DNA of 64,000 nucleotides. Source: Bacteroidota bacterium (GTDB lineage Bacteria; Bacteroidota; Bacteroidia; UBA8524). Every line of letters begins with the position of its first letter. The stretch's first letter is position 1. The stretch lies in contig WBUH01000008.1 in NCBI GenBank assembly GCA_008933805.1, positions 124,001-188,000 on the forward strand. Reading direction: 5' to 3'. The position numbers and the translations under genes are program-made. Shown one piece after another: positions 1 through 64,000 of the stretch. The notes beneath the pieces were generated by a model. It worked only from the letters and a program-made list of their open reading frames with translations, made no database searches and was not told where the DNA came from.

Positions 1-1
1 C

Positions 2-388
2 AGACTAAGAAGGTGCGGTTATGCAGCCGATTCAACCACCAACCGTATTACGGCCAACGCAACCTTTTACGGTATTTTGAATATGACGGACAACGTGGCC
101 GAAATAACCATAAGCATTAATGATACTAACGAATTTTATACAGGCATTCTGGATCACCCCAATAATGCTGTAGAGCCTGATGATTATGGCATGAAATCTT
201 ACATCGTGCCCGCATACTTCTCAGAATCAGGCTATGGTAGTAATGTGCTTTATTATCGTGGTTCTGAAAACGGAGAGAAAGAATACTACGACCCTTATAA
301 CTTTTTTGAACCAACAGACGAAGACGGAACAACAAGAACGTATTTCCCCTACCCCATAGGCGGACGCGGAGTGCGCAAACCTAATTAA
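2..388 (+). CDS. 3' end of an unrecognised gene cut by the left edge
   Basis: The frame is open from base 2 without a stop, so the gene begins outside the window and only about 128 C-terminal residues are seen. An ATG at 83 and a TTG at 77 lie in the frame, but the reading frame upstream of them looks equally protein-like, so I do not treat either as the true start. The visible part is acidic and rich in Asn, Tyr and Gly and has no T9SS sorting motif. It ends 19 bp before the next gene on the same strand, so the two may be cotranscribed. I do not recognise the family. Confidence 0.55.
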   Translation, partial: RLRRCGYAADSTTNRITANATFYGILNMTDNVAEITISINDTNEFYTGILDHPNNAVEPDDYGMKSYIVPAYFSESGYGSNVLYYRGSENGEKEYYDPYNFFEPTDEDGTTRTYFPYPIGGRGVRKPN

Positions 389-407
389 TACCTTAAAAGC
401 AGCTACC

Positions 408-3400
408 ATGAAAAAACTGCTTTTATTAATAAGCTGTATTGCCGTTGCCTTTTACAACGCACATGGCCAGCAATGCTTTTTTACAGGCAACGATACCTGC
501 TGGCGAACTGATTTTGTAGGTAACGGCACCACCTCCACCAGCCGTATTGTGGCTATGGTGGCCAAACCTGACGGACTTTACTGCCTGTTTGAAAGCCCCA
601 TTGGGCTAAAACTTACAGGCGGTGCACCATCCGTAGCGGCGGTAAACAAATGGAACGGCAGCTACTGGCAACCCGTTGGCCCTTCGTTTCCGTATACCGG
701 CAGCTCGGCAACGTTTACCGCCATGACTGCCGATAGCGATGGAAATCTTATTATAGGCGGTAGGTTTACTACATCACTCGGCAGCCCGTGTTTGATTAAA
801 CTTAACCTTACCACCCAGAGCTACGAACCCATTGGCATGGGCATAAGCAGCGGCGCAAACTATATACAAAAAATTGCCGTATACAAAGACACCTTGTATG
901 TATTGGGAAGGTTTACAGAGGTGAAAGACTCAAACAAAACACTAACAGTAAAAAACATAGCCCGATTCTACCTTAAAACCCACCGATGGGATAGTATGGG
1001 TAGCGGTATTTCCGATTTTATACAAGGCTACCAAAGCACTTGGATACCCCTTGGCGGCTTAGATGTTTCTCCTTCGGGTGAAGTGTTTGTAGCGGGAAAC
1101 TTTACCACCATAGGCACCAAAACATACTACAACGGTATTGCATCATGGAAAACCGGGCGCGGGTGGGACACCGTAGGCAGTGGTTTGCGAGCATACAACG
1201 GCTTCACCCCTTCGCGTGGTATACCCTATACTCTTGCCTATAACCCTGATGATAGCTGCATATACGTGGGTGGTTATGTGGGTTACTTGCAAAATGCGCC
1301 TGTAACCAACCGCAGACAAAACGGTATTGCACGATTTAAAAACGGGAAGTGGGCGTACAATTTCGGTAGTTTTAGTGCGCTCACCTACCAAAGCTATTAC
1401 GATAGCACTACCCGCTCGGTATTTTATGGCGGCGGATTTGCACGGGGCATAGGCAGCGGCAACCTTTCTGATGCTAACCGTATCGCCCGTTTTGATAATA
1501 CGCTCGACTCTCTGTTCGAGCTAAACTACGGCATCACAGCGGGTACTGATGTTTCAGCAATAGTACGTTGGAACAACCAACTATATGTAGCGGGTAACTT
1601 TAGCGAAGCCGATTCATCTATAAAAACTTATAATCTGGCCGTTTGGGACGGTAGCAAATGGTCGCCCGTAGGGCACGGTATAGAAGCTATAAACAACAAC
1701 GCATGGGTAAAAACTTTTGCTACTGATACTAAAGGCAACTTGCTGGTAGGCGGTAACTTTAAAAGTTTGGGAGGATTGTACACCAATGCCTGGGCGCTAA
1801 TAGACAGCAACCACAAAGTACACGCCCTAAACAACGATATACAAACCCTAAACAGCGCCACCCAAATAAATGCCATCCTACCCCTTAGCGACAGTACTTA
1901 TCTTTTGGGTGGGAAATTCTCAAAAACATTTTCATCGGGAAATTCATCGGCCATAGCGGGTTATAATACCAACAGCGATAGCTGGTTTAAGCTGGGTACT
2001 TATGGAGTAGGTAACATCTACCAGTACATAAACTGTATGGCCAAAGTAGGCAACAAAATTGTTGTGGGAGGTAGTTTTAGCAGTATTGACGGAGTATCGG
2101 CCAACAACCTTGCTTATTGGGACGGTACACAATGGAACGCCATGGGCGACCCTAACGGCGAGGTAGAACACCTTACTGTTTTTAACGATAGCATTTTATA
2201 CATAGAAGGATATTTTAGCAACATAAACGGCAGCACCCATAACTACATCGCCCGCTACGATAGCAGTACATGGAGAACAATAGGTGTTGGTCTTTATTCT
2301 TCGCCGCAAGACATTGCCGTGCACCCTTACACGGGCGAACTTTGGATAATAACCAACGGCAGCATTCCCAACCCTTCTGGCCCATCTTATAGCAGCAACG
2401 GCTATGCCGTTTGGGACGGCTCAAAATGGAAAGATTATGGTAAAATAACCGGATTTATTGGCAATGTAAACAGCATTTATCATGCACCCGATAGTACCAC
2501 CTACTTCACCGCAAGCGGTATAAGCAAAATTAACAACGTGGATGCTACCAACATTTTGCGCTACCATCCCGCTTATGGATGGGCTGGTGCAGGCAGCGGC
2601 ATACGCAGGTTTGCATCTCCCTACACGCCGGATTTTTATGCCCTGCGTAGCCACAAAAACCGCTTATACATTGGCGGCAGGTTTGATATTGCTGGTGATT
2701 CTGTACAGTCGTTCCATTTGGCGGCATACGCTTTGGATAATCCACTACTATCAGCGGCTACAATTTCGCTGGGTAACAACGATAGTGCCTATTACGGTTA
2801 TTCAATAAAAGCAACCACAAGCCCTGAATACGACTCACTAATTTGGAGTACGGGCGATAAAAACACCCTTTATTCAAACGTATTCAGTACGGGTTATTAT
2901 TCAGCCATATTGTATAACAAAGGCTGTGCGGCAAACGATACAGTACACATTACCATAAAAGGTAATAACATATATATAGGCGGCAGTGGGGATGGTAACG
3001 ACAATGATTTTTACGCCCAGTTTGGAACCTTAAAAGGTGGTGGAGGTAACGGTGCTTCAGCAAGCCAATATAACCAATATGGCACTATAACGGGTGGTAA
3101 TGGAGACGGTATAGCTTTCGGCGCAGCGTTGCAAAACGGCACCCTGAAAGGAGGATACGGAGATGGCTCCGGCTCTAAACTATTCACCCAAAACGGAAAG
3201 TTGAAAGGCGGTAGTGGCGACGGCAGTGCAAATCAAAAAGTCACCCAAAATAAAACTATATATAAAGGCGGTGCAGCCGACGGTTTTTCGATGGCGACAT
3301 ACACCCCATTGCCTGACGGCACGGTAAAGAAAATAATATCACCCGTGAAGTTTAATGGCAAGGATAGTTCTGACCTTTCAGCATGGGTAGCAAACGTTGG

Positions 3401-3908
3401 TGATTACCCCATATTGGCATTCAAAGTAAATTGGTTTGTAGCAGGCAAGCTGTACACTTTTGGCGAGTTTAATGACAGTATACCTGCCGGTGATTCTTTA
3501 GCAGTTAAAGCCCAACAACGCATTTTGCCCGGCGAAAAAGATTTACCGCTTGACATTTGCGTGCTGATAACCAACATTGCCCGCGAAAAAGACACAGCCA
3601 ACAACCAACTTTGTTACATTCTGGATAAAACCACCAGCATTGCTGAAGGACAAAATACATCGCTTGACATTAGTATTTACCCCAACCCTGCTGCAAATGT
3701 TGCTTGGCTACAAATTACTGCGACTGATGAGCAGGAAAGCGATTTTGAATTAATAAATACCGAAGGCAAAGTGATGCTAAAAAAACACCTTGAAGAAGGA
3801 ACAGACAAAATAGAAATTGACCTGCAAAACCTTTCGGCCGGTATTTACAACTTTGTATATACCCGCGCTGGCAATATTATAACAGGCAAACTAGCTGTGG
3901 TGAAATAA
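408..3908 (+). CDS. Large T9SS-secreted protein with beta-propeller-like repeats and a glycine-rich repeat block
   Basis: A 1166-residue secreted protein. Residues 1-20 form a Sec signal peptide (MKKLLLLISCIAVAFYNAHG). Residues about 40-800 repeat units of the type lysine-or-valine-WDGSxW, then VGxGI, then lyvGGxF, which read as blades of a beta-propeller. Residues about 856-960 carry five or six spaced GGxGDG elements. The last ~78 residues (from IYPNPAA) are a T9SS type A sorting domain, so the mature protein is expected on the cell surface or outside the cell. No catalytic motif is visible. The substrate or ligand is unknown. The gene follows a partial gene by 19 bp. The propeller call rests on repeat appearance only. 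Confidence 0.8.
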   Translation: MKKLLLLISCIAVAFYNAHGQQCFFTGNDTCWRTDFVGNGTTSTSRIVAMVAKPDGLYCLFESPIGLKLTGGAPSVAAVNKWNGSYWQPVGPSFPYTGSSATFTAMTADSDGNLIIGGRFTTSLGSPCLIKLNLTTQSYEPIGMGISSGANYIQKIAVYKDTLYVLGRFTEVKDSNKTLTVKNIARFYLKTHRWDSMGSGISDFIQGYQSTWIPLGGLDVSPSGEVFVAGNFTTIGTKTYYNGIASWKTGRGWDTVGSGLRAYNGFTPSRGIPYTLAYNPDDSCIYVGGYVGYLQNAPVTNRRQNGIARFKNGKWAYNFGSFSALTYQSYYDSTTRSVFYGGGFARGIGSGNLSDANRIARFDNTLDSLFELNYGITAGTDVSAIVRWNNQLYVAGNFSEADSSIKTYNLAVWDGSKWSPVGHGIEAINNNAWVKTFATDTKGNLLVGGNFKSLGGLYTNAWALIDSNHKVHALNNDIQTLNSATQINAILPLSDSTYLLGGKFSKTFSSGNSSAIAGYNTNSDSWFKLGTYGVGNIYQYINCMAKVGNKIVVGGSFSSIDGVSANNLAYWDGTQWNAMGDPNGEVEHLTVFNDSILYIEGYFSNINGSTHNYIARYDSSTWRTIGVGLYSSPQDIAVHPYTGELWIITNGSIPNPSGPSYSSNGYAVWDGSKWKDYGKITGFIGNVNSIYHAPDSTTYFTASGISKINNVDATNILRYHPAYGWAGAGSGIRRFASPYTPDFYALRSHKNRLYIGGRFDIAGDSVQSFHLAAYALDNPLLSAATISLGNNDSAYYGYSIKATTSPEYDSLIWSTGDKNTLYSNVFSTGYYSAILYNKGCAANDTVHITIKGNNIYIGGSGDGNDNDFYAQFGTLKGGGGNGASASQYNQYGTITGGNGDGIAFGAALQNGTLKGGYGDGSGSKLFTQNGKLKGGSGDGSANQKVTQNKTIYKGGAADGFSMATYTPLPDGTVKKIISPVKFNGKDSSDLSAWVANVGDYPILAFKVNWFVAGKLYTFGEFNDSIPAGDSLAVKAQQRILPGEKDLPLDICVLITNIAREKDTANNQLCYILDKTTSIAEGQNTSLDISIYPNPAANVAWLQITATDEQESDFELINTEGKVMLKKHLEEGTDKIEIDLQNLSAGIYNFVYTRAGNIITGKLAVVK

Positions 3909-3975
3909 ATTAGTGCTTTTGTTTGGGGGACTAAATTATTACCAACTATATATAAATGTCACGCAATTACTGTGT

Positions 3976-4896
3976 TTAGTTAAATGAGCGTCTAAATTGT
4001 AGTGGGGTAAGGTTGGTTTTTGTTTTGAACAACTTATTAAAAGATTGTGGATGTTCAAACCCCAACTCGTATGCAACCTCACTAACTGATAAACTGGTGG
4101 TAGACAATTTTTCTTTCGCTTTTTCTATAACCTTATAGTGTATGTGCTGCTGTGCATTTTGTCCTGTAAGCGTACGTAGCATATCACTCAAATAACTTGA
4201 TGAAATATTTAAACACTCAGAAAGGTATTGAACAGTTGGTATTCCTTGGGTCAACGTTTTTTCATTGTTAAAATACTCGTCCAAAATTTCCTCTAACTGC
4301 TGTAATAAATCGTTGTTTATAGCCTTTCGGGTAATGAATTGACGCTTGTAGAACCTATTAGCGTAATTTAAAAATAACTCAATTTGGGAAATAATTACAT
4401 CTTGGCTAAAATCATCAATTCGGTTATTCAGTTCATTTTCAATCATTTTAAAAATCTCAATGATAGTTACTTTTTCGTCTTCCGAAAGATGAAGGGTTTC
4501 ATTGGTTGAATAGGAAAAAAAGCCATACTGCTTAATTTTTTTGGATAGAGGATACCCTAAAAAGAAATCAGGATGAATAAGCAAAGTATATTCTGAACAC
4601 ACACTTGCACCATTATCGTTGCTGCCAATAATTTGACCGGGGGAAGCAAATAATAAACCGCCTTCGTCAAAATCATAATAACTCTGGCCGTACTTTAGCT
4701 TGCCATTAAGTTTAGGTTTGTAGGATATTTTATAAAAACTCAGTACGTGGTATTGCGGAAGCCTGACCAATTCAACCGAGGTATTCGATCCGTTAATCAA
4801 ACTTAATAAAGGGTGCTGAGGCTTTGGTAAACCAAAAGCTTGGTGCGCCTCTGATAGTGATACAATTTTTTGCGGGCCGTTTTCTTCCTTTTTCAT
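3976..4896 (-). CDS. AraC-family transcriptional regulator
   Basis: A 306-residue protein with a C-terminal AraC/XylS DNA-binding region at about residues 205-306. Both helix-turn-helix units are readable: YLSECLNISSSYLSDMLRTL, then VSEVAYELGFEHPQSFNKLF, followed by the usual TPLQFRR end. The N-terminal ~190 residues look like the cupin-type sensor half of such regulators, but no ligand can be deduced. It lies 88 bp downstream of, and on the same strand as, a short-chain dehydrogenase. AraC proteins of this type often control an adjacent oxidoreductase gene, so regulation of that neighbour is a reasonable inference, not shown here. Confidence 0.88.
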   Translation of the reverse strand: MKKEENGPQKIVSLSEAHQAFGLPKPQHPLLSLINGSNTSVELVRLPQYHVLSFYKISYKPKLNGKLKYGQSYYDFDEGGLLFASPGQIIGSNDNGASVCSEYTLLIHPDFFLGYPLSKKIKQYGFFSYSTNETLHLSEDEKVTIIEIFKMIENELNNRIDDFSQDVIISQIELFLNYANRFYKRQFITRKAINNDLLQQLEEILDEYFNNEKTLTQGIPTVQYLSECLNISSSYLSDMLRTLTGQNAQQHIHYKVIEKAKEKLSTTSLSVSEVAYELGFEHPQSFNKLFKTKTNLTPLQFRRSFN

Positions 4897-4984
4897 ATTT
4901 CAATACCTAGTCAAAGTGATAACCGATAAAGGTTAAATATCGGTTATCGCCAATGTTTTATCAAGTAATTTTCATTTCCGGTTT

Positions 4985-5815
4985 TTACTTGGAAATTCCT
5001 TGAGCCGCGTTAGAGATATCCTCCCACGCTTCCCAAGTGGCTAATCTCTCATTATATGCTGTGCGCACCCATGGTAAACAATGGCTACCAAGGAAGAACC
5101 GTAACGGAGGATTTTCAGCATCTACAATTTTGAAAAGAGCTTCGGACGTTGCATTCGGATCGCCTCTCTCTATAGTTTTTAAGCTTTCCGCAAACTCCGC
5201 TTTAAAACCTGCATAAGTATCAAGACCATTTGCAAATTTTAAAGACTCTTGGCTCCCAAACTCTGTGGCGTAGGCACCCGGTTCAATTATTGTTACTTTA
5301 ACACCAAAAGGTTTAACCTCTGCGGCAAGGCTTTCATGTATAGCCTCAAATGCCCATTTTGACGAACAATAGTAGCCGATTATAGGCATTGTTACATGAC
5401 CAAGGTTGCTTGATGTGCCCAGTATATGACCGCCTCCCTGTTTTCGCAATAATGGCAAAGCCGCCTGAATAACCGAAACCGGGCCAATAACATTTGTTTC
5501 ATAAAGTGCACGTATATCATCTGCGCTGGCTTCTTCAATGGTACCAACAAGAGAATAACCGGCATTATTAAAAATAATATCAAGCCTGCCAAAGTGAGCG
5601 TAAGCTTTTTCCATAGCTCTTTTCACCTGATCGGGCTGGGTAACGTCCAGCTCCAAGGTTAGCACGTTTGATCCATATTTTTCAGTAAGATGGGCAATAC
5701 TTGCCAAGTTGCGTGCTGTAGCGGCAACCTTGTCGCCACGCTTAAGAGCGGCCTCAGTCCAAACGCTCCCAAAACCACGTGAAGTTCCTGTTATAAACCA
5801 TACTTTATATGACAT
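4985..5815 (-). CDS. Short-chain dehydrogenase/reductase (SDR), NAD(P)-dependent
   Basis: A 276-residue classical SDR. The start is placed at 5815 (MSYKVWFITGTSRGFG), because the upstream extension of the frame is not protein-like and places 51 odd residues before the Rossmann fold. The cofactor motif TGTSRGFG is at the N-terminus, NNAG follows near residue 90, and the catalytic Ser and YCSSK (YxxxK) are present, so the enzyme should be active. The substrate cannot be read from sequence. The AraC regulator gene follows 88 bp downstream on the same strand. Confidence 0.87.
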   Translation of the reverse strand: MSYKVWFITGTSRGFGSVWTEAALKRGDKVAATARNLASIAHLTEKYGSNVLTLELDVTQPDQVKRAMEKAYAHFGRLDIIFNNAGYSLVGTIEEASADDIRALYETNVIGPVSVIQAALPLLRKQGGGHILGTSSNLGHVTMPIIGYYCSSKWAFEAIHESLAAEVKPFGVKVTIIEPGAYATEFGSQESLKFANGLDTYAGFKAEFAESLKTIERGDPNATSEALFKIVDAENPPLRFFLGSHCLPWVRTAYNERLATWEAWEDISNAAQGISK

Positions 5816-6301
5816 AGCAGAAGTTGGAGCAGAGCCAACTTTTAAAGTTTGATTTTGATGTGACACAATTTTATATTTTAGATTAATACTGCAACAAAGG
5901 TCAGCTGATGCCATTTGCAACTTGTAACCCAATTGAGGATTTATGTAGCTAAAATGAGAATAGTACACAGTGCCAAAAAGAATAACCTCTATAAATCTTG
6001 TTTGGATTTAAGAGTGTATAAACGCAAAAGTGAGTAGAATAAAAACAAAAAACCCTTCTCGGTTAAGAAAAGGGTTTTAGTGTTTGTAGCCCGAACGAGC
6101 AGATTATCGAACCAGTTGACAGTATTCATAGAAAAATTTACTCGGTTTTCTACTTATTTCAATTCGATATATTAGGTTTAAGTGGGTGAAATTTAGTGGT
6201 CGCAGTTGGACAACTTTCGAAAAGGACTCACTTGCCAATCGGTGAATTTGAATTCAGAGGAATTTTAATGGTTGATTTCTCTTAAGAGGCATAAAAGCTT
6301 T
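5816..6301. other. Intergenic stretch with one copy of a dispersed repeat
   Basis: No gene is seen in these 486 bases. They hold copy A of a ~110-bp repeat (6049-6158), described separately. After it comes AT-rich sequence without recognisable promoters or RNA genes, up to the decayed T9SS fragment. Confidence 0.6.
6049..6158. repeat. Dispersed repeat, copy A: hairpin plus tRNA-T-arm-like core
   Basis: It starts with the hairpin AAAACCCTT (6049-6057) / AAGGGTTTT (6070-6078), shaped like a terminator. Then comes a 33-bp core at 6083-6115 beginning TTTGTAGCCCGAAC and ending ATCGAACCAG. The core matches 27569-27601 at 32 of 33 positions, and similarity continues more loosely to about 6158. The end of the core reads, on the minus strand, like the GGTTCGA of a tRNA T-arm, but no tRNA can be folded around it. 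The relative copy sits at 27537-27644. Confidence 0.75.
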
Positions 6302-6771
6302 CTATTTTAAAATTACTACTCTATAAGTTCCTTTCAGTTTATTGTCCATTATTGAGACTACCAAAAAATAAATGCCATTTTTAAGGTCGTTTGTATTGAC
6401 TTCAAATTCAGGCAAATCAGAGCCTTTATATTTATCGTTTATAACTTCTTTACCAAACAAATCTCTAACACTAAGCGCATAATCCCCCTCACCATCATAA
6501 TAAATTTTTACAAAAAATGAATTGTTTGCTGGATTGGGGTACACTTTAGCCGAAACAGAATTACTCAACCTAACTACAGAAGTTGACCGACCTTATCGTT
6601 TGGATCCATTGACCCCCGTCCTTCAATTTTCAATTCTTGTTCCGACTCGGGGTTTCGATTTGGAAGACAATCTTCTAAAAACGCTTTTGTGTAGCCCATT
6701 GCCTCCACACCGATTTCTATATAAGCCCGAACGGCTTCGACTGTTCGTTTACCGCTAGATAAGCAGCCCAA
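6302..6771 (-). pseudogene. Decayed 3' end of a T9SS-secreted protein gene
   Basis: Two minus-strand frames carry pieces of one secreted protein. The upstream piece (6574-6771) ends with a DPNDKVG motif, which is common shortly before the C-terminal part of large Bacteroidota surface proteins, and then hits a TAG. The downstream piece (6302-6568), in another frame, is a complete-looking T9SS type A sorting domain starting near KVYPNPANNSF. No signal peptide and no body of a protein are present. I read this as the remnant left after deletion plus frameshift. A functional short protein is unlikely because nothing would direct it to the Sec pathway. Confidence 0.6.
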
Positions 6772-6918
6772 AACGGTTGTTGACAGATTCCAAATAAAAT
6801 TTCCTAAATATCCAGTATTTGAAAACTCCGTAACCCCATAATAGCAATATTCTGACGCAGGTCATGTTTGAGGGGTTTTGTTAATGCGATATTGCGCAAA
6901 TAACAAATAATTTAAACA

Positions 6919-8709
6919 ATGGCTACATATCATTCTTTCCATATCCCCGTTATGGGGCTTTCCTTCACCATTGATTCACCCGTTAAAGTTGCCCAATATG
7001 GTATTAACTCTGCCATCTCCATCATCGAAGATAAACTGGTAGAACTTATGCGTAACTATTACTACCAGCAGTTGAAGGAGCCTTATGCCCCTATAACCCC
7101 TGAAGAACCCGATTACCGCGCAAAAAGAATAACTGACTACCTAAATATAGTAAACAGAATTGTGCAGGAACGGGTTGAAAAACTGCGTAGCTCTACTTTT
7201 GAAAAAGGGTCCGAAATTGTAAAATATTTTGAAATGTTGCCCAATGGCAATAAGCTGCGCCACTTGTGTCAGTATATTTTGCGTGAGGGCAGCCAGACAA
7301 AAGCGCTGCAAAATTTCCTTCGCAAGCAGGTAGTGGCGGGAAGCATAGATGTAAACATAATGACCAAAATTGACAGGGATGTGTGCGATAAGCAGGGCAA
7401 TGTGATTGCAGATACATCGGATGCGCTGGCAGCCTTGCGTGGCTACGCAAAAAGCGATTTAACCGATTCTTCGATAATATTTTCGGCGGGTATGAATGTG
7501 CGATTGTTTAACTACCTCGAAAATTTAAGTGAATTTAATGCTACCGACTGGGGGAAATTTAATAAACGGATTGTTATAAAAGTAAGTGATTACCGCTCAG
7601 CACTTATACAGGGAAAATACCTCGCAAAAAAAGGATTGTGGGTAAGTGAATTTAGGATAGAATCAGGGTTAAACTGCGGTGGACACGCTTTTGCCAGCGA
7701 TGGGCTTTTATTGGGGCCTATTTTGGAGGAGTTTAAAGTAAAACGTGAAGAACTTCTGGCTGAGTTACACGGACTTTACAAACCGGCCGTTGAACAAAAA
7801 GAGGGACTCGCATTTAACCGGCCACACCCGATAGATATTACCGTTCAGGGGGGGATAGGCACCGCCGAAGAAGCTGATTTTCTTATCCGCCAATATAAGA
7901 TAGGCAGTACCGGATGGGGCACCCCATTTTTGCTTTGCCCGGAAGCAACTACAGTAGATAATCCTACGCTAAGCCTCTTGTGCAGCGCTGATGAAAAAGA
8001 TGTGATACTTAGCAAAAACTCTCCTTTGGGTGTACGGTTCAATTACCTGAAGGGCACCAGTTCAGAAAAAGAAAAAGAAAGACGGATAGAAAAGGGCGCG
8101 CCGGGTAGCCCATGTACCGAAAAATTTCTTGTATCAAACACCGAATTTACAAAAGAACCCATTTGTACCGCCTCACTCACTTACCAAAAACACAAAATAA
8201 ACCAGCTTAAATCGCTAAACCTACCCGAAGCTGAATTTAAAGAAAAATACAATGAAGTAGTAAGTAAAGAATGTCTCTGTATCGGCCTTAGCAATTCCGC
8301 AATTGCCCACTATGGGTTGCCCCCTATTAAAAATCTTAGGGCGGTTACCATTTGCCCTGGGCCTAATATTGCCTACTTTGATAAAACAGTAACACTAAGG
8401 CAAATGACCGACCATATTTATGGCCGTGCTAATATTCTTGCCGAAAAAGAAAGGCCGCACATGTTTATTAAAGAACTGGATTTAAATATCAGTTATTTAA
8501 AAGAAAATATTGCAGGGCATGAAAAAGAAAATACCAAAGGGTTGAAAGACCTTATTAAATATAGAGCCAACCTTTTGGACGGAATAGATTATTATAAAGA
8601 ATTAGCGGAAACAATTTTTGGATCTGATACAGAAAAGAAACACCGTTTTTTGAAAGAAATGGACAATAGAAAACAAGATTTAAATCAAATTTTGAGAGGG
8701 TTTGAGTAG
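6919..8709 (+). CDS. Unrecognised 596-residue cytoplasmic protein, possibly TIM-barrel-like
   Basis: The protein begins MATYHSFHIPVMGLSFTIDS and has no signal peptide or membrane segment. A stretch near residues 310-345 (GGIGTAEEADFLI, then GSTGWGTPFLLCPEA) resembles the phosphate-binding end of FMN-dependent TIM-barrel enzymes of the nitronate monooxygenase or glutamate synthase kind. Cysteines occur in CGGHAF, LLCPEA, ECLC and TICPGP contexts, so a metal or Fe-S role is possible. The C-terminal ~90 residues are charged and helical. The gene stands alone between a decayed T9SS gene and the convergent nos accessory cluster. The function is unknown, and the barrel idea is only a resemblance. 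Confidence 0.6.
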   Translation: MATYHSFHIPVMGLSFTIDSPVKVAQYGINSAISIIEDKLVELMRNYYYQQLKEPYAPITPEEPDYRAKRITDYLNIVNRIVQERVEKLRSSTFEKGSEIVKYFEMLPNGNKLRHLCQYILREGSQTKALQNFLRKQVVAGSIDVNIMTKIDRDVCDKQGNVIADTSDALAALRGYAKSDLTDSSIIFSAGMNVRLFNYLENLSEFNATDWGKFNKRIVIKVSDYRSALIQGKYLAKKGLWVSEFRIESGLNCGGHAFASDGLLLGPILEEFKVKREELLAELHGLYKPAVEQKEGLAFNRPHPIDITVQGGIGTAEEADFLIRQYKIGSTGWGTPFLLCPEATTVDNPTLSLLCSADEKDVILSKNSPLGVRFNYLKGTSSEKEKERRIEKGAPGSPCTEKFLVSNTEFTKEPICTASLTYQKHKINQLKSLNLPEAEFKEKYNEVVSKECLCIGLSNSAIAHYGLPPIKNLRAVTICPGPNIAYFDKTVTLRQMTDHIYGRANILAEKERPHMFIKELDLNISYLKENIAGHEKENTKGLKDLIKYRANLLDGIDYYKELAETIFGSDTEKKHRFLKEMDNRKQDLNQILRGFE

Positions 8710-8757
8710 TTTTTCAAAATAAAGTGAATAATGGCAAGGAATGATTATCACACCCTT

Positions 8758-9192
8758 TTAGAATAAATTAAATTTAAAATTTATTCCCGCAAGTATAAAC
8801 AATACACTTATAACTGTTACAACCGCCACATGCTTGTGCATAAGGGGTAGTTTGGCCACAGTAAGGTTTTTTAGTACAAAAAACCGTGCATGGATGGCGA
8901 TTGCAAAAGTCAGTAACAGCAAACCCAACTTAATATAAAGTTTGTATGCCAATGGATGACAGGGGCTGAAATTATCTGCTGGTAGTAAAGCGACAAAAAG
9001 CAAAACACCCGTTATAAGTTGGGTAAACAAGGCTGGGACGCCTATGCGTTCATACACTTTTTCAAAGCGCAACAGGTATTCGGGCGATTGACTTCGTCTA
9101 GCCTCAGGTAAAATAACGAATAGTAAAATTAAATGACCGCCTACCCAAATACAGGCACCCAAAATATGTAGGAATAATAACAGCGGCTGCAT
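8758..9192 (-). CDS. CopD-like four-helix membrane protein at the end of the nos accessory operon
   Basis: A 144-residue protein with four predicted membrane helices, starting MQPLLLFLHILGACIWVGGH. The HILGACIWVGGH segment and later conserved His residues (ARFF, HKH) resemble the CopD/DUF2269 group of copper- or heme-linked membrane proteins. Its ATG shares one base with the nosY stop codon (TAATG), so translation is coupled to nosY. A role in copper or redox supply to nitrous oxide reductase is inferred from that position. Confidence 0.65.
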   Translation of the reverse strand: MQPLLLFLHILGACIWVGGHLILLFVILPEARRSQSPEYLLRFEKVYERIGVPALFTQLITGVLLFVALLPADNFSPCHPLAYKLYIKLGLLLLTFAIAIHARFFVLKNLTVAKLPLMHKHVAVVTVISVLFILAGINFKFNLF

Positions 9193-9968
9193 TATAAATC
9201 TTTACGCTTAAAAATAACTGTAGACAGAGCCAACGGTACGACCACCCAAAGCAGTAGTGAAAGGGCTGAAAGTGCTATACCTGTAGTGCCCTGAAAAAAG
9301 TTTTTGAACACTGCCCCTGTGTAGCCCATTAAAGCTGCCACATCAAGCTGGATAAGAAACCCTATGCGAGCCAAATCGACTGGGTTTAGCAATACTACAA
9401 GAGTTACATAATTTTCAACAGGATAATCGGCAAAGGTATAAAGCCCTAAAAGCACCAATCCATCATATAACAGTGAAAAGTATATCCATAATAATATCGC
9501 TATACCTATACCTTTGGCTTTATCTTTTGCCACCACAAATGCCCACAACCCCAATGCTGAAAACACAAGATTGAGCAGTAACCCAAAAAACCACAGAAGT
9601 AAAGCATTGCTACCGGGGCCGTATAGCAGCAAAGGTACTCCCACACCCAAAGAAAATGCAAGCACCAAGCTTAGTGCTATGGCAAGATAAAAGGCCATTA
9701 GCACTTTGCCACGGCCCAGCGGCTGCGATAATAGCAGCTCAATAAATTCAACCGAGTTAAAAAAATGTATGGTGCTAAACATAAGCGCCACAAGTGGTAC
9801 AAAAATAAGTATCACGTTTAGCAGGCTTATTACTGATTTTGCAGTATCGGCGCTTAATGAAAACAGACTGTACGATAATAAAAACAGTAGCACCGCATAG
9901 CCTGCCACCATCCGGTTTTTAAGCAAATCCCAAAGTAAAAACAGGGTAAGTTTAAAGGTTGTTGTCAT
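9192..9968 (-). CDS. nosY: NosY, ABC transporter permease for NosZ maturation
   Basis: A 258-residue integral membrane protein with about six helices, of the ABC-2 permease type. In the nos system NosY is the membrane partner of the ATPase NosF. With periplasmic NosD it serves assembly of the Cu-S centre CuZ of nitrous oxide reductase. Its start overlaps the nosF stop by 4 bp (ATGA), and the order nosL-nosD-nosF-nosY is the standard one. The family call depends on this order as much as on sequence, since permeases diverge quickly. Confidence 0.88.
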   Translation of the reverse strand: MTTTFKLTLFLLWDLLKNRMVAGYAVLLFLLSYSLFSLSADTAKSVISLLNVILIFVPLVALMFSTIHFFNSVEFIELLLSQPLGRGKVLMAFYLAIALSLVLAFSLGVGVPLLLYGPGSNALLLWFFGLLLNLVFSALGLWAFVVAKDKAKGIGIAILLWIYFSLLYDGLVLLGLYTFADYPVENYVTLVVLLNPVDLARIGFLIQLDVAALMGYTGAVFKNFFQGTTGIALSALSLLLWVVVPLALSTVIFKRKDL

Positions 9969-10666
9969 GCTATTTTTTTTGCTATTGCTTTGGCAAGCCG
10001 TTCTTCGCCTGTGGTTTCTTTTAATATGTTTTTTTCTTCAAAAAACTTCATCCTTCCCTCATTAAGATACATTATATGCGTAGCCGTTTCTTCAACTTCT
10101 GGCATTATATGATTGCTTATTAATATGGTTTTACCTTTTAACTTTTCATTAATAATTTTTTCTTTCAATATCTCCGCCGAAAGAGGGTCGAGGCCCGCAG
10201 TAGGCTCATCAAGTACAAGCACCGGCGGGCTAAACAAAAAAGCCAAATGGGCACTTAGTTTTTGCTTCATGCCGCCCGATAATGCTTTTATCCTTTTGTC
10301 CTTCATTTGTTCTATCCCAAAGTTGTTATACAGGTCTGTATCCTTTTCGCTTTCGTTATGTGGGCGCATTTTTTCAATCAACTGTATTACTTCAGCCACT
10401 TTCAGGTTTTCGGGAAATTTTCCAAATTGCGGCATGTACCCCAAATGCTTGCGCAGCAGATGATGCTTGTGTACCTCATTTCCATCATAAAATAACTTTC
10501 CCTTATCAGGCAATACCAACCCTAATATTATTTTTATAAGGGTTGTTTTGCCTGAACCATTGGGGCCAAGCAAAGAAACAACCTGGCCTTTTTGCATGGC
10601 ACAACTTACCCCCTCAAGGGCATATATACGCCCAAATTTTTTTGTAAGGTTTTCAAAAGCTATCAT
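9965..10666 (-). CDS. nosF: NosF, ABC transporter ATPase for NosZ maturation
   Basis: A 233-residue ABC ATPase with all nucleotide-site motifs: Walker A GPNGSGKTT near residue 34, signature LSGGMKQK near 130, Walker B LVLDEPTAGLDP near 152, and the H-loop His in ILISNHIMPEVE. It is the cytoplasmic motor of the NosDFY complex. Its ATG overlaps the nosD stop by 4 bp, and its stop overlaps nosY by 4 bp, so the three are translationally coupled. Confidence 0.93.
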   Translation of the reverse strand: MIAFENLTKKFGRIYALEGVSCAMQKGQVVSLLGPNGSGKTTLIKIILGLVLPDKGKLFYDGNEVHKHHLLRKHLGYMPQFGKFPENLKVAEVIQLIEKMRPHNESEKDTDLYNNFGIEQMKDKRIKALSGGMKQKLSAHLAFLFSPPVLVLDEPTAGLDPLSAEILKEKIINEKLKGKTILISNHIMPEVEETATHIMYLNEGRMKFFEEKNILKETTGEERLAKAIAKKIA

Positions 10667-11916
10667 AAGGGTTGTTTCATTAAAGGTTGTTTATCAATAA
10701 TATTTTCAGGTATTAATGATGGCAATACCCGCTCGGTTTTGTCCATCATATCCACCATCAGACTTCGCATAAACACCATTGCTAATGGGACATTCTCAAT
10801 CACAACAGAGTATGCACTTATAGGGCGGTAGGGTACATCGCCCACACCGTTACGGTCAAGATCGTAACCCTCATACTTATCCCAGTAATTGGCTGCCAAA
10901 ATATTGTTGCTAAGTGTACCGTTTGAAGAAAAATCAAAAGTATTGCCTGTAAAAATATTGCCCTCAAAAGTATCGGCAACACAATTGGCAAGCAGGCGCA
11001 CCGCCCACCCGTTTTTAGAAAACACGTTGTTTTTAAAACTCACGCGGTTGCTGCCTTCAATATATGCCCCGGCAGTATTGTTGGTAAAACTATTGTTATA
11101 AATACTGCAATCGTTTATATCTTTAAGCAACAGGCCGTATGCAGAGCCACCCCAGTTATCGGCAAAACGGTTATACTGCATGTTTATTTTTTTTGAGTAC
11201 ATAACTGCCACGCCTGCACCGTTGTTGGCAAACGTATTACCACGGTAGCTGTTTCCGTCAGAAAACATAAAGTGCAACCCGTATCGCGAGTTTTTATAGC
11301 TGCGGTTGTTTATTATTTCTGAGTTGGTAACAAATTCAAAATAAATACCGTCGCGGTGTCCGCTGGTATAATTATCCCTGATTAAAACACTATCGGCTTT
11401 CCAGCAATGTATCCCGTTGCCGGTTTCAGTAAGCCCCTTGCTACCCCCAAAAAATGTATTATTTTTTATGATTGCTTTATCACCGTATGCCAAAAAAATA
11501 CCGAAATAGCAATTATCAAATATATTGTGCGATATGGTAATACTGGCCGATTTTTCAACACGTATCCCGGCCATATCTTCCATGCCTGAGCTGCCTGTAT
11601 TACAAAACTTAAGGCCCTGTATGGTTGTGTTGCCGGTTTCAACCACAAAAATGTGGTGCTTGCTGCCGCCATCAATTTCGGCGCCATTTTCACCGGTTAT
11701 AAAAATGGGTTTGGTTATTTTTACATTGCGTACATAATATACGCCTTTTTTTATTACTACGGTGTCGTGCGGCATTGCGGCATCAATAGCTGCACTAATA
11801 GCATTATATGTGCACCCTGCGGGGCACACATATACTGTTTTTGCGCACGCCATGCCGAAAATAAAAACAAAAATAACAGTTAGTATGCTTTTTTTAGGGT
11901 TGTATATCATACTCAT
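10663..11916 (-). CDS. nosD: NosD, periplasmic beta-helix copper-delivery protein
   Basis: A 417-residue exported protein. The signal peptide covers about residues 1-26 (…FVFIFGMACA). The body is a right-handed parallel beta-helix with many short repeats of the form I-x-N-N-x-F and G-I-x-x, the carbohydrate-binding/CASH-domain fold of NosD. NosD hands copper from NosL to NosZ with the help of NosFY. An alternative ATG lies at 11910, two codons inside. Its start is 4 bp after the nosL stop. Confidence 0.92.
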   Translation of the reverse strand: MSMIYNPKKSILTVIFVFIFGMACAKTVYVCPAGCTYNAISAAIDAAMPHDTVVIKKGVYYVRNVKITKPIFITGENGAEIDGGSKHHIFVVETGNTTIQGLKFCNTGSSGMEDMAGIRVEKSASITISHNIFDNCYFGIFLAYGDKAIIKNNTFFGGSKGLTETGNGIHCWKADSVLIRDNYTSGHRDGIYFEFVTNSEIINNRSYKNSRYGLHFMFSDGNSYRGNTFANNGAGVAVMYSKKINMQYNRFADNWGGSAYGLLLKDINDCSIYNNSFTNNTAGAYIEGSNRVSFKNNVFSKNGWAVRLLANCVADTFEGNIFTGNTFDFSSNGTLSNNILAANYWDKYEGYDLDRNGVGDVPYRPISAYSVVIENVPLAMVFMRSLMVDMMDKTERVLPSLIPENIIDKQPLMKQPL

Positions 11917-11920
11917 ACTA

Positions 11921-12931
11921 TTATTTAAATAGGTTCCCGGCCACTATTTCGCCGCCATACTCCTTTTGGGCCTTTTGGGCCTCCGTCGCAGTGCCAAAGG
12001 CTACCCAGCCCGACGCCATAGGGGTGCGCAAGCTGCTGCTTTTTAGCAAATGGGCATTATCAAGGTTCACAAAATTTGTGGGGCTATAAAAATTTATTAC
12101 AAAACGCTGAAATTTTTCAGCAGCGTTATTTTTTACAAATTCTTTCTCAAAATCAGCCATGCAGCCCATATCATCAAACTTATAGGCCTTACCTTTGGCA
12201 GTAAGTATTTCTGCACCGTATTTCTTGTCAGAAATAGTCATTTTACAATGGCTGCATTCATCGCTGCCAAAATTTATAGCAACAGGGTTGGTGCCGCCTG
12301 CGGTGCAGGCGCTCATCATAAAAATGGTGAAAATGGTTATTATACTCATAACAGGTACCGGTTTTTTACGTTTAAAAATATTTAACTCAATTACAGCAGC
12401 CACAACTGCCAATAGTACTGAAAGTATAAAAAATACTCCTCCCAGTGCAGGAAACGAACCTGCTAAAAAATTGGCAATTTGTTTATAACCCAACAACGGT
12501 GGCTGAAAGCTGGTATCGTCAAGTTTTATCGGCGCGTGGGGGTCAAGGTCGTGCCCGTAGCTGTATTCCCACATATAAAAATCAACCATAGCTACCAGGG
12601 CAAACAACACCAAAAGGGCGGTGTATATATACAGTATGCTTTTTTTATTTAAAAGTGCGGTTACTACACCAAAAACAAGGAAAAAACCCATTAAACCCGG
12701 TAGTATTTTAAATTCGGGAAACGATTCGGCAGATATTTTCTGCATGCCTATGTAATGATTAAGGCCGTTGATGGTATCTACGTTTCCGGTAAGTTTATTT
12801 ATCCATATATGCATGCTCAAACCTTCAGGAAACTGGGGGGCTTCAAGCAGTATCATCCAAATGGGGGCAAAAAATGTGGCTATCAGCGCCAACCCGGATA
12901 GGGCGACGATTATTCTTGTGCTGATTTTCAT
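11921..12931 (-). CDS. nosL: NosL copper chaperone preceded by a multi-span membrane domain
   Basis: A 336-residue protein in two parts. Residues 1-190 hold about four hydrophobic helices. Residues 191-336 are a NosL domain: a second hydrophobic stretch, a lipobox-like MMSAC ending at C209, then the Cu(I)-binding CSHCKM (C226, C229, M231) and the KFDDMGCM segment. NosL is normally a lipoprotein of about 180 residues that delivers Cu(I) to NosD. Here the lipobox is internal, so either this is a membrane-tethered fusion or translation also starts at an internal Met near residue 195. It is the first gene of the nosLDFY operon and follows the nosZ terminator. Confidence 0.87.
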   Translation of the reverse strand: MKISTRIIVALSGLALIATFFAPIWMILLEAPQFPEGLSMHIWINKLTGNVDTINGLNHYIGMQKISAESFPEFKILPGLMGFFLVFGVVTALLNKKSILYIYTALLVLFALVAMVDFYMWEYSYGHDLDPHAPIKLDDTSFQPPLLGYKQIANFLAGSFPALGGVFFILSVLLAVVAAVIELNIFKRKKPVPVMSIITIFTIFMMSACTAGGTNPVAINFGSDECSHCKMTISDKKYGAEILTAKGKAYKFDDMGCMADFEKEFVKNNAAEKFQRFVINFYSPTNFVNLDNAHLLKSSSLRTPMASGWVAFGTATEAQKAQKEYGGEIVAGNLFK

Positions 12932-12952
12932 GATAAAAAGGGTTATTTAAAA

Positions 12953-12984
12953 AAAGAGGGGAAGCTGCCTCCCCCTCTTTTGAG
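12953..12984 (-). terminator. Rho-independent terminator after nosZ
   Basis: The perfect 9-bp stem AAAGAGGGG (12953-12961) / CCCCTCTTT (12972-12980) carries U-rich ends. It lies between the nosZ stop and the nosL start, so nosLDFY may depend on partial read-through or a promoter within 12932-13018. Confidence 0.75.
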
Positions 12985-13018
12985 TGAAAAAGTACTTGCT
13001 CTGTTTATACTGTTATTA

Positions 13019-14992
13019 TCACTCTTTCTTTTTGGTAGAGTTAAAGCTAAGCGCAACCGATGAACCGGCAGGCGATACCCTTATGTAGCCTGACATTTCC
13101 TGGTGCAGTGCACTGCAAAAATCTGTACAGTAAAAGGGATAAACTCCCACTGCTTTTGGTACCCATTTCAGGGTTTGGGTTTCACCCGGCATCACCAATA
13201 TTTCGGCATTGTTGTTGGCTTTTATAGCAAACCCGTGTGGCACATCAAAATCCTGCTCAAGGTTGGTTACGTGAAAATACACTACATCGCCCACCTTCAC
13301 ACCCTCTATATTATCAGGGGTAAGGTGCGAGCGTATGGCTGTCATATATACGTGCACTTCGTTTCCTTTGCGCTCCACGCGGGCCTGGCCCTCACCTTTG
13401 GCTGCAAAGGGGTTGGTGTTTTCTTCCAGTTTAAACCACTGCACTTGCTTTTCTTTTATCAGATCGGCTTTTATAGCTTGTGCATAGTGAGGCTCGCCAA
13501 TGGTTGGGAAATCGAGCAGCAGTTTCATTTTATCGCCTGAAATATCTATCAACTGAGCCGATTGTGTAAGCTCGGGGCCGGTGGGCAGGTAGCGGTCTTT
13601 AGTAATTTTGTTAAGGGCTATAACATATTGGCCCCAGGGTTTTTTGGTATCGCCGCCGGGTATGCACAAGTGGCCTATTGAGTAATAAGTGGGGATACGG
13701 TCAACTACTTCGCGGGTTTCCACGTTCCACTTCACAATTTCTGATGATACAAACATTGAGGTGTAGCCAAACCCTTTTCCGTCAAACTCTGTATGCAGGG
13801 GGCCAAGGCCGGGTTTTTTCACTTCGCCTGCCAGTGCTGCATCGTATTTTATTACGGGTATTCCGCCAAAATCACCTTCAAAAGCTTTATCAGCAATTGC
13901 TTTCTGTATTTTTTCGAAAGAAAATACAGGGATAACGGCTGCCAGTTTACCGCTTGCGGCAATGTATTTACCTGTTGGGTCAACATCAGCACCGTGGGGA
14001 GATTTAGGGCAGGGAATAAAGTAGCAAATACCTTCCAACTCTTTAGCATCCAGTTGCAATACCTCTTTCACCAGCTCAGAAGTTGCCATGTGCGATTTTT
14101 CGTCGTATTTATTGTGCAGGTAGGCTGCCGGCTTTTTAACCCCTTTGCCTGCTTTTATGTATTCCTCGGCTTTTTTCCAGTTCACCGCCATTATAAAGTC
14201 TTTGTCTTTTTGGGTAGCGTTTACCTCAAGCAGTTCGTAGGCTTGTTCAGTATTGTAGCACGAAAAGAACATCCAGCCCTCGCTGGGGCCTTTGCCGGCA
14301 CGAGCAAGGTCAAAGTTTACACCGGGGGTCATTATCTGGAAAGCAAGGTTCATGTGACCGCTTTCTTTGTCTATTTTTATAAAATTTACTGTTCCCCTAA
14401 AATTTTCTTTGAAGCTGCTTATAGGTACATCTTCGCCATCCAACGGAACGCTGAAACGGGTAGCGCCCACAACATACTCGGTATTGGGGGTTACAAAGGG
14501 CGAGGCGTGATTACCGCCTACATTGGGCAACTCAAGAATTTCAACCGTTTTAAAACTTTTCAGGTCGATACGGGCAATACGGGGGTGGTTGTTGGCATTG
14601 ATAAAAAGCCAGCGGCCATCCTGTTCTCCATTGGTTACCGATAGTTGAGGGTGGTGGGTATCGTCCCAGGGAGAAAACCCTTGCGAGGTTTCAAGCATGG
14701 GCTTGGTTTCTTCGCTGTAGCCCCAGCCATTTTCGGGGTTCACACTAAACACAGGCACTACTTTTAGCAAGCGCCCTGATGGAAGGCCGTAAACGCCCAC
14801 CTGCCCGCTAAACCCTCCGGATGCAAACAAATAATAATCATCGTATTTGCCGGGGGCCACATATACCCTTTGTGCTGCATCCCCTTCTACTACGTTGGAG
14901 GCACTTTTGGGCTTGCAGCCATTGAGTGCTGAAACAAGCGTGATAATTGCCGCTGCAATAAGCAAGGGCCTGCGAGTTACTTTCGCTTTCAT
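13019..14992 (-). CDS. nosZ: NosZ, nitrous oxide reductase, clade II (Sec-exported lipoprotein type)
   Basis: A 657-residue enzyme that reduces N2O to N2 in the periplasm. The N-terminus is a Sec lipoprotein signal (LVSALNGC), not a twin-arginine signal, which marks clade II. The propeller domain holds the CuZ histidines (DDTHHPQLS, NNHPRIAR, HASPF, SPHGADVDP, GPLHTEFD, GEPHYAQ). The C-terminal cupredoxin domain holds the CuA site CTDFCSALHQEM (Cys-x3-Cys-x3-His-x2-Met). All key residues are seen, so it should be active. It follows nosC by 42 bp and shares its promoter and palindromic operator. Confidence 0.97.
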   Translation of the reverse strand: MKAKVTRRPLLIAAAIITLVSALNGCKPKSASNVVEGDAAQRVYVAPGKYDDYYLFASGGFSGQVGVYGLPSGRLLKVVPVFSVNPENGWGYSEETKPMLETSQGFSPWDDTHHPQLSVTNGEQDGRWLFINANNHPRIARIDLKSFKTVEILELPNVGGNHASPFVTPNTEYVVGATRFSVPLDGEDVPISSFKENFRGTVNFIKIDKESGHMNLAFQIMTPGVNFDLARAGKGPSEGWMFFSCYNTEQAYELLEVNATQKDKDFIMAVNWKKAEEYIKAGKGVKKPAAYLHNKYDEKSHMATSELVKEVLQLDAKELEGICYFIPCPKSPHGADVDPTGKYIAASGKLAAVIPVFSFEKIQKAIADKAFEGDFGGIPVIKYDAALAGEVKKPGLGPLHTEFDGKGFGYTSMFVSSEIVKWNVETREVVDRIPTYYSIGHLCIPGGDTKKPWGQYVIALNKITKDRYLPTGPELTQSAQLIDISGDKMKLLLDFPTIGEPHYAQAIKADLIKEKQVQWFKLEENTNPFAAKGEGQARVERKGNEVHVYMTAIRSHLTPDNIEGVKVGDVVYFHVTNLEQDFDVPHGFAIKANNNAEILVMPGETQTLKWVPKAVGVYPFYCTDFCSALHQEMSGYIRVSPAGSSVALSFNSTKKKE

Positions 14993-15034
14993 AAGGTTTC
15001 TAAAATTTGGTTTATAAATGGAATAGGTTAGTTT

Positions 15035-15550
15035 TTATTCGGTCCAGCTCTTTTTATGGCCGTCTATTTCTCGGAAATATTCTACAATATTTCTTGCGTC
15101 GGGCTCAGCCACATTTTGGTTGGGCATACGCACCAGGCATATTTCAAGCATGTCTTTGGCGGTTTGGTCTTCATTCAGCATGGCTTCGGTATTCATTATC
15201 ATATTCATTACCCACTCAGGAGTGCGCCTTTCGGTTACCCCGGTAAAGCTGGGGCCTACCAGCCTGTCGCCCTCAATCCTATGGCACGATTGGCATTTCA
15301 TTTCATACACGCTTTTTCCTTTGGCGGCCATAGCGGCGTCAAACGGGCCAATTTCTACCTTGGTAATGGGGCCAATACCGGTATTGTAGTGTTTTATTTC
15401 ATTCACTTTTTCCTCCAGTTTCTTCTCTTCTGCGTTAGGGGTTTGGTTTCCCGATGTTTTGTTTGATGAATCGCCGCATGAGGCGATGGCAGCGGCGAAA
15501 AACAACGCTACTGCTACAGATAGGGTTGCTTTGGTTTTTAAGGTTGTCAT
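15035..15550 (-). CDS. Lipoprotein cytochrome c, likely electron donor in the nos operon
   Basis: A 171-residue mono-heme class I cytochrome c. The lipoprotein signal ends at AIASC (C25), the heme motif CQSCH lies near residue 87, and an axial Met is offered by RMPNQNV near 145. Clade II nos clusters commonly begin with such a cytochrome upstream of nosZ, and it is expected to pass electrons to NosZ. A CTGAC-N4-GTCAG palindrome is centred at 15606.5, and a perfect -7 box TAATTTTG lies at 15570-15577, both in front of this gene. Confidence 0.88.
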   Translation of the reverse strand: MTTLKTKATLSVAVALFFAAAIASCGDSSNKTSGNQTPNAEEKKLEEKVNEIKHYNTGIGPITKVEIGPFDAAMAAKGKSVYEMKCQSCHRIEGDRLVGPSFTGVTERRTPEWVMNMIMNTEAMLNEDQTAKDMLEICLVRMPNQNVAEPDARNIVEYFREIDGHKKSWTE

Positions 15551-15569
15551 AGTATTAAATTTGTTGGTT

Positions 15570-15613
15570 CAAAATTAGAATGAGTATAAATAGCAGAAAC
15601 TGACGTCCGTCAG
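15570..15613 (-). promoter_or_regulatory. nosC-nosZ promoter with Crp/Fnr-type palindrome
   Basis: The palindrome CTGACGTCCGTCAG occupies 15600-15613 (half sites CTGAC/GTCAG, 4-bp spacer). On the minus strand the -7 box TAATTTTG lies at 15570-15577, its last G being 36.5 bp from the palindrome centre. With transcription starting about 5 bp further on, the palindrome sits near -41.5, the class II activator position. The same palindrome could serve the divergent crp gene at about -64. Confidence 0.75.
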
Positions 15614-15657
15614 GATTTTAACTAATGCTTATCATGTTTTAAAAAACAGCACCCTTG

Positions 15658-15665
15658 TATATTTG
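15658..15665 (+). promoter_or_regulatory. -7 box of the crp/fnr-type gene
   Basis: TATATTTG is a perfect Bacteroidota -7 element (TAnnTTTG), 26 bp before the chosen ATG at 15691. Its end is 58.5 bp from the centre of the palindrome at 15600-15613, which would suit class I activation or autoregulation. Confidence 0.55.
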
Positions 15666-15690
15666 TTTGGTTGATAGCTTAAATAAAACA

Positions 15691-16386
15691 ATGTCACAAA
15701 TAAGTTGTATCAACTGCCAGTCGCTGGCAGTTTCAGTTTTTGCCACTCTTACCTGTCGCGAGTTGGAAGAGTTAAATGCATATAAAGTAAGCAAGATAGT
15801 TAAAAAGAGCCGGATAATATTTAATGAAGGTGAAAAAGCCGGCGGGTTATATTGTGTACACGAAGGCCGGGCAAAAGTGTACCGGACTGATATTGACGGA
15901 CAGGAGCAGATTGTGCGCCTGGCCAAAGAAGGGGATATACTGGGCTACCGGTCGCTGCTGGGTAATGAATATTATCAGGCTACTGCACAAACCTTGCAGG
16001 AGTGTACTATTTGTTTTATACCCAAAGGCCACCTGTATGCCATGCTGGAGCGCAACGTAATGCTTCCGTTGAAAATAATGGAAAAACTATCGCACGATAT
16101 TGGTTTTGCCGAAAAACGGGGCTTTGATTTTATTACCAAAACCAGTCACGAGCGGCTAGCCGAAGGGTTGATATTGTTGATGAAATCGTTTGGGACAACA
16201 AAGGACGGTTATATAAATATAGTGCTTACCCGCGAAGATTTGGGCAAACTGATGGGAATGGCCACCGAAACGGTGATACGCGCGCTTAAAGACTGGGAAA
16301 GCCAGAAAATTATTTCGTTGTATAAAAAAATGATACGGATAGAAAACCACGAGGAGTTGCTGAAAATTGCCAATATTGAAAATTGA
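15691..16386 (+). CDS. Crp/Fnr-family regulator, probable controller of the denitrification genes
   Basis: A 231-residue regulator counted from ATG 15691. An in-frame codon at 15655 is rejected because the -7 box TATATTTG overlaps it. It has a cyclic-nucleotide-binding-type N-terminal domain (IIFNEGEKAGGLYCVHEG…) and a winged-helix C-terminus (TREDLGKLMGMATETVIRAL). The N-terminus has C6-I-N-C9 and C22 and later C107/C110-type cysteines, so an Fnr-like Fe-S cluster is possible but the spacing differs from E. coli FNR. Its gene is divergent from nosC-nosZ across a 140-bp region with the palindrome. I infer that it recognises CTGAC-N4-GTCAG. Confidence 0.88.
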   Translation: MSQISCINCQSLAVSVFATLTCRELEELNAYKVSKIVKKSRIIFNEGEKAGGLYCVHEGRAKVYRTDIDGQEQIVRLAKEGDILGYRSLLGNEYYQATAQTLQECTICFIPKGHLYAMLERNVMLPLKIMEKLSHDIGFAEKRGFDFITKTSHERLAEGLILLMKSFGTTKDGYINIVLTREDLGKLMGMATETVIRALKDWESQKIISLYKKMIRIENHEELLKIANIEN

Positions 16387-16772
16387 GTAATATCAAACCA
16401 CCCCTTTGTCCCCTCCTAAACCGCCCACAAATCAGCCATAGGAGGGGAAACAGCCCTACAGGCTACCGTGCCCAACAAATTTTAGCCTTATCATAGTTTT
16501 TTCAGTTTATCAATGGCATACGGGTTGGAGCGCCCCTCCTTGCGGGGTTGTGAGCGTAGGCTAAGGAGGTTGGGGTGGTTTAAGCCAACAGGCTTTTAAG
16601 GAATTCATTTCCTAATGAACTACCCCGCAGCAGAGCTGACGGAGTATCGAAATTCAAATACATGAAGAAAAAATCATCCACTTCACCATCCACCGTCGCA
16701 GCAGAGCTGCGAGGAATTCTTTAGATTAAAGGTTAAAAATCTTTAACTAACCGACATTTAAATTCTCAATTT
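16387..16772. repeat. Gene-free stretch with short degenerate repeats
   Basis: No coding sequence is seen. Two copies of a CGCAGCAGAGCTG motif occur (about 16627 and 16696), one leading into GAGGAATTC. GGAATTC also occurs near 16600. The left half has complementary CCCCTCCT / AGGAGGGG elements (around 16411 and 16441) and another CCCCTCCTT/AAGGAGG pair (about 16534 and 16564) that can form hairpins. This looks like palindromic repeat debris of the kind scattered in Bacteroidota intergenic DNA. It separates convergent crp and nrdJ and may act in termination. Confidence 0.5.
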
Positions 16773-19328
16773 TCACCCGCATTTGGTATTTCCGCAGCTT
16801 TTGCATTTAAGGCAACCTTCTTCATACACCAGCCCTTCCGGGTCGCCGCACTCAGGGCAGGTTTTATCGGCAGCCTGAGTGCCGCCGGGTATAAACTTTT
16901 TAAGTGAGCGCGCTACTCCGTTTTTCCAGGTATTTATGCTGGCATCGTACAACTCAAGCCGGTCTATAAGCCGCACCACATCTTTCAGGGGCATACCCTG
17001 CCGCAATACGCCCGAAATAAGTTTGGCATAGTTCCAGTATTCCTTATCAAAACTGCGCGAAAGCCCTTCTATGGTTACTTTATAACCGTATTTATCCGTA
17101 TAGCGGAAATCATACCGCGCCAGGCCGTTTTCGTCCCTTTCTTTTATTATCCACCCCTTGTGCACCCATGCGGGTATCACAAAAGAGTCTTCGGCCTTGC
17201 CCGTAAATATTTCGTAGGGCCTGTTATCCAGCAGCCCGGTAAAACCTATCCACGGCTCGTTGTTGTTATTAAACCGTACTATTTCAGCTTCCAGTATTTT
17301 GGGCCTTTCAGGGGCTTCCTGCTCAATTATCTGGGGTTTGGTTTTGGCAGTATCGGCCACCAGCACCCCGTTGCGCGAACCTTCGCGATACACGGTAATG
17401 CCTTTTAGCCCTGCTTTCCAGGCGTTAAAGTATATGCCGGCCACCTCGTCCCTGCTTGCCTGCGCGGGCAGGTTGATGGTAGAACTGATGGAGTGTGTGG
17501 TGTATTTTTGCACTATGCCCTGTAATTTTACCCGCTGCTCCCAGTCAATATCATTGGCAGTGCAACCGTAATAGGGGCTTTGACTGATGGTGGTATTGCC
17601 GCTTGCTTCCATCCAGGCTTTTAGTTTGGGGTGAAAAACCGTAAACTCCTGCCAGCTATCGCCCATAGCATCCGTAAAATCTACTTTCACGTTTTTATCA
17701 TCAGGGTTCACCCGCTTGCGGCGTTTATAACTGAGCATAAATACAGGCTCAATACCCGATGAGGTTTGGGTGAGTATGCTTAACGTGCCTGTGGGCGCAA
17801 CCGTACTGAGCGAAATATTGCGCCGCCCGTATGCCATCATGCGTTTATATACATACGGCATTTCATCGGCCAGCATTTGCACAAACTCTGATTGGTTCTC
17901 AATTTCGGGCGAAAAATCTTCAAAACCACCCCGTTCAATCGCCATATCTATGCTACTGTCAAACTCTGCACGGCACTTGGTTTTCATTATTTCTTCCACC
18001 GTAGCAAGTGCAGCATCACCGTCAAATTTCAACCCCAGTGCTGCCATTGCATCGGCCAGTGCGGTAAAGCCCAATCCTGTACGGCGACCTTTTTTTCCAG
18101 CATCATACAACAATTGCCATGTGCGGCGTTCCACGTCTTTTATATAATCAGGTTCGGGGTCGGCATCTACCTTGTTCAATATTTTTTGTACAGCTTTTAA
18201 TTCCAAGTCCACTAAATCATCCATCAGCCGCTGGGCTTCGTAGGTTATTTCGTAAAATTTTTTAAAATTAAATGTTGCCTCTGGGGTAAATGGATGCTCC
18301 ACAAACTCAAACAGGTTTATGGCCATCAGGCGACAGCTATCGCCGCCCTGCATGGCAATTTCTGAACAGGGGTTGGTAGATACGTTTTTAAAACCCGGAT
18401 ATACCGATGAGGTAGAATACAGGTGTTGCCTGTCCCAGTATATAATGCCCGGTTCGGCAGTGTTGTGAGCGCAATCAGTTATTTTTTCCCAAAGTTTTGC
18501 GGCATCTGTTTCACGGGTCACTTTGGGGTGTTCTGCATCCACGGGCCAGCGCAGGGTAAAATTGCGGCCGTTTTCAACGGCTTTCATAAACTCATCCGAT
18601 ACTTTTACTGATATATTGGCCCCGGTTACTTTGCTAAGGTCTTGCTTCACCGTGATAAACTCTTCAATATCGGGGTGGGCAATATCCATAGTAATCATCA
18701 GTGCGCCCCGACGGCCGTTTTGGGCTACTTCGCGGGTGGTGTTTGAAAAACGCTCCATAAACGAAACCGCCCCCGTAGAGGTACCCGCCGAGTTAGATAC
18801 GGGATGATTGGCAGGGCGCAGCGGTGATATATCAAGCCCCACGCCACAGCGGCGTTTAAACAGTTGGGCAAGCTGCTGGTCTGCATAAAATACACCCCCG
18901 TATGAGTCGTGCAATTCTGGCAATACAATACAATTTGATAACGACGCTATTGAATACGGGTTGCCCAACGCAGCCATTACACTACCTTGCGGCACTACAT
19001 ACTTAAACTGTTTAAATAACCGGTATATACGCTCTTCGGTAAGTGGTTGGCGTTTTTGCCCGTAGTCACACAAAAGAGGTAAGTCGCTTTCACTCACAGG
19101 GTTGTATAGATTTTCAGCAGCGGCAAATTCGCGCACCAGCCTGCGGTGCATATCATCTGGTGTTAGCTCTGCAAAGCGACCCTCACTATTTTTTAAAGCA
19201 TACTTGCCTGCCCAGGTTCCTGCCGCCAGTTCGTCGCCGTTAAAATATTCCAGCGCAGAGGCCAGCACTTCTTCATACGTATAAAATGTATTTGCAGCCT
19301 TTTTTTTCACGGTTACTAATCCTTCCAT
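16773..19328 (-). CDS. nrdJ: Class II (adenosylcobalamin-dependent) ribonucleotide reductase
   Basis: An 851-residue enzyme making deoxyribonucleotides without oxygen or a tyrosyl-radical subunit. Visible signatures include FKRRCGVGLDISPLRP, SNSAGTSTGAVSF, NPCSEIAMQGGDSCRL and SLSTVAPTGTLS. The C-terminal tail has a Cys-rich zinc ribbon (CPECG … CLKCKSCG) typical of NrdJ. It is monocistronic. No cobalamin riboswitch is seen upstream. Instead the 127-bp upstream gap has two palindromes, CTGAC-N4-GTCAG and CTAAC-N4-GTTAG, 30 bp apart. An oxygen-independent reductase fits a regulon for anaerobic respiration. Confidence 0.95.
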   Translation of the reverse strand: MEGLVTVKKKAANTFYTYEEVLASALEYFNGDELAAGTWAGKYALKNSEGRFAELTPDDMHRRLVREFAAAENLYNPVSESDLPLLCDYGQKRQPLTEERIYRLFKQFKYVVPQGSVMAALGNPYSIASLSNCIVLPELHDSYGGVFYADQQLAQLFKRRCGVGLDISPLRPANHPVSNSAGTSTGAVSFMERFSNTTREVAQNGRRGALMITMDIAHPDIEEFITVKQDLSKVTGANISVKVSDEFMKAVENGRNFTLRWPVDAEHPKVTRETDAAKLWEKITDCAHNTAEPGIIYWDRQHLYSTSSVYPGFKNVSTNPCSEIAMQGGDSCRLMAINLFEFVEHPFTPEATFNFKKFYEITYEAQRLMDDLVDLELKAVQKILNKVDADPEPDYIKDVERRTWQLLYDAGKKGRRTGLGFTALADAMAALGLKFDGDAALATVEEIMKTKCRAEFDSSIDMAIERGGFEDFSPEIENQSEFVQMLADEMPYVYKRMMAYGRRNISLSTVAPTGTLSILTQTSSGIEPVFMLSYKRRKRVNPDDKNVKVDFTDAMGDSWQEFTVFHPKLKAWMEASGNTTISQSPYYGCTANDIDWEQRVKLQGIVQKYTTHSISSTINLPAQASRDEVAGIYFNAWKAGLKGITVYREGSRNGVLVADTAKTKPQIIEQEAPERPKILEAEIVRFNNNNEPWIGFTGLLDNRPYEIFTGKAEDSFVIPAWVHKGWIIKERDENGLARYDFRYTDKYGYKVTIEGLSRSFDKEYWNYAKLISGVLRQGMPLKDVVRLIDRLELYDASINTWKNGVARSLKKFIPGGTQAADKTCPECGDPEGLVYEEGCLKCKSCGNTKCG

Positions 19329-19349
19329 AAAATTACGAATTGTTTATGA

Positions 19350-19423
19350 CAAAGTAACCGGCAAGCCGTTTGCAAAAACCTGACAGCGGTCAGGTTTGTT
19401 TTTTAGATACTAACATCTGTTAG
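19350..19423 (-). promoter_or_regulatory. nrdJ promoter with two Crp/Fnr-type palindromes
   Basis: CTGACAGCGGTCAG lies at 19380-19393 (flanked by C and G, giving a 16-bp palindrome). The variant CTAACATCTGTTAG lies at 19410-19423. Their centres are 30 bp apart, about three helical turns. On the minus strand TTACTTTG at 19350-19357 ends 36.5 bp from the first centre, the same spacing as in the nosC promoter, although its second base departs from TAnnTTTG. Confidence 0.7.
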
Positions 19424-19455
19424 TTGATAGTTTTGTTTTGTTGCCACTCTTGTGG

Positions 19456-20523
19456 TTAGGGGGTTAAAAATGCTGTATCACTAAAAGTTTTCAAAAATGT
19501 AACAAGGCATTGCTTCTCGTATGCGCTAAGGTTCAGGGTACGCTCTTTGCCGGGCTTGGTCATAATAGGGTCAAGTGTTTCAGAGTGCTTCACTCCTGAA
19601 TTATAAAACTCAACCACCTGCTCCAGCGTAGCAAAACGCCCATCGTGCATATACGGTGCGGTAAACTCAATATTACGTAACGTAGGGGTGCTAAATTTCC
19701 CCATATCGCCTTTGTTCCCTGTAATAAGGAACCTGCCTGCGTTTTGTCCGGCAAATACTGAATCAAGCCCGTTGTTGTGATAGAGGTTATCGGTAAGCAA
19801 AGGGTACCCGTGACAATGGAAACAATCGCCTTTTTCCGACATATAAATGCCCAGCCCAATGCGCTCATCGGTGGTAAGTACTGCCCTGTGGTTTATATAT
19901 AAATCAAATTTCGATTGGGCAGAAATAAGGATGCGCATGTATTGTGCCACTGAATAAGTAATTTTTGTTTTAAGGGTATGATAATCCAGAGCATTAATAT
20001 CATCAGCACCAAAAGCGGTTTTAAACAAACCGGGATAAACGGGGTGCCGGTTGAGCCTTGCATACAGCGAGTCCTTATTTGTATTGAAAAAGTGGGGTTC
20101 AAAATCACCCATACATACTTTTTCAAGTTCACTTTCAGTACCGGCCCAGTTATAGTCGGGGTTAAAAGCCAGGTTTATATGAGGTGGCACACTTACCACA
20201 TCGCCGTTACTTTGCATAAACAGGGGTAACGAAAAAGACTTATCCGGATGGTGGCACGATGAACAACTGCGCCCGTTGGAAGACAAAATTGGGTCGAAGT
20301 AAAGCATTTTGCCCAACTGCACCCCCTCAACCGTCATAGGATTATCAGCCGGGATGGAAGGTGCCGGAAAACGCGGGGGAATTTTCAAGGTGTATGGTGT
20401 AGCCCATGTTTTGGCTGGTTCAGGGGTATCTTTTTTGCACGACGGCAGAAAAAAGACTATTGCTATGGCACTGCCCAATACCGCAGTGCCTTTAAGGAAT
20501 AACTTTAAAAACATCGCTGCCAT
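19456..20523 (-). CDS. Di-heme cytochrome c peroxidase/MauG-family lipoprotein (MbnH-like)
   Basis: A 355-residue exported protein. The lipoprotein signal ends with FFLPSC. Two heme c motifs, CSSCH near residue 91 and CFHCH near 237, define the bacterial cytochrome c peroxidase/MauG family. An alternative ATG lies at 20514. Its start overlaps the end of the upstream MbnP-like gene by 32 bp. In MbnP/MbnH pairs the di-heme enzyme modifies a tryptophan of its copper-binding partner, so this context favours an MbnH-like role over simple peroxide removal. Which activity applies is not decided by the sequence. Confidence 0.85.
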   Translation of the reverse strand: MAAMFLKLFLKGTAVLGSAIAIVFFLPSCKKDTPEPAKTWATPYTLKIPPRFPAPSIPADNPMTVEGVQLGKMLYFDPILSSNGRSCSSCHHPDKSFSLPLFMQSNGDVVSVPPHINLAFNPDYNWAGTESELEKVCMGDFEPHFFNTNKDSLYARLNRHPVYPGLFKTAFGADDINALDYHTLKTKITYSVAQYMRILISAQSKFDLYINHRAVLTTDERIGLGIYMSEKGDCFHCHGYPLLTDNLYHNNGLDSVFAGQNAGRFLITGNKGDMGKFSTPTLRNIEFTAPYMHDGRFATLEQVVEFYNSGVKHSETLDPIMTKPGKERTLNLSAYEKQCLVTFLKTFSDTAFLTP

Positions 20524-21229
20524 TTTGTTTTAGTTGGTTCATCAGGCTGTCAACTCCCATAGTATAGTTTCCCTGCACATTAAAATTGTAGGTATAGGGG
20601 TGGACAAACCACTCGTTTATGTTCATCTGCAAATTCATAACGCTATTGCCCCCATGGTTTAGCATTATAGGAATTTCGACAGTTATAAGGTTTTTACTGT
20701 TGCCCACGTGCATGGCAAAACCTTGGGTTTTGCCTATTGAATCCTTAAAATACCCCTCTAATTTCAAAAAATGGTAGCCGCCACCCATTATATCAGGCCA
20801 TGCCATATTCAGGTTTTCAGCGGTGGCAGGCAAAGCATCAGTTAAGTTCCGCTCCGCAGGCAACCCTATAAAAAACTTAAGTTTACTGTACTTTCCTACA
20901 GGCAGATCCGTTAGCCCAATGGTATTTGTTTTGGGTGTTTTGACATTCACATAATATTCGCTGCCGGTTTTCCACCACACACCCTTATCGTCCATAAAAG
21001 CAAATCCTGAAAGATAGTACTCCAAGTGCCAGACCCCGAACAAGTTACCTGCCGCATTGGTATATTTCAGGGTATCGGTGCTCAATATATTGTTATCAAC
21101 CGCATACGCAAGATGTAAAGTAATATCAGGGTTTGAGGGAGGCGCGGAGGTTTCGTCTTTTTTGCACGAAGGCAGAAAAAGAAGCGAAGCGGCGAAAAGG
21201 AAAGCAGCAAATAAAAAATAGCGTTTCAT
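20492..21229 (-). CDS. MbnP-like copper-binding lipoprotein
   Basis: A 245-residue lipoprotein. The start is taken at 21229 (MKRYFLFAAFLFAASLLFLPSCKK) because this gives a normal lipoprotein signal and leaves the promoter and palindrome upstream. The body carries features of the MbnP family: HLAYAVDNN near the start of the domain, WHLEYYLSGFAF, PVGKYSKLKFFIGL, MAWPDIMGGGYHFLKLEG and AMHVGN. MbnP proteins bind copper through a modified tryptophan made by the di-heme MbnH, whose relative is encoded immediately downstream. The N-terminal tail of the longer reading frame is non-coding leader. Confidence 0.72.
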   Translation of the reverse strand: MKRYFLFAAFLFAASLLFLPSCKKDETSAPPSNPDITLHLAYAVDNNILSTDTLKYTNAAGNLFGVWHLEYYLSGFAFMDDKGVWWKTGSEYYVNVKTPKTNTIGLTDLPVGKYSKLKFFIGLPAERNLTDALPATAENLNMAWPDIMGGGYHFLKLEGYFKDSIGKTQGFAMHVGNSKNLITVEIPIMLNHGGNSVMNLQMNINEWFVHPYTYNFNVQGNYTMGVDSLMNQLKQNGSDVFKVIP

Positions 21230-21250
21230 ATATGAGATATTATCCGTCTT

Positions 21251-21324
21251 CAAATTTCGTTGCAATGGGTGGCCCAAACCCTGACCCACGTCAGTATTGA
21301 TGATGATTTGCCTCATTATTTTTG
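21251..21324. promoter_or_regulatory. Divergent mbnP / nadA promoter region around one palindrome
   Basis: CTGACCCACGTCAG at 21281-21294 is centred at 21287.5. On the minus strand GAAATTTG (21251-21258, one mismatch to TAnnTTTG) ends 36.5 bp from the centre, toward mbnP. On the plus strand TATTTTTG (21317-21324, perfect) ends 36.5 bp from the centre, toward nadA. The palindrome is thus placed symmetrically to drive both directions from class II positions. Confidence 0.72.
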
Positions 21325-21382
21325 CCGTTTTCGTGCGCAATATTTGTAATACTATTTTCTAATCTAAACAGAGGGGAATGCT

Positions 21383-22351
21383 ATGCACACCATAGTTGAT
21401 TATTATAGCCGCATAAGGCAACTGAAAAAAGAAAAGAATGCTGTGATATTGGCACATTATTACATGTCGCCTGAATTGCAGGTGTTGGAGAACGATGGTG
21501 GTGTGGCTGATTATATTGGCGACTCACTGGGATTGAGCATTGAGGCCTCAAAATCTACTGCTGACAATATTATTTTTTGCGGGGTGCTTTTTATGGCCGA
21601 AACGGCTAAAATCCTGAATCCCCACCGCCACGTGTATATACCTGATAAAGAGGCCGGGTGTTCACTAGCAGCCAGCATTACCGCCGCAGATGTGAGGGCG
21701 CTGAAGCAGCAATATCCCGGGGTACCCGTTATGGCCTATATAAACACTTATGCCGAAACCAAGGCCGAGTGTGATATATGTTGCACATCGCGCAATGCGG
21801 TGGATATTATAAAATCGCTGGAGGGCGATACGGTGATTTTTTTGCCGGATAAATACATGGGCGAAAACCTGAACCGCAGGATAGCCGCCGAAACGGGGAA
21901 AAAACTGATACTTTGGGACGGGGTGTGCGAAGTGCACGAACAATTCAGGCCTGATTCAATAGGGGCATTAGAAAAACTATACCCCAATGCCGAAATGCTG
22001 CTACACTGGGAAGTGCCGCAGGAAACCGTTGTAAGCTCTCTTGATGACAGGGGCGGCGTGCTGGGCAGCACTACAGATATTTTGCGCTATGTGCGGCAAA
22101 GCAAAAGCAGGCAGTTTATACTGGCATCGGAGTGCGATTTAGGGGCAACCCTTAAAAGCATGTATGCCGATAGGGAGTTTATAACCCCTTGCATAAAATG
22201 CCCGTATATGAAAAAAATCACCCTCCAAAACACATTAAACGCACTGGAGTCCATAGGCACAGCTAATGAAACACAGTATGAGGTAATCCTTGCTGTAGAG
22301 ATAATGGAAAAAGCCCGCCTGCCCATTAAGCGGATGTTTCAATTTTCGTAA
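21383..22351 (+). CDS. nadA: Quinolinate synthase NadA
   Basis: A 322-residue [4Fe-4S] enzyme that condenses iminoaspartate with dihydroxyacetone phosphate to form quinolinate, the second step of de novo NAD synthesis. Readable signatures are AHYYMSPELQ, DYIGDSLGLS, FCGVLFMAETAKIL, a GCSLAA segment and the Cys ligand in TPCIKCPYMKK. The product is passed on in the cytoplasm; nadB starts 3 bp downstream. Its likely promoter (TATTTTTG at 21317-21324) shares the CTGAC-N4-GTCAG palindrome with mbnP. Confidence 0.95.
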   Translation: MHTIVDYYSRIRQLKKEKNAVILAHYYMSPELQVLENDGGVADYIGDSLGLSIEASKSTADNIIFCGVLFMAETAKILNPHRHVYIPDKEAGCSLAASITAADVRALKQQYPGVPVMAYINTYAETKAECDICCTSRNAVDIIKSLEGDTVIFLPDKYMGENLNRRIAAETGKKLILWDGVCEVHEQFRPDSIGALEKLYPNAEMLLHWEVPQETVVSSLDDRGGVLGSTTDILRYVRQSKSRQFILASECDLGATLKSMYADREFITPCIKCPYMKKITLQNTLNALESIGTANETQYEVILAVEIMEKARLPIKRMFQFS

Positions 22352-22354
22352 CCC

Positions 22355-23917
22355 ATGAAAACGGATGTACTTGTAATAGGAAGCGGGATTGCCGGGCTGT
22401 ATTTTTCGCTTAAATGCGCAGGGTTTGCACGGGTAGTATTAGCCACCAAAGACAGTTTGCAAGATAGCAACACCAGCAAAGCACAAGGAGGTATTGCCGC
22501 CGCACTGGATATGGCCGACAGCCTCCAAGCCCATTTTGATGACACTATAACTGTGGGTGACGGCCTTTGTAACCCAATTGCGGTGAATTGTATGGTAAGT
22601 GACGCTCCCTCTTGTATTTATGAGTTGCAACAAATGGGGGTACCTTTTAATTGTAACGAAACAGGAAAGTTTTTATTAGCCCTTGAAGGCGGCCACAGTG
22701 CTGCAAGGGTGGCGCATGTGAACGACCAAACGGGTGCGGGTATAATTAATACATTAATTGCCCTTGTGAAAGCCCATTCCAATATTACCGTGCTTGAGGA
22801 TTATTTTGCCATAGATATTATAACCCATAACCATACTTGTGGCGGTGCATGGTTTATCGATGAAAAAAAGCAGGAGATGCACGCGGTACAATCGCAAGTT
22901 ACTTTTTTGGCTACTGGTGGTGCAGGCAGTGTGTACAAACAAAATACCAACCCGGCAGGTGCCACTGGGGATGGGTTTGCAATGGCTTGGCGTGCAGGCG
23001 CGTTGATGCAAAATATGGAGTTTGTGCAGTTTCATCCCACTATGCTATATAAGGGCACCGGCGAAAATTTTCTTATCAGCGAAGCTGTTAGAGGGTTTGG
23101 CGCTCAATTGGTAAATACAGCGGGCAAACCTTTTATGCAACACTACCACCCCATGGGTAGTTTAGCGCCACGCGATGTTGTAACACGTGCCATAACAGAA
23201 CAAATGCAAAAAGATAACAGCCCCTGTGTATACCTGGATACCCCAAAACTTAATATCGAAAAGTTTAAGCACCGTTTTCCGGCTATATACACCAGGTGCC
23301 ACCAATTGGGAATTGACATATCAAAACAGCGTATCCCAGTGATTCCTGCCGCTCACTATATGTGCGGGGGTGTGGTTACCGACCTGCATGGCAAAACCAA
23401 TATTACGGGTTTGTATGCATGTGGCGAAACCGCCTGTACCGGGGTACACGGTGCCAACCGGCTGGCGAGTAACTCACTACTTGAAGGGTTGGTTTTTGCC
23501 CGCGAGGCGGCCAAAGTGGTAAAAGACAATTTTAAAAATCTTCCTTTAACCGCTGAAACAGTCTCCCATTGCAATAGGACTGTGAATACAAGCAAAATAC
23601 CGGTACTAAAAGAAATAAGAGAGCAACTTGGCAACCTGATGTGGGAAAAAGCAGGGATAATAAGAAACGCCGTTTTATTAAAGGCTGCACTTGAACAACT
23701 CAACCATTGGGAAGTTGAAATTGTAAGGATAGGAATGATGCAGGGCATTAACCGTGAGCTTATGGAAACACTAAACCTTATGCAAACATCACGGTTGATT
23801 GCCGTGGCATCACTTAAACGCGAAGAAAGCCGGGGCGTGCACTACCGCAGCGATTTTCCGGAACATTCAGCCGGTTTTGAGCATTCTACAAAACAGAAAA
23901 AACCTGTATTATTTTAA
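22355..23917 (+). CDS. nadB: L-aspartate oxidase NadB
   Basis: A 520-residue FAD enzyme oxidising L-aspartate to iminoaspartate, the substrate of NadA. The FAD-binding VIGSGIAGLYFS is at the N-terminus. SKAQGGIAAAL, the EFVQFHPTML segment, RGFGAQLVN, HYMCGGV and HGANRLASNSLLEGL are all typical of the succinate dehydrogenase/fumarate reductase flavoprotein family and of NadB in particular. The enzyme can use fumarate instead of oxygen, which is compatible with anaerobic use. The gene is coupled to nadA by a 3-bp gap. Confidence 0.95.
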   Translation: MKTDVLVIGSGIAGLYFSLKCAGFARVVLATKDSLQDSNTSKAQGGIAAALDMADSLQAHFDDTITVGDGLCNPIAVNCMVSDAPSCIYELQQMGVPFNCNETGKFLLALEGGHSAARVAHVNDQTGAGIINTLIALVKAHSNITVLEDYFAIDIITHNHTCGGAWFIDEKKQEMHAVQSQVTFLATGGAGSVYKQNTNPAGATGDGFAMAWRAGALMQNMEFVQFHPTMLYKGTGENFLISEAVRGFGAQLVNTAGKPFMQHYHPMGSLAPRDVVTRAITEQMQKDNSPCVYLDTPKLNIEKFKHRFPAIYTRCHQLGIDISKQRIPVIPAAHYMCGGVVTDLHGKTNITGLYACGETACTGVHGANRLASNSLLEGLVFAREAAKVVKDNFKNLPLTAETVSHCNRTVNTSKIPVLKEIREQLGNLMWEKAGIIRNAVLLKAALEQLNHWEVEIVRIGMMQGINRELMETLNLMQTSRLIAVASLKREESRGVHYRSDFPEHSAGFEHSTKQKKPVLF

Positions 23918-24022
23918 CGGCTCGCTTTTCGGCTCGATTTTTAAACCACTTATTGGGGTGATGGAACACTATGCTTGTGCAGTATTGCTACATAATCCTA
24001 CATTACAGAAACAAAATAAAGA

Positions 24023-24068
24023 ATAAAAGACTATTATATCTTTTATTAAGAATGATTTATTAACTTTG
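24023..24068 (+). promoter_or_regulatory. ric promoter with a candidate Rrf2-type operator
   Basis: A perfect inverted repeat, ATAAAAGA (24023-24030) and TCTTTTAT (24039-24046), has an 8-bp spacer. A perfect -7 box TAACTTTG lies at 24061-24068, 20 bp before the ric ATG. The repeat covers the expected -33 region, where a repressor would block polymerase. The Rrf2 regulator encoded just downstream of ric is the natural candidate. Confidence 0.6.
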
Positions 24069-24088
24069 TGCCATAAAAAAACAAGCAC

Positions 24089-24880
24089 ATGGATAATAAC
24101 AGCATATTTACTGATACAGGCTCTCTTAAAGCCTTGCATGTAGGCCATATTGTGACCCACAACTATCGGGCCGCAGATGTGTTTAAAAAACACAACATTG
24201 ATTTTTGTTGCGGGGGAAAAATTTCGATAGAGGATGTTTGTGTCAAAAAAAAGGTTGATGCTACACAATTAATAGAAGAATTAATTATGGTACTCTCTAC
24301 AGCTTCGTTGCCATCTCAAAACTTTGCTTCGTGGGAAGCTGGCTTTTTAGCAGATTATATTGTAAATACTCATCACAATTACGTTCGTACATCTGTAGAT
24401 ATTTTAAACTCATACTTGCAAAAACTTGTACGTGTGCATGGCGAACGACATCCCGAATTGGGCTCAACACAAGCCTATTTTATTGCATTGGCAAATGAAC
24501 TTTTATCACATATGGAAAAGGAAGAGAACGTGTTGTTTCCATTTATAAAACAATTGACAAGTAGTGCTGACGGTTCACTTGCTGCAAAAGGAGTAGAACT
24601 TAATGGGCCAATTGCATGCATGGAACAGGAGCACGAGTATGCCGGTAAGCTCATGCAAAACATCAATAACCTTTCAAATGGGTATACACCACCCGAAGAT
24701 GCATGCACCACCTATAGGGTATGTTATTTAAAACTGAAAGAGTTTGAAGATGATTTGCACCAGCACATTCATTTGGAAAACAACATACTATTTCCTCAAG
24801 CGCTAACCTTGCTTAAAAATCTGGAACGAGTGCCTGAATACGCCAGTTGTTCAATACCAATTAATCTTCACACCAATTAG
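24089..24880 (+). CDS. ric: Ric/ScdA/YtfE-type iron-sulfur cluster repair di-iron protein
   Basis: A 263-residue cytoplasmic protein. The N-terminal DUF542 domain has the NIDFCCGG motif. The C-terminal hemerythrin-like domain has spaced di-iron ligands (HHNYVRT, HPELG, HMEKEENVLFPF, EQEHEYAG, HQHIHLENNILFP). Such proteins repair Fe-S clusters damaged by nitric oxide or supply iron for this, and are usually under NO-responsive control. It lies between nadAB and the Rrf2 regulator, close to norCB, which agrees with a nitrosative-stress role. Confidence 0.92.
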   Translation: MDNNSIFTDTGSLKALHVGHIVTHNYRAADVFKKHNIDFCCGGKISIEDVCVKKKVDATQLIEELIMVLSTASLPSQNFASWEAGFLADYIVNTHHNYVRTSVDILNSYLQKLVRVHGERHPELGSTQAYFIALANELLSHMEKEENVLFPFIKQLTSSADGSLAAKGVELNGPIACMEQEHEYAGKLMQNINNLSNGYTPPEDACTTYRVCYLKLKEFEDDLHQHIHLENNILFPQALTLLKNLERVPEYASCSIPINLHTN

Positions 24881-24937
24881 GTTTGGTGGTTTAGTAATAA
24901 ATGAGGGGTCGGTTATATATCGCCCCTTTTGTTATGT

Positions 24938-24945
24938 TATTTTTG
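24938..24945 (+). promoter_or_regulatory. -7 box of the Rrf2 regulator gene
   Basis: TATTTTTG fits TAnnTTTG perfectly. It ends only 4 bp before the ATG at 24950, so the transcript would be leaderless or nearly so. A terminator-like hairpin, GAGGGG / CGCCCCTTTT (about 24903-24930), for ric lies just before it. Confidence 0.45.
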
Positions 24946-24949
24946 ACCC

Positions 24950-25378
24950 ATGTTTTCTAAAACCTGCGAATACGCACTAAGGGCGATAATTTATTTAGCC
25001 GGGCACAGTAGCAACGGCGAAAAACTGGGCATAACAGAAATTTCTGATGCGGTTGGCACGCCCAAACATTTTACTGCCAAAATATTACAAACGCTTGCTA
25101 AAAAAGGGATTATAGGCTCAGTAAAAGGCCCAAACGGTGGTTTTTTTATTGATAGCAAAAAACCGGTGCAAATAGTGCAAGTGGTGTATGCTATAGAGGG
25201 GGATGATTTTTTTAAGAAATGTGGATTGGGCTTAAAACATTGCTCCGATAAAAAACCCTGCCCGCTTCACTTTGAGATGAAAGAAATGAGGGATGTCCTT
25301 AAAACAAAATTGCAAAATACTAGTATCCAACAGATAGCTACAGAAGCTTTAGAAAAAAAAATGCGATTACACAATTAA
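24950..25378 (+). CDS. Rrf2-family regulator, NsrR-like
   Basis: A 142-residue Rrf2 protein: winged helix at residues 1-70 (CEYALRAIIYLA … TPKHFTAKILQTLAKKGII) followed by three cysteines C91, C98 and C104 that can hold a [2Fe-2S] or [4Fe-4S] cluster. NsrR members of this family sense nitric oxide, and the neighbours ric and norCB are typical NsrR targets, so an NO-sensing repressor is the best reading. IscR-like or other Rrf2 roles cannot be excluded by sequence alone. Its 3' end overlaps that of convergent norB by 4 bp. Confidence 0.87.
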   Translation: MFSKTCEYALRAIIYLAGHSSNGEKLGITEISDAVGTPKHFTAKILQTLAKKGIIGSVKGPNGGFFIDSKKPVQIVQVVYAIEGDDFFKKCGLGLKHCSDKKPCPLHFEMKEMRDVLKTKLQNTSIQQIATEALEKKMRLHN

Positions 25379-26748
25379 TTTTGCCCCCGGGATGTAAAAG
25401 CAATATTTCCCTTTCGCACATAAGTATATTTTATACACCCGGTATAGCTTACTACCAGTGTGGCAACTATTGTTGTGAGCGCAAGCGCCAAAACAAATCC
25501 ACTACAGCCAAATACTATAAAATATGGCGATAGTCCTTTCATCATACTGCTAAATGGTTTTGGCAGTTCGCTGTGTAACCATATTGCTTTTTGCAGCCCG
25601 GCACCAATTAGAGAAAGCCAAAAAACGATCAAAGACAGATGGGCCACCTTGAGTGATAGTCCGCAAATACGTTCACGGTAGGCTGGCAAAATACAAACTC
25701 CCTTTCCAAACTCACTTGCCGCTGCCAGCAAAATCATTGAGTTTATACCTATGGTGGCGCCCATGGCATGGGCTACCGTTATGTGCGTGCCGTGGGTGTA
25801 TAAGTTTAAGCCTGGTATGCTCATTACAATGGCTAACGCTAAATTAAGCAGCACCCAAATATCGGCTATATATAAAAACCGTACTGAAAGGTGTGAAAAG
25901 TAATTGCGGTTTTCGACCATACTTTTTTTCCATAAATAAATTATACGCGCCAACAGAACCCACTCGGTCATGCTGATTGCATAAGAAACATACCTGATAT
26001 ACGCAGCAGTTGGCAAAAGGTATATATGGTGGCCCCAATTGAACATAAGGTTTGTTAACCCCAAAAAGTATAATAAAAAGGCAATCCCTGATTTTGAGTA
26101 GGATTGATTGCCGCTCACTTTCTCCATTAAAAACAGGCCGGTACCATATACCAGCATATTCCACGAGCCAACAATTGAACCGCCCGCTTTCCATTGCACC
26201 GTAAGGTCTTTAATAACATCAGCAGCAAAAGAGGGGAAAAGCCATAAATAACTCTCACCAAATGTGATAATAAAGAATACTATTCCTGTTAACCACATCC
26301 ACATATACACAGGCCATGATTTGATTTTTCGCACCCACTGGATGTAGTTGATAAGAAAAATAATAAACCCGGAAGCAATAAATATGGCATAATGTGGCGG
26401 AAATTCAAGGTACTCCCTGCCGCCAAAGTGTTTCCCTAAATATGCAAGCACTATAGCGGCTGCTGAACCAGTCATTAACATAAGCTGACCAAATGCCATT
26501 GCATTGTTAATAGCTCTTAGATGTGATATGTGATTCATAGAACTATATACTGCCCCCGTAGCGGTAAACAAAATCCAAAAAATAGCCAAAGATACATGCA
26601 ATGGCCGTATTTGTGCAAAAGTAAACATGCGACCCGCGCCATCAGGCCATATATAAACGGAAGCTCCCATTAGACCAAAAAAAAGACTTGCCACAAGGAA
26701 TAACATCCCAGTGATGATAAATAAGGTTCCTATGTTATTTTGCCTCAT
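25375..26748 (-). CDS. norB: NorB, catalytic subunit of cytochrome c-dependent nitric oxide reductase
   Basis: A 457-residue, roughly 12-helix heme-copper oxidase superfamily protein. The start is placed at 26748 (MRQNNIGTLFIITGMLFL), 7 codons inside the longest frame. Histidines for heme b, heme b3 and FeB are visible in HVSLAIFWILF, WGHHIYLLP and THGTHITVAHAMGATIG, the last typical of cNorB. It reduces NO to N2O at the cytoplasmic membrane. It overlaps the norC stop by about 14 bp, so the subunits are coupled. No norD or norQ genes are in the window. Confidence 0.92.
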   Translation of the reverse strand: MRQNNIGTLFIITGMLFLVASLFFGLMGASVYIWPDGAGRMFTFAQIRPLHVSLAIFWILFTATGAVYSSMNHISHLRAINNAMAFGQLMLMTGSAAAIVLAYLGKHFGGREYLEFPPHYAIFIASGFIIFLINYIQWVRKIKSWPVYMWMWLTGIVFFIITFGESYLWLFPSFAADVIKDLTVQWKAGGSIVGSWNMLVYGTGLFLMEKVSGNQSYSKSGIAFLLYFLGLTNLMFNWGHHIYLLPTAAYIRYVSYAISMTEWVLLARIIYLWKKSMVENRNYFSHLSVRFLYIADIWVLLNLALAIVMSIPGLNLYTHGTHITVAHAMGATIGINSMILLAAASEFGKGVCILPAYRERICGLSLKVAHLSLIVFWLSLIGAGLQKAIWLHSELPKPFSSMMKGLSPYFIVFGCSGFVLALALTTIVATLVVSYTGCIKYTYVRKGNIAFTSRGQN

Positions 26749-27157
26749 CAGGATAAATATTTCCGGCAATGGTTATCTTAAATTTTTTGGGGTCAGCAAA
26801 TCCCGTAGAATCCATTTGTTTAAGAAAACAAATAATACTTTTGCGTTCGCTTGAATCAAGCCCAAAATCAGGCATAATGCCAATACCCGATTGTAATATT
26901 GCGTCCATATAGGCAGGTCCCTTGTGAGGTGCAGAGTAACAATTAGTGAGGTCTGGGCCTAAATACCCACCCAATCCGTACAGTTGATGGCACGATTGGC
27001 AATTGTGTTTTTGCCACAGCATTTTTCCGGCTAATATTTTTTCAGCCGTCACCTTATCCGTTTCTTCATAACCCTTTGTGGCATATACAGCAATTGTATA
27101 AACGGTGTATAGACATGAAAGAATAACTATAATAAGTATGTGGTATTGCACTTTCAT
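26735..27157 (-). CDS. norC: NorC, membrane-anchored cytochrome c subunit of nitric oxide reductase
   Basis: A 140-residue protein with an N-terminal membrane anchor (about residues 5-27) and one heme c motif, CQSCH, followed by QLYGLGGYLGPDLTN, a signature of NorC. It passes electrons from the cytochrome pool to NorB. The start at 27157 is chosen because the anchor begins right after it; the longer frame would run through the promoter palindrome. The -7 box candidate at 27162-27169 ends 5 bp before this ATG, which implies a leaderless or nearly leaderless transcript. Confidence 0.92.
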   Translation of the reverse strand: MKVQYHILIIVILSCLYTVYTIAVYATKGYEETDKVTAEKILAGKMLWQKHNCQSCHQLYGLGGYLGPDLTNCYSAPHKGPAYMDAILQSGIGIMPDFGLDSSERKSIICFLKQMDSTGFADPKKFKITIAGNIYPDEAK

Positions 27158-27161
27158 ACTA

Positions 27162-27205
27162 CAAAATAAGCTTCTGTGAGCAAGAAAAATACTGACGGAG
27201 GTCAG
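27162..27205 (-). promoter_or_regulatory. norC-norB promoter with Crp/Fnr-type palindrome
   Basis: CTGACGGAGGTCAG lies at 27192-27205, centre 27198.5. On the minus strand TTATTTTG (27162-27169) ends 36.5 bp from the centre, the same spacing as at nosC, nrdJ, mbnP and nadA. The box departs from TAnnTTTG at its second base. Confidence 0.7.
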
Positions 27206-27745
27206 CATTTGTGCATATTGAATAGCCAAATAAAAAGGACAGAGAACTGGGTTTAATCTCGAAAGCAAGCGCATCCTGCCTAGTTCGATACTTTCCGGCA
27301 AGAGTGATTTTTGAGAATAATGAGTATCGAACCGCCCAGGACAATTAATTACAGAAAAACTTTTGAGTAATGACGGGGATTTGAGAGAAGAAGAAACAAG
27401 ACTGGCTGTGATTTCTGACAGCCAGTCTTTATCAGTAAACCCAAGCGGAATCGAACCATTAGATCTGCTTAGGACCTCAATAAAATTATTAGTTTCAGCA
27501 GTTATCCAAATTATCTACCATTTTTCATAAAACACCAAAACCCTTGCCTTTGCAAGGGTTTTGAAACTTTTGTAGCCCGAACAAGCAGATTATCGAACCA
27601 GATTACTACTTTTGTAGAAAAGTTCACTCAATTCCAAACTTATTGTAGGTCAAAGATGAAAATCTAAAAATACGGTTAAAGGTTGAAGCAAGGCTCTTTT
27701 TCCATTATTGTGCCATTCAATATTGCATTAAGATAGAAAGTACTA
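27206..27745. other. Junction region with hairpins and tRNA-like fragments, no gene
   Basis: About 540 bases without a convincing gene lie between norC and the accessory region. They hold a perfect 12-bp hairpin AAGACTGGCTGT (27398-27409) / ACAGCCAGTCTT (27418-27429), then a GGAATCGAACCA element (about 27452) like a reversed tRNA T-arm, then copy B of the dispersed repeat. Base composition becomes AT-richer after this point, so this is the likely left border of the acquired DNA. Confidence 0.55.
27537..27644. repeat. Dispersed repeat, copy B
   Basis: It has the same order of parts as copy A at 6049-6158: hairpin AAAACCCTT (27537-27545) / AAGGGTTTT (27554-27562), the 33-bp core at 27569-27601 (one mismatch to copy A), then a looser stretch with TAGAAAA, TTCACTC and ACTTATT-like words. 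Both copies stand beside DNA that looks acquired or decayed. Confidence 0.75.
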
Positions 27746-28384
27746 ATGAGACTACTTGGTTGGTTTAAAAACAAGCTATTTCCAAAACTTATGACAAAAA
27801 AACTTTTTGAACAGGGCGCTTATCACGAAAGTGGTCATATTATAATGGCCTATTTGGCAAGGTTTAAAAGTGATCAGGTAACATTACTTCAAAATGAACC
27901 TGGCAGCGGCTTCACAAGGTTTGATTATTCTGACCCTCGAATAACATTGATTATTGCTGCGCTGAAAAGCTATGTTGATGATCCAACTATATATAACGCA
28001 TTAGATAATTCGCTAAAAAACTCAACGCCCCAAATAGCGTTTAAGATTTTGGGAACACTTTTAGGTGGGCCGGTAAGTGAAGCGCTTTACAAGACGGGAG
28101 TTACGTTTGAAGGAGAACTCCCTATTGAAGTGAGTGGACCAGATTTAAGAAGTATTGAAAGTATTCATTTGTATTTATCTAATAATATTGCAAATCATCC
28201 TCCAAACTACATTGACGGCGCAATGGAACAAGTCATTACTCTTTTAAAGCAACCAAACTTTTGGACAGCAATTGAACACTTAGCGTCTACTTTATTGAAT
28301 TCGCCGAACAAAACGTTAAATAGACAACAAATAGAAAACTCGCTATTAACAAGTGGGTTTTTAAACTTCATAGAACAAAAATGA
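27746..28384 (+). CDS. Stand-alone FtsH-type (M41) zinc peptidase domain protein
   Basis: A 212-residue soluble protein. AYHESGHIIMAYL (H27, E28, H31) is the HExxH zinc site in the form used by FtsH, GGPVSEALY matches the GGraAEe segment of the M41 peptidase, and SGPDLRSIESIHLYL matches the NDL… segment that gives the third zinc ligand, Asp. There is no AAA+ ATPase domain and no membrane helix, unlike FtsH (about 600 residues). It would therefore be a minimal M41 peptidase. Its stop overlaps the next ATG (ATGA), so the two are a pair. The target is unknown. Confidence 0.68.
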   Translation: MRLLGWFKNKLFPKLMTKKLFEQGAYHESGHIIMAYLARFKSDQVTLLQNEPGSGFTRFDYSDPRITLIIAALKSYVDDPTIYNALDNSLKNSTPQIAFKILGTLLGGPVSEALYKTGVTFEGELPIEVSGPDLRSIESIHLYLSNNIANHPPNYIDGAMEQVITLLKQPNFWTAIEHLASTLLNSPNKTLNRQQIENSLLTSGFLNFIEQK

Positions 28385-28749
28385 ATTTTGAATGGAAAAA
28401 AATAGCCGAGAGAGGCCAGCTAGCAATCGGCTATATTGATGTTTATGAATTGGTAAATAAAAATAAAGCAATTGCCATAATTTATTACTTACCTCAATAT
28501 GATGAGACCAAACAACGAGTTATGTTTACATTAATTCTTGAGGGAGACAAGACAAATTGGACAGAAGGAACTATTTCAAATATTTTCGAAGACGCTGAAA
28601 GCCGAATACTCAATGTTGAACATTTTAAATTCAATAACTATAATTCGTTAGACTATATGGACACACAAATGTTTACTGTAAAAAGCATTGATAACTTTGA
28701 TTATTTAAACCACGGTGACTATACATTTATCAAACCTGATAAAAAATAA
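28381..28749 (+). CDS. Unrecognised 122-residue partner of the M41-like peptidase
   Basis: A small soluble protein beginning MNFEWKKIAERGQLAIGYIDVYELV, rich in aromatic residues and with an alternating pattern suggesting a beta-rich fold. No motif is recognised. It overlaps the upstream peptidase gene by 4 bp, so it is translated with it. Roles as inhibitor, adaptor or substrate of the peptidase are all possible, and nothing in the sequence decides between them. It converges on the nuclease-like gene that ends at 28859. Confidence 0.6.
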   Translation: MNFEWKKIAERGQLAIGYIDVYELVNKNKAIAIIYYLPQYDETKQRVMFTLILEGDKTNWTEGTISNIFEDAESRILNVEHFKFNNYNSLDYMDTQMFTVKSIDNFDYLNHGDYTFIKPDKK

Positions 28750-28858
28750 AATGTTCGCCAATTAATAGGCCAAATCCACTTTTGACCATAATGATTATTT
28801 ATAGCGAAACTAGATATTACTAACTACGCTTACTTAATTCGCCGAGGAACTAAATTCC

Positions 28859-29968
28859 CTAGCTATAAGGATAATTATCCGGAATGTTCAGAATTTCCTT
28901 GACAGATTGCGATATTGTTAAGTTAATAGCATGTTTTGCAAACGGGTTGTGTCGAAAAGCATGATCAGCAGTTGAAGATAAATTAGCTGTATTCGAATTA
29001 GATATATAGACTCCGGACACTCTGGTGAACTTAGGATTATGTTTCGAACCAAAAAATCCATTTCCTGCAAACTCCAGTTTTTCATCCCGATTTGCTGGAT
29101 TCTCACTCCAGGAAACTTGTAACGATCCGTATAAAGCCTCCTGCACTTCAATAATATCAAGTGAGACACTTTGTTTGTTCAGGCAGATAATGTATGGCGC
29201 ATTTAACTGTCCATATCGAATGGCTTTAGTTTCTAATGACGAAATTATATTTTCACTATCATTTCTAATTTGAGTTACGGATGGAAAAGTTCCAATTGAG
29301 CGAGACTTTGTTCCCCTGTGCATAGGAGATTTTGGCAAAAGTTGCGCTTCAATTTTAACCTTGTCATCCTCATATACAATCTCTGGCATAGCGTCGAACC
29401 CACTATTGATTAAAAGAGTGGCATATTCATCTGGGTTATGGCCTGCTACTATTTCATTGAAAAACTGAATAATTGCTTTACCGCTTGGCTGACTACTGTC
29501 CTTAAAAAGCATAGTATCTAATTTCAGGAGAAAATTCGAAGCAGTAACTTTATTTAAGGAATCGAGCAGCGTGTTTCTTCGTCTTTCTAAAGCTTGTTCA
29601 TCGTGGGACAGCATAGTCATATGCTTAACTTCGATATAAAAAATTTCCTCATCCTTCGTTGCCAAATAATCAGGATGTCTTTTAGTGCCTAGAACTTCAG
29701 GATGTACTGTTAAGGTGTAGCCCAGCCGTGTGAATAATATAAAAATGTAAAGCTCATAAAATGCTGGATCAAACGCCACTTTAAATCGTGATTTCAACTC
29801 CTGTTTTTCTTCACTTGGATATTAAAAAAACCAATTTTCGAGTAATACCCTCACATTAGCAACATCTGACCTCGAACTATCATTGTAATATTGATATATA
29901 TCAGCATTATTATCGGCAGGACCCTCAAGTGTCCTTATCTTCTCATCAAAAAGCAATATGCGATTCAT
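28859..29968 (-). pseudogene. PD-(D/E)XK nuclease-like gene interrupted by one in-frame TAA
   Basis: A 48-residue open frame starts at ATG 29968 and stops at TAA 29822-29824. The same frame then stays open to 28859. Nine codons after the stop lies a TTG (29797) that could restart translation and give 312 residues. The joined product would read …LLENWFF-stop-YPSEEKQELKSRF, which looks like one continuous protein. The second part has a nuclease pattern: E15, P42-D43 and E56-V57-K58 (EVK), counted from the TTG. The ATG is 11 bp after the end of the 1090-residue gene, so it belongs to the same operon. Nonsense mutation is the simplest view, and expression as two pieces is possible. Confidence 0.65.
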
Positions 29969-29979
29969 TTTATGATTTT

Positions 29980-32900
29980 TTAAATAGTTTTAAATGGACT
30001 ACTATCACTAACGTCGTCCGTATCGAAATGAAATCTCTTATTTAAAAAGGATCTTACAGCCATGAAATTGGGGTGTGCCATATTGTTTTGTAATCCGAAA
30101 GATTCTAGAGTATCTACAGGCATTTTACATAAATCAAACTGAAACTCTGCGGTTCGGAGCCAATTCACGGGAATTTCCATATAACATTCATTTTCATCGA
30201 GTCTATATACCCGATTGAATTCGGTTTGGAAGGCAGATCTTCTTTCACTTTCGTTGGTAGCTGTTATAGAATTCATGTAACTATTTATCTTAATAGTTAA
30301 TACATAATTCATTAATGCAATAAGAATTTGCCAGTCAAGCCATCCATGTTGGCGTAACTCATGAAGGATTACTTGAAACTCTGTTTCCTTTTTCCATAAG
30401 GACAAACTAACACTGAGTCTTTTAACAGTATTAACGTATCTGTTTTTTATATTTTCGATAGATTGATCGCGATTATATTTAACGCTTTCTCCTTCAACTG
30501 GCATAAGCATATCAGATGATGTTAAATTGTAATCTTTTTCCGATAGGGGTTGAAACGCGGTACGCATTGATTTATTAAAATCGTCTTCTTTTAGAAGACT
30601 GAAGTATACTTTTTGATATGTGTTAATGGCTAATCCTTTCTCTCCAAGTTTTTGTTTGGTATATAGATCATTGAAAGCTTTTTCAAATTCATCTTTAGGT
30701 AATAAGCTTAGGTTATTTAATAATAATTTTATGTTAGCAGCTAGGAAACCATAATGAAATTGGACTTTAGCTGGTTCTTTCGTACCTAAAACTGGTATTG
30801 AAATGTCCCAAACGGTATTTTCATGCGATGGGTGTTGATGTATAAAACCAGCATAATCATCCGCTAACGATATGTTTATGCTAACCGGTACTTCTAGTAA
30901 ATAAAGATCTGCGCTAAGGAGACCAAGTTCACATAAGGTGATTTGCAATAAGGCACAAAATTCTTCTGCTACGGCATTCAAGGCAGCATTATTTTTAAAG
31001 GCAATTTTCCATTCTATGCTTAATAGAGAAAATTTAACTTCTCTGTTAGCACCAACATCATTCAAGGGGATGTCCGATAGTTTATTTGATAACATTTGTT
31101 TAAAACCATCTTTATCCCGGAGTTCTATTTTAAAAGCATCAATCATTTCCTTTAAATGATTAGTATAAAGCCATCCTAAGTTTGTCTTTTGATATTCGAT
31201 AAACACAGATAAATCGGGATGTAATAAAGGAGTTGCAGCTAAAATGCAAGACAAGTCAAACACGCTATTTCGCAATAAAGAATCTTCTTCCAGATTCAAC
31301 GTTTCGGGGGTAAACTCAAGCCTTGCATGGATGAATTTCTCAAAATCATCTAATGCGCTCATCCACGCGCCTTGTTCAAAGTCGGCGTGAAATACCATTG
31401 CGTAGCTATCACTTATTCTTTTTAATGTGGTGTAATCTCCAAAATGAATTGATGCCCAAACACCACACAGACCATAATATTTGGACGCCATATGCATTCC
31501 TAGCGCCGAATATACTTGTGCAATATTTAATAACGCAAGTATGTAACCGTCCTTCGTTTCATGCAAGTACCATAAATCCTTAGCCTTATGAAAACAATCT
31601 AACGCTTTTAAGAAGTTCTTTGGAGTTGGATTGTTTAGGTATGTTACACCACGTTCAACAAGGCTATGCGCAGAATTATGTTGTCTTCCGGTTTTGGCGG
31701 CAAGTTCTTCAATCTCAATGATAAAGTTCTCTATGGCTTCGATAACTTGGTCTTTAACCCTCTGACTAATAAACATATTTAGAATTTTAGTAAGTTGGTC
31801 ATTCAATCTGGACACACTATAAGTCTTCGCGTTTTTTAGCGGTTCGAGAATTTTCTTATAGGCATCTATCGCCGCGTCAATCTTTTCTATTAGAGGCTTT
31901 TCTGGATTTATGTCAAAGATGAAATGTCCTTTGAGTTCATACGCCTGGCAAAGTTCATCAGCATTAACAGGATTAGCTATTTTTTTATCGATTTGACTTA
32001 TAATCGCAGTTGCCCATTCTGGAATTTCCGCTGCATCTAAGAAATTTCCATTAAAAAGCTGTTGAGTTTGTGTAATCTGTAAAAGAATAATATCTTCTTC
32101 TATATCTGCAAATGAGTTTCTGTGTTCTAACTCTTTGAAGTAATACCGAATCAAGTCATGTTGTTCTGAAATCTTTCCTTTTGGTTGGCCAGTTTTCGGG
32201 TCTGGACAAAGCATTAAAAATAGATACTCATATATAGCTTTCCTTCGGCATAGAATAATCGTTTCATCCAAATCAATATACTTTTTCAATAACCCTAACC
32301 AAAGGCCTTCATGGTCGCTGTTGTGCATCTCCCATCGACAATGACGAGCAGCACTAATTACTTCATAAAACGCACCGATATTAAACTGCTTTACTTCCTT
32401 TACTAAAGACCATTTTTCAAATATTTCACCGTACCATTTTTGTTTCTCCGAGCCTTCATTTAGGAGTAGAATATCTAGTAACTGATTATTCAGTATTTTA
32501 TCTTCCTCGCTGTCTTGAGAAGTTCTAATGGCAATCTCAAAATGAAGCACAGAAATATATGTGGATACTTTTGCGGGGTCTATTGGTAATGGTAAATTTG
32601 TGATTAACGCTGTAATATCATCTAACAATAAAGGAATAGCTTGCTCTTGTGGTATTGCATCGAATTGCCACTTAATTGAAGAAATAAATGAATTCCAAGT
32701 TTCATCTGATAACTGATCATAAATATTTTTTGCTTGCTGTAATTCAGTTTTATCCTCAGATGAAATCTTCGCCTCATAAGTCTCAGCTATATACTCGTCT
32801 ATAATGGCTTTAACGCGTATTCTGCATTTATCTCGTAGCTGATGGCTCAAAGCCTCTTGGTTAGCTGCCCATTCTTGCAGCAAATCCGCATCGTTTCCTT

Positions 32901-33252
32901 TAACTTTTCTTGCCACTCCAGAATTCGTTTCAAACAAAAAATTGACATCATCGAATTTGTACTCCCCTTTCACAAATAACATAAAGAAATGAGCTAGGCT
33001 TTTCTGTATCTCTTCTTTTGAAAAAGAAAAATTAGATGAATATAATTTGATCTGTCGAAACTTTACCTTTTCTTCCTTTAAATTTCTTTGAAATATATCA
33101 TCTTCATAGTCGCAGTATATTACTTCGTCAATCTTTTTAATGCGATTTTCTATCCATGTTTTGAGTGTCTTCAGCTTTTGATACTGAAAACCTTGCTCAG
33201 TAGCTGATGCATTAGTATCCTTAGTGAATATAAAAAGTTTATGTAATGACAT
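29980..33252 (-). CDS. Large protein with a DUF4297-like nuclease N-terminus and a long helical repeat tail
   Basis: A 1090-residue cytoplasmic protein. The first ~75 residues show GFQYQ (21-25), D48-Y-E-D-D52 and Q67-I-K69, the order of the PD-(D/E)XK site in DUF4297/Cap4-type double-strand DNases. The rest is helical and looks like TPR or related solenoid repeats, probably a sensor or scaffold; no ATPase motif is present. It lies 54 bp after jetD on the same strand and 11 bp before a second nuclease-like gene. It is either an accessory of the Wadjet operon or an independent defence gene placed behind it. The nuclease call rests on the motif pattern only. Confidence 0.55.
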   Translation of the reverse strand: MSLHKLFIFTKDTNASATEQGFQYQKLKTLKTWIENRIKKIDEVIYCDYEDDIFQRNLKEEKVKFRQIKLYSSNFSFSKEEIQKSLAHFFMLFVKGEYKFDDVNFLFETNSGVARKVKGNDADLLQEWAANQEALSHQLRDKCRIRVKAIIDEYIAETYEAKISSEDKTELQQAKNIYDQLSDETWNSFISSIKWQFDAIPQEQAIPLLLDDITALITNLPLPIDPAKVSTYISVLHFEIAIRTSQDSEEDKILNNQLLDILLLNEGSEKQKWYGEIFEKWSLVKEVKQFNIGAFYEVISAARHCRWEMHNSDHEGLWLGLLKKYIDLDETIILCRRKAIYEYLFLMLCPDPKTGQPKGKISEQHDLIRYYFKELEHRNSFADIEEDIILLQITQTQQLFNGNFLDAAEIPEWATAIISQIDKKIANPVNADELCQAYELKGHFIFDINPEKPLIEKIDAAIDAYKKILEPLKNAKTYSVSRLNDQLTKILNMFISQRVKDQVIEAIENFIIEIEELAAKTGRQHNSAHSLVERGVTYLNNPTPKNFLKALDCFHKAKDLWYLHETKDGYILALLNIAQVYSALGMHMASKYYGLCGVWASIHFGDYTTLKRISDSYAMVFHADFEQGAWMSALDDFEKFIHARLEFTPETLNLEEDSLLRNSVFDLSCILAATPLLHPDLSVFIEYQKTNLGWLYTNHLKEMIDAFKIELRDKDGFKQMLSNKLSDIPLNDVGANREVKFSLLSIEWKIAFKNNAALNAVAEEFCALLQITLCELGLLSADLYLLEVPVSINISLADDYAGFIHQHPSHENTVWDISIPVLGTKEPAKVQFHYGFLAANIKLLLNNLSLLPKDEFEKAFNDLYTKQKLGEKGLAINTYQKVYFSLLKEDDFNKSMRTAFQPLSEKDYNLTSSDMLMPVEGESVKYNRDQSIENIKNRYVNTVKRLSVSLSLWKKETEFQVILHELRQHGWLDWQILIALMNYVLTIKINSYMNSITATNESERRSAFQTEFNRVYRLDENECYMEIPVNWLRTAEFQFDLCKMPVDTLESFGLQNNMAHPNFMAVRSFLNKRFHFDTDDVSDSSPFKTI

Positions 33253-33306
33253 AGTTAAAACATTTATAAAATATGTTATCCGAAGACCTTTCTTTTGAAA
33301 ATTATG

Positions 33307-34287
33307 CTATATCCATTGACTTAGCATCTTTATTAAGTCGTTAGATTCCTCTTCAATCCATTGATTATTATTAATCAAATCCTGAATCAAGCTAATTTCT
33401 TGTATATTAAAATCTGTATGGAATAAGCCCGAAAATTCTTTAGTAAACTCCCATTTGCTATTGTGATATGGTGAATTCACAGGTAAACGGTTGTTTAGAT
33501 TGCTTGGAAAAAGAAGTGCGATATTTTTATTTCGATTTGCAAGTTTGTGTTTTATTCGGGAGTAGATTTTTAAACCCGCCAGATCCCAGTCAGCCGAGTA
33601 AAATAATGGGCGTTTAAATTCTTCCTGGTCTATTTGGTCAATAATGGCGATATTATTTCCTCCAACGTACCAAAGCTTTATGCTGTATCTTTCAGCTATC
33701 CATGGAAGTTTTAAAAAGTTAAGGTTTTCACAGAGAACCACAGCCTTCGGATTTGGACAATCAACCACAAACCGCCATTGATGCTCCTTAGGGTCAGAAG
33801 CAGGAAAATCATTTATCTCTAAAATTCTAAGCACCGCATATAATACACTTGGTTTATTTGCTAAGTATTTTGAACCTTTACCTCTGAAAAACTCTCCTGA
33901 AAATTTGTTTATTGTTGTAAGGTTTGGAACAATTTGGTTTTTATTTTTATCAATAAACATTAAGGCTTTTATATCTTCTTCATTATAGTTTTTTCGAGCG
34001 TCTGTTTCAAGATTCTTATGTTCGAGGAATTCTACATAATGGTTGAAATTTTCTCTTAGAGAATTTTCATAGAATTGGATAAAATTATCAGTTGGCAAAA
34101 GGACTCTGCTATTTCCTAGTTTTCTTTCAATTATTTCTGCATCATCTATCAAGTATTTGAAATAATCTGAGTCTTGAACTTTTGCCTGTGTTTTTCTTTT
34201 AGCATATAAATCATTAAGTGCCTTCAGCTCTCTCCATGTGAGATTTCTTTTTACTTTAATTGTTGTTAGCATAAATGAAAGTCTCAA
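33307..34287 (-). CDS. jetD: JetD, Toprim-type nuclease subunit of Wadjet
   Basis: A 326-residue protein with the DUF3322/DUF2220 layout of JetD. The Toprim acidic residues are visible as the Glu in VVLCENLNFL (about residue 192) and the Asp pair in FYSADWDLAGLKIY (about 235). In Wadjet, JetD cuts circular DNA that has been extruded by the JetABC complex and so excludes plasmids. Its start overlaps the jetC end by 32 bp, or 17 bp if the inner ATG at 34272 is used. Confidence 0.85.
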   Translation of the reverse strand: MRLSFMLTTIKVKRNLTWRELKALNDLYAKRKTQAKVQDSDYFKYLIDDAEIIERKLGNSRVLLPTDNFIQFYENSLRENFNHYVEFLEHKNLETDARKNYNEEDIKALMFIDKNKNQIVPNLTTINKFSGEFFRGKGSKYLANKPSVLYAVLRILEINDFPASDPKEHQWRFVVDCPNPKAVVLCENLNFLKLPWIAERYSIKLWYVGGNNIAIIDQIDQEEFKRPLFYSADWDLAGLKIYSRIKHKLANRNKNIALLFPSNLNNRLPVNSPYHNSKWEFTKEFSGLFHTDFNIQEISLIQDLINNNQWIEEESNDLIKMLSQWI

Positions 34288-37200
34288 TATTAGCTGTTAA
34301 CTGGTTATCACTAAAAACTCCCATAGCCGGAACGTAATTATCTTCATCTGCAAGGCTATTCTCATTTAATATATAAATATATTGTTCGCCCTCTCTAATT
34401 TCGCCAGCGGTATCTATTGACATTGAAAGAATTTGATATCCTTCTTCAATCGCTATATTTCTTAACATTTCATAATTGCTTCCCAAGCCTTGAGCTTCAT
34501 CAATTGGCATTATTCGGATGCCCTTGCGTTTTGAATCTTCGATAAGTGATAATCTTGCTAGTCCTAGTAACGCATTTCCTGAATATGTTTGACTATTACT
34601 ACCAGCATTCGCATCACCAGTGGCAAGGCGCAAATTAAACTTTAAATCAAAATAAGATTTTGGGTTTAGCAAATCTTCAATATCGGCATCCTTAGTTCCA
34701 CCTTCGTCAATGAAAGCCTTTTTCATCATTTCATTAATATCGATTTCTTTGGCTAACTGCTCAAACAAACCCGTATTGGTTAATTTGTCGTCCAGCGCCT
34801 TTGTAAAAATATTCATCCATTTGGCAGGATAGTCGCTTGATAACTCATATTTTAATGACCCTCGGTTTCCTCCAGTAATGCTTTTATTTGGATTCTTGAA
34901 ATATTGGTCGATTTTGCCCACTTTATCCAAGTGATCTCTATATGTTTTATTTACTTCAGTAAAAACACGTTTAAGGATCTCAATTTTTCTTGAACCGATT
35001 TCCTTAATAACTTGATATAGCTTAGTCAATCGCTCTGTAAGCTGCGACTCTAGTTTGGATTCATCAAAAAGTTTTGGACTTGCAAAAACTGTGGGTAAAA
35101 GTTTATGTGCTAACTGTCCAACATGAAAAGTATCAATTAGCTGGGTTCCCTCTTCTATTTCTTCAGCAACCATATTATACTTTCCCTCGAATTTTAATCG
35201 TGCTATGCTGTACTTTTCTTTTAAACTGTTATTACCTTCATCAGGGTTATCGTCAATTGATACATATTTGCTGTCTTCTGGAAACACATTTTTGAATGCC
35301 TCCTGGTAAGCATTTTTGGCTTCTTGCGATTGTCTATTGGAATCATAAAGAGCAATTTCTGACTTTTGATAGTTTTGCTCTAAATTACTATACAAAATCG
35401 CATGAGAAGCTTTTAATTGTAATACTGTCGTACGCCTATTTTTATCTCCCAACAATGTGCTTTCAATTTGAATAACTTTTAATTCATCCATATTTAGCTT
35501 TTGCTGTAAGCTTTTAAGTTCATTCTTTCCAGATGTTATTTTGTCTGAAAGAATATTCAAATGTTCATCGAGCTTGGCTGTATCGATATTTTCAGTCTTA
35601 AAATAGAATATTGCATCTTCATTTTGTCGTTCAAAGTTATTTGGGTCTACTTCGCTCTCTTGTTTTATTAATCCTTCATAATTGCCTTTAGCAATGTCAT
35701 ATTCTGTATCCACCATTTCTTTGTTTGCATAATCTGCCAACAGTTCTTCAAACTGGTTTTCCTCCATCAGCCATTCTGAGTCTGGTATTCTGGTATATTC
35801 AATTCGTTTGGTGTATAAAGTAATCGCCTTCTCCAAATCAGAAAATTCAAATAGTATTTTTTTCAGCCTTTCAGTATCAGCAATATTTTGAGTTAATTCT
35901 TTTATTTCTTCTGCAAGACCCTTTCTAAGTTTTAAAAATGCATTTACAGTTTGTTGTTTCTCATTCTCGTTAATGTTGAGGTATTGATTTTTAACGTATT
36001 CTATAAATTCAAAAACCCCATCTATATTTATCCAAAAGCCCTGTTCATCTTTATCTTTTATGTCTAGGTTTGAAAATAATTCCTCTGCTATTCGAAGATA
36101 TCGATCTGTTGCTTTGGGCCTCTCTGGAGCCTTAACCGAAAATACTTGAAAGTAAACTAATACACTTTCCTCTTCAATATTCAATGGACGGTTGAAGTAT
36201 TTTATAGCCCAACTGGCCAGAGATTCTGGGTTTTGTAAATCTGCAAAGACATTCAACGCAACCAGTTCATCGAGCTTTCGCTTACTTTTTTGTAGTTCAC
36301 CTTCATAGTTTTCCGTTGTATTCTTAAAGTTGATCGTCCAACTCGAAGCGTCAAGTTCCTTACTAGTGTTATGTAAATCGATATATTCTAAAAATGAATC
36401 TAACAGTTTTTTGTTTTCATAATAGGTAAATTCATTTTTATAAAATGCTTTTAACTGTGCAAGATCCTTTTTTTCTATGAGGAGCCAATTGGTCACCTTT
36501 AGTACATTATTTTTCTTCAATTGAGCATTTTGTAGATTTTGATACGCAAAATCTTTCTCAAAAGTTAAAGACTGCTTAGTATTACGTATTGTAGTTAACG
36601 CCTTTTCGCTAGCTCTATATTTGAGTATTTGTGCATTGACTTCAATCTTTTCGAGTTCCAACTCCTTTATTTGTATTAATTGGCGTTCAATCTGAAATCT
36701 ATTGTATACCTCCTGATTATCATTAAATTCTTTTTGTAATTTTTCTTGTTGACCTATCCAGTAATATACCTTTGCAGTCAAATAGTCCATATGAAGGCGG
36801 TTACTCTCATTATATAATATCAGTACGTCTTTAATAAATCCCTGCTTTTTGTTGATTAGTTCTATTTCTTTCTTGTACCTATCATGTTCCTGATAATCTT
36901 CACTGATTGATTTTACTTCATTATAGTATTTGGCAAGAAGAAACTTATCATCATCGCTAAACAAGAAATTCTTTAGACTTTTTGAATCTGTTTTAAAGCC
37001 GCTGCCCCGAGAAAAAGATCTGAATATTCTCGCATAACTCTCCAGTGTTTTTCTACTCTCTGATAGATCTACCGGAAGAATATAATTATCAAATAAAAGA
37101 CGATGATATTGTTTTAACGGAAGGGGCTTAATATGGATGTCTTGTAGTTTTTCTTGTAATTCCTCAACCGGAATTATTTTGTCGTTAACTAATAAATCCC

Positions 37201-37615
37201 GATAAAACACAGGTTTCGGTAATGGTGTTAAAGAGTTTTCCCAATCAAATCCGGCTTGTGCAATGAACATTTTAACCTGTCTACTAGATTTTTCTATAAA
37301 ACAGCCCATTGCAATAAATTCATTCGGAGCTATTTCAATATTTAGTATTATGTATCCAGCCCCATATTGTTTGTTTTTGGGTTGCAATACTAACCCGTCA
37401 ATAGGGCGCTCTTCCGTGCCCTCTGTAGCAGATTTATATATACCAGGACTTGGTCCAACCAGCATGAGTTGCAGCATATCAGCTACCATAGTTTTCCCGC
37501 TTCCTCCTTCTCCTGAAAAATCTGTACGAAAGGGGTGAAACTTATAATCAGTATTAAAGTGATAAATTATACCAAGTGTCGAAAGCCCCCATATTCGAGG
37601 ATAATTATTTATCAT
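34256..37615 (-). CDS. jetC: JetC, SMC-like ATPase of Wadjet
   Basis: A 1119-residue SMC/Rad50/MukB-type ATPase. Walker A GEGGSGKT is at residues 35-42. A long coiled coil with a central non-helical part spans about 200-870. Near the C-terminus an ABC-signature-like segment (QTYSGNALLGLARLSL) leads into Walker B RIMPIDEAQGLG. It is the motor of the Wadjet complex and extrudes DNA loops. It overlaps jetB by 11 bp and jetD by 32 bp, so stoichiometry is probably set by translational coupling. Confidence 0.9.
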   Translation of the reverse strand: MINNYPRIWGLSTLGIIYHFNTDYKFHPFRTDFSGEGGSGKTMVADMLQLMLVGPSPGIYKSATEGTEERPIDGLVLQPKNKQYGAGYIILNIEIAPNEFIAMGCFIEKSSRQVKMFIAQAGFDWENSLTPLPKPVFYRDLLVNDKIIPVEELQEKLQDIHIKPLPLKQYHRLLFDNYILPVDLSESRKTLESYARIFRSFSRGSGFKTDSKSLKNFLFSDDDKFLLAKYYNEVKSISEDYQEHDRYKKEIELINKKQGFIKDVLILYNESNRLHMDYLTAKVYYWIGQQEKLQKEFNDNQEVYNRFQIERQLIQIKELELEKIEVNAQILKYRASEKALTTIRNTKQSLTFEKDFAYQNLQNAQLKKNNVLKVTNWLLIEKKDLAQLKAFYKNEFTYYENKKLLDSFLEYIDLHNTSKELDASSWTINFKNTTENYEGELQKSKRKLDELVALNVFADLQNPESLASWAIKYFNRPLNIEEESVLVYFQVFSVKAPERPKATDRYLRIAEELFSNLDIKDKDEQGFWINIDGVFEFIEYVKNQYLNINENEKQQTVNAFLKLRKGLAEEIKELTQNIADTERLKKILFEFSDLEKAITLYTKRIEYTRIPDSEWLMEENQFEELLADYANKEMVDTEYDIAKGNYEGLIKQESEVDPNNFERQNEDAIFYFKTENIDTAKLDEHLNILSDKITSGKNELKSLQQKLNMDELKVIQIESTLLGDKNRRTTVLQLKASHAILYSNLEQNYQKSEIALYDSNRQSQEAKNAYQEAFKNVFPEDSKYVSIDDNPDEGNNSLKEKYSIARLKFEGKYNMVAEEIEEGTQLIDTFHVGQLAHKLLPTVFASPKLFDESKLESQLTERLTKLYQVIKEIGSRKIEILKRVFTEVNKTYRDHLDKVGKIDQYFKNPNKSITGGNRGSLKYELSSDYPAKWMNIFTKALDDKLTNTGLFEQLAKEIDINEMMKKAFIDEGGTKDADIEDLLNPKSYFDLKFNLRLATGDANAGSNSQTYSGNALLGLARLSLIEDSKRKGIRIMPIDEAQGLGSNYEMLRNIAIEEGYQILSMSIDTAGEIREGEQYIYILNENSLADEDNYVPAMGVFSDNQLTANIETFIYANNN

Positions 37616-38285
37616 ATGTTAATTTTTTAACTAACTCATCAATATTTAGAATTTGTGACTGGTATTTTTTTCTTAATCTCTCAAAGGATGGCATGTATTT
37701 AAATCTTCTCTGGTCTTCATCTGTCCACATAATCCAGCCAAGTTTTCCAAATTCACCAAATGCATCCAGGATTTCTTTAGTAACGTCTTTTTCCAAATAT
37801 TCGGTACTCTTTTCTCCTTTGGAGTTTGCGACAAGTTTGAATAAACCAGCTTTCTCTTCTTCATATTCCGTATACAAAAGCTGTATAAATTCGTTTACAG
37901 AATCTAACTCTATATTTGCGTCAAGTTTATACATCTTAAGAAATAGCATTCCAATAACGATATAGGCAGTATCTAAATATTCTCTATAACGATAGTCCGA
38001 AGGAATTTTACTTCGGTTATTTTCGTCTTCGAAATCAAGATAATAATATTTTGTGGTTAGCTCTTCACCTCCTTGAGATAAGGATAATTGGAAGAAATTT
38101 CTATAGTAGTCTTGCAAAGCTCCATAATGCCTTTCGATAAACTTAAACATTTCTTCAGGCTTAGGGTATTCTCGCTGGATATGAATGCCTGATCGTAAAG
38201 AATAATCAATTTTAGCAAAGATATCCTTAGCCTTTTTGTCGTTAAGAAATTGATACGCTATATTTTCCGAATGTACATTTTCCAT
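37605..38285 (-). CDS. jetB: JetB, MukE-like kleisin-associated subunit of Wadjet
   Basis: A 226-residue DUF4194-type protein, mostly helical with a winged-helix look and no enzymatic motif. Length and position between jetA and jetC match JetB, which plays the MukE role in the condensin-like complex. It overlaps jetA by 28 bp and jetC by 11 bp. The identification leans on gene order and size as well as sequence character. Confidence 0.82.
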   Translation of the reverse strand: MENVHSENIAYQFLNDKKAKDIFAKIDYSLRSGIHIQREYPKPEEMFKFIERHYGALQDYYRNFFQLSLSQGGEELTTKYYYLDFEDENNRSKIPSDYRYREYLDTAYIVIGMLFLKMYKLDANIELDSVNEFIQLLYTEYEEEKAGLFKLVANSKGEKSTEYLEKDVTKEILDAFGEFGKLGWIMWTDEDQRRFKYMPSFERLRKKYQSQILNIDELVKKLTYDK

Positions 38286-39586
38286 ATATGAATATTGCGA
38301 TAGGAGGAATTGGTTTCGAGTGCATGATCAATTTTCACTTGTATATTTCTATTTTTTGATACCTGCCTCAGAAATTTACTAGTTGCTTTTATAGCTATTG
38401 ACAAATTAACATTTTCTTCTGTAAGTATTCTGAAAAAAAAGGGACTATAATCTAATTCATTATCTGAATTTAAGATGTCGAATGCCTGTTTAATCCAAAA
38501 CTGAACTCTTTGACGCTCAAAAATCACTTGCTTAGCAATTTTAGTTAAATCATTTTGCCTTTGTGCGTTTACTTCCCTTTGAATTATTTCAACTGGTGCT
38601 TTTGGGGTTATATCTCTTTCAGGAACGAAGACAAACTTAGGCAAAGTTGAAGGAGCATAAATTTGAAATGGTGGTATATCATCTGGTAATAAAAGTTTTT
38701 TTCTACCTGTTTCACTTTTGATTTGTTTGCTCTCGTTTAGTAAGAGATTAAGAAACAAGCCTGTTTTACGATCAAAATCGCGCTGGTTGAATTCGTAAAT
38801 AAATTCTCTTATTCTAGGTTTGATCCGATCAATTCTAGAGCTTACCTGCTCAAGTTGTGCCCTAATTCCGGAATTGAAATCCATCACTTCATTAATATTG
38901 GATATAAATTCTTGTGAATTAGGAACGCCAATTAAATCATCCAACTTGTAATCTATATCATAAGTAGACTTAAATGCCTCCTTTAATTGAGAAGCATGTT
39001 CTTTTATTTCGTTTAAACTGATTTCTATTTCTTCGAGCAAAAGAAATAAATTGGGATTATCTTCTTTGATTCTTTTTCGAAACTCTCTTACCGATTCGCT
39101 AACCTGCTGATCTAGAATCTCCACCTGCGCAATTATTTCTGTGTTGCGTATACAAAAATGTTCTTTATACCATAAATTGAAATCTAAACCTTGTGCTTCA
39201 ATGTGCCTAAGAAGTTCATGGTATAAATAATCAAATATTCGTTTGATTTCTGCCGGGCTGTATCTTTTAAATAATCGCTCCTTTATATTCTCACAGAATT
39301 CTATGCCATATGCCTTGAATTTATAGGTTTTTTTTACCTCATCACGCCAAATAAAAAATTCTTGGAATTTGAGTACAATAGCATTATTTCTTTCATACTC
39401 ATTTCGTTGGCTATTTCTTCCAAGATCTTTATGAACCTTTTCTATTACTTCATTTATTCGCTCTTCTGTAAATTCTTCATTGACAAATTTGTCATAAAGG
39501 CGCAATAGAATAAGACCTTCAACTTTCTCAGGGATTAGAAGGTCATAATGGTTCTTTGCTTCACGATATAAATCAAATGTATCCAT
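38258..39586 (-). CDS. jetA: JetA, MukF-like kleisin subunit of Wadjet
   Basis: A 442-residue DUF3375-type protein starting MDTFDLYREAKNHYDLLIPE. It begins with a winged-helix-like region, contains long helices around residues 170-270, and ends with another helical domain, as expected for the kleisin that bridges the JetC heads. It is the first gene of the operon. A perfect -7 box TATCTTTG lies at 39703-39710 on the minus strand, 117 bp upstream. Divergent ArdC-like gene shares the 376-bp upstream region. Confidence 0.83.
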   Translation of the reverse strand: MDTFDLYREAKNHYDLLIPEKVEGLILLRLYDKFVNEEFTEERINEVIEKVHKDLGRNSQRNEYERNNAIVLKFQEFFIWRDEVKKTYKFKAYGIEFCENIKERLFKRYSPAEIKRIFDYLYHELLRHIEAQGLDFNLWYKEHFCIRNTEIIAQVEILDQQVSESVREFRKRIKEDNPNLFLLLEEIEISLNEIKEHASQLKEAFKSTYDIDYKLDDLIGVPNSQEFISNINEVMDFNSGIRAQLEQVSSRIDRIKPRIREFIYEFNQRDFDRKTGLFLNLLLNESKQIKSETGRKKLLLPDDIPPFQIYAPSTLPKFVFVPERDITPKAPVEIIQREVNAQRQNDLTKIAKQVIFERQRVQFWIKQAFDILNSDNELDYSPFFFRILTEENVNLSIAIKATSKFLRQVSKNRNIQVKIDHALETNSSYRNIHIWKMYIRKI

Positions 39587-39962
39587 AAAATAGAATGCAT
39601 TATATAGTCCTTATAATATTATTAGGATCACTGAATGGGTTGAATTTTTTTGAATTTAATCCCATATAATTACTGCGGCTATTCATAATGCAACAGCATG
39701 AACAAAGATATAAAAAATATAACTTGGTAATAATACAAAATATAACTATTGGCCTAATTTTAGATATCCATAAAGGTTTCTAATTTCTATAGTAGAACCT
39801 TTGCGATGCTTCATTTCTTTTTGGAATTTCCATTAACCCTAATGATGAAATGATGAAATGATGAAATGATGAATTTTCATAACACTTAAATTCCTCCCCC
39901 TTCCCCGTCCTCTCTGCATCAGCTAAACTTCAGTCATACATTCTTTATAAATCAATAATTGT
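39587..39962. promoter_or_regulatory. Divergent control region between jetA and the ArdC-like gene
   Basis: No gene is seen. It holds the -7 box TATCTTTG for jetA (39703-39710, minus), two direct copies of AAAATATAACT (about 39715 and 39737) and four tandem copies of ATGATGAA (39842-39873). Confidence 0.5.
39842..39873 (+). repeat. Tandem repeat, four copies of ATGATGAA
   Basis: Four exact 8-bp units lie 90 bp before the ArdC-like start. Slippage here could alter spacing in the promoter region, but the repeat is outside any reading frame. Confidence 0.85.
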
Positions 39963-40853
39963 ATGACAACAGAACAAAAACAACGCAAGGACGTGTATCA
40001 GATTGTTACCGAGCACGTCATCTCATTTTTGGAACAAGGTATTGTTCCCTGGCGGGTATCATGGGTGAATAATGGTATTCCCCGCAATGTGGTTACCAGA
40101 AAACCGTATCGGGGTGCTAACATTCCCCTACTATCAGTCTATGGCTTTAACCGTAACTTGTTTGTATCGGAGCAGCAGCTCAACAATTTAGGTGGAACAG
40201 TAAAAAAAGACGCACGGTATGTCCTTTCTACCTATTGGGAATGGAAGGATGCGACTGACGGTAGTGGAGAGAAGCGATCCGTATTACGGTATGAGAAGGT
40301 GTACAACCTTTCCCAGTGTGAAGGTATTACTGTATCGGGTATTGATGATGTGGTAATTCCGCAAAATCCATTACTTGAATGCAAGAATATAGTAAAAGGT
40401 ATGCCGGATGCTCCTCGGATTGAGTATACAGGCAGTGCGGCTGAGTATGTCGAAGAGGATGATTTGATTATCATGCCGCCGTCTACTGAGTACACCACAC
40501 CGGAACTTTTTTACTATGACTTGTTTCGGATGCTTATTCATTCTACGGGGCATGCCCTTCGAATTGACCGCAAGGAGCTTGCAGAGCGTGAACCAGTGTT
40601 TTCCCGTGAGGCATTGATAGCTGACATCGGTGCGCATTACCTGTGCTTTCACGCGGGAGTAACGGGATTATTGGCTTTGCCTAATACAGGGCATCTATTC
40701 GGATGGATGGAATGGTTTACGGATGATGCTCGGTTGTTTGTGTTTGCAGCTAATCAAGCGCAGAAGGCGATGGATTATATTCTGAATACAAGCAAAGTTC
40801 CCGATACAAATGATACGGCACAACAAGATAGTCCAAATCAAAACGCCAACTGA
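39963..40853 (+). CDS. ArdC-like antirestriction protein with a degenerate zinc site
   Basis: A 296-residue protein with the two ArdC parts. Residues 5-115 are the single-strand-DNA-binding domain (VYQIVTEHVISFLEQGIVPW, RNVVTRKPYRGAN). Residues 150-260 are the zincin-like domain. ArdC proteins protect incoming mobile DNA from restriction. The expected HELIHSTGH reads R189-M-L-I-H193-S-T-G-H197, so both the first His and the catalytic Glu are lost, and the downstream EELVAEIG Glu is Asp221 (EALIADIG). Metalloprotease activity is therefore unlikely, while DNA binding may remain. It stands alone and divergent from the Wadjet operon. Confidence 0.8.
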   Translation: MTTEQKQRKDVYQIVTEHVISFLEQGIVPWRVSWVNNGIPRNVVTRKPYRGANIPLLSVYGFNRNLFVSEQQLNNLGGTVKKDARYVLSTYWEWKDATDGSGEKRSVLRYEKVYNLSQCEGITVSGIDDVVIPQNPLLECKNIVKGMPDAPRIEYTGSAAEYVEEDDLIIMPPSTEYTTPELFYYDLFRMLIHSTGHALRIDRKELAEREPVFSREALIADIGAHYLCFHAGVTGLLALPNTGHLFGWMEWFTDDARLFVFAANQAQKAMDYILNTSKVPDTNDTAQQDSPNQNAN

Positions 40854-40861
40854 AGTACTTC

Positions 40862-40886
40862 AAAACCCGATATGTATCGGGTTTTT
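40862..40886 (+). terminator. Terminator after the ArdC-like gene
   Basis: The 11-bp perfect stem AAAACCCGATA / TATCGGGTTTT with a 2-base gap and a T-run lies 9 bp after the stop codon. Confidence 0.85.
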
Positions 40887-41155
40887 GCATTTTTCCGTAA
40901 TTATATTGATAGCGGTTGCGTTTTACGCAATATCTCTCTGGAAACTACAAATTATTTTTGTCTAGGAAGAAACAGTTTCTGATTCTTAAAATTAAACTAT
41001 GAAAATTACGGTTCACCTTAAAACTATGACCTTTTATAAGAGATTCTGTGCCAATTACCTCTTTTTAACATGAGCTATGAAAGTTTTATATAGTTTTGTC
41101 TGATATCACATTGTTGTATGCAACATTACACATGAAAGCCATATCTAATTTATAT

Positions 41156-43129
41156 ATGAAGTATTGTTTCTCTATTCTGCTTGTTCTAACCATAGTATTC
41201 GGTAGTTCCCAAGATATTAAACGTACCCAAAACTGGTATTTTGGAGATAGTGCAGGGCTTTCTTTTGCCACAGACCCACCAACTGTTCTTGCTAACGGGG
41301 TGATGAATACGATAGAAGGCTGTGCGACTATGAGTGATACTAATGGTAATCTTTTGTTTTATACAAACGGAGTGAGGATATGGAATAAGAATCATCAAAT
41401 AATGGATAACGGAACAGGGTTAAACGGTCATATTTCTTCTACTCAATCTTCCTTAATTGTTCCATGGCCGGGCAACGATAGTCTTTTTTATATTTTTACT
41501 ACTGATGCTGTTGGTCAATTCAATGGATTGCAATACTCACTTGTAAATATCCATGAGAATAATGGCTTGGGTAAAGTCACCGTTAAAAATGTTTTGTTAC
41601 AAACACCTGTATGCGAAAAATTAACAGGAACTCGTCACGCAAACGGAATCGATTTCTGGATAATTACCCATAAATACAACTCAAATGAGTTCTTGATTTT
41701 TAAAATCACAAAAGACGGCCTGAATATATGTCCATATGTCCAAGAAGCTGGCAGTATGAATGGCATATCTGGTGCTGATGCCCAAGGAATGCTTAAAATA
41801 AACTCAAAAGGTAATATTCTAGGTAATGTCTTATTTGACCAATCAAAAGTTGAACTGTTTTCGTTCAATACTGAAACCGCGCAAATTAAACTTACGTGCA
41901 CTTTAGGTGGCCTCTTTTTCCCTTTCGGTATAGAGTTTTCAGATTCTTCACTACTTTATGTTTTAGACAGGAGCAAAAATATCTATCAGTATAATTTAAA
42001 CCTACTTACAGAAACAGACATAAACCTAAGTAAGGTGTCCGTTGCTTCAAATCCTGCACTATATTCCACAGGAATTCAAAGGAGTAGTGATAAAATCTAT
42101 ATAGCGATACAAGACTCTTTTTTCATCGCATCTATTGATATGCCAAACATCATAGGTGTTCAATGCGGATTTAAACTTAAAAGTATCCTATTGGGAAATG
42201 ATCGGTCATATGCTGGCCTTCCCAATTTCATCAGTTCCTATTTTCACCAACCCAATTTAGATTTTACCTATACAACCAGTTGTCAGAAAGACTCAGTTTA
42301 CTTTGAAGCAAAAGAGGGCACAACCCACACATGGCATATCTTTAGAAACAAAGCCATACTCCATACTTCAATCCAACCTGCAACGGGGTACAACTTCACC
42401 GATACAGGTGGGTACATAGTGCAATTAGTTTCAGGAACCGATACAGTCACGAAAACCATTTACATAGAGCCTAAACTTGAATTAGGCAAAGACACCGTAT
42501 TGTGCAACCAAACAGCTTATGCGTTATCAATTCCCCCCAACCACCGTTGTGTATCATGGCAAGATGGGAAAGACAGCCTTCGCTACACACTAACCCAAAA
42601 CGGTAAATACTATGTCAGTGCCTACAACATCAAAGGCTGTTTAGTATCCGATACTGTAAAAATAACCTTCGCAACCCTTGTCCCGCCTGTCATCACCAAG
42701 AGTAATGACAGCCTGTTTACCGATAGCGGTAACTTTACCTACAAATGGAAGTACAACAACGACCTTGTAGGCGGTAATTCCCACCAACTTAAAGTATCCA
42801 AAAACGGATTGTACAGCGTGGAGATAACCGACAGTAACGGCTGTACCAATACATCCGCCAATTTTCTTGTTTCAGGTTTGGGCATAGGGTTATTCAACGC
42901 CCAAGAATATTTTTCTATTTATCCCATACCTGCAAGCGACAAATTGATAATAGAAAGTTCACAAAACATACAAATACAAACTATAAAGCTAAGGGATATT
43001 GCAGGCAGATCCTTTGATTTTGCCCCCGCTGCCGAAGTAAACCTGATAGGGCTTGCATCGGGTGTTTACTATTTAGAACTAACTGATACCGAAAATCACC
43101 ATTACATAACAAAAATCATTATTAATTAA
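41156..43129 (+). CDS. T9SS-secreted protein with a propeller-like module and Ig-like part
   Basis: A 657-residue protein from ATG 41156, chosen because MKYCFSILLVLTIVFGSSQ is a clean Sec signal; an in-frame ATG at 41132 is possible. It starts with NWYFGDSAGLSF, continues with repeats on displayed statistics of the form NGNLLFYTNG and DSLFYIFTTD (a likely beta-propeller), then Ig-like segments, and ends with a T9SS type A sorting domain (IYPIPASDKLIIESS to the end). No enzymatic motif is seen. The next gene starts 4 bp after the stop and contains a related module. Confidence 0.8.
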   Translation: MKYCFSILLVLTIVFGSSQDIKRTQNWYFGDSAGLSFATDPPTVLANGVMNTIEGCATMSDTNGNLLFYTNGVRIWNKNHQIMDNGTGLNGHISSTQSSLIVPWPGNDSLFYIFTTDAVGQFNGLQYSLVNIHENNGLGKVTVKNVLLQTPVCEKLTGTRHANGIDFWIITHKYNSNEFLIFKITKDGLNICPYVQEAGSMNGISGADAQGMLKINSKGNILGNVLFDQSKVELFSFNTETAQIKLTCTLGGLFFPFGIEFSDSSLLYVLDRSKNIYQYNLNLLTETDINLSKVSVASNPALYSTGIQRSSDKIYIAIQDSFFIASIDMPNIIGVQCGFKLKSILLGNDRSYAGLPNFISSYFHQPNLDFTYTTSCQKDSVYFEAKEGTTHTWHIFRNKAILHTSIQPATGYNFTDTGGYIVQLVSGTDTVTKTIYIEPKLELGKDTVLCNQTAYALSIPPNHRCVSWQDGKDSLRYTLTQNGKYYVSAYNIKGCLVSDTVKITFATLVPPVITKSNDSLFTDSGNFTYKWKYNNDLVGGNSHQLKVSKNGLYSVEITDSNGCTNTSANFLVSGLGIGLFNAQEYFSIYPIPASDKLIIESSQNIQIQTIKLRDIAGRSFDFAPAAEVNLIGLASGVYYLELTDTENHHYITKIIIN

Positions 43130-43133
43130 GCCT

Positions 43134-46100
43134 ATGAGAATTGTATTACTGTTAACAGCAGCTTTGCTGCTGTGGGGGGAGGCTTTTGCCCAATCCGGCC
43201 ATTTGTGTGCGTCGGACTCCCTTTGGAAAATGGACACCTCCTATCAGCAAAAGCAGTCCGCCTTTGCAGCAGAACTTGCAGAGTTCCGCACCAACCCACC
43301 TACCACCCATAATTATTGGCCGTATGTGGATACAGGTAATAGCACCAACACCATAATCCCCGGCTGTAAAAAAGCTGTGTACATCATCCCGATAGTGGTT
43401 CATATAGATACCAGCGGGGGCACGGTGAACGTGAGCGATACACAGGTATATCAGCAATTGGAAATCCTGAATGCCCGTTTTGAGAACTACGGTATCCGCT
43501 TCGTATTAGCACAGCGGCGGCCCAACGGCACTTCGTTTTCAGGCATCAACCGCTTTGGAGGTACATTTGATTACCGTTTTCAAAATTTAGCAGCCGCGTA
43601 TGCCGCCTCAAATACCCGTTACTATGACCCTGAAAAATACTTTAACATTTATGTAGCTCCCAACATTTTAGCCTCTGACGGCAGCCCTTCTACCATTGGC
43701 GGATTTAACCAACGCTTTGCCGACATGGGAACAGGGGCGGATATGGTAGTTGTCCGCTACACAAAATTCGGAGACTATACCAATTGCGCAAGCTGCGGCA
43801 CACTTACAAGCAACAGCAAAGGGTTAACCTTAGTACACGAAGCAGGCCACTATTTAGGGTTACGCGAACTGTGGCAGGGCGGCTGTGCCGAAGGTAACAA
43901 TGCTGCTACCTGCGCTAACAAAGGTGATTTGTGTTGCGATACCCGCCCCATCAACGCCAACTATTCCTGTCCTGCACCCGGCGGTAACGATTGCAGCTAC
44001 CACCTGAGCATAGCCGATAACCACGAAAACTACATGGATTATACGGGCGAAGCCTGCCAAACTAACTTTACGGCAGACCAAGTAAGTTTAATGCAAGCCA
44101 CATTAGAACGTTACCGCAGTAAACAGGTCACCCCGAAAAACCTGAATGCTTTGGGGCTTAACGACTGCTTTGCCAGTGCGTGGTTTGACAGCGACGAGAA
44201 CTTTGCCTGCGACAGCGGGGTATTTACCCTACGTGCCATTGAGTACGACAGCGTATTGAGCTACCAGTGGATAATCCGCAGAAACGGTGTTATCTTTTTT
44301 GATACTACCCTTACTTCCGACAGCCTTGTATGGACTGCCGACAGTATCGGTGTTTATAGCGTAACCCTTGAAATTAAATACGGCTCGTTGGACAGTTCCG
44401 AAGTGACGCGCACCAGCTTTTTGCAGGTGGCCGATTGCGGCACTACCATCGCGAGTGACCAAGGAAATTGGTTTTTTGGAGACCACGCAGGACTTAAATT
44501 TACTGCTGGTGGAGTAATTAGAAATATTGAACCGTGGAAAAGGAACCCTTTTAACATTAATACCTCCGAAGGCACCATTAGTCATAGCAAAAACAACGGA
44601 CAATTATTGTTTTACGGAGGTGGAACTGTTTTTAATCCCGGTTATATGGAAATATACAACCGAAATTATGTACAAATGCCTAACAGTCCTATTTTGGGGG
44701 ATTTCAGTGCCTGCCAATCGGCGGCTGTGCTTCCCATGACGGGAGACACTAACCGTTTTATGTTGTTATCTGTGTCAGGAATTGATGCAAGCAATCAAAA
44801 GGGGTTTAGGTATTCAATAATAGATATGTCCCTCAATGGGGGATTAGGAGATATTGATGCAACCAATAAAGATATTCCTATTGCAGGCCCTGCGGGATTT
44901 ACAGTTTCTCCACTGGACAGTGCCATATTAGTAAACGAACAAATTACAGTTATCCCAAAATGTAACGGACAGGACTATTGGGTATTGGTAACTAATCTAC
45001 CTGATAATCCTCCTTTTCCGATGAATATTTTTATTTATTCTGTAGATACAAATGGAATAACTTATGTTGGAAAAACCGATACAATATTTAAAAAAATCGG
45101 GGTAGGTCAGTTAAAAGCCTCTCCTGATGGTAACTGGTTATACTTTTGGGGGAAATTATTACGATTCGATAAATCAACGGGGATAATTACCCCATACAGA
45201 ACCTTGATAAGCAACAATCCCGAACCGGCTTCATTTAGCCCTAACTCTAAGTTGTTGTATGCGATGAATACTAATTCCGAATTATTTCAATTCGACCTTC
45301 AAAGCGGCAACGATAGTTTAAGCAAAACCAAAATAACTGACTTCCCTATTATTTCAGGTTTTACGAACTTACAGTTAGGTCCTGATAACAGGGTATACAT
45401 TTCCAAATACGGCTACTCCAACCTTGCTGTAATAAACTCTCCTGACAGCAACGTTACTAAATCTGTACCCAACGCCCCGCAATACTCTTTTAATGGGCCT
45501 GTATTGGCTTCTAATGGTATCGGGGGTATGTGTATGAGCGGCCTTCCCAACATGCGCGATGCAAAACTACCCGCACAAATCCCTTTGACCTTTACCATGA
45601 TAGACAGTGCTTGCGGGCATATTAGTTTTATACCTTCCAACGCCTGTGCAGGCAGTTATAAGTGGTTCTTTGGCGACGGCGACAGTTCATCACTACGTGA
45701 ACCTAAACATACCTATGGTGATACAGGGTTATACACAGTTACCCTTACCGTTAATGGCACACAAACCGTACAAAAAGAAATTTTCATCGGCATACACTCA
45801 AAAATTCAGGGAACTGATACCGCCTGCATCTTGAACGGCAACCCCGTGAGTTATTCCATATCCCACCGTGATGATGAAAACACTTATACATGGAGCGTGG
45901 CAAACGGCACACCCACCATTGACCCTTACAACAACCTTGCGGTGAACTGGAGCGCAGGTGCAGGTAAGGTTATCCTAAACATGAGCAACCCCAACAACGG
46001 ATGTGTTTCTACCGATACCTTGAGCATTATTCCCAATTTCTTGGACAGCAACCGCATTTGGGCGGACACTGCTTTGTGTTTTTCAGGCAAACCATTGAAA

Positions 46101-48281
46101 CTGTTTGGTAACACTACCGTTTCTTCTATGGGCGGCGTGAAATACCTTTGGGAGTCCAGCAAGAATGCACAGGCATGGGGCAAAACAGGTAATGGAGACA
46201 CTTTACAAAACCTTACAGGGATAATACAAGACACTACTTTGTATTACCGAAGGATTGCCAAACAGGGCAATTGCCAGTTTATGAGTAACTGGGTACGGAT
46301 TGCCCCTGTCTTAATTAAGAAAAATCTTGTTAACTCAGCCTTCTGCCCCGGAGGTACATCTACAACGCGGACATTCCCAATCGAATTGCAGTTTGACACT
46401 CCTCAAACCGTTACCCTGCAACGCTATCACTACAACGAAACTTCGCCCGGGACATGGCAATGGACGGCAGGCTCGGTAGTGAGTTACCCCAATGATTTAC
46501 CCACCATCATTTCTGACGGTGACTCAGTGAAGATATTGATTACCTTAGTTGGCTGCGGTTCTACATTCAGCAATACTGCTTTCTTAAAACTCCCAAAACC
46601 GTCTGCTTACGGTTCACATACCGAAGTGCCTTGCAGCACTGTTACGCTTAAAAATGACTTGAGCAACCTTGCCTTTGGAGTGGATACGTTTTATTATGTA
46701 CAGTTAGACAGCACTGTAGCATGGCTGCACCAAGCCCCTAATTCCGACTCGTTTTTCCGTTGGGAGAAATACAACAAACAAACAGGAAGTTGGGAAGAAG
46801 TCCCTAACAGTAATAACGACACTCTGTTTCTCACCATTGGTTATTGTATTGAAGGAAGCATTTACCGCCCAAAGGTGCGCTTTGCGAATATGCTGAATAC
46901 CGCCTGTACGTGGGTGTATCCCTGCTCTACCGATACCATCAACTTAAAAACAGATTTGTGGGCAAAGGATGGAGCTGCCGATACAGGTGCAGAGCCTAAT
47001 ATCGACCCTAACCGCGATTATTGGGGAAGCCCCGATTTATGGAACTGCTGGCCTGACTCTACCTGTACAACACACAAAAAACCTGAGTTTATGGAGTTTA
47101 ACAGTAACAACTGGAATAATTTAAGGGCAGTGGTACGTAATAAAGGAACGGAAACCAGCGGTACTTTTGAAGTAAAGACCTATTGGACAGTGGGCGGATT
47201 TTACGAACAATGGCCATTAAGCTGGCACTACGACACAGTAAATAATGGGATTTATGACTCCATCACTATGCAACGTAATCCGATGGGTGGTGAGATAGGG
47301 ACGTATTTGGACTCCAATCTAACCGCAGGTAATTCGCGGATATATACTTTCCAATGGAAGCCTCCCTACCCCGGATGGTATGGAAATTCATCTTATTTTA
47401 ACAACAGTAAGATTTCACATCCGTTATGCGTATTGTCACGGATAGTAACTTGTCCAGATACTCCGTTTGGCATGACATACCCTGAAGTTGCACCAACAGG
47501 TGAAAACATGATTAATAACAACAAAATTGTGACCCGCAACACCGAAGTGTATGACTCTATCGGCTCGAACAAGAAATCGCCTGAATGGGTATTGCGTATG
47601 GGTAACCAGTGGTCAGAACAGCGTAAAATCAGACTGACGATTGACAACCCCGTTACCAATTATTGGGATTTGGGGTATTATGTGGTGCAACTTGACCCAG
47701 TGCTTTACAATGCGTGGGAAGAAGGCGGCTCTGCTGGCGAAGGATATATCTTGGACGGCTATACATTTATCGTGGAAGATGACGGGTTCTACTTGGAGAA
47801 CATTACCCTTGAAGCAGGACAATGGGGATGGGCGCATTTTGAGTTCCGATTGCATGAAGAAACAGTTATGGACGAGGATAGGGGGCAACAGGTGTTTAGG
47901 TTTGTGCAGTATTCTGCACCGACAGGTTCAGAAGTGTATGAACCTGACGGCGGATTTAATTTCCAACTGAATTTACAACCCGATACGGCTTATCTTGAAT
48001 CACATGTTGACTCGCTTGATTTTATAATTGTTCCCAACCCAACAGAAAACACCGAAACTGTGGCAATAGAAATTGACATGAACTTTGCATCTTCCACAGC
48101 GGTTTTAAATATTTACGACCAATGGGGTAACCCGATGATCGATCCAATGGGATTAGGAACACTTACCGTAGGAGAGAATACACGTACTGTTTATATTGCA
48201 GAGTTGAGCGCCGGTTCGTATTCGGCGGTAATTACTGCAAATGGGCAGAATTATACGGAAACCATGATAATATTGGAGTAG
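43134..48281 (+). CDS. Giant T9SS-secreted M43-type metalloprotease with PKD domain
   Basis: A 1715-residue secreted protein. Signal peptide: residues 1-19. Residues 80-330 are a pappalysin-like (M43) peptidase with HEAGHYLGLRE (H235, E236, H239) and the downstream Met-turn NYMDY. The usual third zinc ligand of HExxHxxGxxH is Glu245 here, so activity needs proof. Residues about 443-800 repeat the GNWFFGDHAGLKF module of the upstream gene. A PKD domain lies near 820-880 (KWFFGDGDSSS … HTYGDTGLYTVTLTV). Several Ig-like segments and a lamin-tail-like stretch follow, then a T9SS sorting domain (IIVPNPTENTE). Substrate unknown. Confidence 0.83.
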   Translation: MRIVLLLTAALLLWGEAFAQSGHLCASDSLWKMDTSYQQKQSAFAAELAEFRTNPPTTHNYWPYVDTGNSTNTIIPGCKKAVYIIPIVVHIDTSGGTVNVSDTQVYQQLEILNARFENYGIRFVLAQRRPNGTSFSGINRFGGTFDYRFQNLAAAYAASNTRYYDPEKYFNIYVAPNILASDGSPSTIGGFNQRFADMGTGADMVVVRYTKFGDYTNCASCGTLTSNSKGLTLVHEAGHYLGLRELWQGGCAEGNNAATCANKGDLCCDTRPINANYSCPAPGGNDCSYHLSIADNHENYMDYTGEACQTNFTADQVSLMQATLERYRSKQVTPKNLNALGLNDCFASAWFDSDENFACDSGVFTLRAIEYDSVLSYQWIIRRNGVIFFDTTLTSDSLVWTADSIGVYSVTLEIKYGSLDSSEVTRTSFLQVADCGTTIASDQGNWFFGDHAGLKFTAGGVIRNIEPWKRNPFNINTSEGTISHSKNNGQLLFYGGGTVFNPGYMEIYNRNYVQMPNSPILGDFSACQSAAVLPMTGDTNRFMLLSVSGIDASNQKGFRYSIIDMSLNGGLGDIDATNKDIPIAGPAGFTVSPLDSAILVNEQITVIPKCNGQDYWVLVTNLPDNPPFPMNIFIYSVDTNGITYVGKTDTIFKKIGVGQLKASPDGNWLYFWGKLLRFDKSTGIITPYRTLISNNPEPASFSPNSKLLYAMNTNSELFQFDLQSGNDSLSKTKITDFPIISGFTNLQLGPDNRVYISKYGYSNLAVINSPDSNVTKSVPNAPQYSFNGPVLASNGIGGMCMSGLPNMRDAKLPAQIPLTFTMIDSACGHISFIPSNACAGSYKWFFGDGDSSSLREPKHTYGDTGLYTVTLTVNGTQTVQKEIFIGIHSKIQGTDTACILNGNPVSYSISHRDDENTYTWSVANGTPTIDPYNNLAVNWSAGAGKVILNMSNPNNGCVSTDTLSIIPNFLDSNRIWADTALCFSGKPLKLFGNTTVSSMGGVKYLWESSKNAQAWGKTGNGDTLQNLTGIIQDTTLYYRRIAKQGNCQFMSNWVRIAPVLIKKNLVNSAFCPGGTSTTRTFPIELQFDTPQTVTLQRYHYNETSPGTWQWTAGSVVSYPNDLPTIISDGDSVKILITLVGCGSTFSNTAFLKLPKPSAYGSHTEVPCSTVTLKNDLSNLAFGVDTFYYVQLDSTVAWLHQAPNSDSFFRWEKYNKQTGSWEEVPNSNNDTLFLTIGYCIEGSIYRPKVRFANMLNTACTWVYPCSTDTINLKTDLWAKDGAADTGAEPNIDPNRDYWGSPDLWNCWPDSTCTTHKKPEFMEFNSNNWNNLRAVVRNKGTETSGTFEVKTYWTVGGFYEQWPLSWHYDTVNNGIYDSITMQRNPMGGEIGTYLDSNLTAGNSRIYTFQWKPPYPGWYGNSSYFNNSKISHPLCVLSRIVTCPDTPFGMTYPEVAPTGENMINNNKIVTRNTEVYDSIGSNKKSPEWVLRMGNQWSEQRKIRLTIDNPVTNYWDLGYYVVQLDPVLYNAWEEGGSAGEGYILDGYTFIVEDDGFYLENITLEAGQWGWAHFEFRLHEETVMDEDRGQQVFRFVQYSAPTGSEVYEPDGGFNFQLNLQPDTAYLESHVDSLDFIIVPNPTENTETVAIEIDMNFASSTAVLNIYDQWGNPMIDPMGLGTLTVGENTRTVYIAELSAGSYSAVITANGQNYTETMIILE

Positions 48282-48312
48282 CATAATTCTTTAATGAATA
48301 ATGAACACACGC

Positions 48313-48338
48313 AAAGCCGCCCAATCGGGCGGCTTTTG
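48313..48338. terminator. Bidirectional terminator between convergent genes
   Basis: The perfect 10-bp stem AAAGCCGCCC / GGGCGGCTTT with loop AATC has T-rich ends in both directions. It serves the M43 protease gene (plus) and the small gene ending at 48343 (minus). Confidence 0.85.
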
Positions 48339-48342
48339 TTTT

Positions 48343-48537
48343 TTATTCGTCCTCTTCTTCCCTATCAGGTTCTGCGCTGTCAAAAATTTGGAAGGTGGTG
48401 TCAGGTTGGCCATACATGAGCAGGTATCTAGCGCCGCTTGCGGTTTCTTTGATATGACCCGCCTTAAACCATGATACTTTCCCGTTTCCTTCGGAATCTG
48501 TATATACTTTCTTTGCAAGTATGTTTTGGTACTTCAT
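48343..48537 (-). CDS. Small conserved-looking 64-residue protein of the mobile element
   Basis: It starts MKYQNILAKKVYTDSEGNGKVSWFKAG and ends with an acidic tail (AEPDREEEDE). The pattern, with a basic beta-strand-like first half and an acidic end, resembles small proteins frequent in Bacteroidota conjugative elements, but I cannot name a function. It lies 61 bp after the RuvC-fold gene on the same strand and ends at the bidirectional terminator, so it is probably the last gene of that unit. Confidence 0.6.
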   Translation of the reverse strand: MKYQNILAKKVYTDSEGNGKVSWFKAGHIKETASGARYLLMYGQPDTTFQIFDSAEPDREEEDE

Positions 48538-48598
48538 GAGTTGTTAGGTTAATGTTCTGTTGATAGTACGCTGATGCTTTGGGTTTATATGTAAACGC

Positions 48599-49138
48599 TT
48601 ATAGTTCCCACATTCGGTAGCACAAGTGTATGGTGGCAACTGCTTCAAAAATGCGGATGTAGTAGCCTGTTTTGTATTTCTTTTCTTTGAGGTATTCGTG
48701 CTTGAGTTCCGGCCGGATGTCGAGCATGGCTTCCATCAATGCTTCTTTAAATATATTTCCCTGTACCCTGTACCAGCTTTTTAGATCGCGGATAGTATAG
48801 CCGTATATTGGAATGTTGTTTTGTTTGGCAAGTGTGGTGAGTCCGTTTTTGAGCGCGGCAAACGCTGGCGTGTGGTAATGAGTTTCGGGGATTTTTACGG
48901 TTATGGCTTCTACGTGATGCTTGGTAATAATCTTTTCTAAATACCTAAGTATGGTGCTGAGTTTGTCATCCGACCACTTTCCTCTAAACCGCCGTACTCT
49001 CCACTCAATAAGTTCTTTTCTACCTTCAACGGCAATGCCGATATGTTTAGTACCGATACTTAAACCAAGAACACTTTGTGGTGGATGTGGGTTGGGTGTA
49101 AGGTCTTTCCAATCTGTATTGTTTTCAAAGGACTTCAT
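48599..49138 (-). CDS. RuvC/RNase H-fold protein with altered first acidic residue
   Basis: A 179-residue protein. SVLGLSIGTKHIGIAV (residues 22-37) matches the first strand of RuvC-like resolvases, where the consensus is G-I-D-P-G-T. Here the catalytic Asp is Ser27. A later segment (HVEAITVKIPETHYHTPAFAALKNGL) matches the second strand, also without the usual acidic position. The fold is thus likely but cleavage is doubtful. It starts 6 bp after the XRE gene stop, so the two are an operon. A structural, DNA-junction-binding role is a guess. Confidence 0.62.
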   Translation of the reverse strand: MKSFENNTDWKDLTPNPHPPQSVLGLSIGTKHIGIAVEGRKELIEWRVRRFRGKWSDDKLSTILRYLEKIITKHHVEAITVKIPETHYHTPAFAALKNGLTTLAKQNNIPIYGYTIRDLKSWYRVQGNIFKEALMEAMLDIRPELKHEYLKEKKYKTGYYIRIFEAVATIHLCYRMWEL

Positions 49139-49144
49139 TTATGA

Positions 49145-49453
49145 TTACTCTGTATCGTATTCGAGAGCGGTTTCCTGCTCCTGATAGTAATACTCTCGCA
49201 CTCTGTCAAAGAGAGTATGATAGAGTTCTGTCGGTGTTACCTCAAATAAGACACAGAGCTTTATTATGTTTACAAATCCCGGCATGGTAACGCCTCGTTC
49301 CCAATGGGAGATTAAGGCGGTGCTTACGCCAAGTTGTTTCGCTAACCGCTTTTGTGAGTATCCGTTTACTCTACGGTGTTTGCGAATGGTATTTGGAATT
49401 TGTCGACCTGCAAGTTCCATGACTCTACTGTACAAATGAAGACCCTCCGACAT
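49145..49453 (-). CDS. XRE-family helix-turn-helix regulator
   Basis: A 102-residue regulator with a Cro/cI-type HTH at about residues 20-75 (NGYSQKRLAKQLGVSTALIS, then HWERGVTMPG). The rest is a short acidic tail. It is the first gene of a unit with the RuvC-fold protein. A small hairpin CCCTCC/GGAGGG at about 49445-49464 lies around its start and may be its own operator. It probably controls functions of the mobile element. Confidence 0.87.
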   Translation of the reverse strand: MSEGLHLYSRVMELAGRQIPNTIRKHRRVNGYSQKRLAKQLGVSTALISHWERGVTMPGFVNIIKLCVLFEVTPTELYHTLFDRVREYYYQEQETALEYDTE

Positions 49454-49568
49454 AAGGAGGGCTGATTATAATGGTATTAAAATGTGCTGTGGAAACTGTG
49501 GACGGCACAAGGCCGGATGTATTGTATGTGTCAGCGATAAAGTTTTTATAAAGAATATATTATGTTGT

Positions 49569-50159
49569 CTATTCATTAAGTATATCTCTTTCAATCCTAC
49601 CAATCATTGGGGTCACTGCTTTAAACATTGCTATTTCAATGAGATTATGGAGTGCTAAAGGCGAAAACTCTATTGGAAAATATGTTAATTTAATTTCTGG
49701 GAATAACGGTTTTGCCCAGTGTATTAACTGTAATGAACCCGTCCCACGCGAAGCATAGCCCAAGTGCTGATAAAATCTATTGCAAAAATGAGATTTATAA
49801 CTCCCAACGTATAACACATCATAATTCCTATTTTTTACATTTGATATTGAAGATGTATTTCTAAGTAAGGAACATTCTTTAAGAGCATCTAAAATTTTGT
49901 TTCTTTCGATGTTTTCAGGTAGATGAAATACATAAACAGCACCTCTATCTTCACTCATTACATCACCAAAAATATCATGTAGTATACTTTTGATACCGCG
50001 CTTTTCTGGGTTTGAAGGTAGAAACTCAGGCAAACAATTTAAGTTAATAGTAACCTCTCTTTTTTCACTTAGATCAAGCTTTTCCAACTGAGTTATCTTA
50101 CGTTGCAGATTATTTATTACCTCATTTTTCTTCTCAATTAACTTTGCTAGTTCAATCAT
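49569..50159 (-). CDS. Possible GIY-YIG-type nuclease downstream of the recombinase
   Basis: A 196-residue protein from ATG 50159 (MIELAKLIEKKNE); a longer frame begins at 50210. It starts with a coiled coil (about residues 1-35). The C-terminal ~90 residues have YDVLYVGSYKS, then R-F-Y-Q-H-L-G, and a late Glu in NLIEIAMFKAVTPMIGR, the order seen in GIY-YIG nucleases (GIYYVG, R, H, E). The match is loose. It follows the recombinase by 3 bp from the longer start, so both are expressed together. Confidence 0.45.
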   Translation of the reverse strand: MIELAKLIEKKNEVINNLQRKITQLEKLDLSEKREVTINLNCLPEFLPSNPEKRGIKSILHDIFGDVMSEDRGAVYVFHLPENIERNKILDALKECSLLRNTSSISNVKNRNYDVLYVGSYKSHFCNRFYQHLGYASRGTGSLQLIHWAKPLFPEIKLTYFPIEFSPLALHNLIEIAMFKAVTPMIGRIERDILNE

Positions 50160-50213
50160 TGATAAACAATTTAAATTTGTCCAATATAAATAAATTACCT
50201 CCAAAGGCATTTA

Positions 50214-51926
50214 TTAATCTATTTTAGATTTAATTGCTTTTTGATAAATGGCCTCTATGTTGGAAAAGAGATAATCTGGGGAGCCAGATGACCAAACAGG
50301 GTCATAGTATCTCGCAAAAAGTGCTTCAAAGCCTTCTTTTGCTGTAAATTCTAATTGTCCATCCATGAAAAATAGTTCGGTAAAGGCCTTTATTGACAAA
50401 TCGCGTTTTTCGGCATCAAGTGCGTATTGAAAATACGCGCCCTTATTCTCTACCAATTTTGAGAAACTTATAACATAATCTAACATTGCTTTTGAGGACA
50501 CTGAATTGGCTTGAATTTTAGATTGGATATCATCTATCTCCTTTCGTATCCTAACTTCTTCGGTAGTTAATATTTCAACGGTCATTATACCTGTGCGAAG
50601 CAGAGTAATTCTTTCCTTGAGTAGATAATCTAAATCGGCCATGACTTTTTTAAGGCGACCATGCAGATCTTCTAACTCAGAATTCCTTCGTTGGGTTACT
50701 TTTGCCAATTCTGCTTCTGCCATAACTGACACATGTGCTATTTCTTCATCCGATAGACTTATTTTTAGTAATATCTTCTGTATTTCATCGGTAATATATT
50801 TTTCACTTACATTTTTGACGGCGCTTGAACAATTTGGTTTGCATTTGGTACGGTAATAAGTAATACCCCTCTGAACATAAGGAGAGAAACCCCTCCCACA
50901 TTTTTTACATTTGATTAATCCTCTGTATGTGGCGAATTCTAAATGCGGGTATCGAACTGTTGTCGTTCTTTGTGATTGCATATACCGCACTTTAAGAAAC
51001 AAACCTGCATCTATCAGAGGTTCATGTGCAATACTGTCTATCCATTGCCCTTCGTTGATGTTCTTTCCAATGTAAAATGGATTGTTTAAAATGTTTTCGA
51101 TGGTTTTGGCTGAAACAGGCCGTGACAGTTTAGGCATCGATTCTATCGGTATGCCTTGCAATTTTTCTTTTCGTGTTCTTTTTCTCCTGACAGGTTTAGT
51201 AGTCAATCCCTGTTGATTAGCCCAAGCGGCAAGAGTAGTATAGCTCCATTCGCCAGTCGCATATAACTCAAATATCTTTTTAACTATGGGTGCTCGTTCA
51301 TTGTCAAACGGCTTGGAATCCGAACCCTTATCTAAATATCCTATTGGTGAAATGTAAATACATCTTCCCTCCTTGCGAAGTTTTGTAGCGGTATTCTTAA
51401 CTTTTTCACTAATTACCCTGGAATAGTGGCGAGAAAACATTCCGTCAATATCCATGTGAAGAGCTCCGGCACTCGTATTTTCATAGTTGGCTTGAACAAA
51501 TCTGAAGTCCACCCCCGCTTTTATCAGTTTTTTAATAATTACATCATCAGCTTCATTACGACTGATTCTGTCCCAACATAAACAAATCACTCCTTTTACA
51601 TTTCCTTTTTGCAACATATCTGCGAGATAAAGGAATTTTGGGCGTTCTACTTTCTGCTTTATAGAACCGTCGGATAGTATTATAAAATCTTCTTTTTGTT
51701 TAAATCCCGAGTGGTGTTCTTTTATGATACCTTCCTCGCTAAAACTTTCGATACTAATTGGAGCAACCAAGAGGTTCTCTTTAAAAGCATATTTTAAAGC
51801 TTCCTGAACTTGGTATTCTATTGAATTTTTTTGATTGTCAGTATCGTCCGTGCTTTTGCGGGTATAAACGAGGTATGCGTTAGAATAATCTCTATCAAGT
51901 AAAGTCCTTTGGGTCGATTTTGGCAT
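50214..51926 (-). CDS. Large serine recombinase
   Basis: A 570-residue site-specific recombinase. The N-terminal resolvase domain has YLVYTRKSTDD with the nucleophilic Ser near residue 25. Then come the recombinase domain (YATGEWSYTTLAAWANQQGL …) and a zinc ribbon (CKKCGRGF … CKPNCSS, with an unusual C-x3-C second half), followed by a coiled coil and a C-terminal part, as in transposon- or ICE-type large serine integrases. It would integrate or excise the surrounding element. No att sites could be assigned. It overlaps the small upstream gene by 32 bp. Confidence 0.93.
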   Translation of the reverse strand: MPKSTQRTLLDRDYSNAYLVYTRKSTDDTDNQKNSIEYQVQEALKYAFKENLLVAPISIESFSEEGIIKEHHSGFKQKEDFIILSDGSIKQKVERPKFLYLADMLQKGNVKGVICLCWDRISRNEADDVIIKKLIKAGVDFRFVQANYENTSAGALHMDIDGMFSRHYSRVISEKVKNTATKLRKEGRCIYISPIGYLDKGSDSKPFDNERAPIVKKIFELYATGEWSYTTLAAWANQQGLTTKPVRRKRTRKEKLQGIPIESMPKLSRPVSAKTIENILNNPFYIGKNINEGQWIDSIAHEPLIDAGLFLKVRYMQSQRTTTVRYPHLEFATYRGLIKCKKCGRGFSPYVQRGITYYRTKCKPNCSSAVKNVSEKYITDEIQKILLKISLSDEEIAHVSVMAEAELAKVTQRRNSELEDLHGRLKKVMADLDYLLKERITLLRTGIMTVEILTTEEVRIRKEIDDIQSKIQANSVSSKAMLDYVISFSKLVENKGAYFQYALDAEKRDLSIKAFTELFFMDGQLEFTAKEGFEALFARYYDPVWSSGSPDYLFSNIEAIYQKAIKSKID

Positions 51927-52173
51927 TGTAGTCTTTAGGAGGAAGTAATTTACCCGTTTCTGAAATTGTAAATCCTTCCATCATTAATCGGACATGGATT
52001 TTTTTCAGTATCAGAGCAAACTCTATTAGGCTATTAATCTGGGTCTGGTCAAACCGTAGTGAATACCCCAAAGAGGGGCGACCAACACCTGTATTGTCGC
52101 TGGACAAGCAAGTAGGTCGCCCCTCTTTGGGTACAATATTTTGATTGATGTTTTTTTCTTGATTGTCCAGCAT
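51895..52173 (-). CDS. Small 92-residue protein in front of the recombinase
   Basis: It starts MLDNQEKNINQNIVPKEGRP and ends by overlapping the recombinase start by 32 bp. The N-terminal half contains GRP twice, encoded by the two arms of a perfect 17-bp inverted repeat. The C-terminal half looks helical. No family is recognised. It may be a recombination directionality or regulatory protein, judging only from its position. Confidence 0.5.
   Translation of the reverse strand: MLDNQEKNINQNIVPKEGRPTCLSSDNTGVGRPSLGYSLRFDQTQINSLIEFALILKKIHVRLMMEGFTISETGKLLPPKDYNAKIDPKDFT
52067..52131. repeat. Perfect 17-bp inverted repeat upstream of the recombinase
   Basis: CCCAAAGAGGGGCGACC (52067-52083) is repeated inverted at 52115-52131 with a 31-bp spacer. 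It lies inside the 92-residue gene. No T-run follows, so it is not an ordinary terminator. Confidence 0.9.
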
Positions 52174-52270
52174 TTGAAGTATAACAGATTACAGAAATGT
52201 TGTTAATAGCCTTAGTATGGCATTTCCTCAGAAACAAAAAAGAAGGGCTAATTAAATTCTACATAATAAA

Positions 52271-52297
52271 AGCCGCATAGTATGAAACTATACGGCT
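52271..52297. terminator. Hairpin between the recombinase unit and the histidine kinase
   Basis: AGCCGCATAGT (52271-52281) / ACTATACGGCT (52287-52297) pairs 10 of 11 bases with a 5-base loop and is placed just after the kinase stop (minus strand). A T-rich tract lies downstream on the minus strand. Confidence 0.65.
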
Positions 52298-52345
52298 ATC
52301 GCTTTTTAGCTAGACTACTGACAAAATATACTCGCTCTGATGGTT

Positions 52346-53380
52346 TTAGGATGGGATTGAACTACCTCCCTTAAACTCAATATAAAAAGTAGTTCCCTTT
52401 CCTTCTTCACTTTCCAGCCAAATCCTTCCGCCTTGAAGCTCCACCAACTGTTTGGTGATATACATACCCAAACCTGTTGAATTTTCCCCGTTGGTTCCAA
52501 ATCGCTTGGCTTTGGTGAACTTTTCAAAGATAATAGGCTGCATTGATTCAGGAATGCCAATTCCTGTGTCGGCAATAGAGATAGTAATCATTGCATCCAT
52601 AGACTCTGCACTGACAGTAATATTTCCACCTTCGGGAGTAAACTTAACCGCATTTGAAAGCAGATTAAACAATGCCCTATGAAGTTTTATCCGGTCAATG
52701 GAAAGATAGAATGGAGTGTTTGGTAAAAACTCTGACAGAGTAATATTTTTTGCTACCATCGCTCCTCTACAACTTGAGATAGACTCCCTAAGAAAACCCA
52801 TTATTTCTGTTTGTTCATTCTTCGTAGGAGCTTGATCATCCTCTATCTCTGACACCATCAATAACTCATTAATAATCTCATTGGCAAACGAACACGCTTG
52901 CTCAGTGTATTCTAAAAGCTCTTGTGGGTTATGTGATCCGTCACTTTTGAGGAGTGACGTTAGACTTGAGATATTGGTAATTGGGTTTCGTAAATCATGT
53001 ACAATGGAACGTACATGGTGCTTTTGCTTTTCAATGATTGTAAAGAGTCGCCCAATTAAATCATTCTTAAACACTACCCCGTCAAACTGCCCGTCTTCCA
53101 CCACCGGCAAAACATCCGTATTTTCTTCGTCCATTAACTCAAGAACGTGGTCAATAAAATGGCGGGAGGTGATGGGGGATTTCGGCAGCACACAATCAAT
53201 AACAAGATTATGGGATTTAACCACAACATCTCGAGAAGTCAGCACCCCCAGATATGTTCCGTCTTCCATAACTACCAGCGCGTTGTTACTAGCTAAGTCA
53301 TGTTTAATGCCCTGCACCCATTGGTAGGGTCCGACGGTTTTGTAATCTCTTCGTATAAATTCCTTAATCAGCATGTGCAA
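52346..53380 (-). CDS. Histidine kinase with two N-terminal CBS domains
   Basis: A 344-residue soluble kinase. Residues 1-115 form a CBS pair (NNALVVMEDGTYLGVLTSRDVV, then TDVLPVVEDGQFDGVVFKNDLI). The dimerisation/phosphoacceptor helix has HDLRNPITN near residue 138. The ATPase domain has NLLSNAVKFTP, DTGIGIP, and STGLGMYITKQLV. CBS pairs usually bind adenine nucleotides, so the kinase may read energy state rather than an extracellular signal. No response regulator gene is adjacent. The gene upstream (53409-53756) is on the same strand, 28 bp away. Confidence 0.9.
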   Translation of the reverse strand: MHMLIKEFIRRDYKTVGPYQWVQGIKHDLASNNALVVMEDGTYLGVLTSRDVVVKSHNLVIDCVLPKSPITSRHFIDHVLELMDEENTDVLPVVEDGQFDGVVFKNDLIGRLFTIIEKQKHHVRSIVHDLRNPITNISSLTSLLKSDGSHNPQELLEYTEQACSFANEIINELLMVSEIEDDQAPTKNEQTEIMGFLRESISSCRGAMVAKNITLSEFLPNTPFYLSIDRIKLHRALFNLLSNAVKFTPEGGNITVSAESMDAMITISIADTGIGIPESMQPIIFEKFTKAKRFGTNGENSTGLGMYITKQLVELQGGRIWLESEEGKGTTFYIEFKGGSSIPS

Positions 53381-53408
53381 ATGTTTAGAGTGTTAGAACA
53401 TTATCACC

Positions 53409-53756
53409 TCATATATCCTCTTCTTCAAAAGAGGAATAGGAGATGTTGACTTTGAAATCAACTTTTAACAATTCCCCGTCAGATATGTACGGGAATACTT
53501 TGGACTTTAGGAGTTCTATGACTTTGGTTACAGGTATTTTTTTTGTGATACGCTTGTTTATAAATACAGCCTCAACTCTATCATCTTCCACTTCAATTAC
53601 TTCAAACCCCTGAGGGATGAGCAACTCAAATGATTTTGACAGTCCTATTTTACCTTGCGGGGAATTTCTTCCGAGGATAAGTATATCTTGAAACGGTGGG
53701 AGCTTAATCTCTTCAAAACTAAGTTGTATCGAGTACTTGATTCCTGTTTCGCTCAT
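53409..53756 (-). CDS. Unrecognised 115-residue protein upstream of the CBS kinase
   Basis: A small soluble protein with alternating beta-like segments (KYSIQLSFEEIKLPPF, GFEVIEVEDDRVEAVFI). It lacks signal peptide, membrane helix and known motif. The spacing to the histidine kinase gene (28 bp, same strand) suggests a shared transcript, so a signalling partner is possible. The upstream 337 bp separate it from the divergent small-gene cluster. Confidence 0.5.
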   Translation of the reverse strand: MSETGIKYSIQLSFEEIKLPPFQDILILGRNSPQGKIGLSKSFELLIPQGFEVIEVEDDRVEAVFINKRITKKIPVTKVIELLKSKVFPYISDGELLKVDFKVNISYSSFEEEDI

Positions 53757-54093
53757 TGTAATCCGATAGTTGGAGCGAATATAGGAGTAAAATTCTCAAT
53801 TCATTACTGATTAGAGATATACTACTCTTTATCTTTTCCATCGGCCTTTTCTTCATTTTCTCTTTTTCACCCTCAAGGGGCTAAGCAAATTTCAATCCGC
53901 CCTCTTGTCAAGGCCGGAGCCTTCGGTGTATTCACATTTTTTCTTTCGTGCCTCATAAAAATATGACCTACAGCCTTGCCAATTCCGCCATACCGCACGA
54001 TGGGGTTTTGCTTATCCCTTTCGGGGGAAATGTTTTTTGTTGAGAGAGAACCTTCCCGCAAAAGACACACAACAGTAAAAACCATTTAAAACC
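53757..54093. promoter_or_regulatory. Divergent intergenic region, no gene
   Basis: About 337 bases between divergent units. Only a weak hairpin AAGGC/GCCTT (53910-53923) is seen. The part at about 53975-54040 is GC-richer than its surroundings and looks conserved in style (CCGCCATACCGCACGATGGGG), but I cannot assign a role. Confidence 0.4.
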
Positions 54094-54513
54094 ATGAGTA
54101 CACCCAAAACAAACGGCAACGGTGCGAAGGAAGTAACACCCGCCACAGCGAACAAAACCACCACACAGCCAACTGCTGAACAACTGAAAGCCCAAGCACA
54201 AAAAGAACAGGCGCAGTACTTTGAAGGCTTAACCGACCTTGTCTATAAGCGTGCCCGTTTTCAGGAGCATAAGGATGCGGTATCTGAATTGTCTTTTGAG
54301 AAAGCACACGAGGACATTTTTGAGCATACTAACCAGTACGGGGGTATGATTGTGCTAAAAGACTTCAACCAAAACTCGTATGAAATCAAAAACCCTAAGT
54401 TGGTGATGGAGTTGCGCAACTACTTGCTTGCTCTCTTTGATGGTAAAATCACAGATTTGGAAAACGGCATTTTTTTGTATTCAGAACAAAAGAAGGCAAC
54501 CCCTGCCGCGTAA
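54094..54513 (+). CDS. Unrecognised 139-residue mobile-element protein
   Basis: The first ~45 residues are a low-complexity Thr/Ala/Gln-rich tail. The rest is mixed alpha/beta, with EDIFEHTNQYGGMIVLKDFNQNSYEIKN. There is no signal peptide. A strong terminator follows 11 bp after the stop, so it is transcribed alone. The family is common in style to Bacteroidota conjugative elements; function unknown. Confidence 0.6.
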   Translation: MSTPKTNGNGAKEVTPATANKTTTQPTAEQLKAQAQKEQAQYFEGLTDLVYKRARFQEHKDAVSELSFEKAHEDIFEHTNQYGGMIVLKDFNQNSYEIKNPKLVMELRNYLLALFDGKITDLENGIFLYSEQKKATPAA

Positions 54514-54523
54514 TACATGGTAC

Positions 54524-54547
54524 ACCACCCGCCCTGCGGCGGGTGGT
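54524..54547 (+). terminator. Terminator after the 139-residue gene
   Basis: CCACCCGCC and GGCGGGTGG pair around a short loop, followed by TTTC. Confidence 0.8.
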
Positions 54548-54575
54548 TTCTCTAATCCTTTTACTATTAACGATT

Positions 54576-54869
54576 ATGACCGCAGAACAAGAACTAAAAC
54601 TGCTAACCATTGATGAATTCAGGGCGCACTATACCCTCACGAAAAACCACATAACACATACCGATTTGTGGGACGGTTGCGGGTTTGAAACTACAGGCAG
54701 AGAATTGGCTTTTGTTGTTACGCAAACGCAAAACACTATTTGGACAGCCATTGAAGAAAACGGAACAGTTTGTATTGTAAGCGGCTTCCGATTTGTAAAC
54801 CGATTGTACTACCTCGTTACTTTAGAAGCTGTACCCGACGCTATCCAATACATGATAACTGACTTGTAA
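54576..54869 (+). CDS. Unrecognised 97-residue protein
   Basis: The start is taken at ATG 54576 (MTAEQELKLLTIDEFRAHY) after the terminator. An in-frame upstream ATG at 54543 would overlap the terminator stem. The body is beta-rich with aromatic residues (TDLWDGCGFETTGRELAFVV, GFRFVNRLYYLV). No motif is known. The next gene starts 13 bp downstream. Confidence 0.55.
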   Translation: MTAEQELKLLTIDEFRAHYTLTKNHITHTDLWDGCGFETTGRELAFVVTQTQNTIWTAIEENGTVCIVSGFRFVNRLYYLVTLEAVPDAIQYMITDL

Positions 54870-54882
54870 TTCTATACTCCCC

Positions 54883-55170
54883 ATGAACACACAAAACCCA
54901 TTTGACCGATTGGAACAATTGGTAGAACAGCGCAAAGTATTGCAGGCTCGCACCGACCAGTTATTTATGATGAACCAAGCGTATTTGATAGATAACGATA
55001 CCACCCTCACTATTACGATTGAAGCACAGAATGCAATATTCAAAGGAAGGCACAACCCTATTATCCGAAGTGTTCTAAAGCACCTGCATAGTGAATATGA
55101 AAAACGGCTCAAGCGAAAAGAAGAAAAAATCAAACAAGTAACTCACCTATTAAATGAACAAACACCATGA
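54883..55170 (+). CDS. Unrecognised 95-residue helical protein
   Basis: A basic, mostly helical protein (FDRLEQLVEQRKVLQARTDQ at the N-terminus, KRLKRKEEKIKQVTHLL near the end) likely to form a coiled coil. It sits between two other small mobile-element genes, 13 bp after the first and overlapping the next by 4 bp (ATGA). No function is recognised. Confidence 0.55.
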   Translation: MNTQNPFDRLEQLVEQRKVLQARTDQLFMMNQAYLIDNDTTLTITIEAQNAIFKGRHNPIIRSVLKHLHSEYEKRLKRKEEKIKQVTHLLNEQTP

Positions 55171-55637
55171 CAACCACGACAGAAAAAACACAGGAATTGA
55201 AAGATACCAAAGAACCCCGCCCCATAGACCAAGCACGGGAACGGTTGAAGTTATTAAGCCTTGAAGTGAAAGACTTAGTTGATGACGGTACGTTTGAAAC
55301 TATAAACGACGCCATTATGGAAACCCTATACAAAAGCCATGAACATAGAACCTTTAACAGCTTTATGGGATGGAAACAGCAAGGCAAGCAGGTAAAGAAA
55401 GGTGAAAAGGCTTTTTTGCTTTGGTCTAAGCCAAAGCATGTGCCTAAAGAACCCATTGCAGAGGAAGCAAACGAAGAAGCCGACACCGACCACGCGAACC
55501 CTACCCAAGAGGAGTATCGGTTTTATGGTATTGCGTACTTGTTTTCTAATGCACAGGTGGAAGATATACCGCAACCTGTAAATGACAACCCAGAACCTGA
55601 ACCACAGAGCAAGGAGTTGGAACCCCTGCCGTATTAA
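55167..55637 (+). CDS. Small protein with an ArdC-N-terminus-like segment
   Basis: A 156-residue protein. Residues about 60-100 (HRTFNSFMGWKQQGKQVKKG, then EKAFLLWSKP) match the single-strand-DNA-binding half of ArdC-type proteins. There is no protease half. The C-terminus is acidic and Pro/Glu-rich. It overlaps the preceding gene by 4 bp. A single-strand DNA-binding role in conjugation is an inference. Confidence 0.6.
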   Translation: MTTTTEKTQELKDTKEPRPIDQARERLKLLSLEVKDLVDDGTFETINDAIMETLYKSHEHRTFNSFMGWKQQGKQVKKGEKAFLLWSKPKHVPKEPIAEEANEEADTDHANPTQEEYRFYGIAYLFSNAQVEDIPQPVNDNPEPEPQSKELEPLPY

Positions 55638-56074
55638 TAACGGCTCTTAAACTGTTTCTATATCCTGTATAGGGTATGTGAGGCGAACGGCTCTCTACGG
55701 GGCCGTTTTTGCCGCGCGGGGAAAAGCGGCAAACCCTTGTCTCTTTATTTTTCTTTTGGGTAAGGGTTTTTCTTTGGTTTGATTTTTCTTGCTTCGCTGC
55801 TCAGCTTGTATTGCCCCATCTCTTCTCAAAAAATTGGATAGAATAATATACACTACAAGTGTCCGCAAGAAAAAAGGTGTTATAACCCGTCTCAATGAAT
55901 AATTTATTGCACGATTTTTCTCTTATAATTTTAATTAAACAACAAATAGTTTTAAATTTTTATAATTTTCATAAAAGACTGTCTAATATAGGTTTATGAA
56001 TCAAAAAATTAGTAAAAAAAATTATGCAAGGTGTGAATTACTATATATCTTTGTCTTAGTGTTTAAAAAAAATC
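55638..56074. other. Gene-free AT-rich stretch with a terminator and a promoter
   Basis: A terminator-like hairpin ACGGCTC…GGGGCCGTTTTT lies at about 55687-55710. The rest has no convincing coding sequence. A short minus-strand frame at 55695-55895 overlaps the hairpin and looks accidental. A perfect -7 box TATCTTTG at 56046-56053 ends this stretch, 22 bp before the next reading frame. Confidence 0.5.
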
Positions 56075-56485
56075 ATGACCAAAGCAGCTTACATAGGAGA
56101 ATTTACAATAAAGAAACCTTTAGGCGGTAATGGGTCTTATACAAGAACTGAGCCGCCCAGTAGGACGGCTTTTTTTATGCTTTATGAAAAGCTATACAAT
56201 ACATATTAGTATAAAAAAAATTGGAGCGACTTTGCAGCAGCTCCAATCTTCGGTAACAAGGTCATTCCCAAAGAATTGGTCGTCCACGGGAAAAAACCTT
56301 TAATGTTTTTAAAAGGAAGGCAAGGGTACGAAAAATATCCTACTTTTCCAAGTAAACTGTATGAAATTTCTACGGTTTTTGCAACTGTGGAAAATCCGAA
56401 GAAAGCGGCTGCGGGTCCTCCATGTTTTAAAACAAAAAGGAGGCACTATGTCAGACTTTTACAAAAAATCACTTTTACTCAATGA
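56075..56485 (+). pseudogene. Reading frame broken by one TAG, with a terminator inside its first part
   Basis: ATG 56075 opens 44 codons that end in TAG 56207-56209. The same frame then stays open to 56485. The first part contains a terminator-like hairpin, AGCCG…CGGCT followed by seven T (56151-56177), so transcription from the -7 box at 56046-56053 may end there. The product of the second part (LVVHGKKPLMFLKGRQGYEK from TTG 56276) looks protein-like but has no recognised family. Either the gene is decaying, or the first part is a short regulated leader peptide. Confidence 0.35.
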
Positions 56486-56735
56486 CACAATACATGCCCG
56501 TATTGTGCAAGCTGGGCTTATTACCCGATGCGGCTGTGTATTGGAACAAGTTGTAACTGCAGAGTACAGAGTCAACTTTTACACTGTGGTTACATTCAAA
56601 GTACTCCTCCGGTTTGTTCAGTTTTTCGAAAACGGACAAGCTAGAACAACCGAACCTTTGGTTGTTTCTCAAGAACACCTTAACACAGAGACCTTATTTG
56701 ATGTGTTATTTAAAGTGTTGAAACTGTTTATGTAA
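56448..56735 (+). CDS. Unrecognised 95-residue protein with a strong Shine-Dalgarno site
   Basis: The start at 56448 (MSDFYKKSLLLNDTIHARIV) is set by AAGGAGG at 56437-56443, a strong ribosome-binding site unusual for this phylum. The protein is small and soluble with a Cys pair (RCGCV). It is followed by a clean terminator. No function is recognised. Confidence 0.55.
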   Translation: MSDFYKKSLLLNDTIHARIVQAGLITRCGCVLEQVVTAEYRVNFYTVVTFKVLLRFVQFFENGQARTTEPLVVSQEHLNTETLFDVLFKVLKLFM

Positions 56736-56761
56736 TAATCTACCATTTACAATAGATTATT

Positions 56762-56788
56762 AAAAATGCGGGTAACTCCCGCATTTTT
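56762..56788 (+). terminator. Terminator after the 95-residue gene
   Basis: The perfect 11-bp stem AAAAATGCGGG / CCCGCATTTTT has a 5-base loop and U-rich end. Confidence 0.9.
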
Positions 56789-56865
56789 ATTTTATAGATA
56801 AAGGAAATCAAACTAATGGTTAAATTTGTGATAGTAAAAATATTGTAGCGATTAGCTATTCCCTT

Positions 56866-56997
56866 GCCTTCAGAAACTGCGACCTTCTATATGCGCCCAA
56901 GGGATGAGTTAAACGCCTACGCTATGCGTGGGCTTTGGCTTGTCTGTGCGCGTGGGATGTCGCAGTCCCCTGAAGGCAGCGGGTCATTGTCCCACGC
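56866..56997 (+). repeat. Nested inverted repeats in front of the LytTR gene
   Basis: GCCTTCAG (56866-56873) and CTGCGAC (56877-56883) are repeated inverted as GTCGCAG (56959-56965) and CTGAAGGC (56970-56977). A second pair, GCGTGGGA (56950-56957) / TCCCACGC (56990-56997), overlaps the right arm and is mutually exclusive with part of the first fold. The enclosed DNA is GC-rich for this region. It could be a structured leader of the LytTR mRNA or a short palindromic insert. Confidence 0.7.
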
Positions 56998-57034
56998 TCC
57001 TTGTTTACGGGCATGGGGAAAGAAAAGCGACACC

Positions 57035-57406
57035 ATGTCTATCTATAACCGGCATATATCACCCGTCCCCAAAATCGCATTGCCCACTGCGCAGGGGTTT
57101 TCGTTTATCGCACTGACGGATATTTTATACTTCAAGGCGGATAACAACGAGGCATTGGTGTATTACCTCAAACCGTATGACAACAAAACCCACTCAGCGG
57201 TTATCTTCAAACGCTTGAGCGATATTGAAGCCGCCCTCCACTACAACGGCTTTTTGCGCATCCGTCGCAACTACCTCATCAACACTTACAACATAAAGCA
57301 GGTAAACAACCGGGCAATTGTAATGGCCAATGATGAGACCTTATACCCTTCACGGGACAGGGCTAAGGTGGTAGAAGCATATTTGAAGGAACATTTTTAC
57401 ATCTGA
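57035..57406 (+). CDS. LytTR DNA-binding regulator without receiver domain
   Basis: A 123-residue protein consisting almost only of a LytTR domain (SFIALTDILYFKADNNEALV, FLRIRRNYLINTYNIKQVNN, the final TLYPSRDRAKVVEAYL). The ATG at 57035 is preferred; the frame upstream runs through inverted repeats. Usual LytTR regulators carry a response-regulator receiver; here none is present, so control would be by expression level or a partner. Three LytTR-like boxes follow directly after the stop. Confidence 0.88.
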   Translation: MSIYNRHISPVPKIALPTAQGFSFIALTDILYFKADNNEALVYYLKPYDNKTHSAVIFKRLSDIEAALHYNGFLRIRRNYLINTYNIKQVNNRAIVMANDETLYPSRDRAKVVEAYLKEHFYI

Positions 57407-57408
57407 TT

Positions 57409-57461
57409 TACCGTTTACCTTGTTTGTTCTACCCTTCACCTATCTTTCTCTACCGCTTACG
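57409..57461 (+). promoter_or_regulatory. Three direct LytTR-type boxes with 21-bp spacing
   Basis: TACCGTTTACC (57409-57419), TACCCTTCACC (57430-57440) and TACCGCTTACG (57451-57461) recur at exactly 21 bp, two turns of the helix. This fits the direct-repeat arrangement bound by LytTR proteins such as AgrA. A -7 box TAGTTTTG lies at 57493-57500, and an imperfect inverted repeat TTGTTTGGAC / GTCCGAAACAA (57479-57510) surrounds it. The downstream lipoprotein genes are the expected targets. Confidence 0.68.
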
Positions 57462-57525
57462 GGTTTCGGTAGGTGGGGTTGTTTGGACATGATAGTTTTG
57501 TCCGAAACAATCAAATTCTATCGGT

Positions 57526-57879
57526 ATGAAACAGCTAACTTTCTTCTCATTGGTTATTATCTTATTTACTTCCTGCTTCGGGGTGCATTCGGGAACATTT
57601 CAATCGTCGGCACAGCTTAGTTCTGCTAACTACAAAATTGTAAAGCGAGCTGCACAAGGCAAGGCCACAACCACCGTCGTACTGTATATGGGTGGTCTTG
57701 GTAAAGAGGCCCTTGTAGCAGAAGCAAAAGAAAATCTAATGCGTGAGTACAATGTATCGGACAAGCAGTTGCTTGCCAATGTCAGTGTGGACTTTAGAAC
57801 AATTACTACTCCCCTGTATTTGGTGATGTGGCAACGACAATGTACGGTGACGGCAGATATTGTTGAGTTTGTTAAATAA
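57526..57879 (+). CDS. Small lipoprotein, probable LytTR target
   Basis: A 117-residue protein with a lipoprotein signal ending LFTSC (C17). The body includes a repeated-looking TTTVVLYMGGLGKEALVAEA segment. No known family. It starts 25 bp after the -7 box at 57493-57500 and is followed 6 bp later by a second lipoprotein gene. Its envelope location and the LytTR boxes suggest a regulated surface function. Confidence 0.65.
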   Translation: MKQLTFFSLVIILFTSCFGVHSGTFQSSAQLSSANYKIVKRAAQGKATTTVVLYMGGLGKEALVAEAKENLMREYNVSDKQLLANVSVDFRTITTPLYLVMWQRQCTVTADIVEFVK

Positions 57880-57885
57880 CCTGCT

Positions 57886-58446
57886 ATGAAGTGTAAAGGA
57901 TATATCACGCTATTGGTTGTGGTATCGTGTTTTGCTTTTTCCGGTTGTTCTAATGGTAAGCTCACACGCAAAAAAGCAGCACAACTGATTGAGCATTTCT
58001 ACGAATATCCCAATGTGGAAACGGTGAGTCTTAATCTAAACGTAACCGTTGCCAATCACTATACAACACTAATAAGAGATGGGTATCTGTCCGTACCGCA
58101 CTATTACGGTCTTATGTTTCCGGACATGACGGTAACAGACAAAGGTATGCCCTACCGATATTCAGGAACTGAAGGTACCCTATTTGCAACCAATATGAGG
58201 AAGCTGAAAGAAGTAACCTCAATATTGTTTGATGATGGAAACGAAACCCGGGCAACGGTGGAGTTCATATGCGTGCGTCACAATATTACGCCGTTTGGAT
58301 ACCATAAGAATTATAAGGAACACGATGAGGTAACGTATTCGGTCAAGATGGCAAAGTATGACGACGGCTGGCGGATTACCACGCCAAATGGAAAGAATTA
58401 CAAAGAGGCTGACTTTCCTGATGTTGAGGAGTTTTTAGAGAATTAA
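57886..58446 (+). CDS. Second small lipoprotein of the LytTR-linked unit
   Basis: A 186-residue protein with lipoprotein signal ending AFSGC (C21). The mature part starts SNGKLTRKKAAQLIEHFYEY and contains beta-like segments (YSVKMAKYDDGWRI). It is 6 bp after the previous lipoprotein gene and ends before a strong terminator, so the two form a unit. No function is recognised. Confidence 0.65.
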   Translation: MKCKGYITLLVVVSCFAFSGCSNGKLTRKKAAQLIEHFYEYPNVETVSLNLNVTVANHYTTLIRDGYLSVPHYYGLMFPDMTVTDKGMPYRYSGTEGTLFATNMRKLKEVTSILFDDGNETRATVEFICVRHNITPFGYHKNYKEHDEVTYSVKMAKYDDGWRITTPNGKNYKEADFPDVEEFLEN

Positions 58447-58472
58447 AGGACGGTAGTGCATTTGTATACACA

Positions 58473-58505
58473 CGGCCTGTTCCCGCTCGGGGGCAGGCCT
58501 TTTTT
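58473..58505 (+). terminator. Terminator after the lipoprotein pair
   Basis: GGCCTG and CAGGCC pair around a GC-rich loop, followed by seven T. Confidence 0.85.
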
Positions 58506-58576
58506 ATTTTTTCTTGATACAAACTTTAAAAGTGATTGAAAGGCTTTTGGTATGGTGATGCTAAACCAAGTCCTTT

Positions 58577-59302
58577 ATGAATAACTCTATAAACCTTTTT
58601 GAACAATTACTACAGCACTTTACCGGGCATCCCCCCGAACGTGTATTTGATGATTTCCTGTCCGTTGCCATTTGCTTATTAGCTGCCGATTCTCCGCAAC
58701 AGACCCCTTCACCTTTTAATTTTGAGGCCTGGTATTCCGAAGTCTCCCGCTCCTATACAAGACGGGAACAGAAGCTGTTTCCGTTTTTGCTCCATGTATT
58801 GATTGAAGAGATACAAAAGCGGGTGAATCTTAGGGAAGATCCTGATGTATTGGGAGAGTATTACCAACAGTACTTTATGAAGGAAGAGGAACTGCTCATC
58901 CTGCCTTATAATGCATATTTGGTGATGGCGCACGCATTGTCTAAGCGGGACACCCCGCTTATCGCTCCTGACTTTATGGTAACAGATTGCAGAAGCGGCG
59001 GGCTTATATCCGCACTTTTCTCTGCGTTTGGCGAGGGACGAATGTATTACGGCCTCGAACACAATCCGGTATGCGCGAAGATGGCTGCCATCAATGTGTT
59101 TTTGCGCGGGGTATCGGATGCGGAAATTTTGTATGCGGATTCACCTGACGGGTTTTCTGTCAGTTACAAGATTACGGATTCGCCACACAGTCTTACAATA
59201 ATTACCCGAAAGGAGGATTCTAAATTGTGGGCAGCCAAGACCTCTCCGGAGAGCAATATGAATGTAGTGTCTTTGTCTCAAATCCAAGTAAAGCCGCGGT
59301 AG
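58577..59302 (+). CDS. Degenerate N6-adenine methyltransferase-like protein
   Basis: A 241-residue protein resembling the HsdM-type fold. The helical N-terminus has a DVLGEYYQQYF segment like D-x-LG-x-x-YE of type I methylases. TDCRSGGLISALF (residues about 136-148) stands where DPaCGSGgfL binds SAM, and YGLEHNPVCAKMAAINVFLRG matches the following YGxEhnpxxaxlaxxNlxlhG. The catalytic NPPY/F motif is absent and the protein ends about 60 residues after motif I. SAM binding is uncertain and methylation is unlikely. Such relics are common in Bacteroidota mobile elements. Confidence 0.6.
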   Translation: MNNSINLFEQLLQHFTGHPPERVFDDFLSVAICLLAADSPQQTPSPFNFEAWYSEVSRSYTRREQKLFPFLLHVLIEEIQKRVNLREDPDVLGEYYQQYFMKEEELLILPYNAYLVMAHALSKRDTPLIAPDFMVTDCRSGGLISALFSAFGEGRMYYGLEHNPVCAKMAAINVFLRGVSDAEILYADSPDGFSVSYKITDSPHSLTIITRKEDSKLWAAKTSPESNMNVVSLSQIQVKPR

Positions 59303-59465
59303 CGGCTTTCTTGTTTTGACGGATTGTTAACGGGAGTAAAATTGTCCCCCGTTGTGGGTATAAATCTACAACTTATACTTATTGGTGTACTGTTCTTTTC
59401 CCCTCTTCATCTCTCATAATGTATTGCCTGATTTCTTAATGAGTGTAATGCTTCTGTTTTGGTGA

Positions 59466-59494
59466 TGGTTGGTATGGCTTTGCCATACCAACCA
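59466..59494 (+). promoter_or_regulatory. Perfect 13-bp hairpin in front of the DUF2958 gene
   Basis: TGGTTGGTATGGC and GCCATACCAACCA pair with loop TTT. Flanking GGTG (59461-59464) and CACC (59500-59503) can extend the stem. No T-run follows, so it is not a terminator. It ends 14 bp before the ATG, so it could hide the translation start or bind a regulator. Confidence 0.8.
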
Positions 59495-59508
59495 ATAACA
59501 CCTACACC

Positions 59509-59817
59509 ATGAAACTTATTACTTCTGAATTACAAGCCCGATTTTTGGAAATCGGCGAACAATGTGAGGAAAGCGACCCAATCATTGTTGCAAAATTCTT
59601 TAATCCCTGCGGCTCACAAACATGGTGGGCCATCAGTTATGATCCTGAAGACAATATTTGTTTCGGGTATGTGACAGGAATGTTTGTGGATGAACTGGGT
59701 AGCTTCTCTATTGATGAAATGGAGGCCATACGGCTACCGTTTGGGCTTCGCATTGAACGGGATATTCACTTTGATGAATGTCGTCTTTCTGATGTGAAGT
59801 CGGGGAAAGTGAGGTAA
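59509..59817 (+). CDS. DUF2958-type protein
   Basis: A 102-residue protein. It matches the DUF2958 outline: DPIIVAKFFNPCGSQTWWAI, ISYDPEDNICFGYVTG, FVDELGSFSIDEMEAIRLP, then FGLRIERDIHFD. The family is small, soluble and found mainly on plasmids and integrative elements; its biochemical role is not known. A strong terminator follows. The leader has a large hairpin. Confidence 0.87.
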   Translation: MKLITSELQARFLEIGEQCEESDPIIVAKFFNPCGSQTWWAISYDPEDNICFGYVTGMFVDELGSFSIDEMEAIRLPFGLRIERDIHFDECRLSDVKSGKVR

Positions 59818-59827
59818 ATACTCTATC

Positions 59828-59855
59828 GGGCTGTCTTTTAAAGACAGCCCTTTTT
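59828..59855 (+). terminator. Terminator after the DUF2958 gene
   Basis: The perfect 11-bp stem GGGCTGTCTTT / AAAGACAGCCC is followed by five T. Confidence 0.92.
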
Positions 59856-59939
59856 GTAATTGTGATTTCCAGATGGGTAGGGTATCTATGAATATTATTT
59901 TCACAAATGACACTATATTAAAAGAGCTGTTTTTATTGA

Positions 59940-60269
59940 CTAAGTATTTATCTCGCTTAGTATCTCAAAAGTTGCATGACGCATATTTGGATGCTCAAGC
60001 TCAACTCCCAATTGGGCTTTATTATTACTAAATATTTTTACCACATGACAAATGTTGCCATTATAATTAAATCTAAGCCGAATAAAAGAATCTACAGCCT
60101 CAAAAAAACTTGAAGAAATAATTTCTTCTGATAATGATTCGGTCCCCGTAAATTCAAGAATTCGCTGACGCATAAAATCTTTTAAGAGTTCTTCCATTTC
60201 TTGTCTTTCAAGTTTGATACTATTCGGTTTTTCATTAATCAAATTGATTCTTGAATCATAATTCTCCAT
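59940..60269 (-). CDS. Small unrecognised protein divergent from the caspase-STAND gene
   Basis: A 109-residue protein from ATG 60269 (MENYDSRINLI), chosen over 60287 because it leaves a normal divergent promoter region. It has a central helix (ERQEMEELLKDFMRQRILEF) and then an alpha/beta part (FIRLRFNYNGNICHVVKIFS). No motif is known. It shares a 92-bp intergenic region with the caspase-STAND gene, so a partner, inhibitor or immunity role is conceivable but unproven. Confidence 0.55.
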   Translation of the reverse strand: MENYDSRINLINEKPNSIKLERQEMEELLKDFMRQRILEFTGTESLSEEIISSSFFEAVDSFIRLRFNYNGNICHVVKIFSNNKAQLGVELEHPNMRHATFEILSEINT

Positions 60270-60361
60270 ATTTATAAACCATACCATATTTAGTAATTGA
60301 AAAAAAGACTTGATGACTCAATTAATTTTAATAAATTTACACAACTGCTAATTTAACTATC

Positions 60362-63300
60362 ATGGCAAAAGAGAACACCAACAACTACCTTCTTATGATA
60401 GGAATTGACGAGTATAATGACAGTGAATTTAGTCGTCTTAACTCATCTGTTAAAGATTGTTTAGACATAAAAGAAACTTTGTTCAAGCGCTACGAATTCT
60501 TTAGTGAAAAAACAACCGAATTATATAATGAAAAGGCAACAAATTATAGAATACAAAGTGAATTAGGAAGCATATCGAATCTTATAAAACCAGAAGACAA
60601 TCTTGTTATATATTTCTCTGGGCATGGGGGGATCGATAATAAAACTAAACGGGGGTTTTGGATTCCTTACGATGCTAAAAATGAGCATACGACTTGGATT
60701 TCGAATGAAACATTAATTACTTATCTATCAAAAATAAATGCTAAGCACATTTTTTTGATAAGCGATTGTTGTTTTTCAAGATCAATCCTAATCACAACTC
60801 CTACGAAAGGCTTTTTTACCGACGCCTCTGATTATGATGATACTCAATCAAGATGGGCGCTGACCTCAGGTGAAAACGAGGTAAATGATGGAGGAGAGCA
60901 TGAAAACACACTTTTTGCTGAGAAGATTATTTCATTCTTGAATAATTCAAAAGTAAATTTCAGGGTAAGTAAGCTCATAGAATATGTAAAAGATGAGTAT
61001 TCCGCAAATAGTTTTCAAAAACCGCAAGGACATCCACTGAATTTAGAATATCACCGAGGTGGCGAGTTCATTTTTAAAATACAAAAAAGAATACTTGAAC
61101 AATCAATTGAAATTAAAGGTTATAAAGACTTCGAGGCAGTTTTACAACTTCATAGACCGAATGCAACTTACAAAAAAGTAGACTCATTTGAAGATGCAAC
61201 TCAAAAGATAGGTTATGAAATATTTTCAGAACTTGACCGAGTAAAAAATCAAGGCACTTATTTTTTGTGTTTATATGAAAACACAGATATAACAAAAACA
61301 CATGAAAGAATCAAACGAACAAAAAATGGAGTTTTAAAAGAAAATTCGCTCATAATTTTGGTACCGAGAAGAAAGAAAAAAAACCAAAATGAAAATATTA
61401 AATACACAGACTCAATCAAAAGAACATTCAGGCCAAGAAATTTATTTTTCCTTGATGATTTTATACAAAAAGAGTGCACTCCAATCAACTATAATCCAAC
61501 AAATCACAATGGATTTCTGGACATTAGTAACTTTGTTATCCCTTCATATGACATAAATAATCAAATATATGACACCGTTGACTTTTATACAGACTGGATT
61601 ACTCAAGGAGACGAGCCAATCTTGGCATTAGTTGGTGCTGGCGGAATTGGAAAAACAACAATTGCTCAATTCATTGCTGATAAGTACATGCAAAATAACA
61701 CAGAATCAACTGTTCTGTTTATTGAATCAGGTAGCATTGCTTCGGAGTTAATAAAGATGAAAAAAGAAAGTTTTATAAGTATTTATACATTTTATGAAAC
61801 GATGTGTCTGGAAATTGGCTCAAACTTCCAAAAGCTAAATGAATCATTATTTAAGTTAAACTTTGACGCCGGAAATTTACTTATTATAATTGATGGTCTC
61901 GACGAAGTTATTTCTAAAGTCCCAAACTTTGATGTAAATGATTTTATCGAATCTATACTCTTTTCAAACTCAGAATTAGGTAATGGGAAAGTTGTATTGA
62001 CATGCAGGACACATTTCTGGAACCAAGCCTTATACAGATCTTCCCAACTAAAAACTATAGAGCTTTTGCCGTTTAATGATACACAAATGAATAACTTTTT
62101 CTTCAAGACTTTTATTAATGACAAAAAGAAGATAAGTAAATGTCTTGAAATTGCGAAGAATTTTGAACTTTCTAGTGAAGAAATAAAACATCACTACCAT
62201 CCATATGTACTGGATGTTATTAGAACCATTGTAGACTCTGAGCAAGATTTTTTTGAGGCAAGTTTGTTTGATGAAACCCACTCCTTTAACCCGAGAATAA
62301 AGAATGACTACATCATTCATCGTATATTTTACAGAGAGCATTTAAGATACGAGAATATTTCTGTTAGTCAACAGCTTAATGTGTTTACCGAATGTGCAAT
62401 AAAATATAGAGGTGTAGTTCCTATTACTATGTTTAATTCTATAATTTCTGATGCAATTGGCAATCATGTAGACAATAACGTATTTGAAATTCTAAAGGCA
62501 CATCCATTACTAAAAAATAATAAAAACTCTATACAGTTTAAATATGACTTCTTAACTGATTATTTCAGAGGGATTTATTTGACAAAATTTATTGACAACA
62601 GCTTTACTAACAACAAAGTAACGAACCAATTACTAACAATATTGAATGAAAATTGTTGGTTTGGCTCTGGGTTTCTTGAAGATGTCAATAATAGAATTGA
62701 AGTTTGGGACGAGAACTGTATTCTAAGATGTTCAGAGTTAATATCCAAACTTCAAGATAATAATGAACTGAGTGGACAACAAAAAATCAAAGCAATCTCT
62801 TCCTTGTTCTCCGCCTGTCTTACAATCAATTTACATAAAAAAAACAATGACATTGAACAAAACACACGTCTCCTAAAGGATTTATTTGCAATATCTAATA
62901 ATGAGATCAAAGGCCTTCAAATGCTCAACATTCATAACAACGAAGGAAAAATAAAGTTTGATTTTAGAGATTTAAAAATAACAAAATCAACTATTGACAA
63001 TTTCTATTTTTTTTGGGAATGCCTTTTTAACGAAAACACCTTTTTTTCTGAGTGCTCAATATATAATATTAACAGTGAACAAGTTAAAGTATTATCTATA
63101 CCCGAACAAAATTTTCACAATTGTACAGTTGACGATAAGTTTAAAGCTGCTTTCAAGAAGCATAAATCCTCTATTTCAATAGAAAAAGAAAACATTGAAA
63201 TTTATTTAAGAGATTTTTTTCGCTTGTTCTTCTCGTATGGAAAATTGCAACCTCAAACTCTTGATAAAGCTCACAAAGGAAGGGAAGCTTATAATTCACT

Positions 63301-63523
63301 AAGAAGAAGTTACGGAAGAATAGGATCAGGATTGTTCGAATTCAATGAAATTATTGATTTTTTGAGGAAAGAGAAAATACTTGAAAAAGACCAAATATAC
63401 GGTGAAACAAAAGTTAGCGTAGCAGAGAGTTACCGGACTGATATAGTAAAGTTTATCAAAGATGGAACACCAACAAAACTCATCTTCAATCTTATAAAAA
63501 AACTAAAAGATAATAAGGCATAA
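60362..63523 (+). CDS. Caspase-like protease fused to a STAND (NACHT-type) ATPase, probable antiphage defence
   Basis: A 1053-residue protein. Residues 8-235 form a caspase/metacaspase domain with the catalytic His in YFSGHGG (H88) and Cys in SDCCFS (C137, with D135). Residues about 240-390 form a second alpha/beta domain of unknown kind. Residues about 415-600 form the ATPase: Walker A LALVGAGGIGKTTIA (near 421-436) and Walker B LLIIIDGLDEV (near 505-516). The remainder is helical, as in sensor regions of STAND proteins, and ends in a winged-helix-like part. Such proteins bind an invader molecule, oligomerise and activate the protease to stop phage growth. Trigger and substrates are unknown. 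Confidence 0.85.
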   Translation: MAKENTNNYLLMIGIDEYNDSEFSRLNSSVKDCLDIKETLFKRYEFFSEKTTELYNEKATNYRIQSELGSISNLIKPEDNLVIYFSGHGGIDNKTKRGFWIPYDAKNEHTTWISNETLITYLSKINAKHIFLISDCCFSRSILITTPTKGFFTDASDYDDTQSRWALTSGENEVNDGGEHENTLFAEKIISFLNNSKVNFRVSKLIEYVKDEYSANSFQKPQGHPLNLEYHRGGEFIFKIQKRILEQSIEIKGYKDFEAVLQLHRPNATYKKVDSFEDATQKIGYEIFSELDRVKNQGTYFLCLYENTDITKTHERIKRTKNGVLKENSLIILVPRRKKKNQNENIKYTDSIKRTFRPRNLFFLDDFIQKECTPINYNPTNHNGFLDISNFVIPSYDINNQIYDTVDFYTDWITQGDEPILALVGAGGIGKTTIAQFIADKYMQNNTESTVLFIESGSIASELIKMKKESFISIYTFYETMCLEIGSNFQKLNESLFKLNFDAGNLLIIIDGLDEVISKVPNFDVNDFIESILFSNSELGNGKVVLTCRTHFWNQALYRSSQLKTIELLPFNDTQMNNFFFKTFINDKKKISKCLEIAKNFELSSEEIKHHYHPYVLDVIRTIVDSEQDFFEASLFDETHSFNPRIKNDYIIHRIFYREHLRYENISVSQQLNVFTECAIKYRGVVPITMFNSIISDAIGNHVDNNVFEILKAHPLLKNNKNSIQFKYDFLTDYFRGIYLTKFIDNSFTNNKVTNQLLTILNENCWFGSGFLEDVNNRIEVWDENCILRCSELISKLQDNNELSGQQKIKAISSLFSACLTINLHKKNNDIEQNTRLLKDLFAISNNEIKGLQMLNIHNNEGKIKFDFRDLKITKSTIDNFYFFWECLFNENTFFSECSIYNINSEQVKVLSIPEQNFHNCTVDDKFKAAFKKHKSSISIEKENIEIYLRDFFRLFFSYGKLQPQTLDKAHKGREAYNSLRRSYGRIGSGLFEFNEIIDFLRKEKILEKDQIYGETKVSVAESYRTDIVKFIKDGTPTKLIFNLIKKLKDNKA

Positions 63524-63534
63524 CTATTTAACTA

Positions 63535-63632
63535 AGCAAGATTGAATTGGGCGGCATCCACCTGCCCAATTCAATCTTGCTGGGGGAAACAAACCGCCTT
63601 TAATTTCTTTATTGGCGCTTCGTTTCCCCCAG
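63535..63632 (+). repeat. Two strong inverted repeats beside the relaxase gene
   Basis: AGCAAGATTGAATTGGGC (63535-63552) and GCCCAATTCAATCTTGCT (63564-63581) are a perfect 18-bp pair with an 11-base loop. CTGGGGGAAAC (63580-63590) and GTTTCCCCCAG (63622-63632) are a perfect 11-bp pair around 31 bases that hold a further CCGCC/GGCG pair. The first can terminate the caspase-STAND transcript, though no long T-run follows. Their density next to a relaxase gene also suits an oriT-like region. Confidence 0.7.
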
Positions 63633-63663
63633 ACCCCCTTCTAGGTTTATGTGCCATAAACTA

Positions 63664-63690
63664 AAAAGGCCGCCTATAAGGGCAGCCTTT
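63664..63690 (-). terminator. Hairpin downstream of the relaxase gene
   Basis: AAAGGC…GCCTTT forms a short stem with CCGCC/GGGCAG inside. It lies 19 bp after the relaxase stop on the minus strand, with AAAAA/TTT ends. Confidence 0.55.
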
Positions 63691-63708
63691 CAATATTGTT
63701 ATGAAGGG

Positions 63709-63999
63709 TTATCTGTCGATTTCCCTGTTGTCTCTTTCGTTTCGTAGTTTGCGTATGCGCTCTAATGTTTCTTGCATTTCTATTTCTTTGGTGTGATTGC
63801 GCTCCAGTTCTTTTATTCGCTCACTGAAGCCCAGCAAGCTGAACCTATGCTTACGTCCCGTCGGTGACAAGACTCCTTGCATGCGGTCACCTCTGAAGTA
63901 TACAGGAATATTTTTTTCTTTCAGTAACTGTTGAAGTTCATCGGTAGTAGCTGCTATCGCTAGACATTCCTCTATGTGCTGTTTCAGCTCCTCTCTCTG
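63709..63999 (-). CDS. C-terminal end of a relaxase/mobilisation protein, cut by the right edge
   Basis: The minus-strand frame is open from the window edge to TAA 63709-63711 and gives 96 residues. The stretch LLKEKNIPVYFRGDRMQGVL, then GRKHRFSLLGFSERIKELER, resembles the end of Bacteroidota MobA/VirD2-type relaxases (IPxYFRG…GxxYRFxxLG), followed by a charged helical tail. The nuclease domain lies outside the window. It shows that the 48-64 kb region is mobilisable. Confidence 0.65.
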   Translation of the reverse strand, partial: QREELKQHIEECLAIAATTDELQQLLKEKNIPVYFRGDRMQGVLSPTGRKHRFSLLGFSERIKELERNHTKEIEMQETLERIRKLRNERDNREIDR

Positions 64000-64000
64000 T

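Follow-up and report, generated by a model that had tools for sequence, protein, structure and literature searches.

A palindrome at a fixed distance from the -7 box points to an FNR-like nitrogen-oxide regulon in a Bacteroidota bacterium

Four copies of one 14-bp palindrome, CTGAC-N4-GTCAG, found in a 64,000-nucleotide stretch of the genome of a Bacteroidota bacterium (contig WBUH01000008.1; this whole stretch is hereafter called the window), are probably bound by an FNR-like Crp/Fnr dimer. This dimer, in all likelihood formed by a protein encoded among them (the candidate activator in Table 1), would activate the promoters of nosC, nrdJ, mbnP, nadA and norC. In each of these five promoters, the palindrome lies at the same distance from the -7 box, a spacing that recurs across Bacteroidia.

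Table 1. Palindromes, -7 boxes and genes of the cluster (positions within the window)
Feature	Position	Strand	Remarks
Palindrome 1 CTGACGTCCGTCAG	15600-15613		operator common to nosC (-) and regulator gene (+)
Palindrome 2 CTGACAGCGGTCAG	19380-19393		nrdJ promoter
Palindrome 3 CTGACCCACGTCAG	21281-21294		common to mbnP and nadA promoters (divergent), both at 36.5 bp
Palindrome 4 CTGACGGAGGTCAG	27192-27205		norC promoter
nosC -7 box TAATTTTG	15570-15577	-	36.5 bp from centre of palindrome 1
nrdJ -7 box TTACTTTG	19350-19357	-	36.5 bp from palindrome 2
mbnP -7 box GAAATTTG	21251-21258	-	36.5 bp from palindrome 3
nadA -7 box TATTTTTG	21317-21324	+	36.5 bp from palindrome 3
norC -7 box TTATTTTG	27162-27169	-	36.5 bp from palindrome 4
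Regulator gene -7 box TATATTTG	15658-15665	+	58.5 bp from centre of palindrome 1, class I-like
Candidate activator, 231-aa Crp/Fnr protein	15691-16386	+	cNMP_binding and HTH_Crp_2
nosL-like, nosD, nosF, nosY maturation genes	9192-12931	-	downstream of nosZ; sequence and gene order
nosZ, Sec-dependent nitrous-oxide reductase	13019-14992	-	TIGR04246, 949.6 bits
nosC, c-type cytochrome	15035-15550	-	first gene of nos operon
nrdJ, adenosylcobalamin-dependent ribonucleotide reductase	16773-19328	-	TIGR02504
mbnH/MauG-like di-haem protein	19456-20523	-	PF03150; TIGR04039 below cut-off
mbnP-like protein	20492-21229	-	PF20243
nadA, quinolinate synthase	21383-22351	+	assigned from ORF sequence
nadB, L-aspartate oxidase	22355-23917	+	downstream of nadA
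ric/ytfE iron-sulfur cluster repair di-iron protein	24089-24880	+	TIGR03652
norB, heme-copper oxidase superfamily	25375-26748	-	
norC, c-type cytochrome	26735-27157	-	

All four palindromes are exact and lie where a preliminary description of this DNA had placed them, and a pattern scan of the 4.29-Mb genome finds these four copies only, all inside one 11.6-kb cluster, with no match for the reversed control (whole-genome statements here come from pattern searches and retrieved stretches of the genome). The genome-wide enrichment that had been proposed as a check is thus not seen for the exact palindrome, which is absent outside the cluster, but is seen for the wider class TGAY-N4-RTCA (19 places versus 4 for the control). 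A one-mismatch palindrome at 6852-6865 was dropped, as neither side has a TTTG at 36.5 bp. It is scarcely credible that the palindromes are a compositional accident or copies of a mobile element. In favour of chance, the pattern shows no enrichment within the window once two mismatches are allowed (15 versus 10.8 expected), but the four exact copies are confined to one cluster of the whole genome, their spacing to five promoters is exact and recurs in relatives, and chance is already refuted by the spacing statistics given below. As for a dispersed repeat, it would need shared flanks, and since both flanks and spacers differ among the four palindromes, this origin is ruled against.

The distance claimed for nosC, nrdJ, mbnP, nadA and norC, from the palindrome centre to the final G of the TTTG in the -7 box, is exactly 36.5 bp in 5/5 promoters. 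The -7 elements themselves need a correction: TTTG is found in all five, but nrdJ, mbnP and norC depart from the full TAnnTTTG outside TTTG. Because only 1.2% of positions within 150 bp upstream of this genome's genes are the start of a TTTG, the chance of four further coincidences at one offset is about 2e-8. The promoter of the regulator gene, overlooked earlier, is a sixth member of the set, at 58.5 bp. Genome-wide, TGAC-N4-GTCA-N27-TTTG occurs at six places, five of which are in the cluster (control, 2). Composite sites with one mismatch are no commoner in the whole genome than the control (27 versus 33), which is why site searches were restricted to exact or Y/R-relaxed forms.

This spacing is not peculiar to one genome. 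When TGAC-N4-GTCA followed by TAnnTTTG was sought in 34 further Bacteroidia genomes in which the regulator family is present, a peak of 24 matches was found at 36.5 bp (mean at other offsets, 1.4), and a second offset, 58.5 bp, has 6 matches in 35 genomes, again versus 1.4. Independent named loci (1.31 Mb) give seven sites at 36.5 bp, eight at 58.5 bp and about one at other offsets, upstream of ccoNO, ccoI, hemN and uspA, of the regulator's own gene and of a crp gene whose kind adjoins norCB in L098, L103, L105 and L237; ric, hemN and hemA also lie downstream of 36.5-bp sites. The composite site occurs 226 times in 148 relatives versus 55 for the reversed control, that is, 214 versus 43 where a homolog of the regulator is present at E<=1e-15 and 12 versus 12 where none is, and genomes lacking a close homolog retain a small 36.5-bp peak (5/19 matches). 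TTGAT-N4-ATCAA was rejected as a clean marker, its 36.5-bp maximum being weak in 35 genomes (11 versus a mean of 4.8, with 10 at 33.5 bp). The preliminary description had read the spacing as class II activation, and the strict distance in five promoters together with the sharp class-wide peak argues for a class II-like geometry, the transcription starts being predicted ones; the 36.5-bp peak resembles a class II position and the 58.5-bp peak a class I position, which is expected about two helical turns further upstream.

Could these sites be repressor operators instead, bound for example by an Rrf2-type protein (IscR/NsrR group) whose gene is present in the cluster at 24950-25378, or by the Crp/Fnr protein of the cluster if it represses? 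NsrR-type Rrf2 proteins do govern NO genes in other bacteria, but the published NsrR motif (gATGyAT-N5-ATrCATc) differs from the palindrome (PMC1274295). A site held 36.5 bp away on the upstream side of the -7 box keeps the core promoter free, as with activators, and the spacing peak was found in genomes chosen by their Crp/Fnr homolog and not by Rrf2, which together make repression very improbable.

The preferred reading, activation by an FNR-like dimer, fits the genes under the palindromes, which belong to nitrogen-oxide and anaerobic metabolism as had been proposed and as comparative genomics supports. The nosCZLDFY order is orthologous in G003, a relative with the same regulator family (nosL-like, nosD, nosF and nosY were assigned by sequence and gene order), whose nadA ortholog is 64% identical and close to the regulator gene; in the PDB, norB matches only 4xyd (E 9e-6), a nitric-oxide reductase subunit B. 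In some relatives, the regulator family adjoins norCB, nrdJ, ric, nos and nadAB genes. The ric gene of the cluster is without a palindrome of its own within the window. In the absence of oxygen and/or the presence of NO, the dimer would switch on (i) nitrogen-oxide respiration, through the operon that begins with nosC-nosZ and through norCB, and (ii) oxygen-free or NO-stress metabolism, through the B12-dependent nrdJ, nadAB and mbnPH. Sitting 36.5 bp upstream of the TTTG end, it should be centred near -41.5 relative to the transcription start, as in class II, and would replace the -33 contact, and at its own promoter, 58.5 bp away, it would be at about -63.5 in a class I-like position; with a site there, the regulator therefore probably regulates itself. 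No such site is recognisable upstream of the regulator gene's ortholog in G003.

Comparative genomics also supports a Crp/Fnr activator, for which the gene lying among these promoters is the candidate. Its protein has both domains of the superfamily (PF00027, 4.1e-23; PF13545, 1.5e-13), and its AlphaFold model (pLDDT 90.9) has a TM of about 0.85 to Crp/Fnr structures, with Aliivibrio fischeri holo-FNR as the second-best PDB match. Of its five cysteines (C6, C9, C22, C55 and C108), three align with ligands of Escherichia coli FNR, C6 with C20, C9 with C23 and C108 with C122, and no cysteine stands at the position aligned with the FNR ligand C29, which C55 may replace. Among 80 family proteins, C6 and C108 are found in all and C9 and C55 in 79 each, while C18, a possible stand-in for C29, is found in 29 and is absent from the candidate activator. 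An iron-sulfur cluster held by C6, C9, C108 and probably C55 is what this pattern suggests. In the recognition helix (G-M-A-T192-E193-T-V-I196-R197), E193 and R197 align with the base-contacting E and R of FNR/CRP (FNR E209 and R213), their conservation in homologs being partly a selection effect since the search pattern included the helix. The NCBIfam Fnr model PRK11161 is not passed (88 bits versus a cut-off of 228) and the C20/C23/C29/C122 set is incomplete, so the protein is best described as FNR-like rather than FNR. We infer that it binds the palindromes, that it activates and does not repress, and that its signal is O2 or NO.

Two further Crp/Fnr-type genes are present in the genome, one of which encodes E and R at the equivalent positions of the helix, so the sites are attributed to this protein by location and co-occurrence. 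A response-regulator/cNMP/HTH hybrid (C1:403564-404625), encoded beside the cbb3 oxidase operon, has the same E and R in its helix (S-Q-E-T-A-I-R), TGAY-N4-RTCA sites at 36.5 bp lie upstream of its neighbours ccoI, ccoNO and a PAS kinase gene, and genomes with a weaker best match to the regulator (1e-15 to 1e-35), among which most of the matches listed resemble the hybrid in being frames of about 360 aa, are enriched too (85 versus 24). Nevertheless, the candidate activator gene is inside the cluster with palindrome 1 at its own promoter, and the CTGAC-N4-GTCAG form is found in 4/4 cluster palindromes and in 0/13 other 36.5-bp sites of this genome, a contrast that is not independent since the cluster itself supplied the motif. 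It is thus unlikely that the hybrid binds the palindromes, or that both proteins do so in one overlapping regulon.

Because this genome's other 36.5-bp sites lack it, the exact CTGAC-N4-GTCAG does look like a local specialisation. The usual partner site of the family in relatives is ATGAC-N4-GTCAT, and in G003 nosC has ATGAC-N4-ATCAT and nadA a plain FNR box, TTGAT-N4-ATCAA, both at 36.5 bp. Residue 192 was rejected as the cause of the outer C, T192 being conserved also in relatives with ATGAC sites. The suggestion of an undescribed recognition code needs qualifying: the strict CTGAC/GTCAG form is distinctive here, but TTGAC-N4-GTCAA is already known for HcpR, the motif of delta-proteobacteria and cyanobacteria having been predicted as TTGACnnnnGTCAA in 2005 (PMC1274295), and it is also printed in a paper on KatA in P. 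aeruginosa. No published statement of the motif in Bacteroidota was found in the open-access papers searched.

How does this system compare with known ones? FNR of E. coli and A. fischeri is a 4Fe-4S O2 sensor that binds TTGAT-N4-ATCAA, in class II promoters at -41.5. The candidate activator is homologous to it over its whole length (PDB profile E ~1e-37) and shares cysteines at the C20, C23 and C122 positions and the E and R of the recognition helix. Its putative sites are likewise 14-bp palindromes, their half sites are of the TGA type, the predicted spacing is that of class II, and the types of target are similar (hemN, terminal oxidases, anaerobic respiration). The candidate activator differs in having no cysteine at the C29 position and an extra, near-invariant C55, T and I in place of FNR V208 and S212, a CTGAC half site, and a spacing counted to the Bacteroidota TTTG -7 box instead of a -10 box. 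DNR, which is not known to have the FNR cysteines, is a weaker sequence match (8.8e-23) than FNR. Like the candidate, DNR and NnrR of denitrifying proteobacteria are Crp/Fnr activators, in their case of nir, nor and nos genes, but the DNR motif is CTTGATnnnnATCAAG (PMC1274295). HcpR of delta-proteobacteria and cyanobacteria, compared here by motif and targets, shares the TGAC-N4-GTCA core and has hcp and norB as its nitrogen-oxide targets (PMC1274295), but its site has an outer T where C is found here, and hcp, its core target, was not noticed in this cluster. HcpR2 of Bacteroides and Porphyromonas gingivalis, an NO-responsive Crp/Fnr-family activator from the same phylum, is a heme-dependent NO sensor with site GTAACnnnnGTTAC or variants (PMC1274295, PMC12750200). 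Its features are not those found here: residue 181 is Pro, Ser or Gln (PMC1274295) versus Glu (E193), the site is of GTAAC type versus CTGAC, and the P. gingivalis protein needs heme (PMC12750200) whereas the regulator family here has four conserved cysteines. A broader reading, which we put forward tentatively and would not yet bet on, is that of an undescribed, phylum-wide FNR-type system with variant cysteines (C-x2-C, C55 and C108), a 36.5/58.5 promoter grammar and, in this genome, a nitrogen-oxide branch with a strict CTGAC-N4-GTCAG code, which would be insulated from a second, phosphorelay-linked Crp-type regulon of cbb3 oxidase with other TGAC/TGAT sites.

N2O consumption is attributed to those Bacteroidota and Ignavibacteria that carry clade II nosZ, but how these genes are switched on is poorly known. 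The motif and its spacing provide a concrete, searchable signature for a nitrogen-oxide regulon, from which transcription starts can be predicted with nearly single-base precision, and they come with a named candidate regulator that has conserved cysteines and a testable signal. Beyond this organism, they outline how the activation geometry of Crp/Fnr proteins may have been fitted to Bacteroidota promoters with their TTTG -7 box.

Across all 4,293,661 bases of the genome, the palindrome CTGAC-N4-GTCAG occurs at four places, all exact, all in one gene cluster and all where the preliminary description had put them, while the backwards-read control gave no match. This cluster comprises nosC, a clade II-type nosZ whose product is Sec-dependent (TIGR04246), nosLDFY, a Crp/Fnr regulator gene, nrdJ for a ribonucleotide reductase that depends on B12, mbnPH for MbnP and a di-haem protein resembling MauG/MbnH, nadAB, ric/ytfE, an Rrf2 regulator gene and norCB. 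In the nosC, nrdJ, mbnP, nadA and norC promoters, the TTTG of the -7 box has its final G 36.5 bp from the palindrome centre, as had also been claimed. Within the 150-bp upstream regions of this cluster's genes, 1.2% of positions begin a TTTG, so the chance of four further matches at the offset fixed by the first promoter is ~2e-8. Five of the six genomic occurrences of TGAC-N4-GTCA-N27-TTTG lie in the cluster (control, two). Palindrome 1 is common to nosC and the divergently transcribed regulator gene, whose promoter, initially overlooked, contains TATATTTG with its end 58.5 bp away from the palindrome centre. Between them, then, the palindromes serve six promoters: five are class II-like and one is class I-like, and the two divergent promoters of mbnP and nadA lie at equal distance from palindrome 3. 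At nosC, nrdJ and mbnP the start codon comes 19-21 bases after TTTG; at norC it comes after four, so the norC mRNA may be leaderless.

Features of the cluster, its surroundings and related sites
Feature	Position	Remark
Palindrome 1	15600-15613	nosC/regulator
Palindrome 2	19380-19393	nrdJ
Palindrome 3	21281-21294	mbnP/nadA
Palindrome 4	27192-27205	norC
Regulator gene	15691-16386 (+)	residues 1-22, 15691-15756
Regulator promoter TATATTTG	15658-15665	
norC TTTG and ATG	27155-27169	
CTAAC-N4-GTTAG	19410-19423	weaker palindrome, between nrdJ and mbnH
One-mismatch palindrome	6852-6865	no TTTG at 36.5 bp
596-aa ORF	6919-8709	behind the one-mismatch palindrome; no Pfam match
Rrf2-family gene (IscR/NsrR group)	24950-25378	between ric and norB
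Neighbouring ORFs	28859-37615	large minus-strand ORFs (1119, 326 and 1090 aa) plus a 312-aa ORF
cbb3 oxidase cluster	C1:392688-404708	outside the window; L005, L112, L241
Two-sided palindromes in relatives	G067 C7:171981/172012; G083 C15:36084/36115; G012 C31:3813/3844; G047 C4:96061/96092	TTTG 36.5 bp away on both sides

The offset between the weaker palindrome and palindrome 2 is 30 bp, or roughly three turns of the helix. The Rrf2 protein may be a second NO-responsive regulator for the cluster; an Rrf2-type gene also adjoins ric in locus L231. Judged by sequence, the neighbouring ORFs resemble a defence or SMC-like (Wadjet-type) island.

The spacing rule extends to relatives. The composite site, TGAC-N4-GTCA with TTTG 36.5 bp from its centre, occurs 226 times in a set of 148 further genomes from the class, versus 55 for the reversed control. 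When these genomes are split by their best match to the regulator, those with a homolog at E<=1e-15 hold 214 (control, 43), and the 31 without hold 12 (control, 12). When the spacer was left variable (TGAC-N4-GTCA-N18..48-TAnnTTTG), 35 genomes that carry a strong homolog yielded 27 matches at 36.5 bp (24 minus this genome), seven and eight at the adjoining offsets, six at 58.5 bp and a mean of 1.4 elsewhere. Where no close homolog exists (31 genomes), five of 19 matches fall at 36.5 bp, a residue of the architecture presumably stemming from other Crp/Fnr proteins. A second sample of 80 named loci (1.31 Mb) from a separate collection, some genomes of which may overlap the first sample, includes Ignavibacteria, Flavobacteriales, Chitinophaga, Cyclobacteriaceae, Solitalea and others, and has two clear peaks, at 36.5 bp (seven matches) and 58.5 bp (eight). 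The latter spacing is class I-like, placing the site 22 bp further upstream than in class II, and is found again ahead of ccoNO and uspA genes (L119, L130, L142, L146, L149, L161, L167 and L192). As at mbnP/nadA, two-sided palindromes recur in several relatives, where one dimer apparently serves two divergent promoters. The class II-type Crp/Fnr regulon originally proposed is strongly supported, by geometry and by co-occurrence.

The likely activator is the 231-aa Crp/Fnr protein encoded in the cluster. Its C6, C9 and C108 align with the E. coli FNR ligands C20, C23 and C122, and no residue aligns with C29. When the regulator is compared with 79 homologs (80 proteins in all), C6 and C108 prove invariant, and C9 and C55 each occur in 79. 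Because of this conservation and the gap at C29, C55 is a natural candidate for the fourth ligand. Position 18, a third cysteine (F-C) in some homologs, is Ala in the regulator, and C22, four residues further on, is a cysteine in few homologs. Lacking a C29-position cysteine and falling short of the NCBIfam cut-off, two criteria for FNR, the protein is best named FNR-like. Its AlphaFold model (mean pLDDT 90.9) matches first a P. gingivalis Crp/Fnr protein, then A. fischeri holo-FNR. In the recognition helix, E193 and R197 correspond to the residues that read GA in FNR and CRP half sites, while T192 and I196 occupy the positions of FNR V208 and S212.

The nearest alternative is that some sites are bound by the genome's second Crp-type protein, a REC-cNMP-HTH_Crp hybrid (C1:403564-404625) encoded beside the cbb3 oxidase operon, which shares this E and R but has Q at the T192 position. 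In this genome, 36.5-bp sites whose half sites are TGAC or TGAT do occur at the cbb3 operon and at others. The complete CTGAC-N4-GTCAG form, which was defined from the cluster itself, is absent from all of them, suggesting that the outer and inner bases of the half site keep two regulons apart here. The cbb3 cluster (small protein, ccoI ATPase, ccoNO, ccoP, ccoG, ccoH, PAS histidine kinase and hybrid) has several TGAY-N4-RTCA sites at a distance of exactly 36.5 bp to TTTG; they precede the ccoI operon, ccoNO and the kinase gene, and one lies downstream of the hybrid gene. This cbb3 cluster looks like a second, phosphorelay-driven Crp regulon.

The cluster's own regulator, whose signal we infer, would most likely work as a dimer of FNR-like type that is active when oxygen is absent and that NO may modulate. 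Bound to the palindrome, it would contact RNA polymerase at five promoters from a position near -41.5, and at its own promoter from near -63.5. Neither the regulon, nor the TTTG spacing rule, nor control of nos/nor by Crp/Fnr proteins in Bacteroidota was described in the open-access papers searched, a coverage that makes this weak evidence of absence; one study reports finding no evidence of this kind in Ignavibacteria, Flavobacteriales and Saprospiraceae (PMC8510549). The TGAC core is already known from HcpR, with a predicted site TTGACnnnnGTCAA in delta-proteobacteria and cyanobacteria (PMC1274295), whereas HcpR2 of Bacteroidota differs from the regulator in both its motif, GTAACnnnnGTTAC, and Pro181.

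Only one other genome examined, G003, has both a regulator-family member and nosZ. There, the regulator, nadB, nadA, mbnP and mbnH are contiguous, with the nos operon a few kilobases off on the same contig. In the nosC promoter of G003, ATGACGAATATCAT occurs together with TAAATTTG at 36.5 bp. The interval between nadA and mbnP holds one TTGATAAAAATCAA box, with TTTG 36.5 bp away on the nadA side and 58.5 bp on the mbnP side. The half site drifts among CTGAC, ATGAC and TTGAT while the spacing stays, and what had been taken for a possibly undescribed recognition code narrows to a local variant of the TGAC/FNR-box class. Across relatives, 36.5-bp sites are closely followed by, among other genes, the regulator itself, hemN, ccoI-type ATPases, ric, hemA and a second crp gene of the kind found beside norCB, and 58.5-bp sites by, among others, ccoNO and universal stress proteins adjoining the regulator, a target set that is typical of a low-oxygen/NO regulon.
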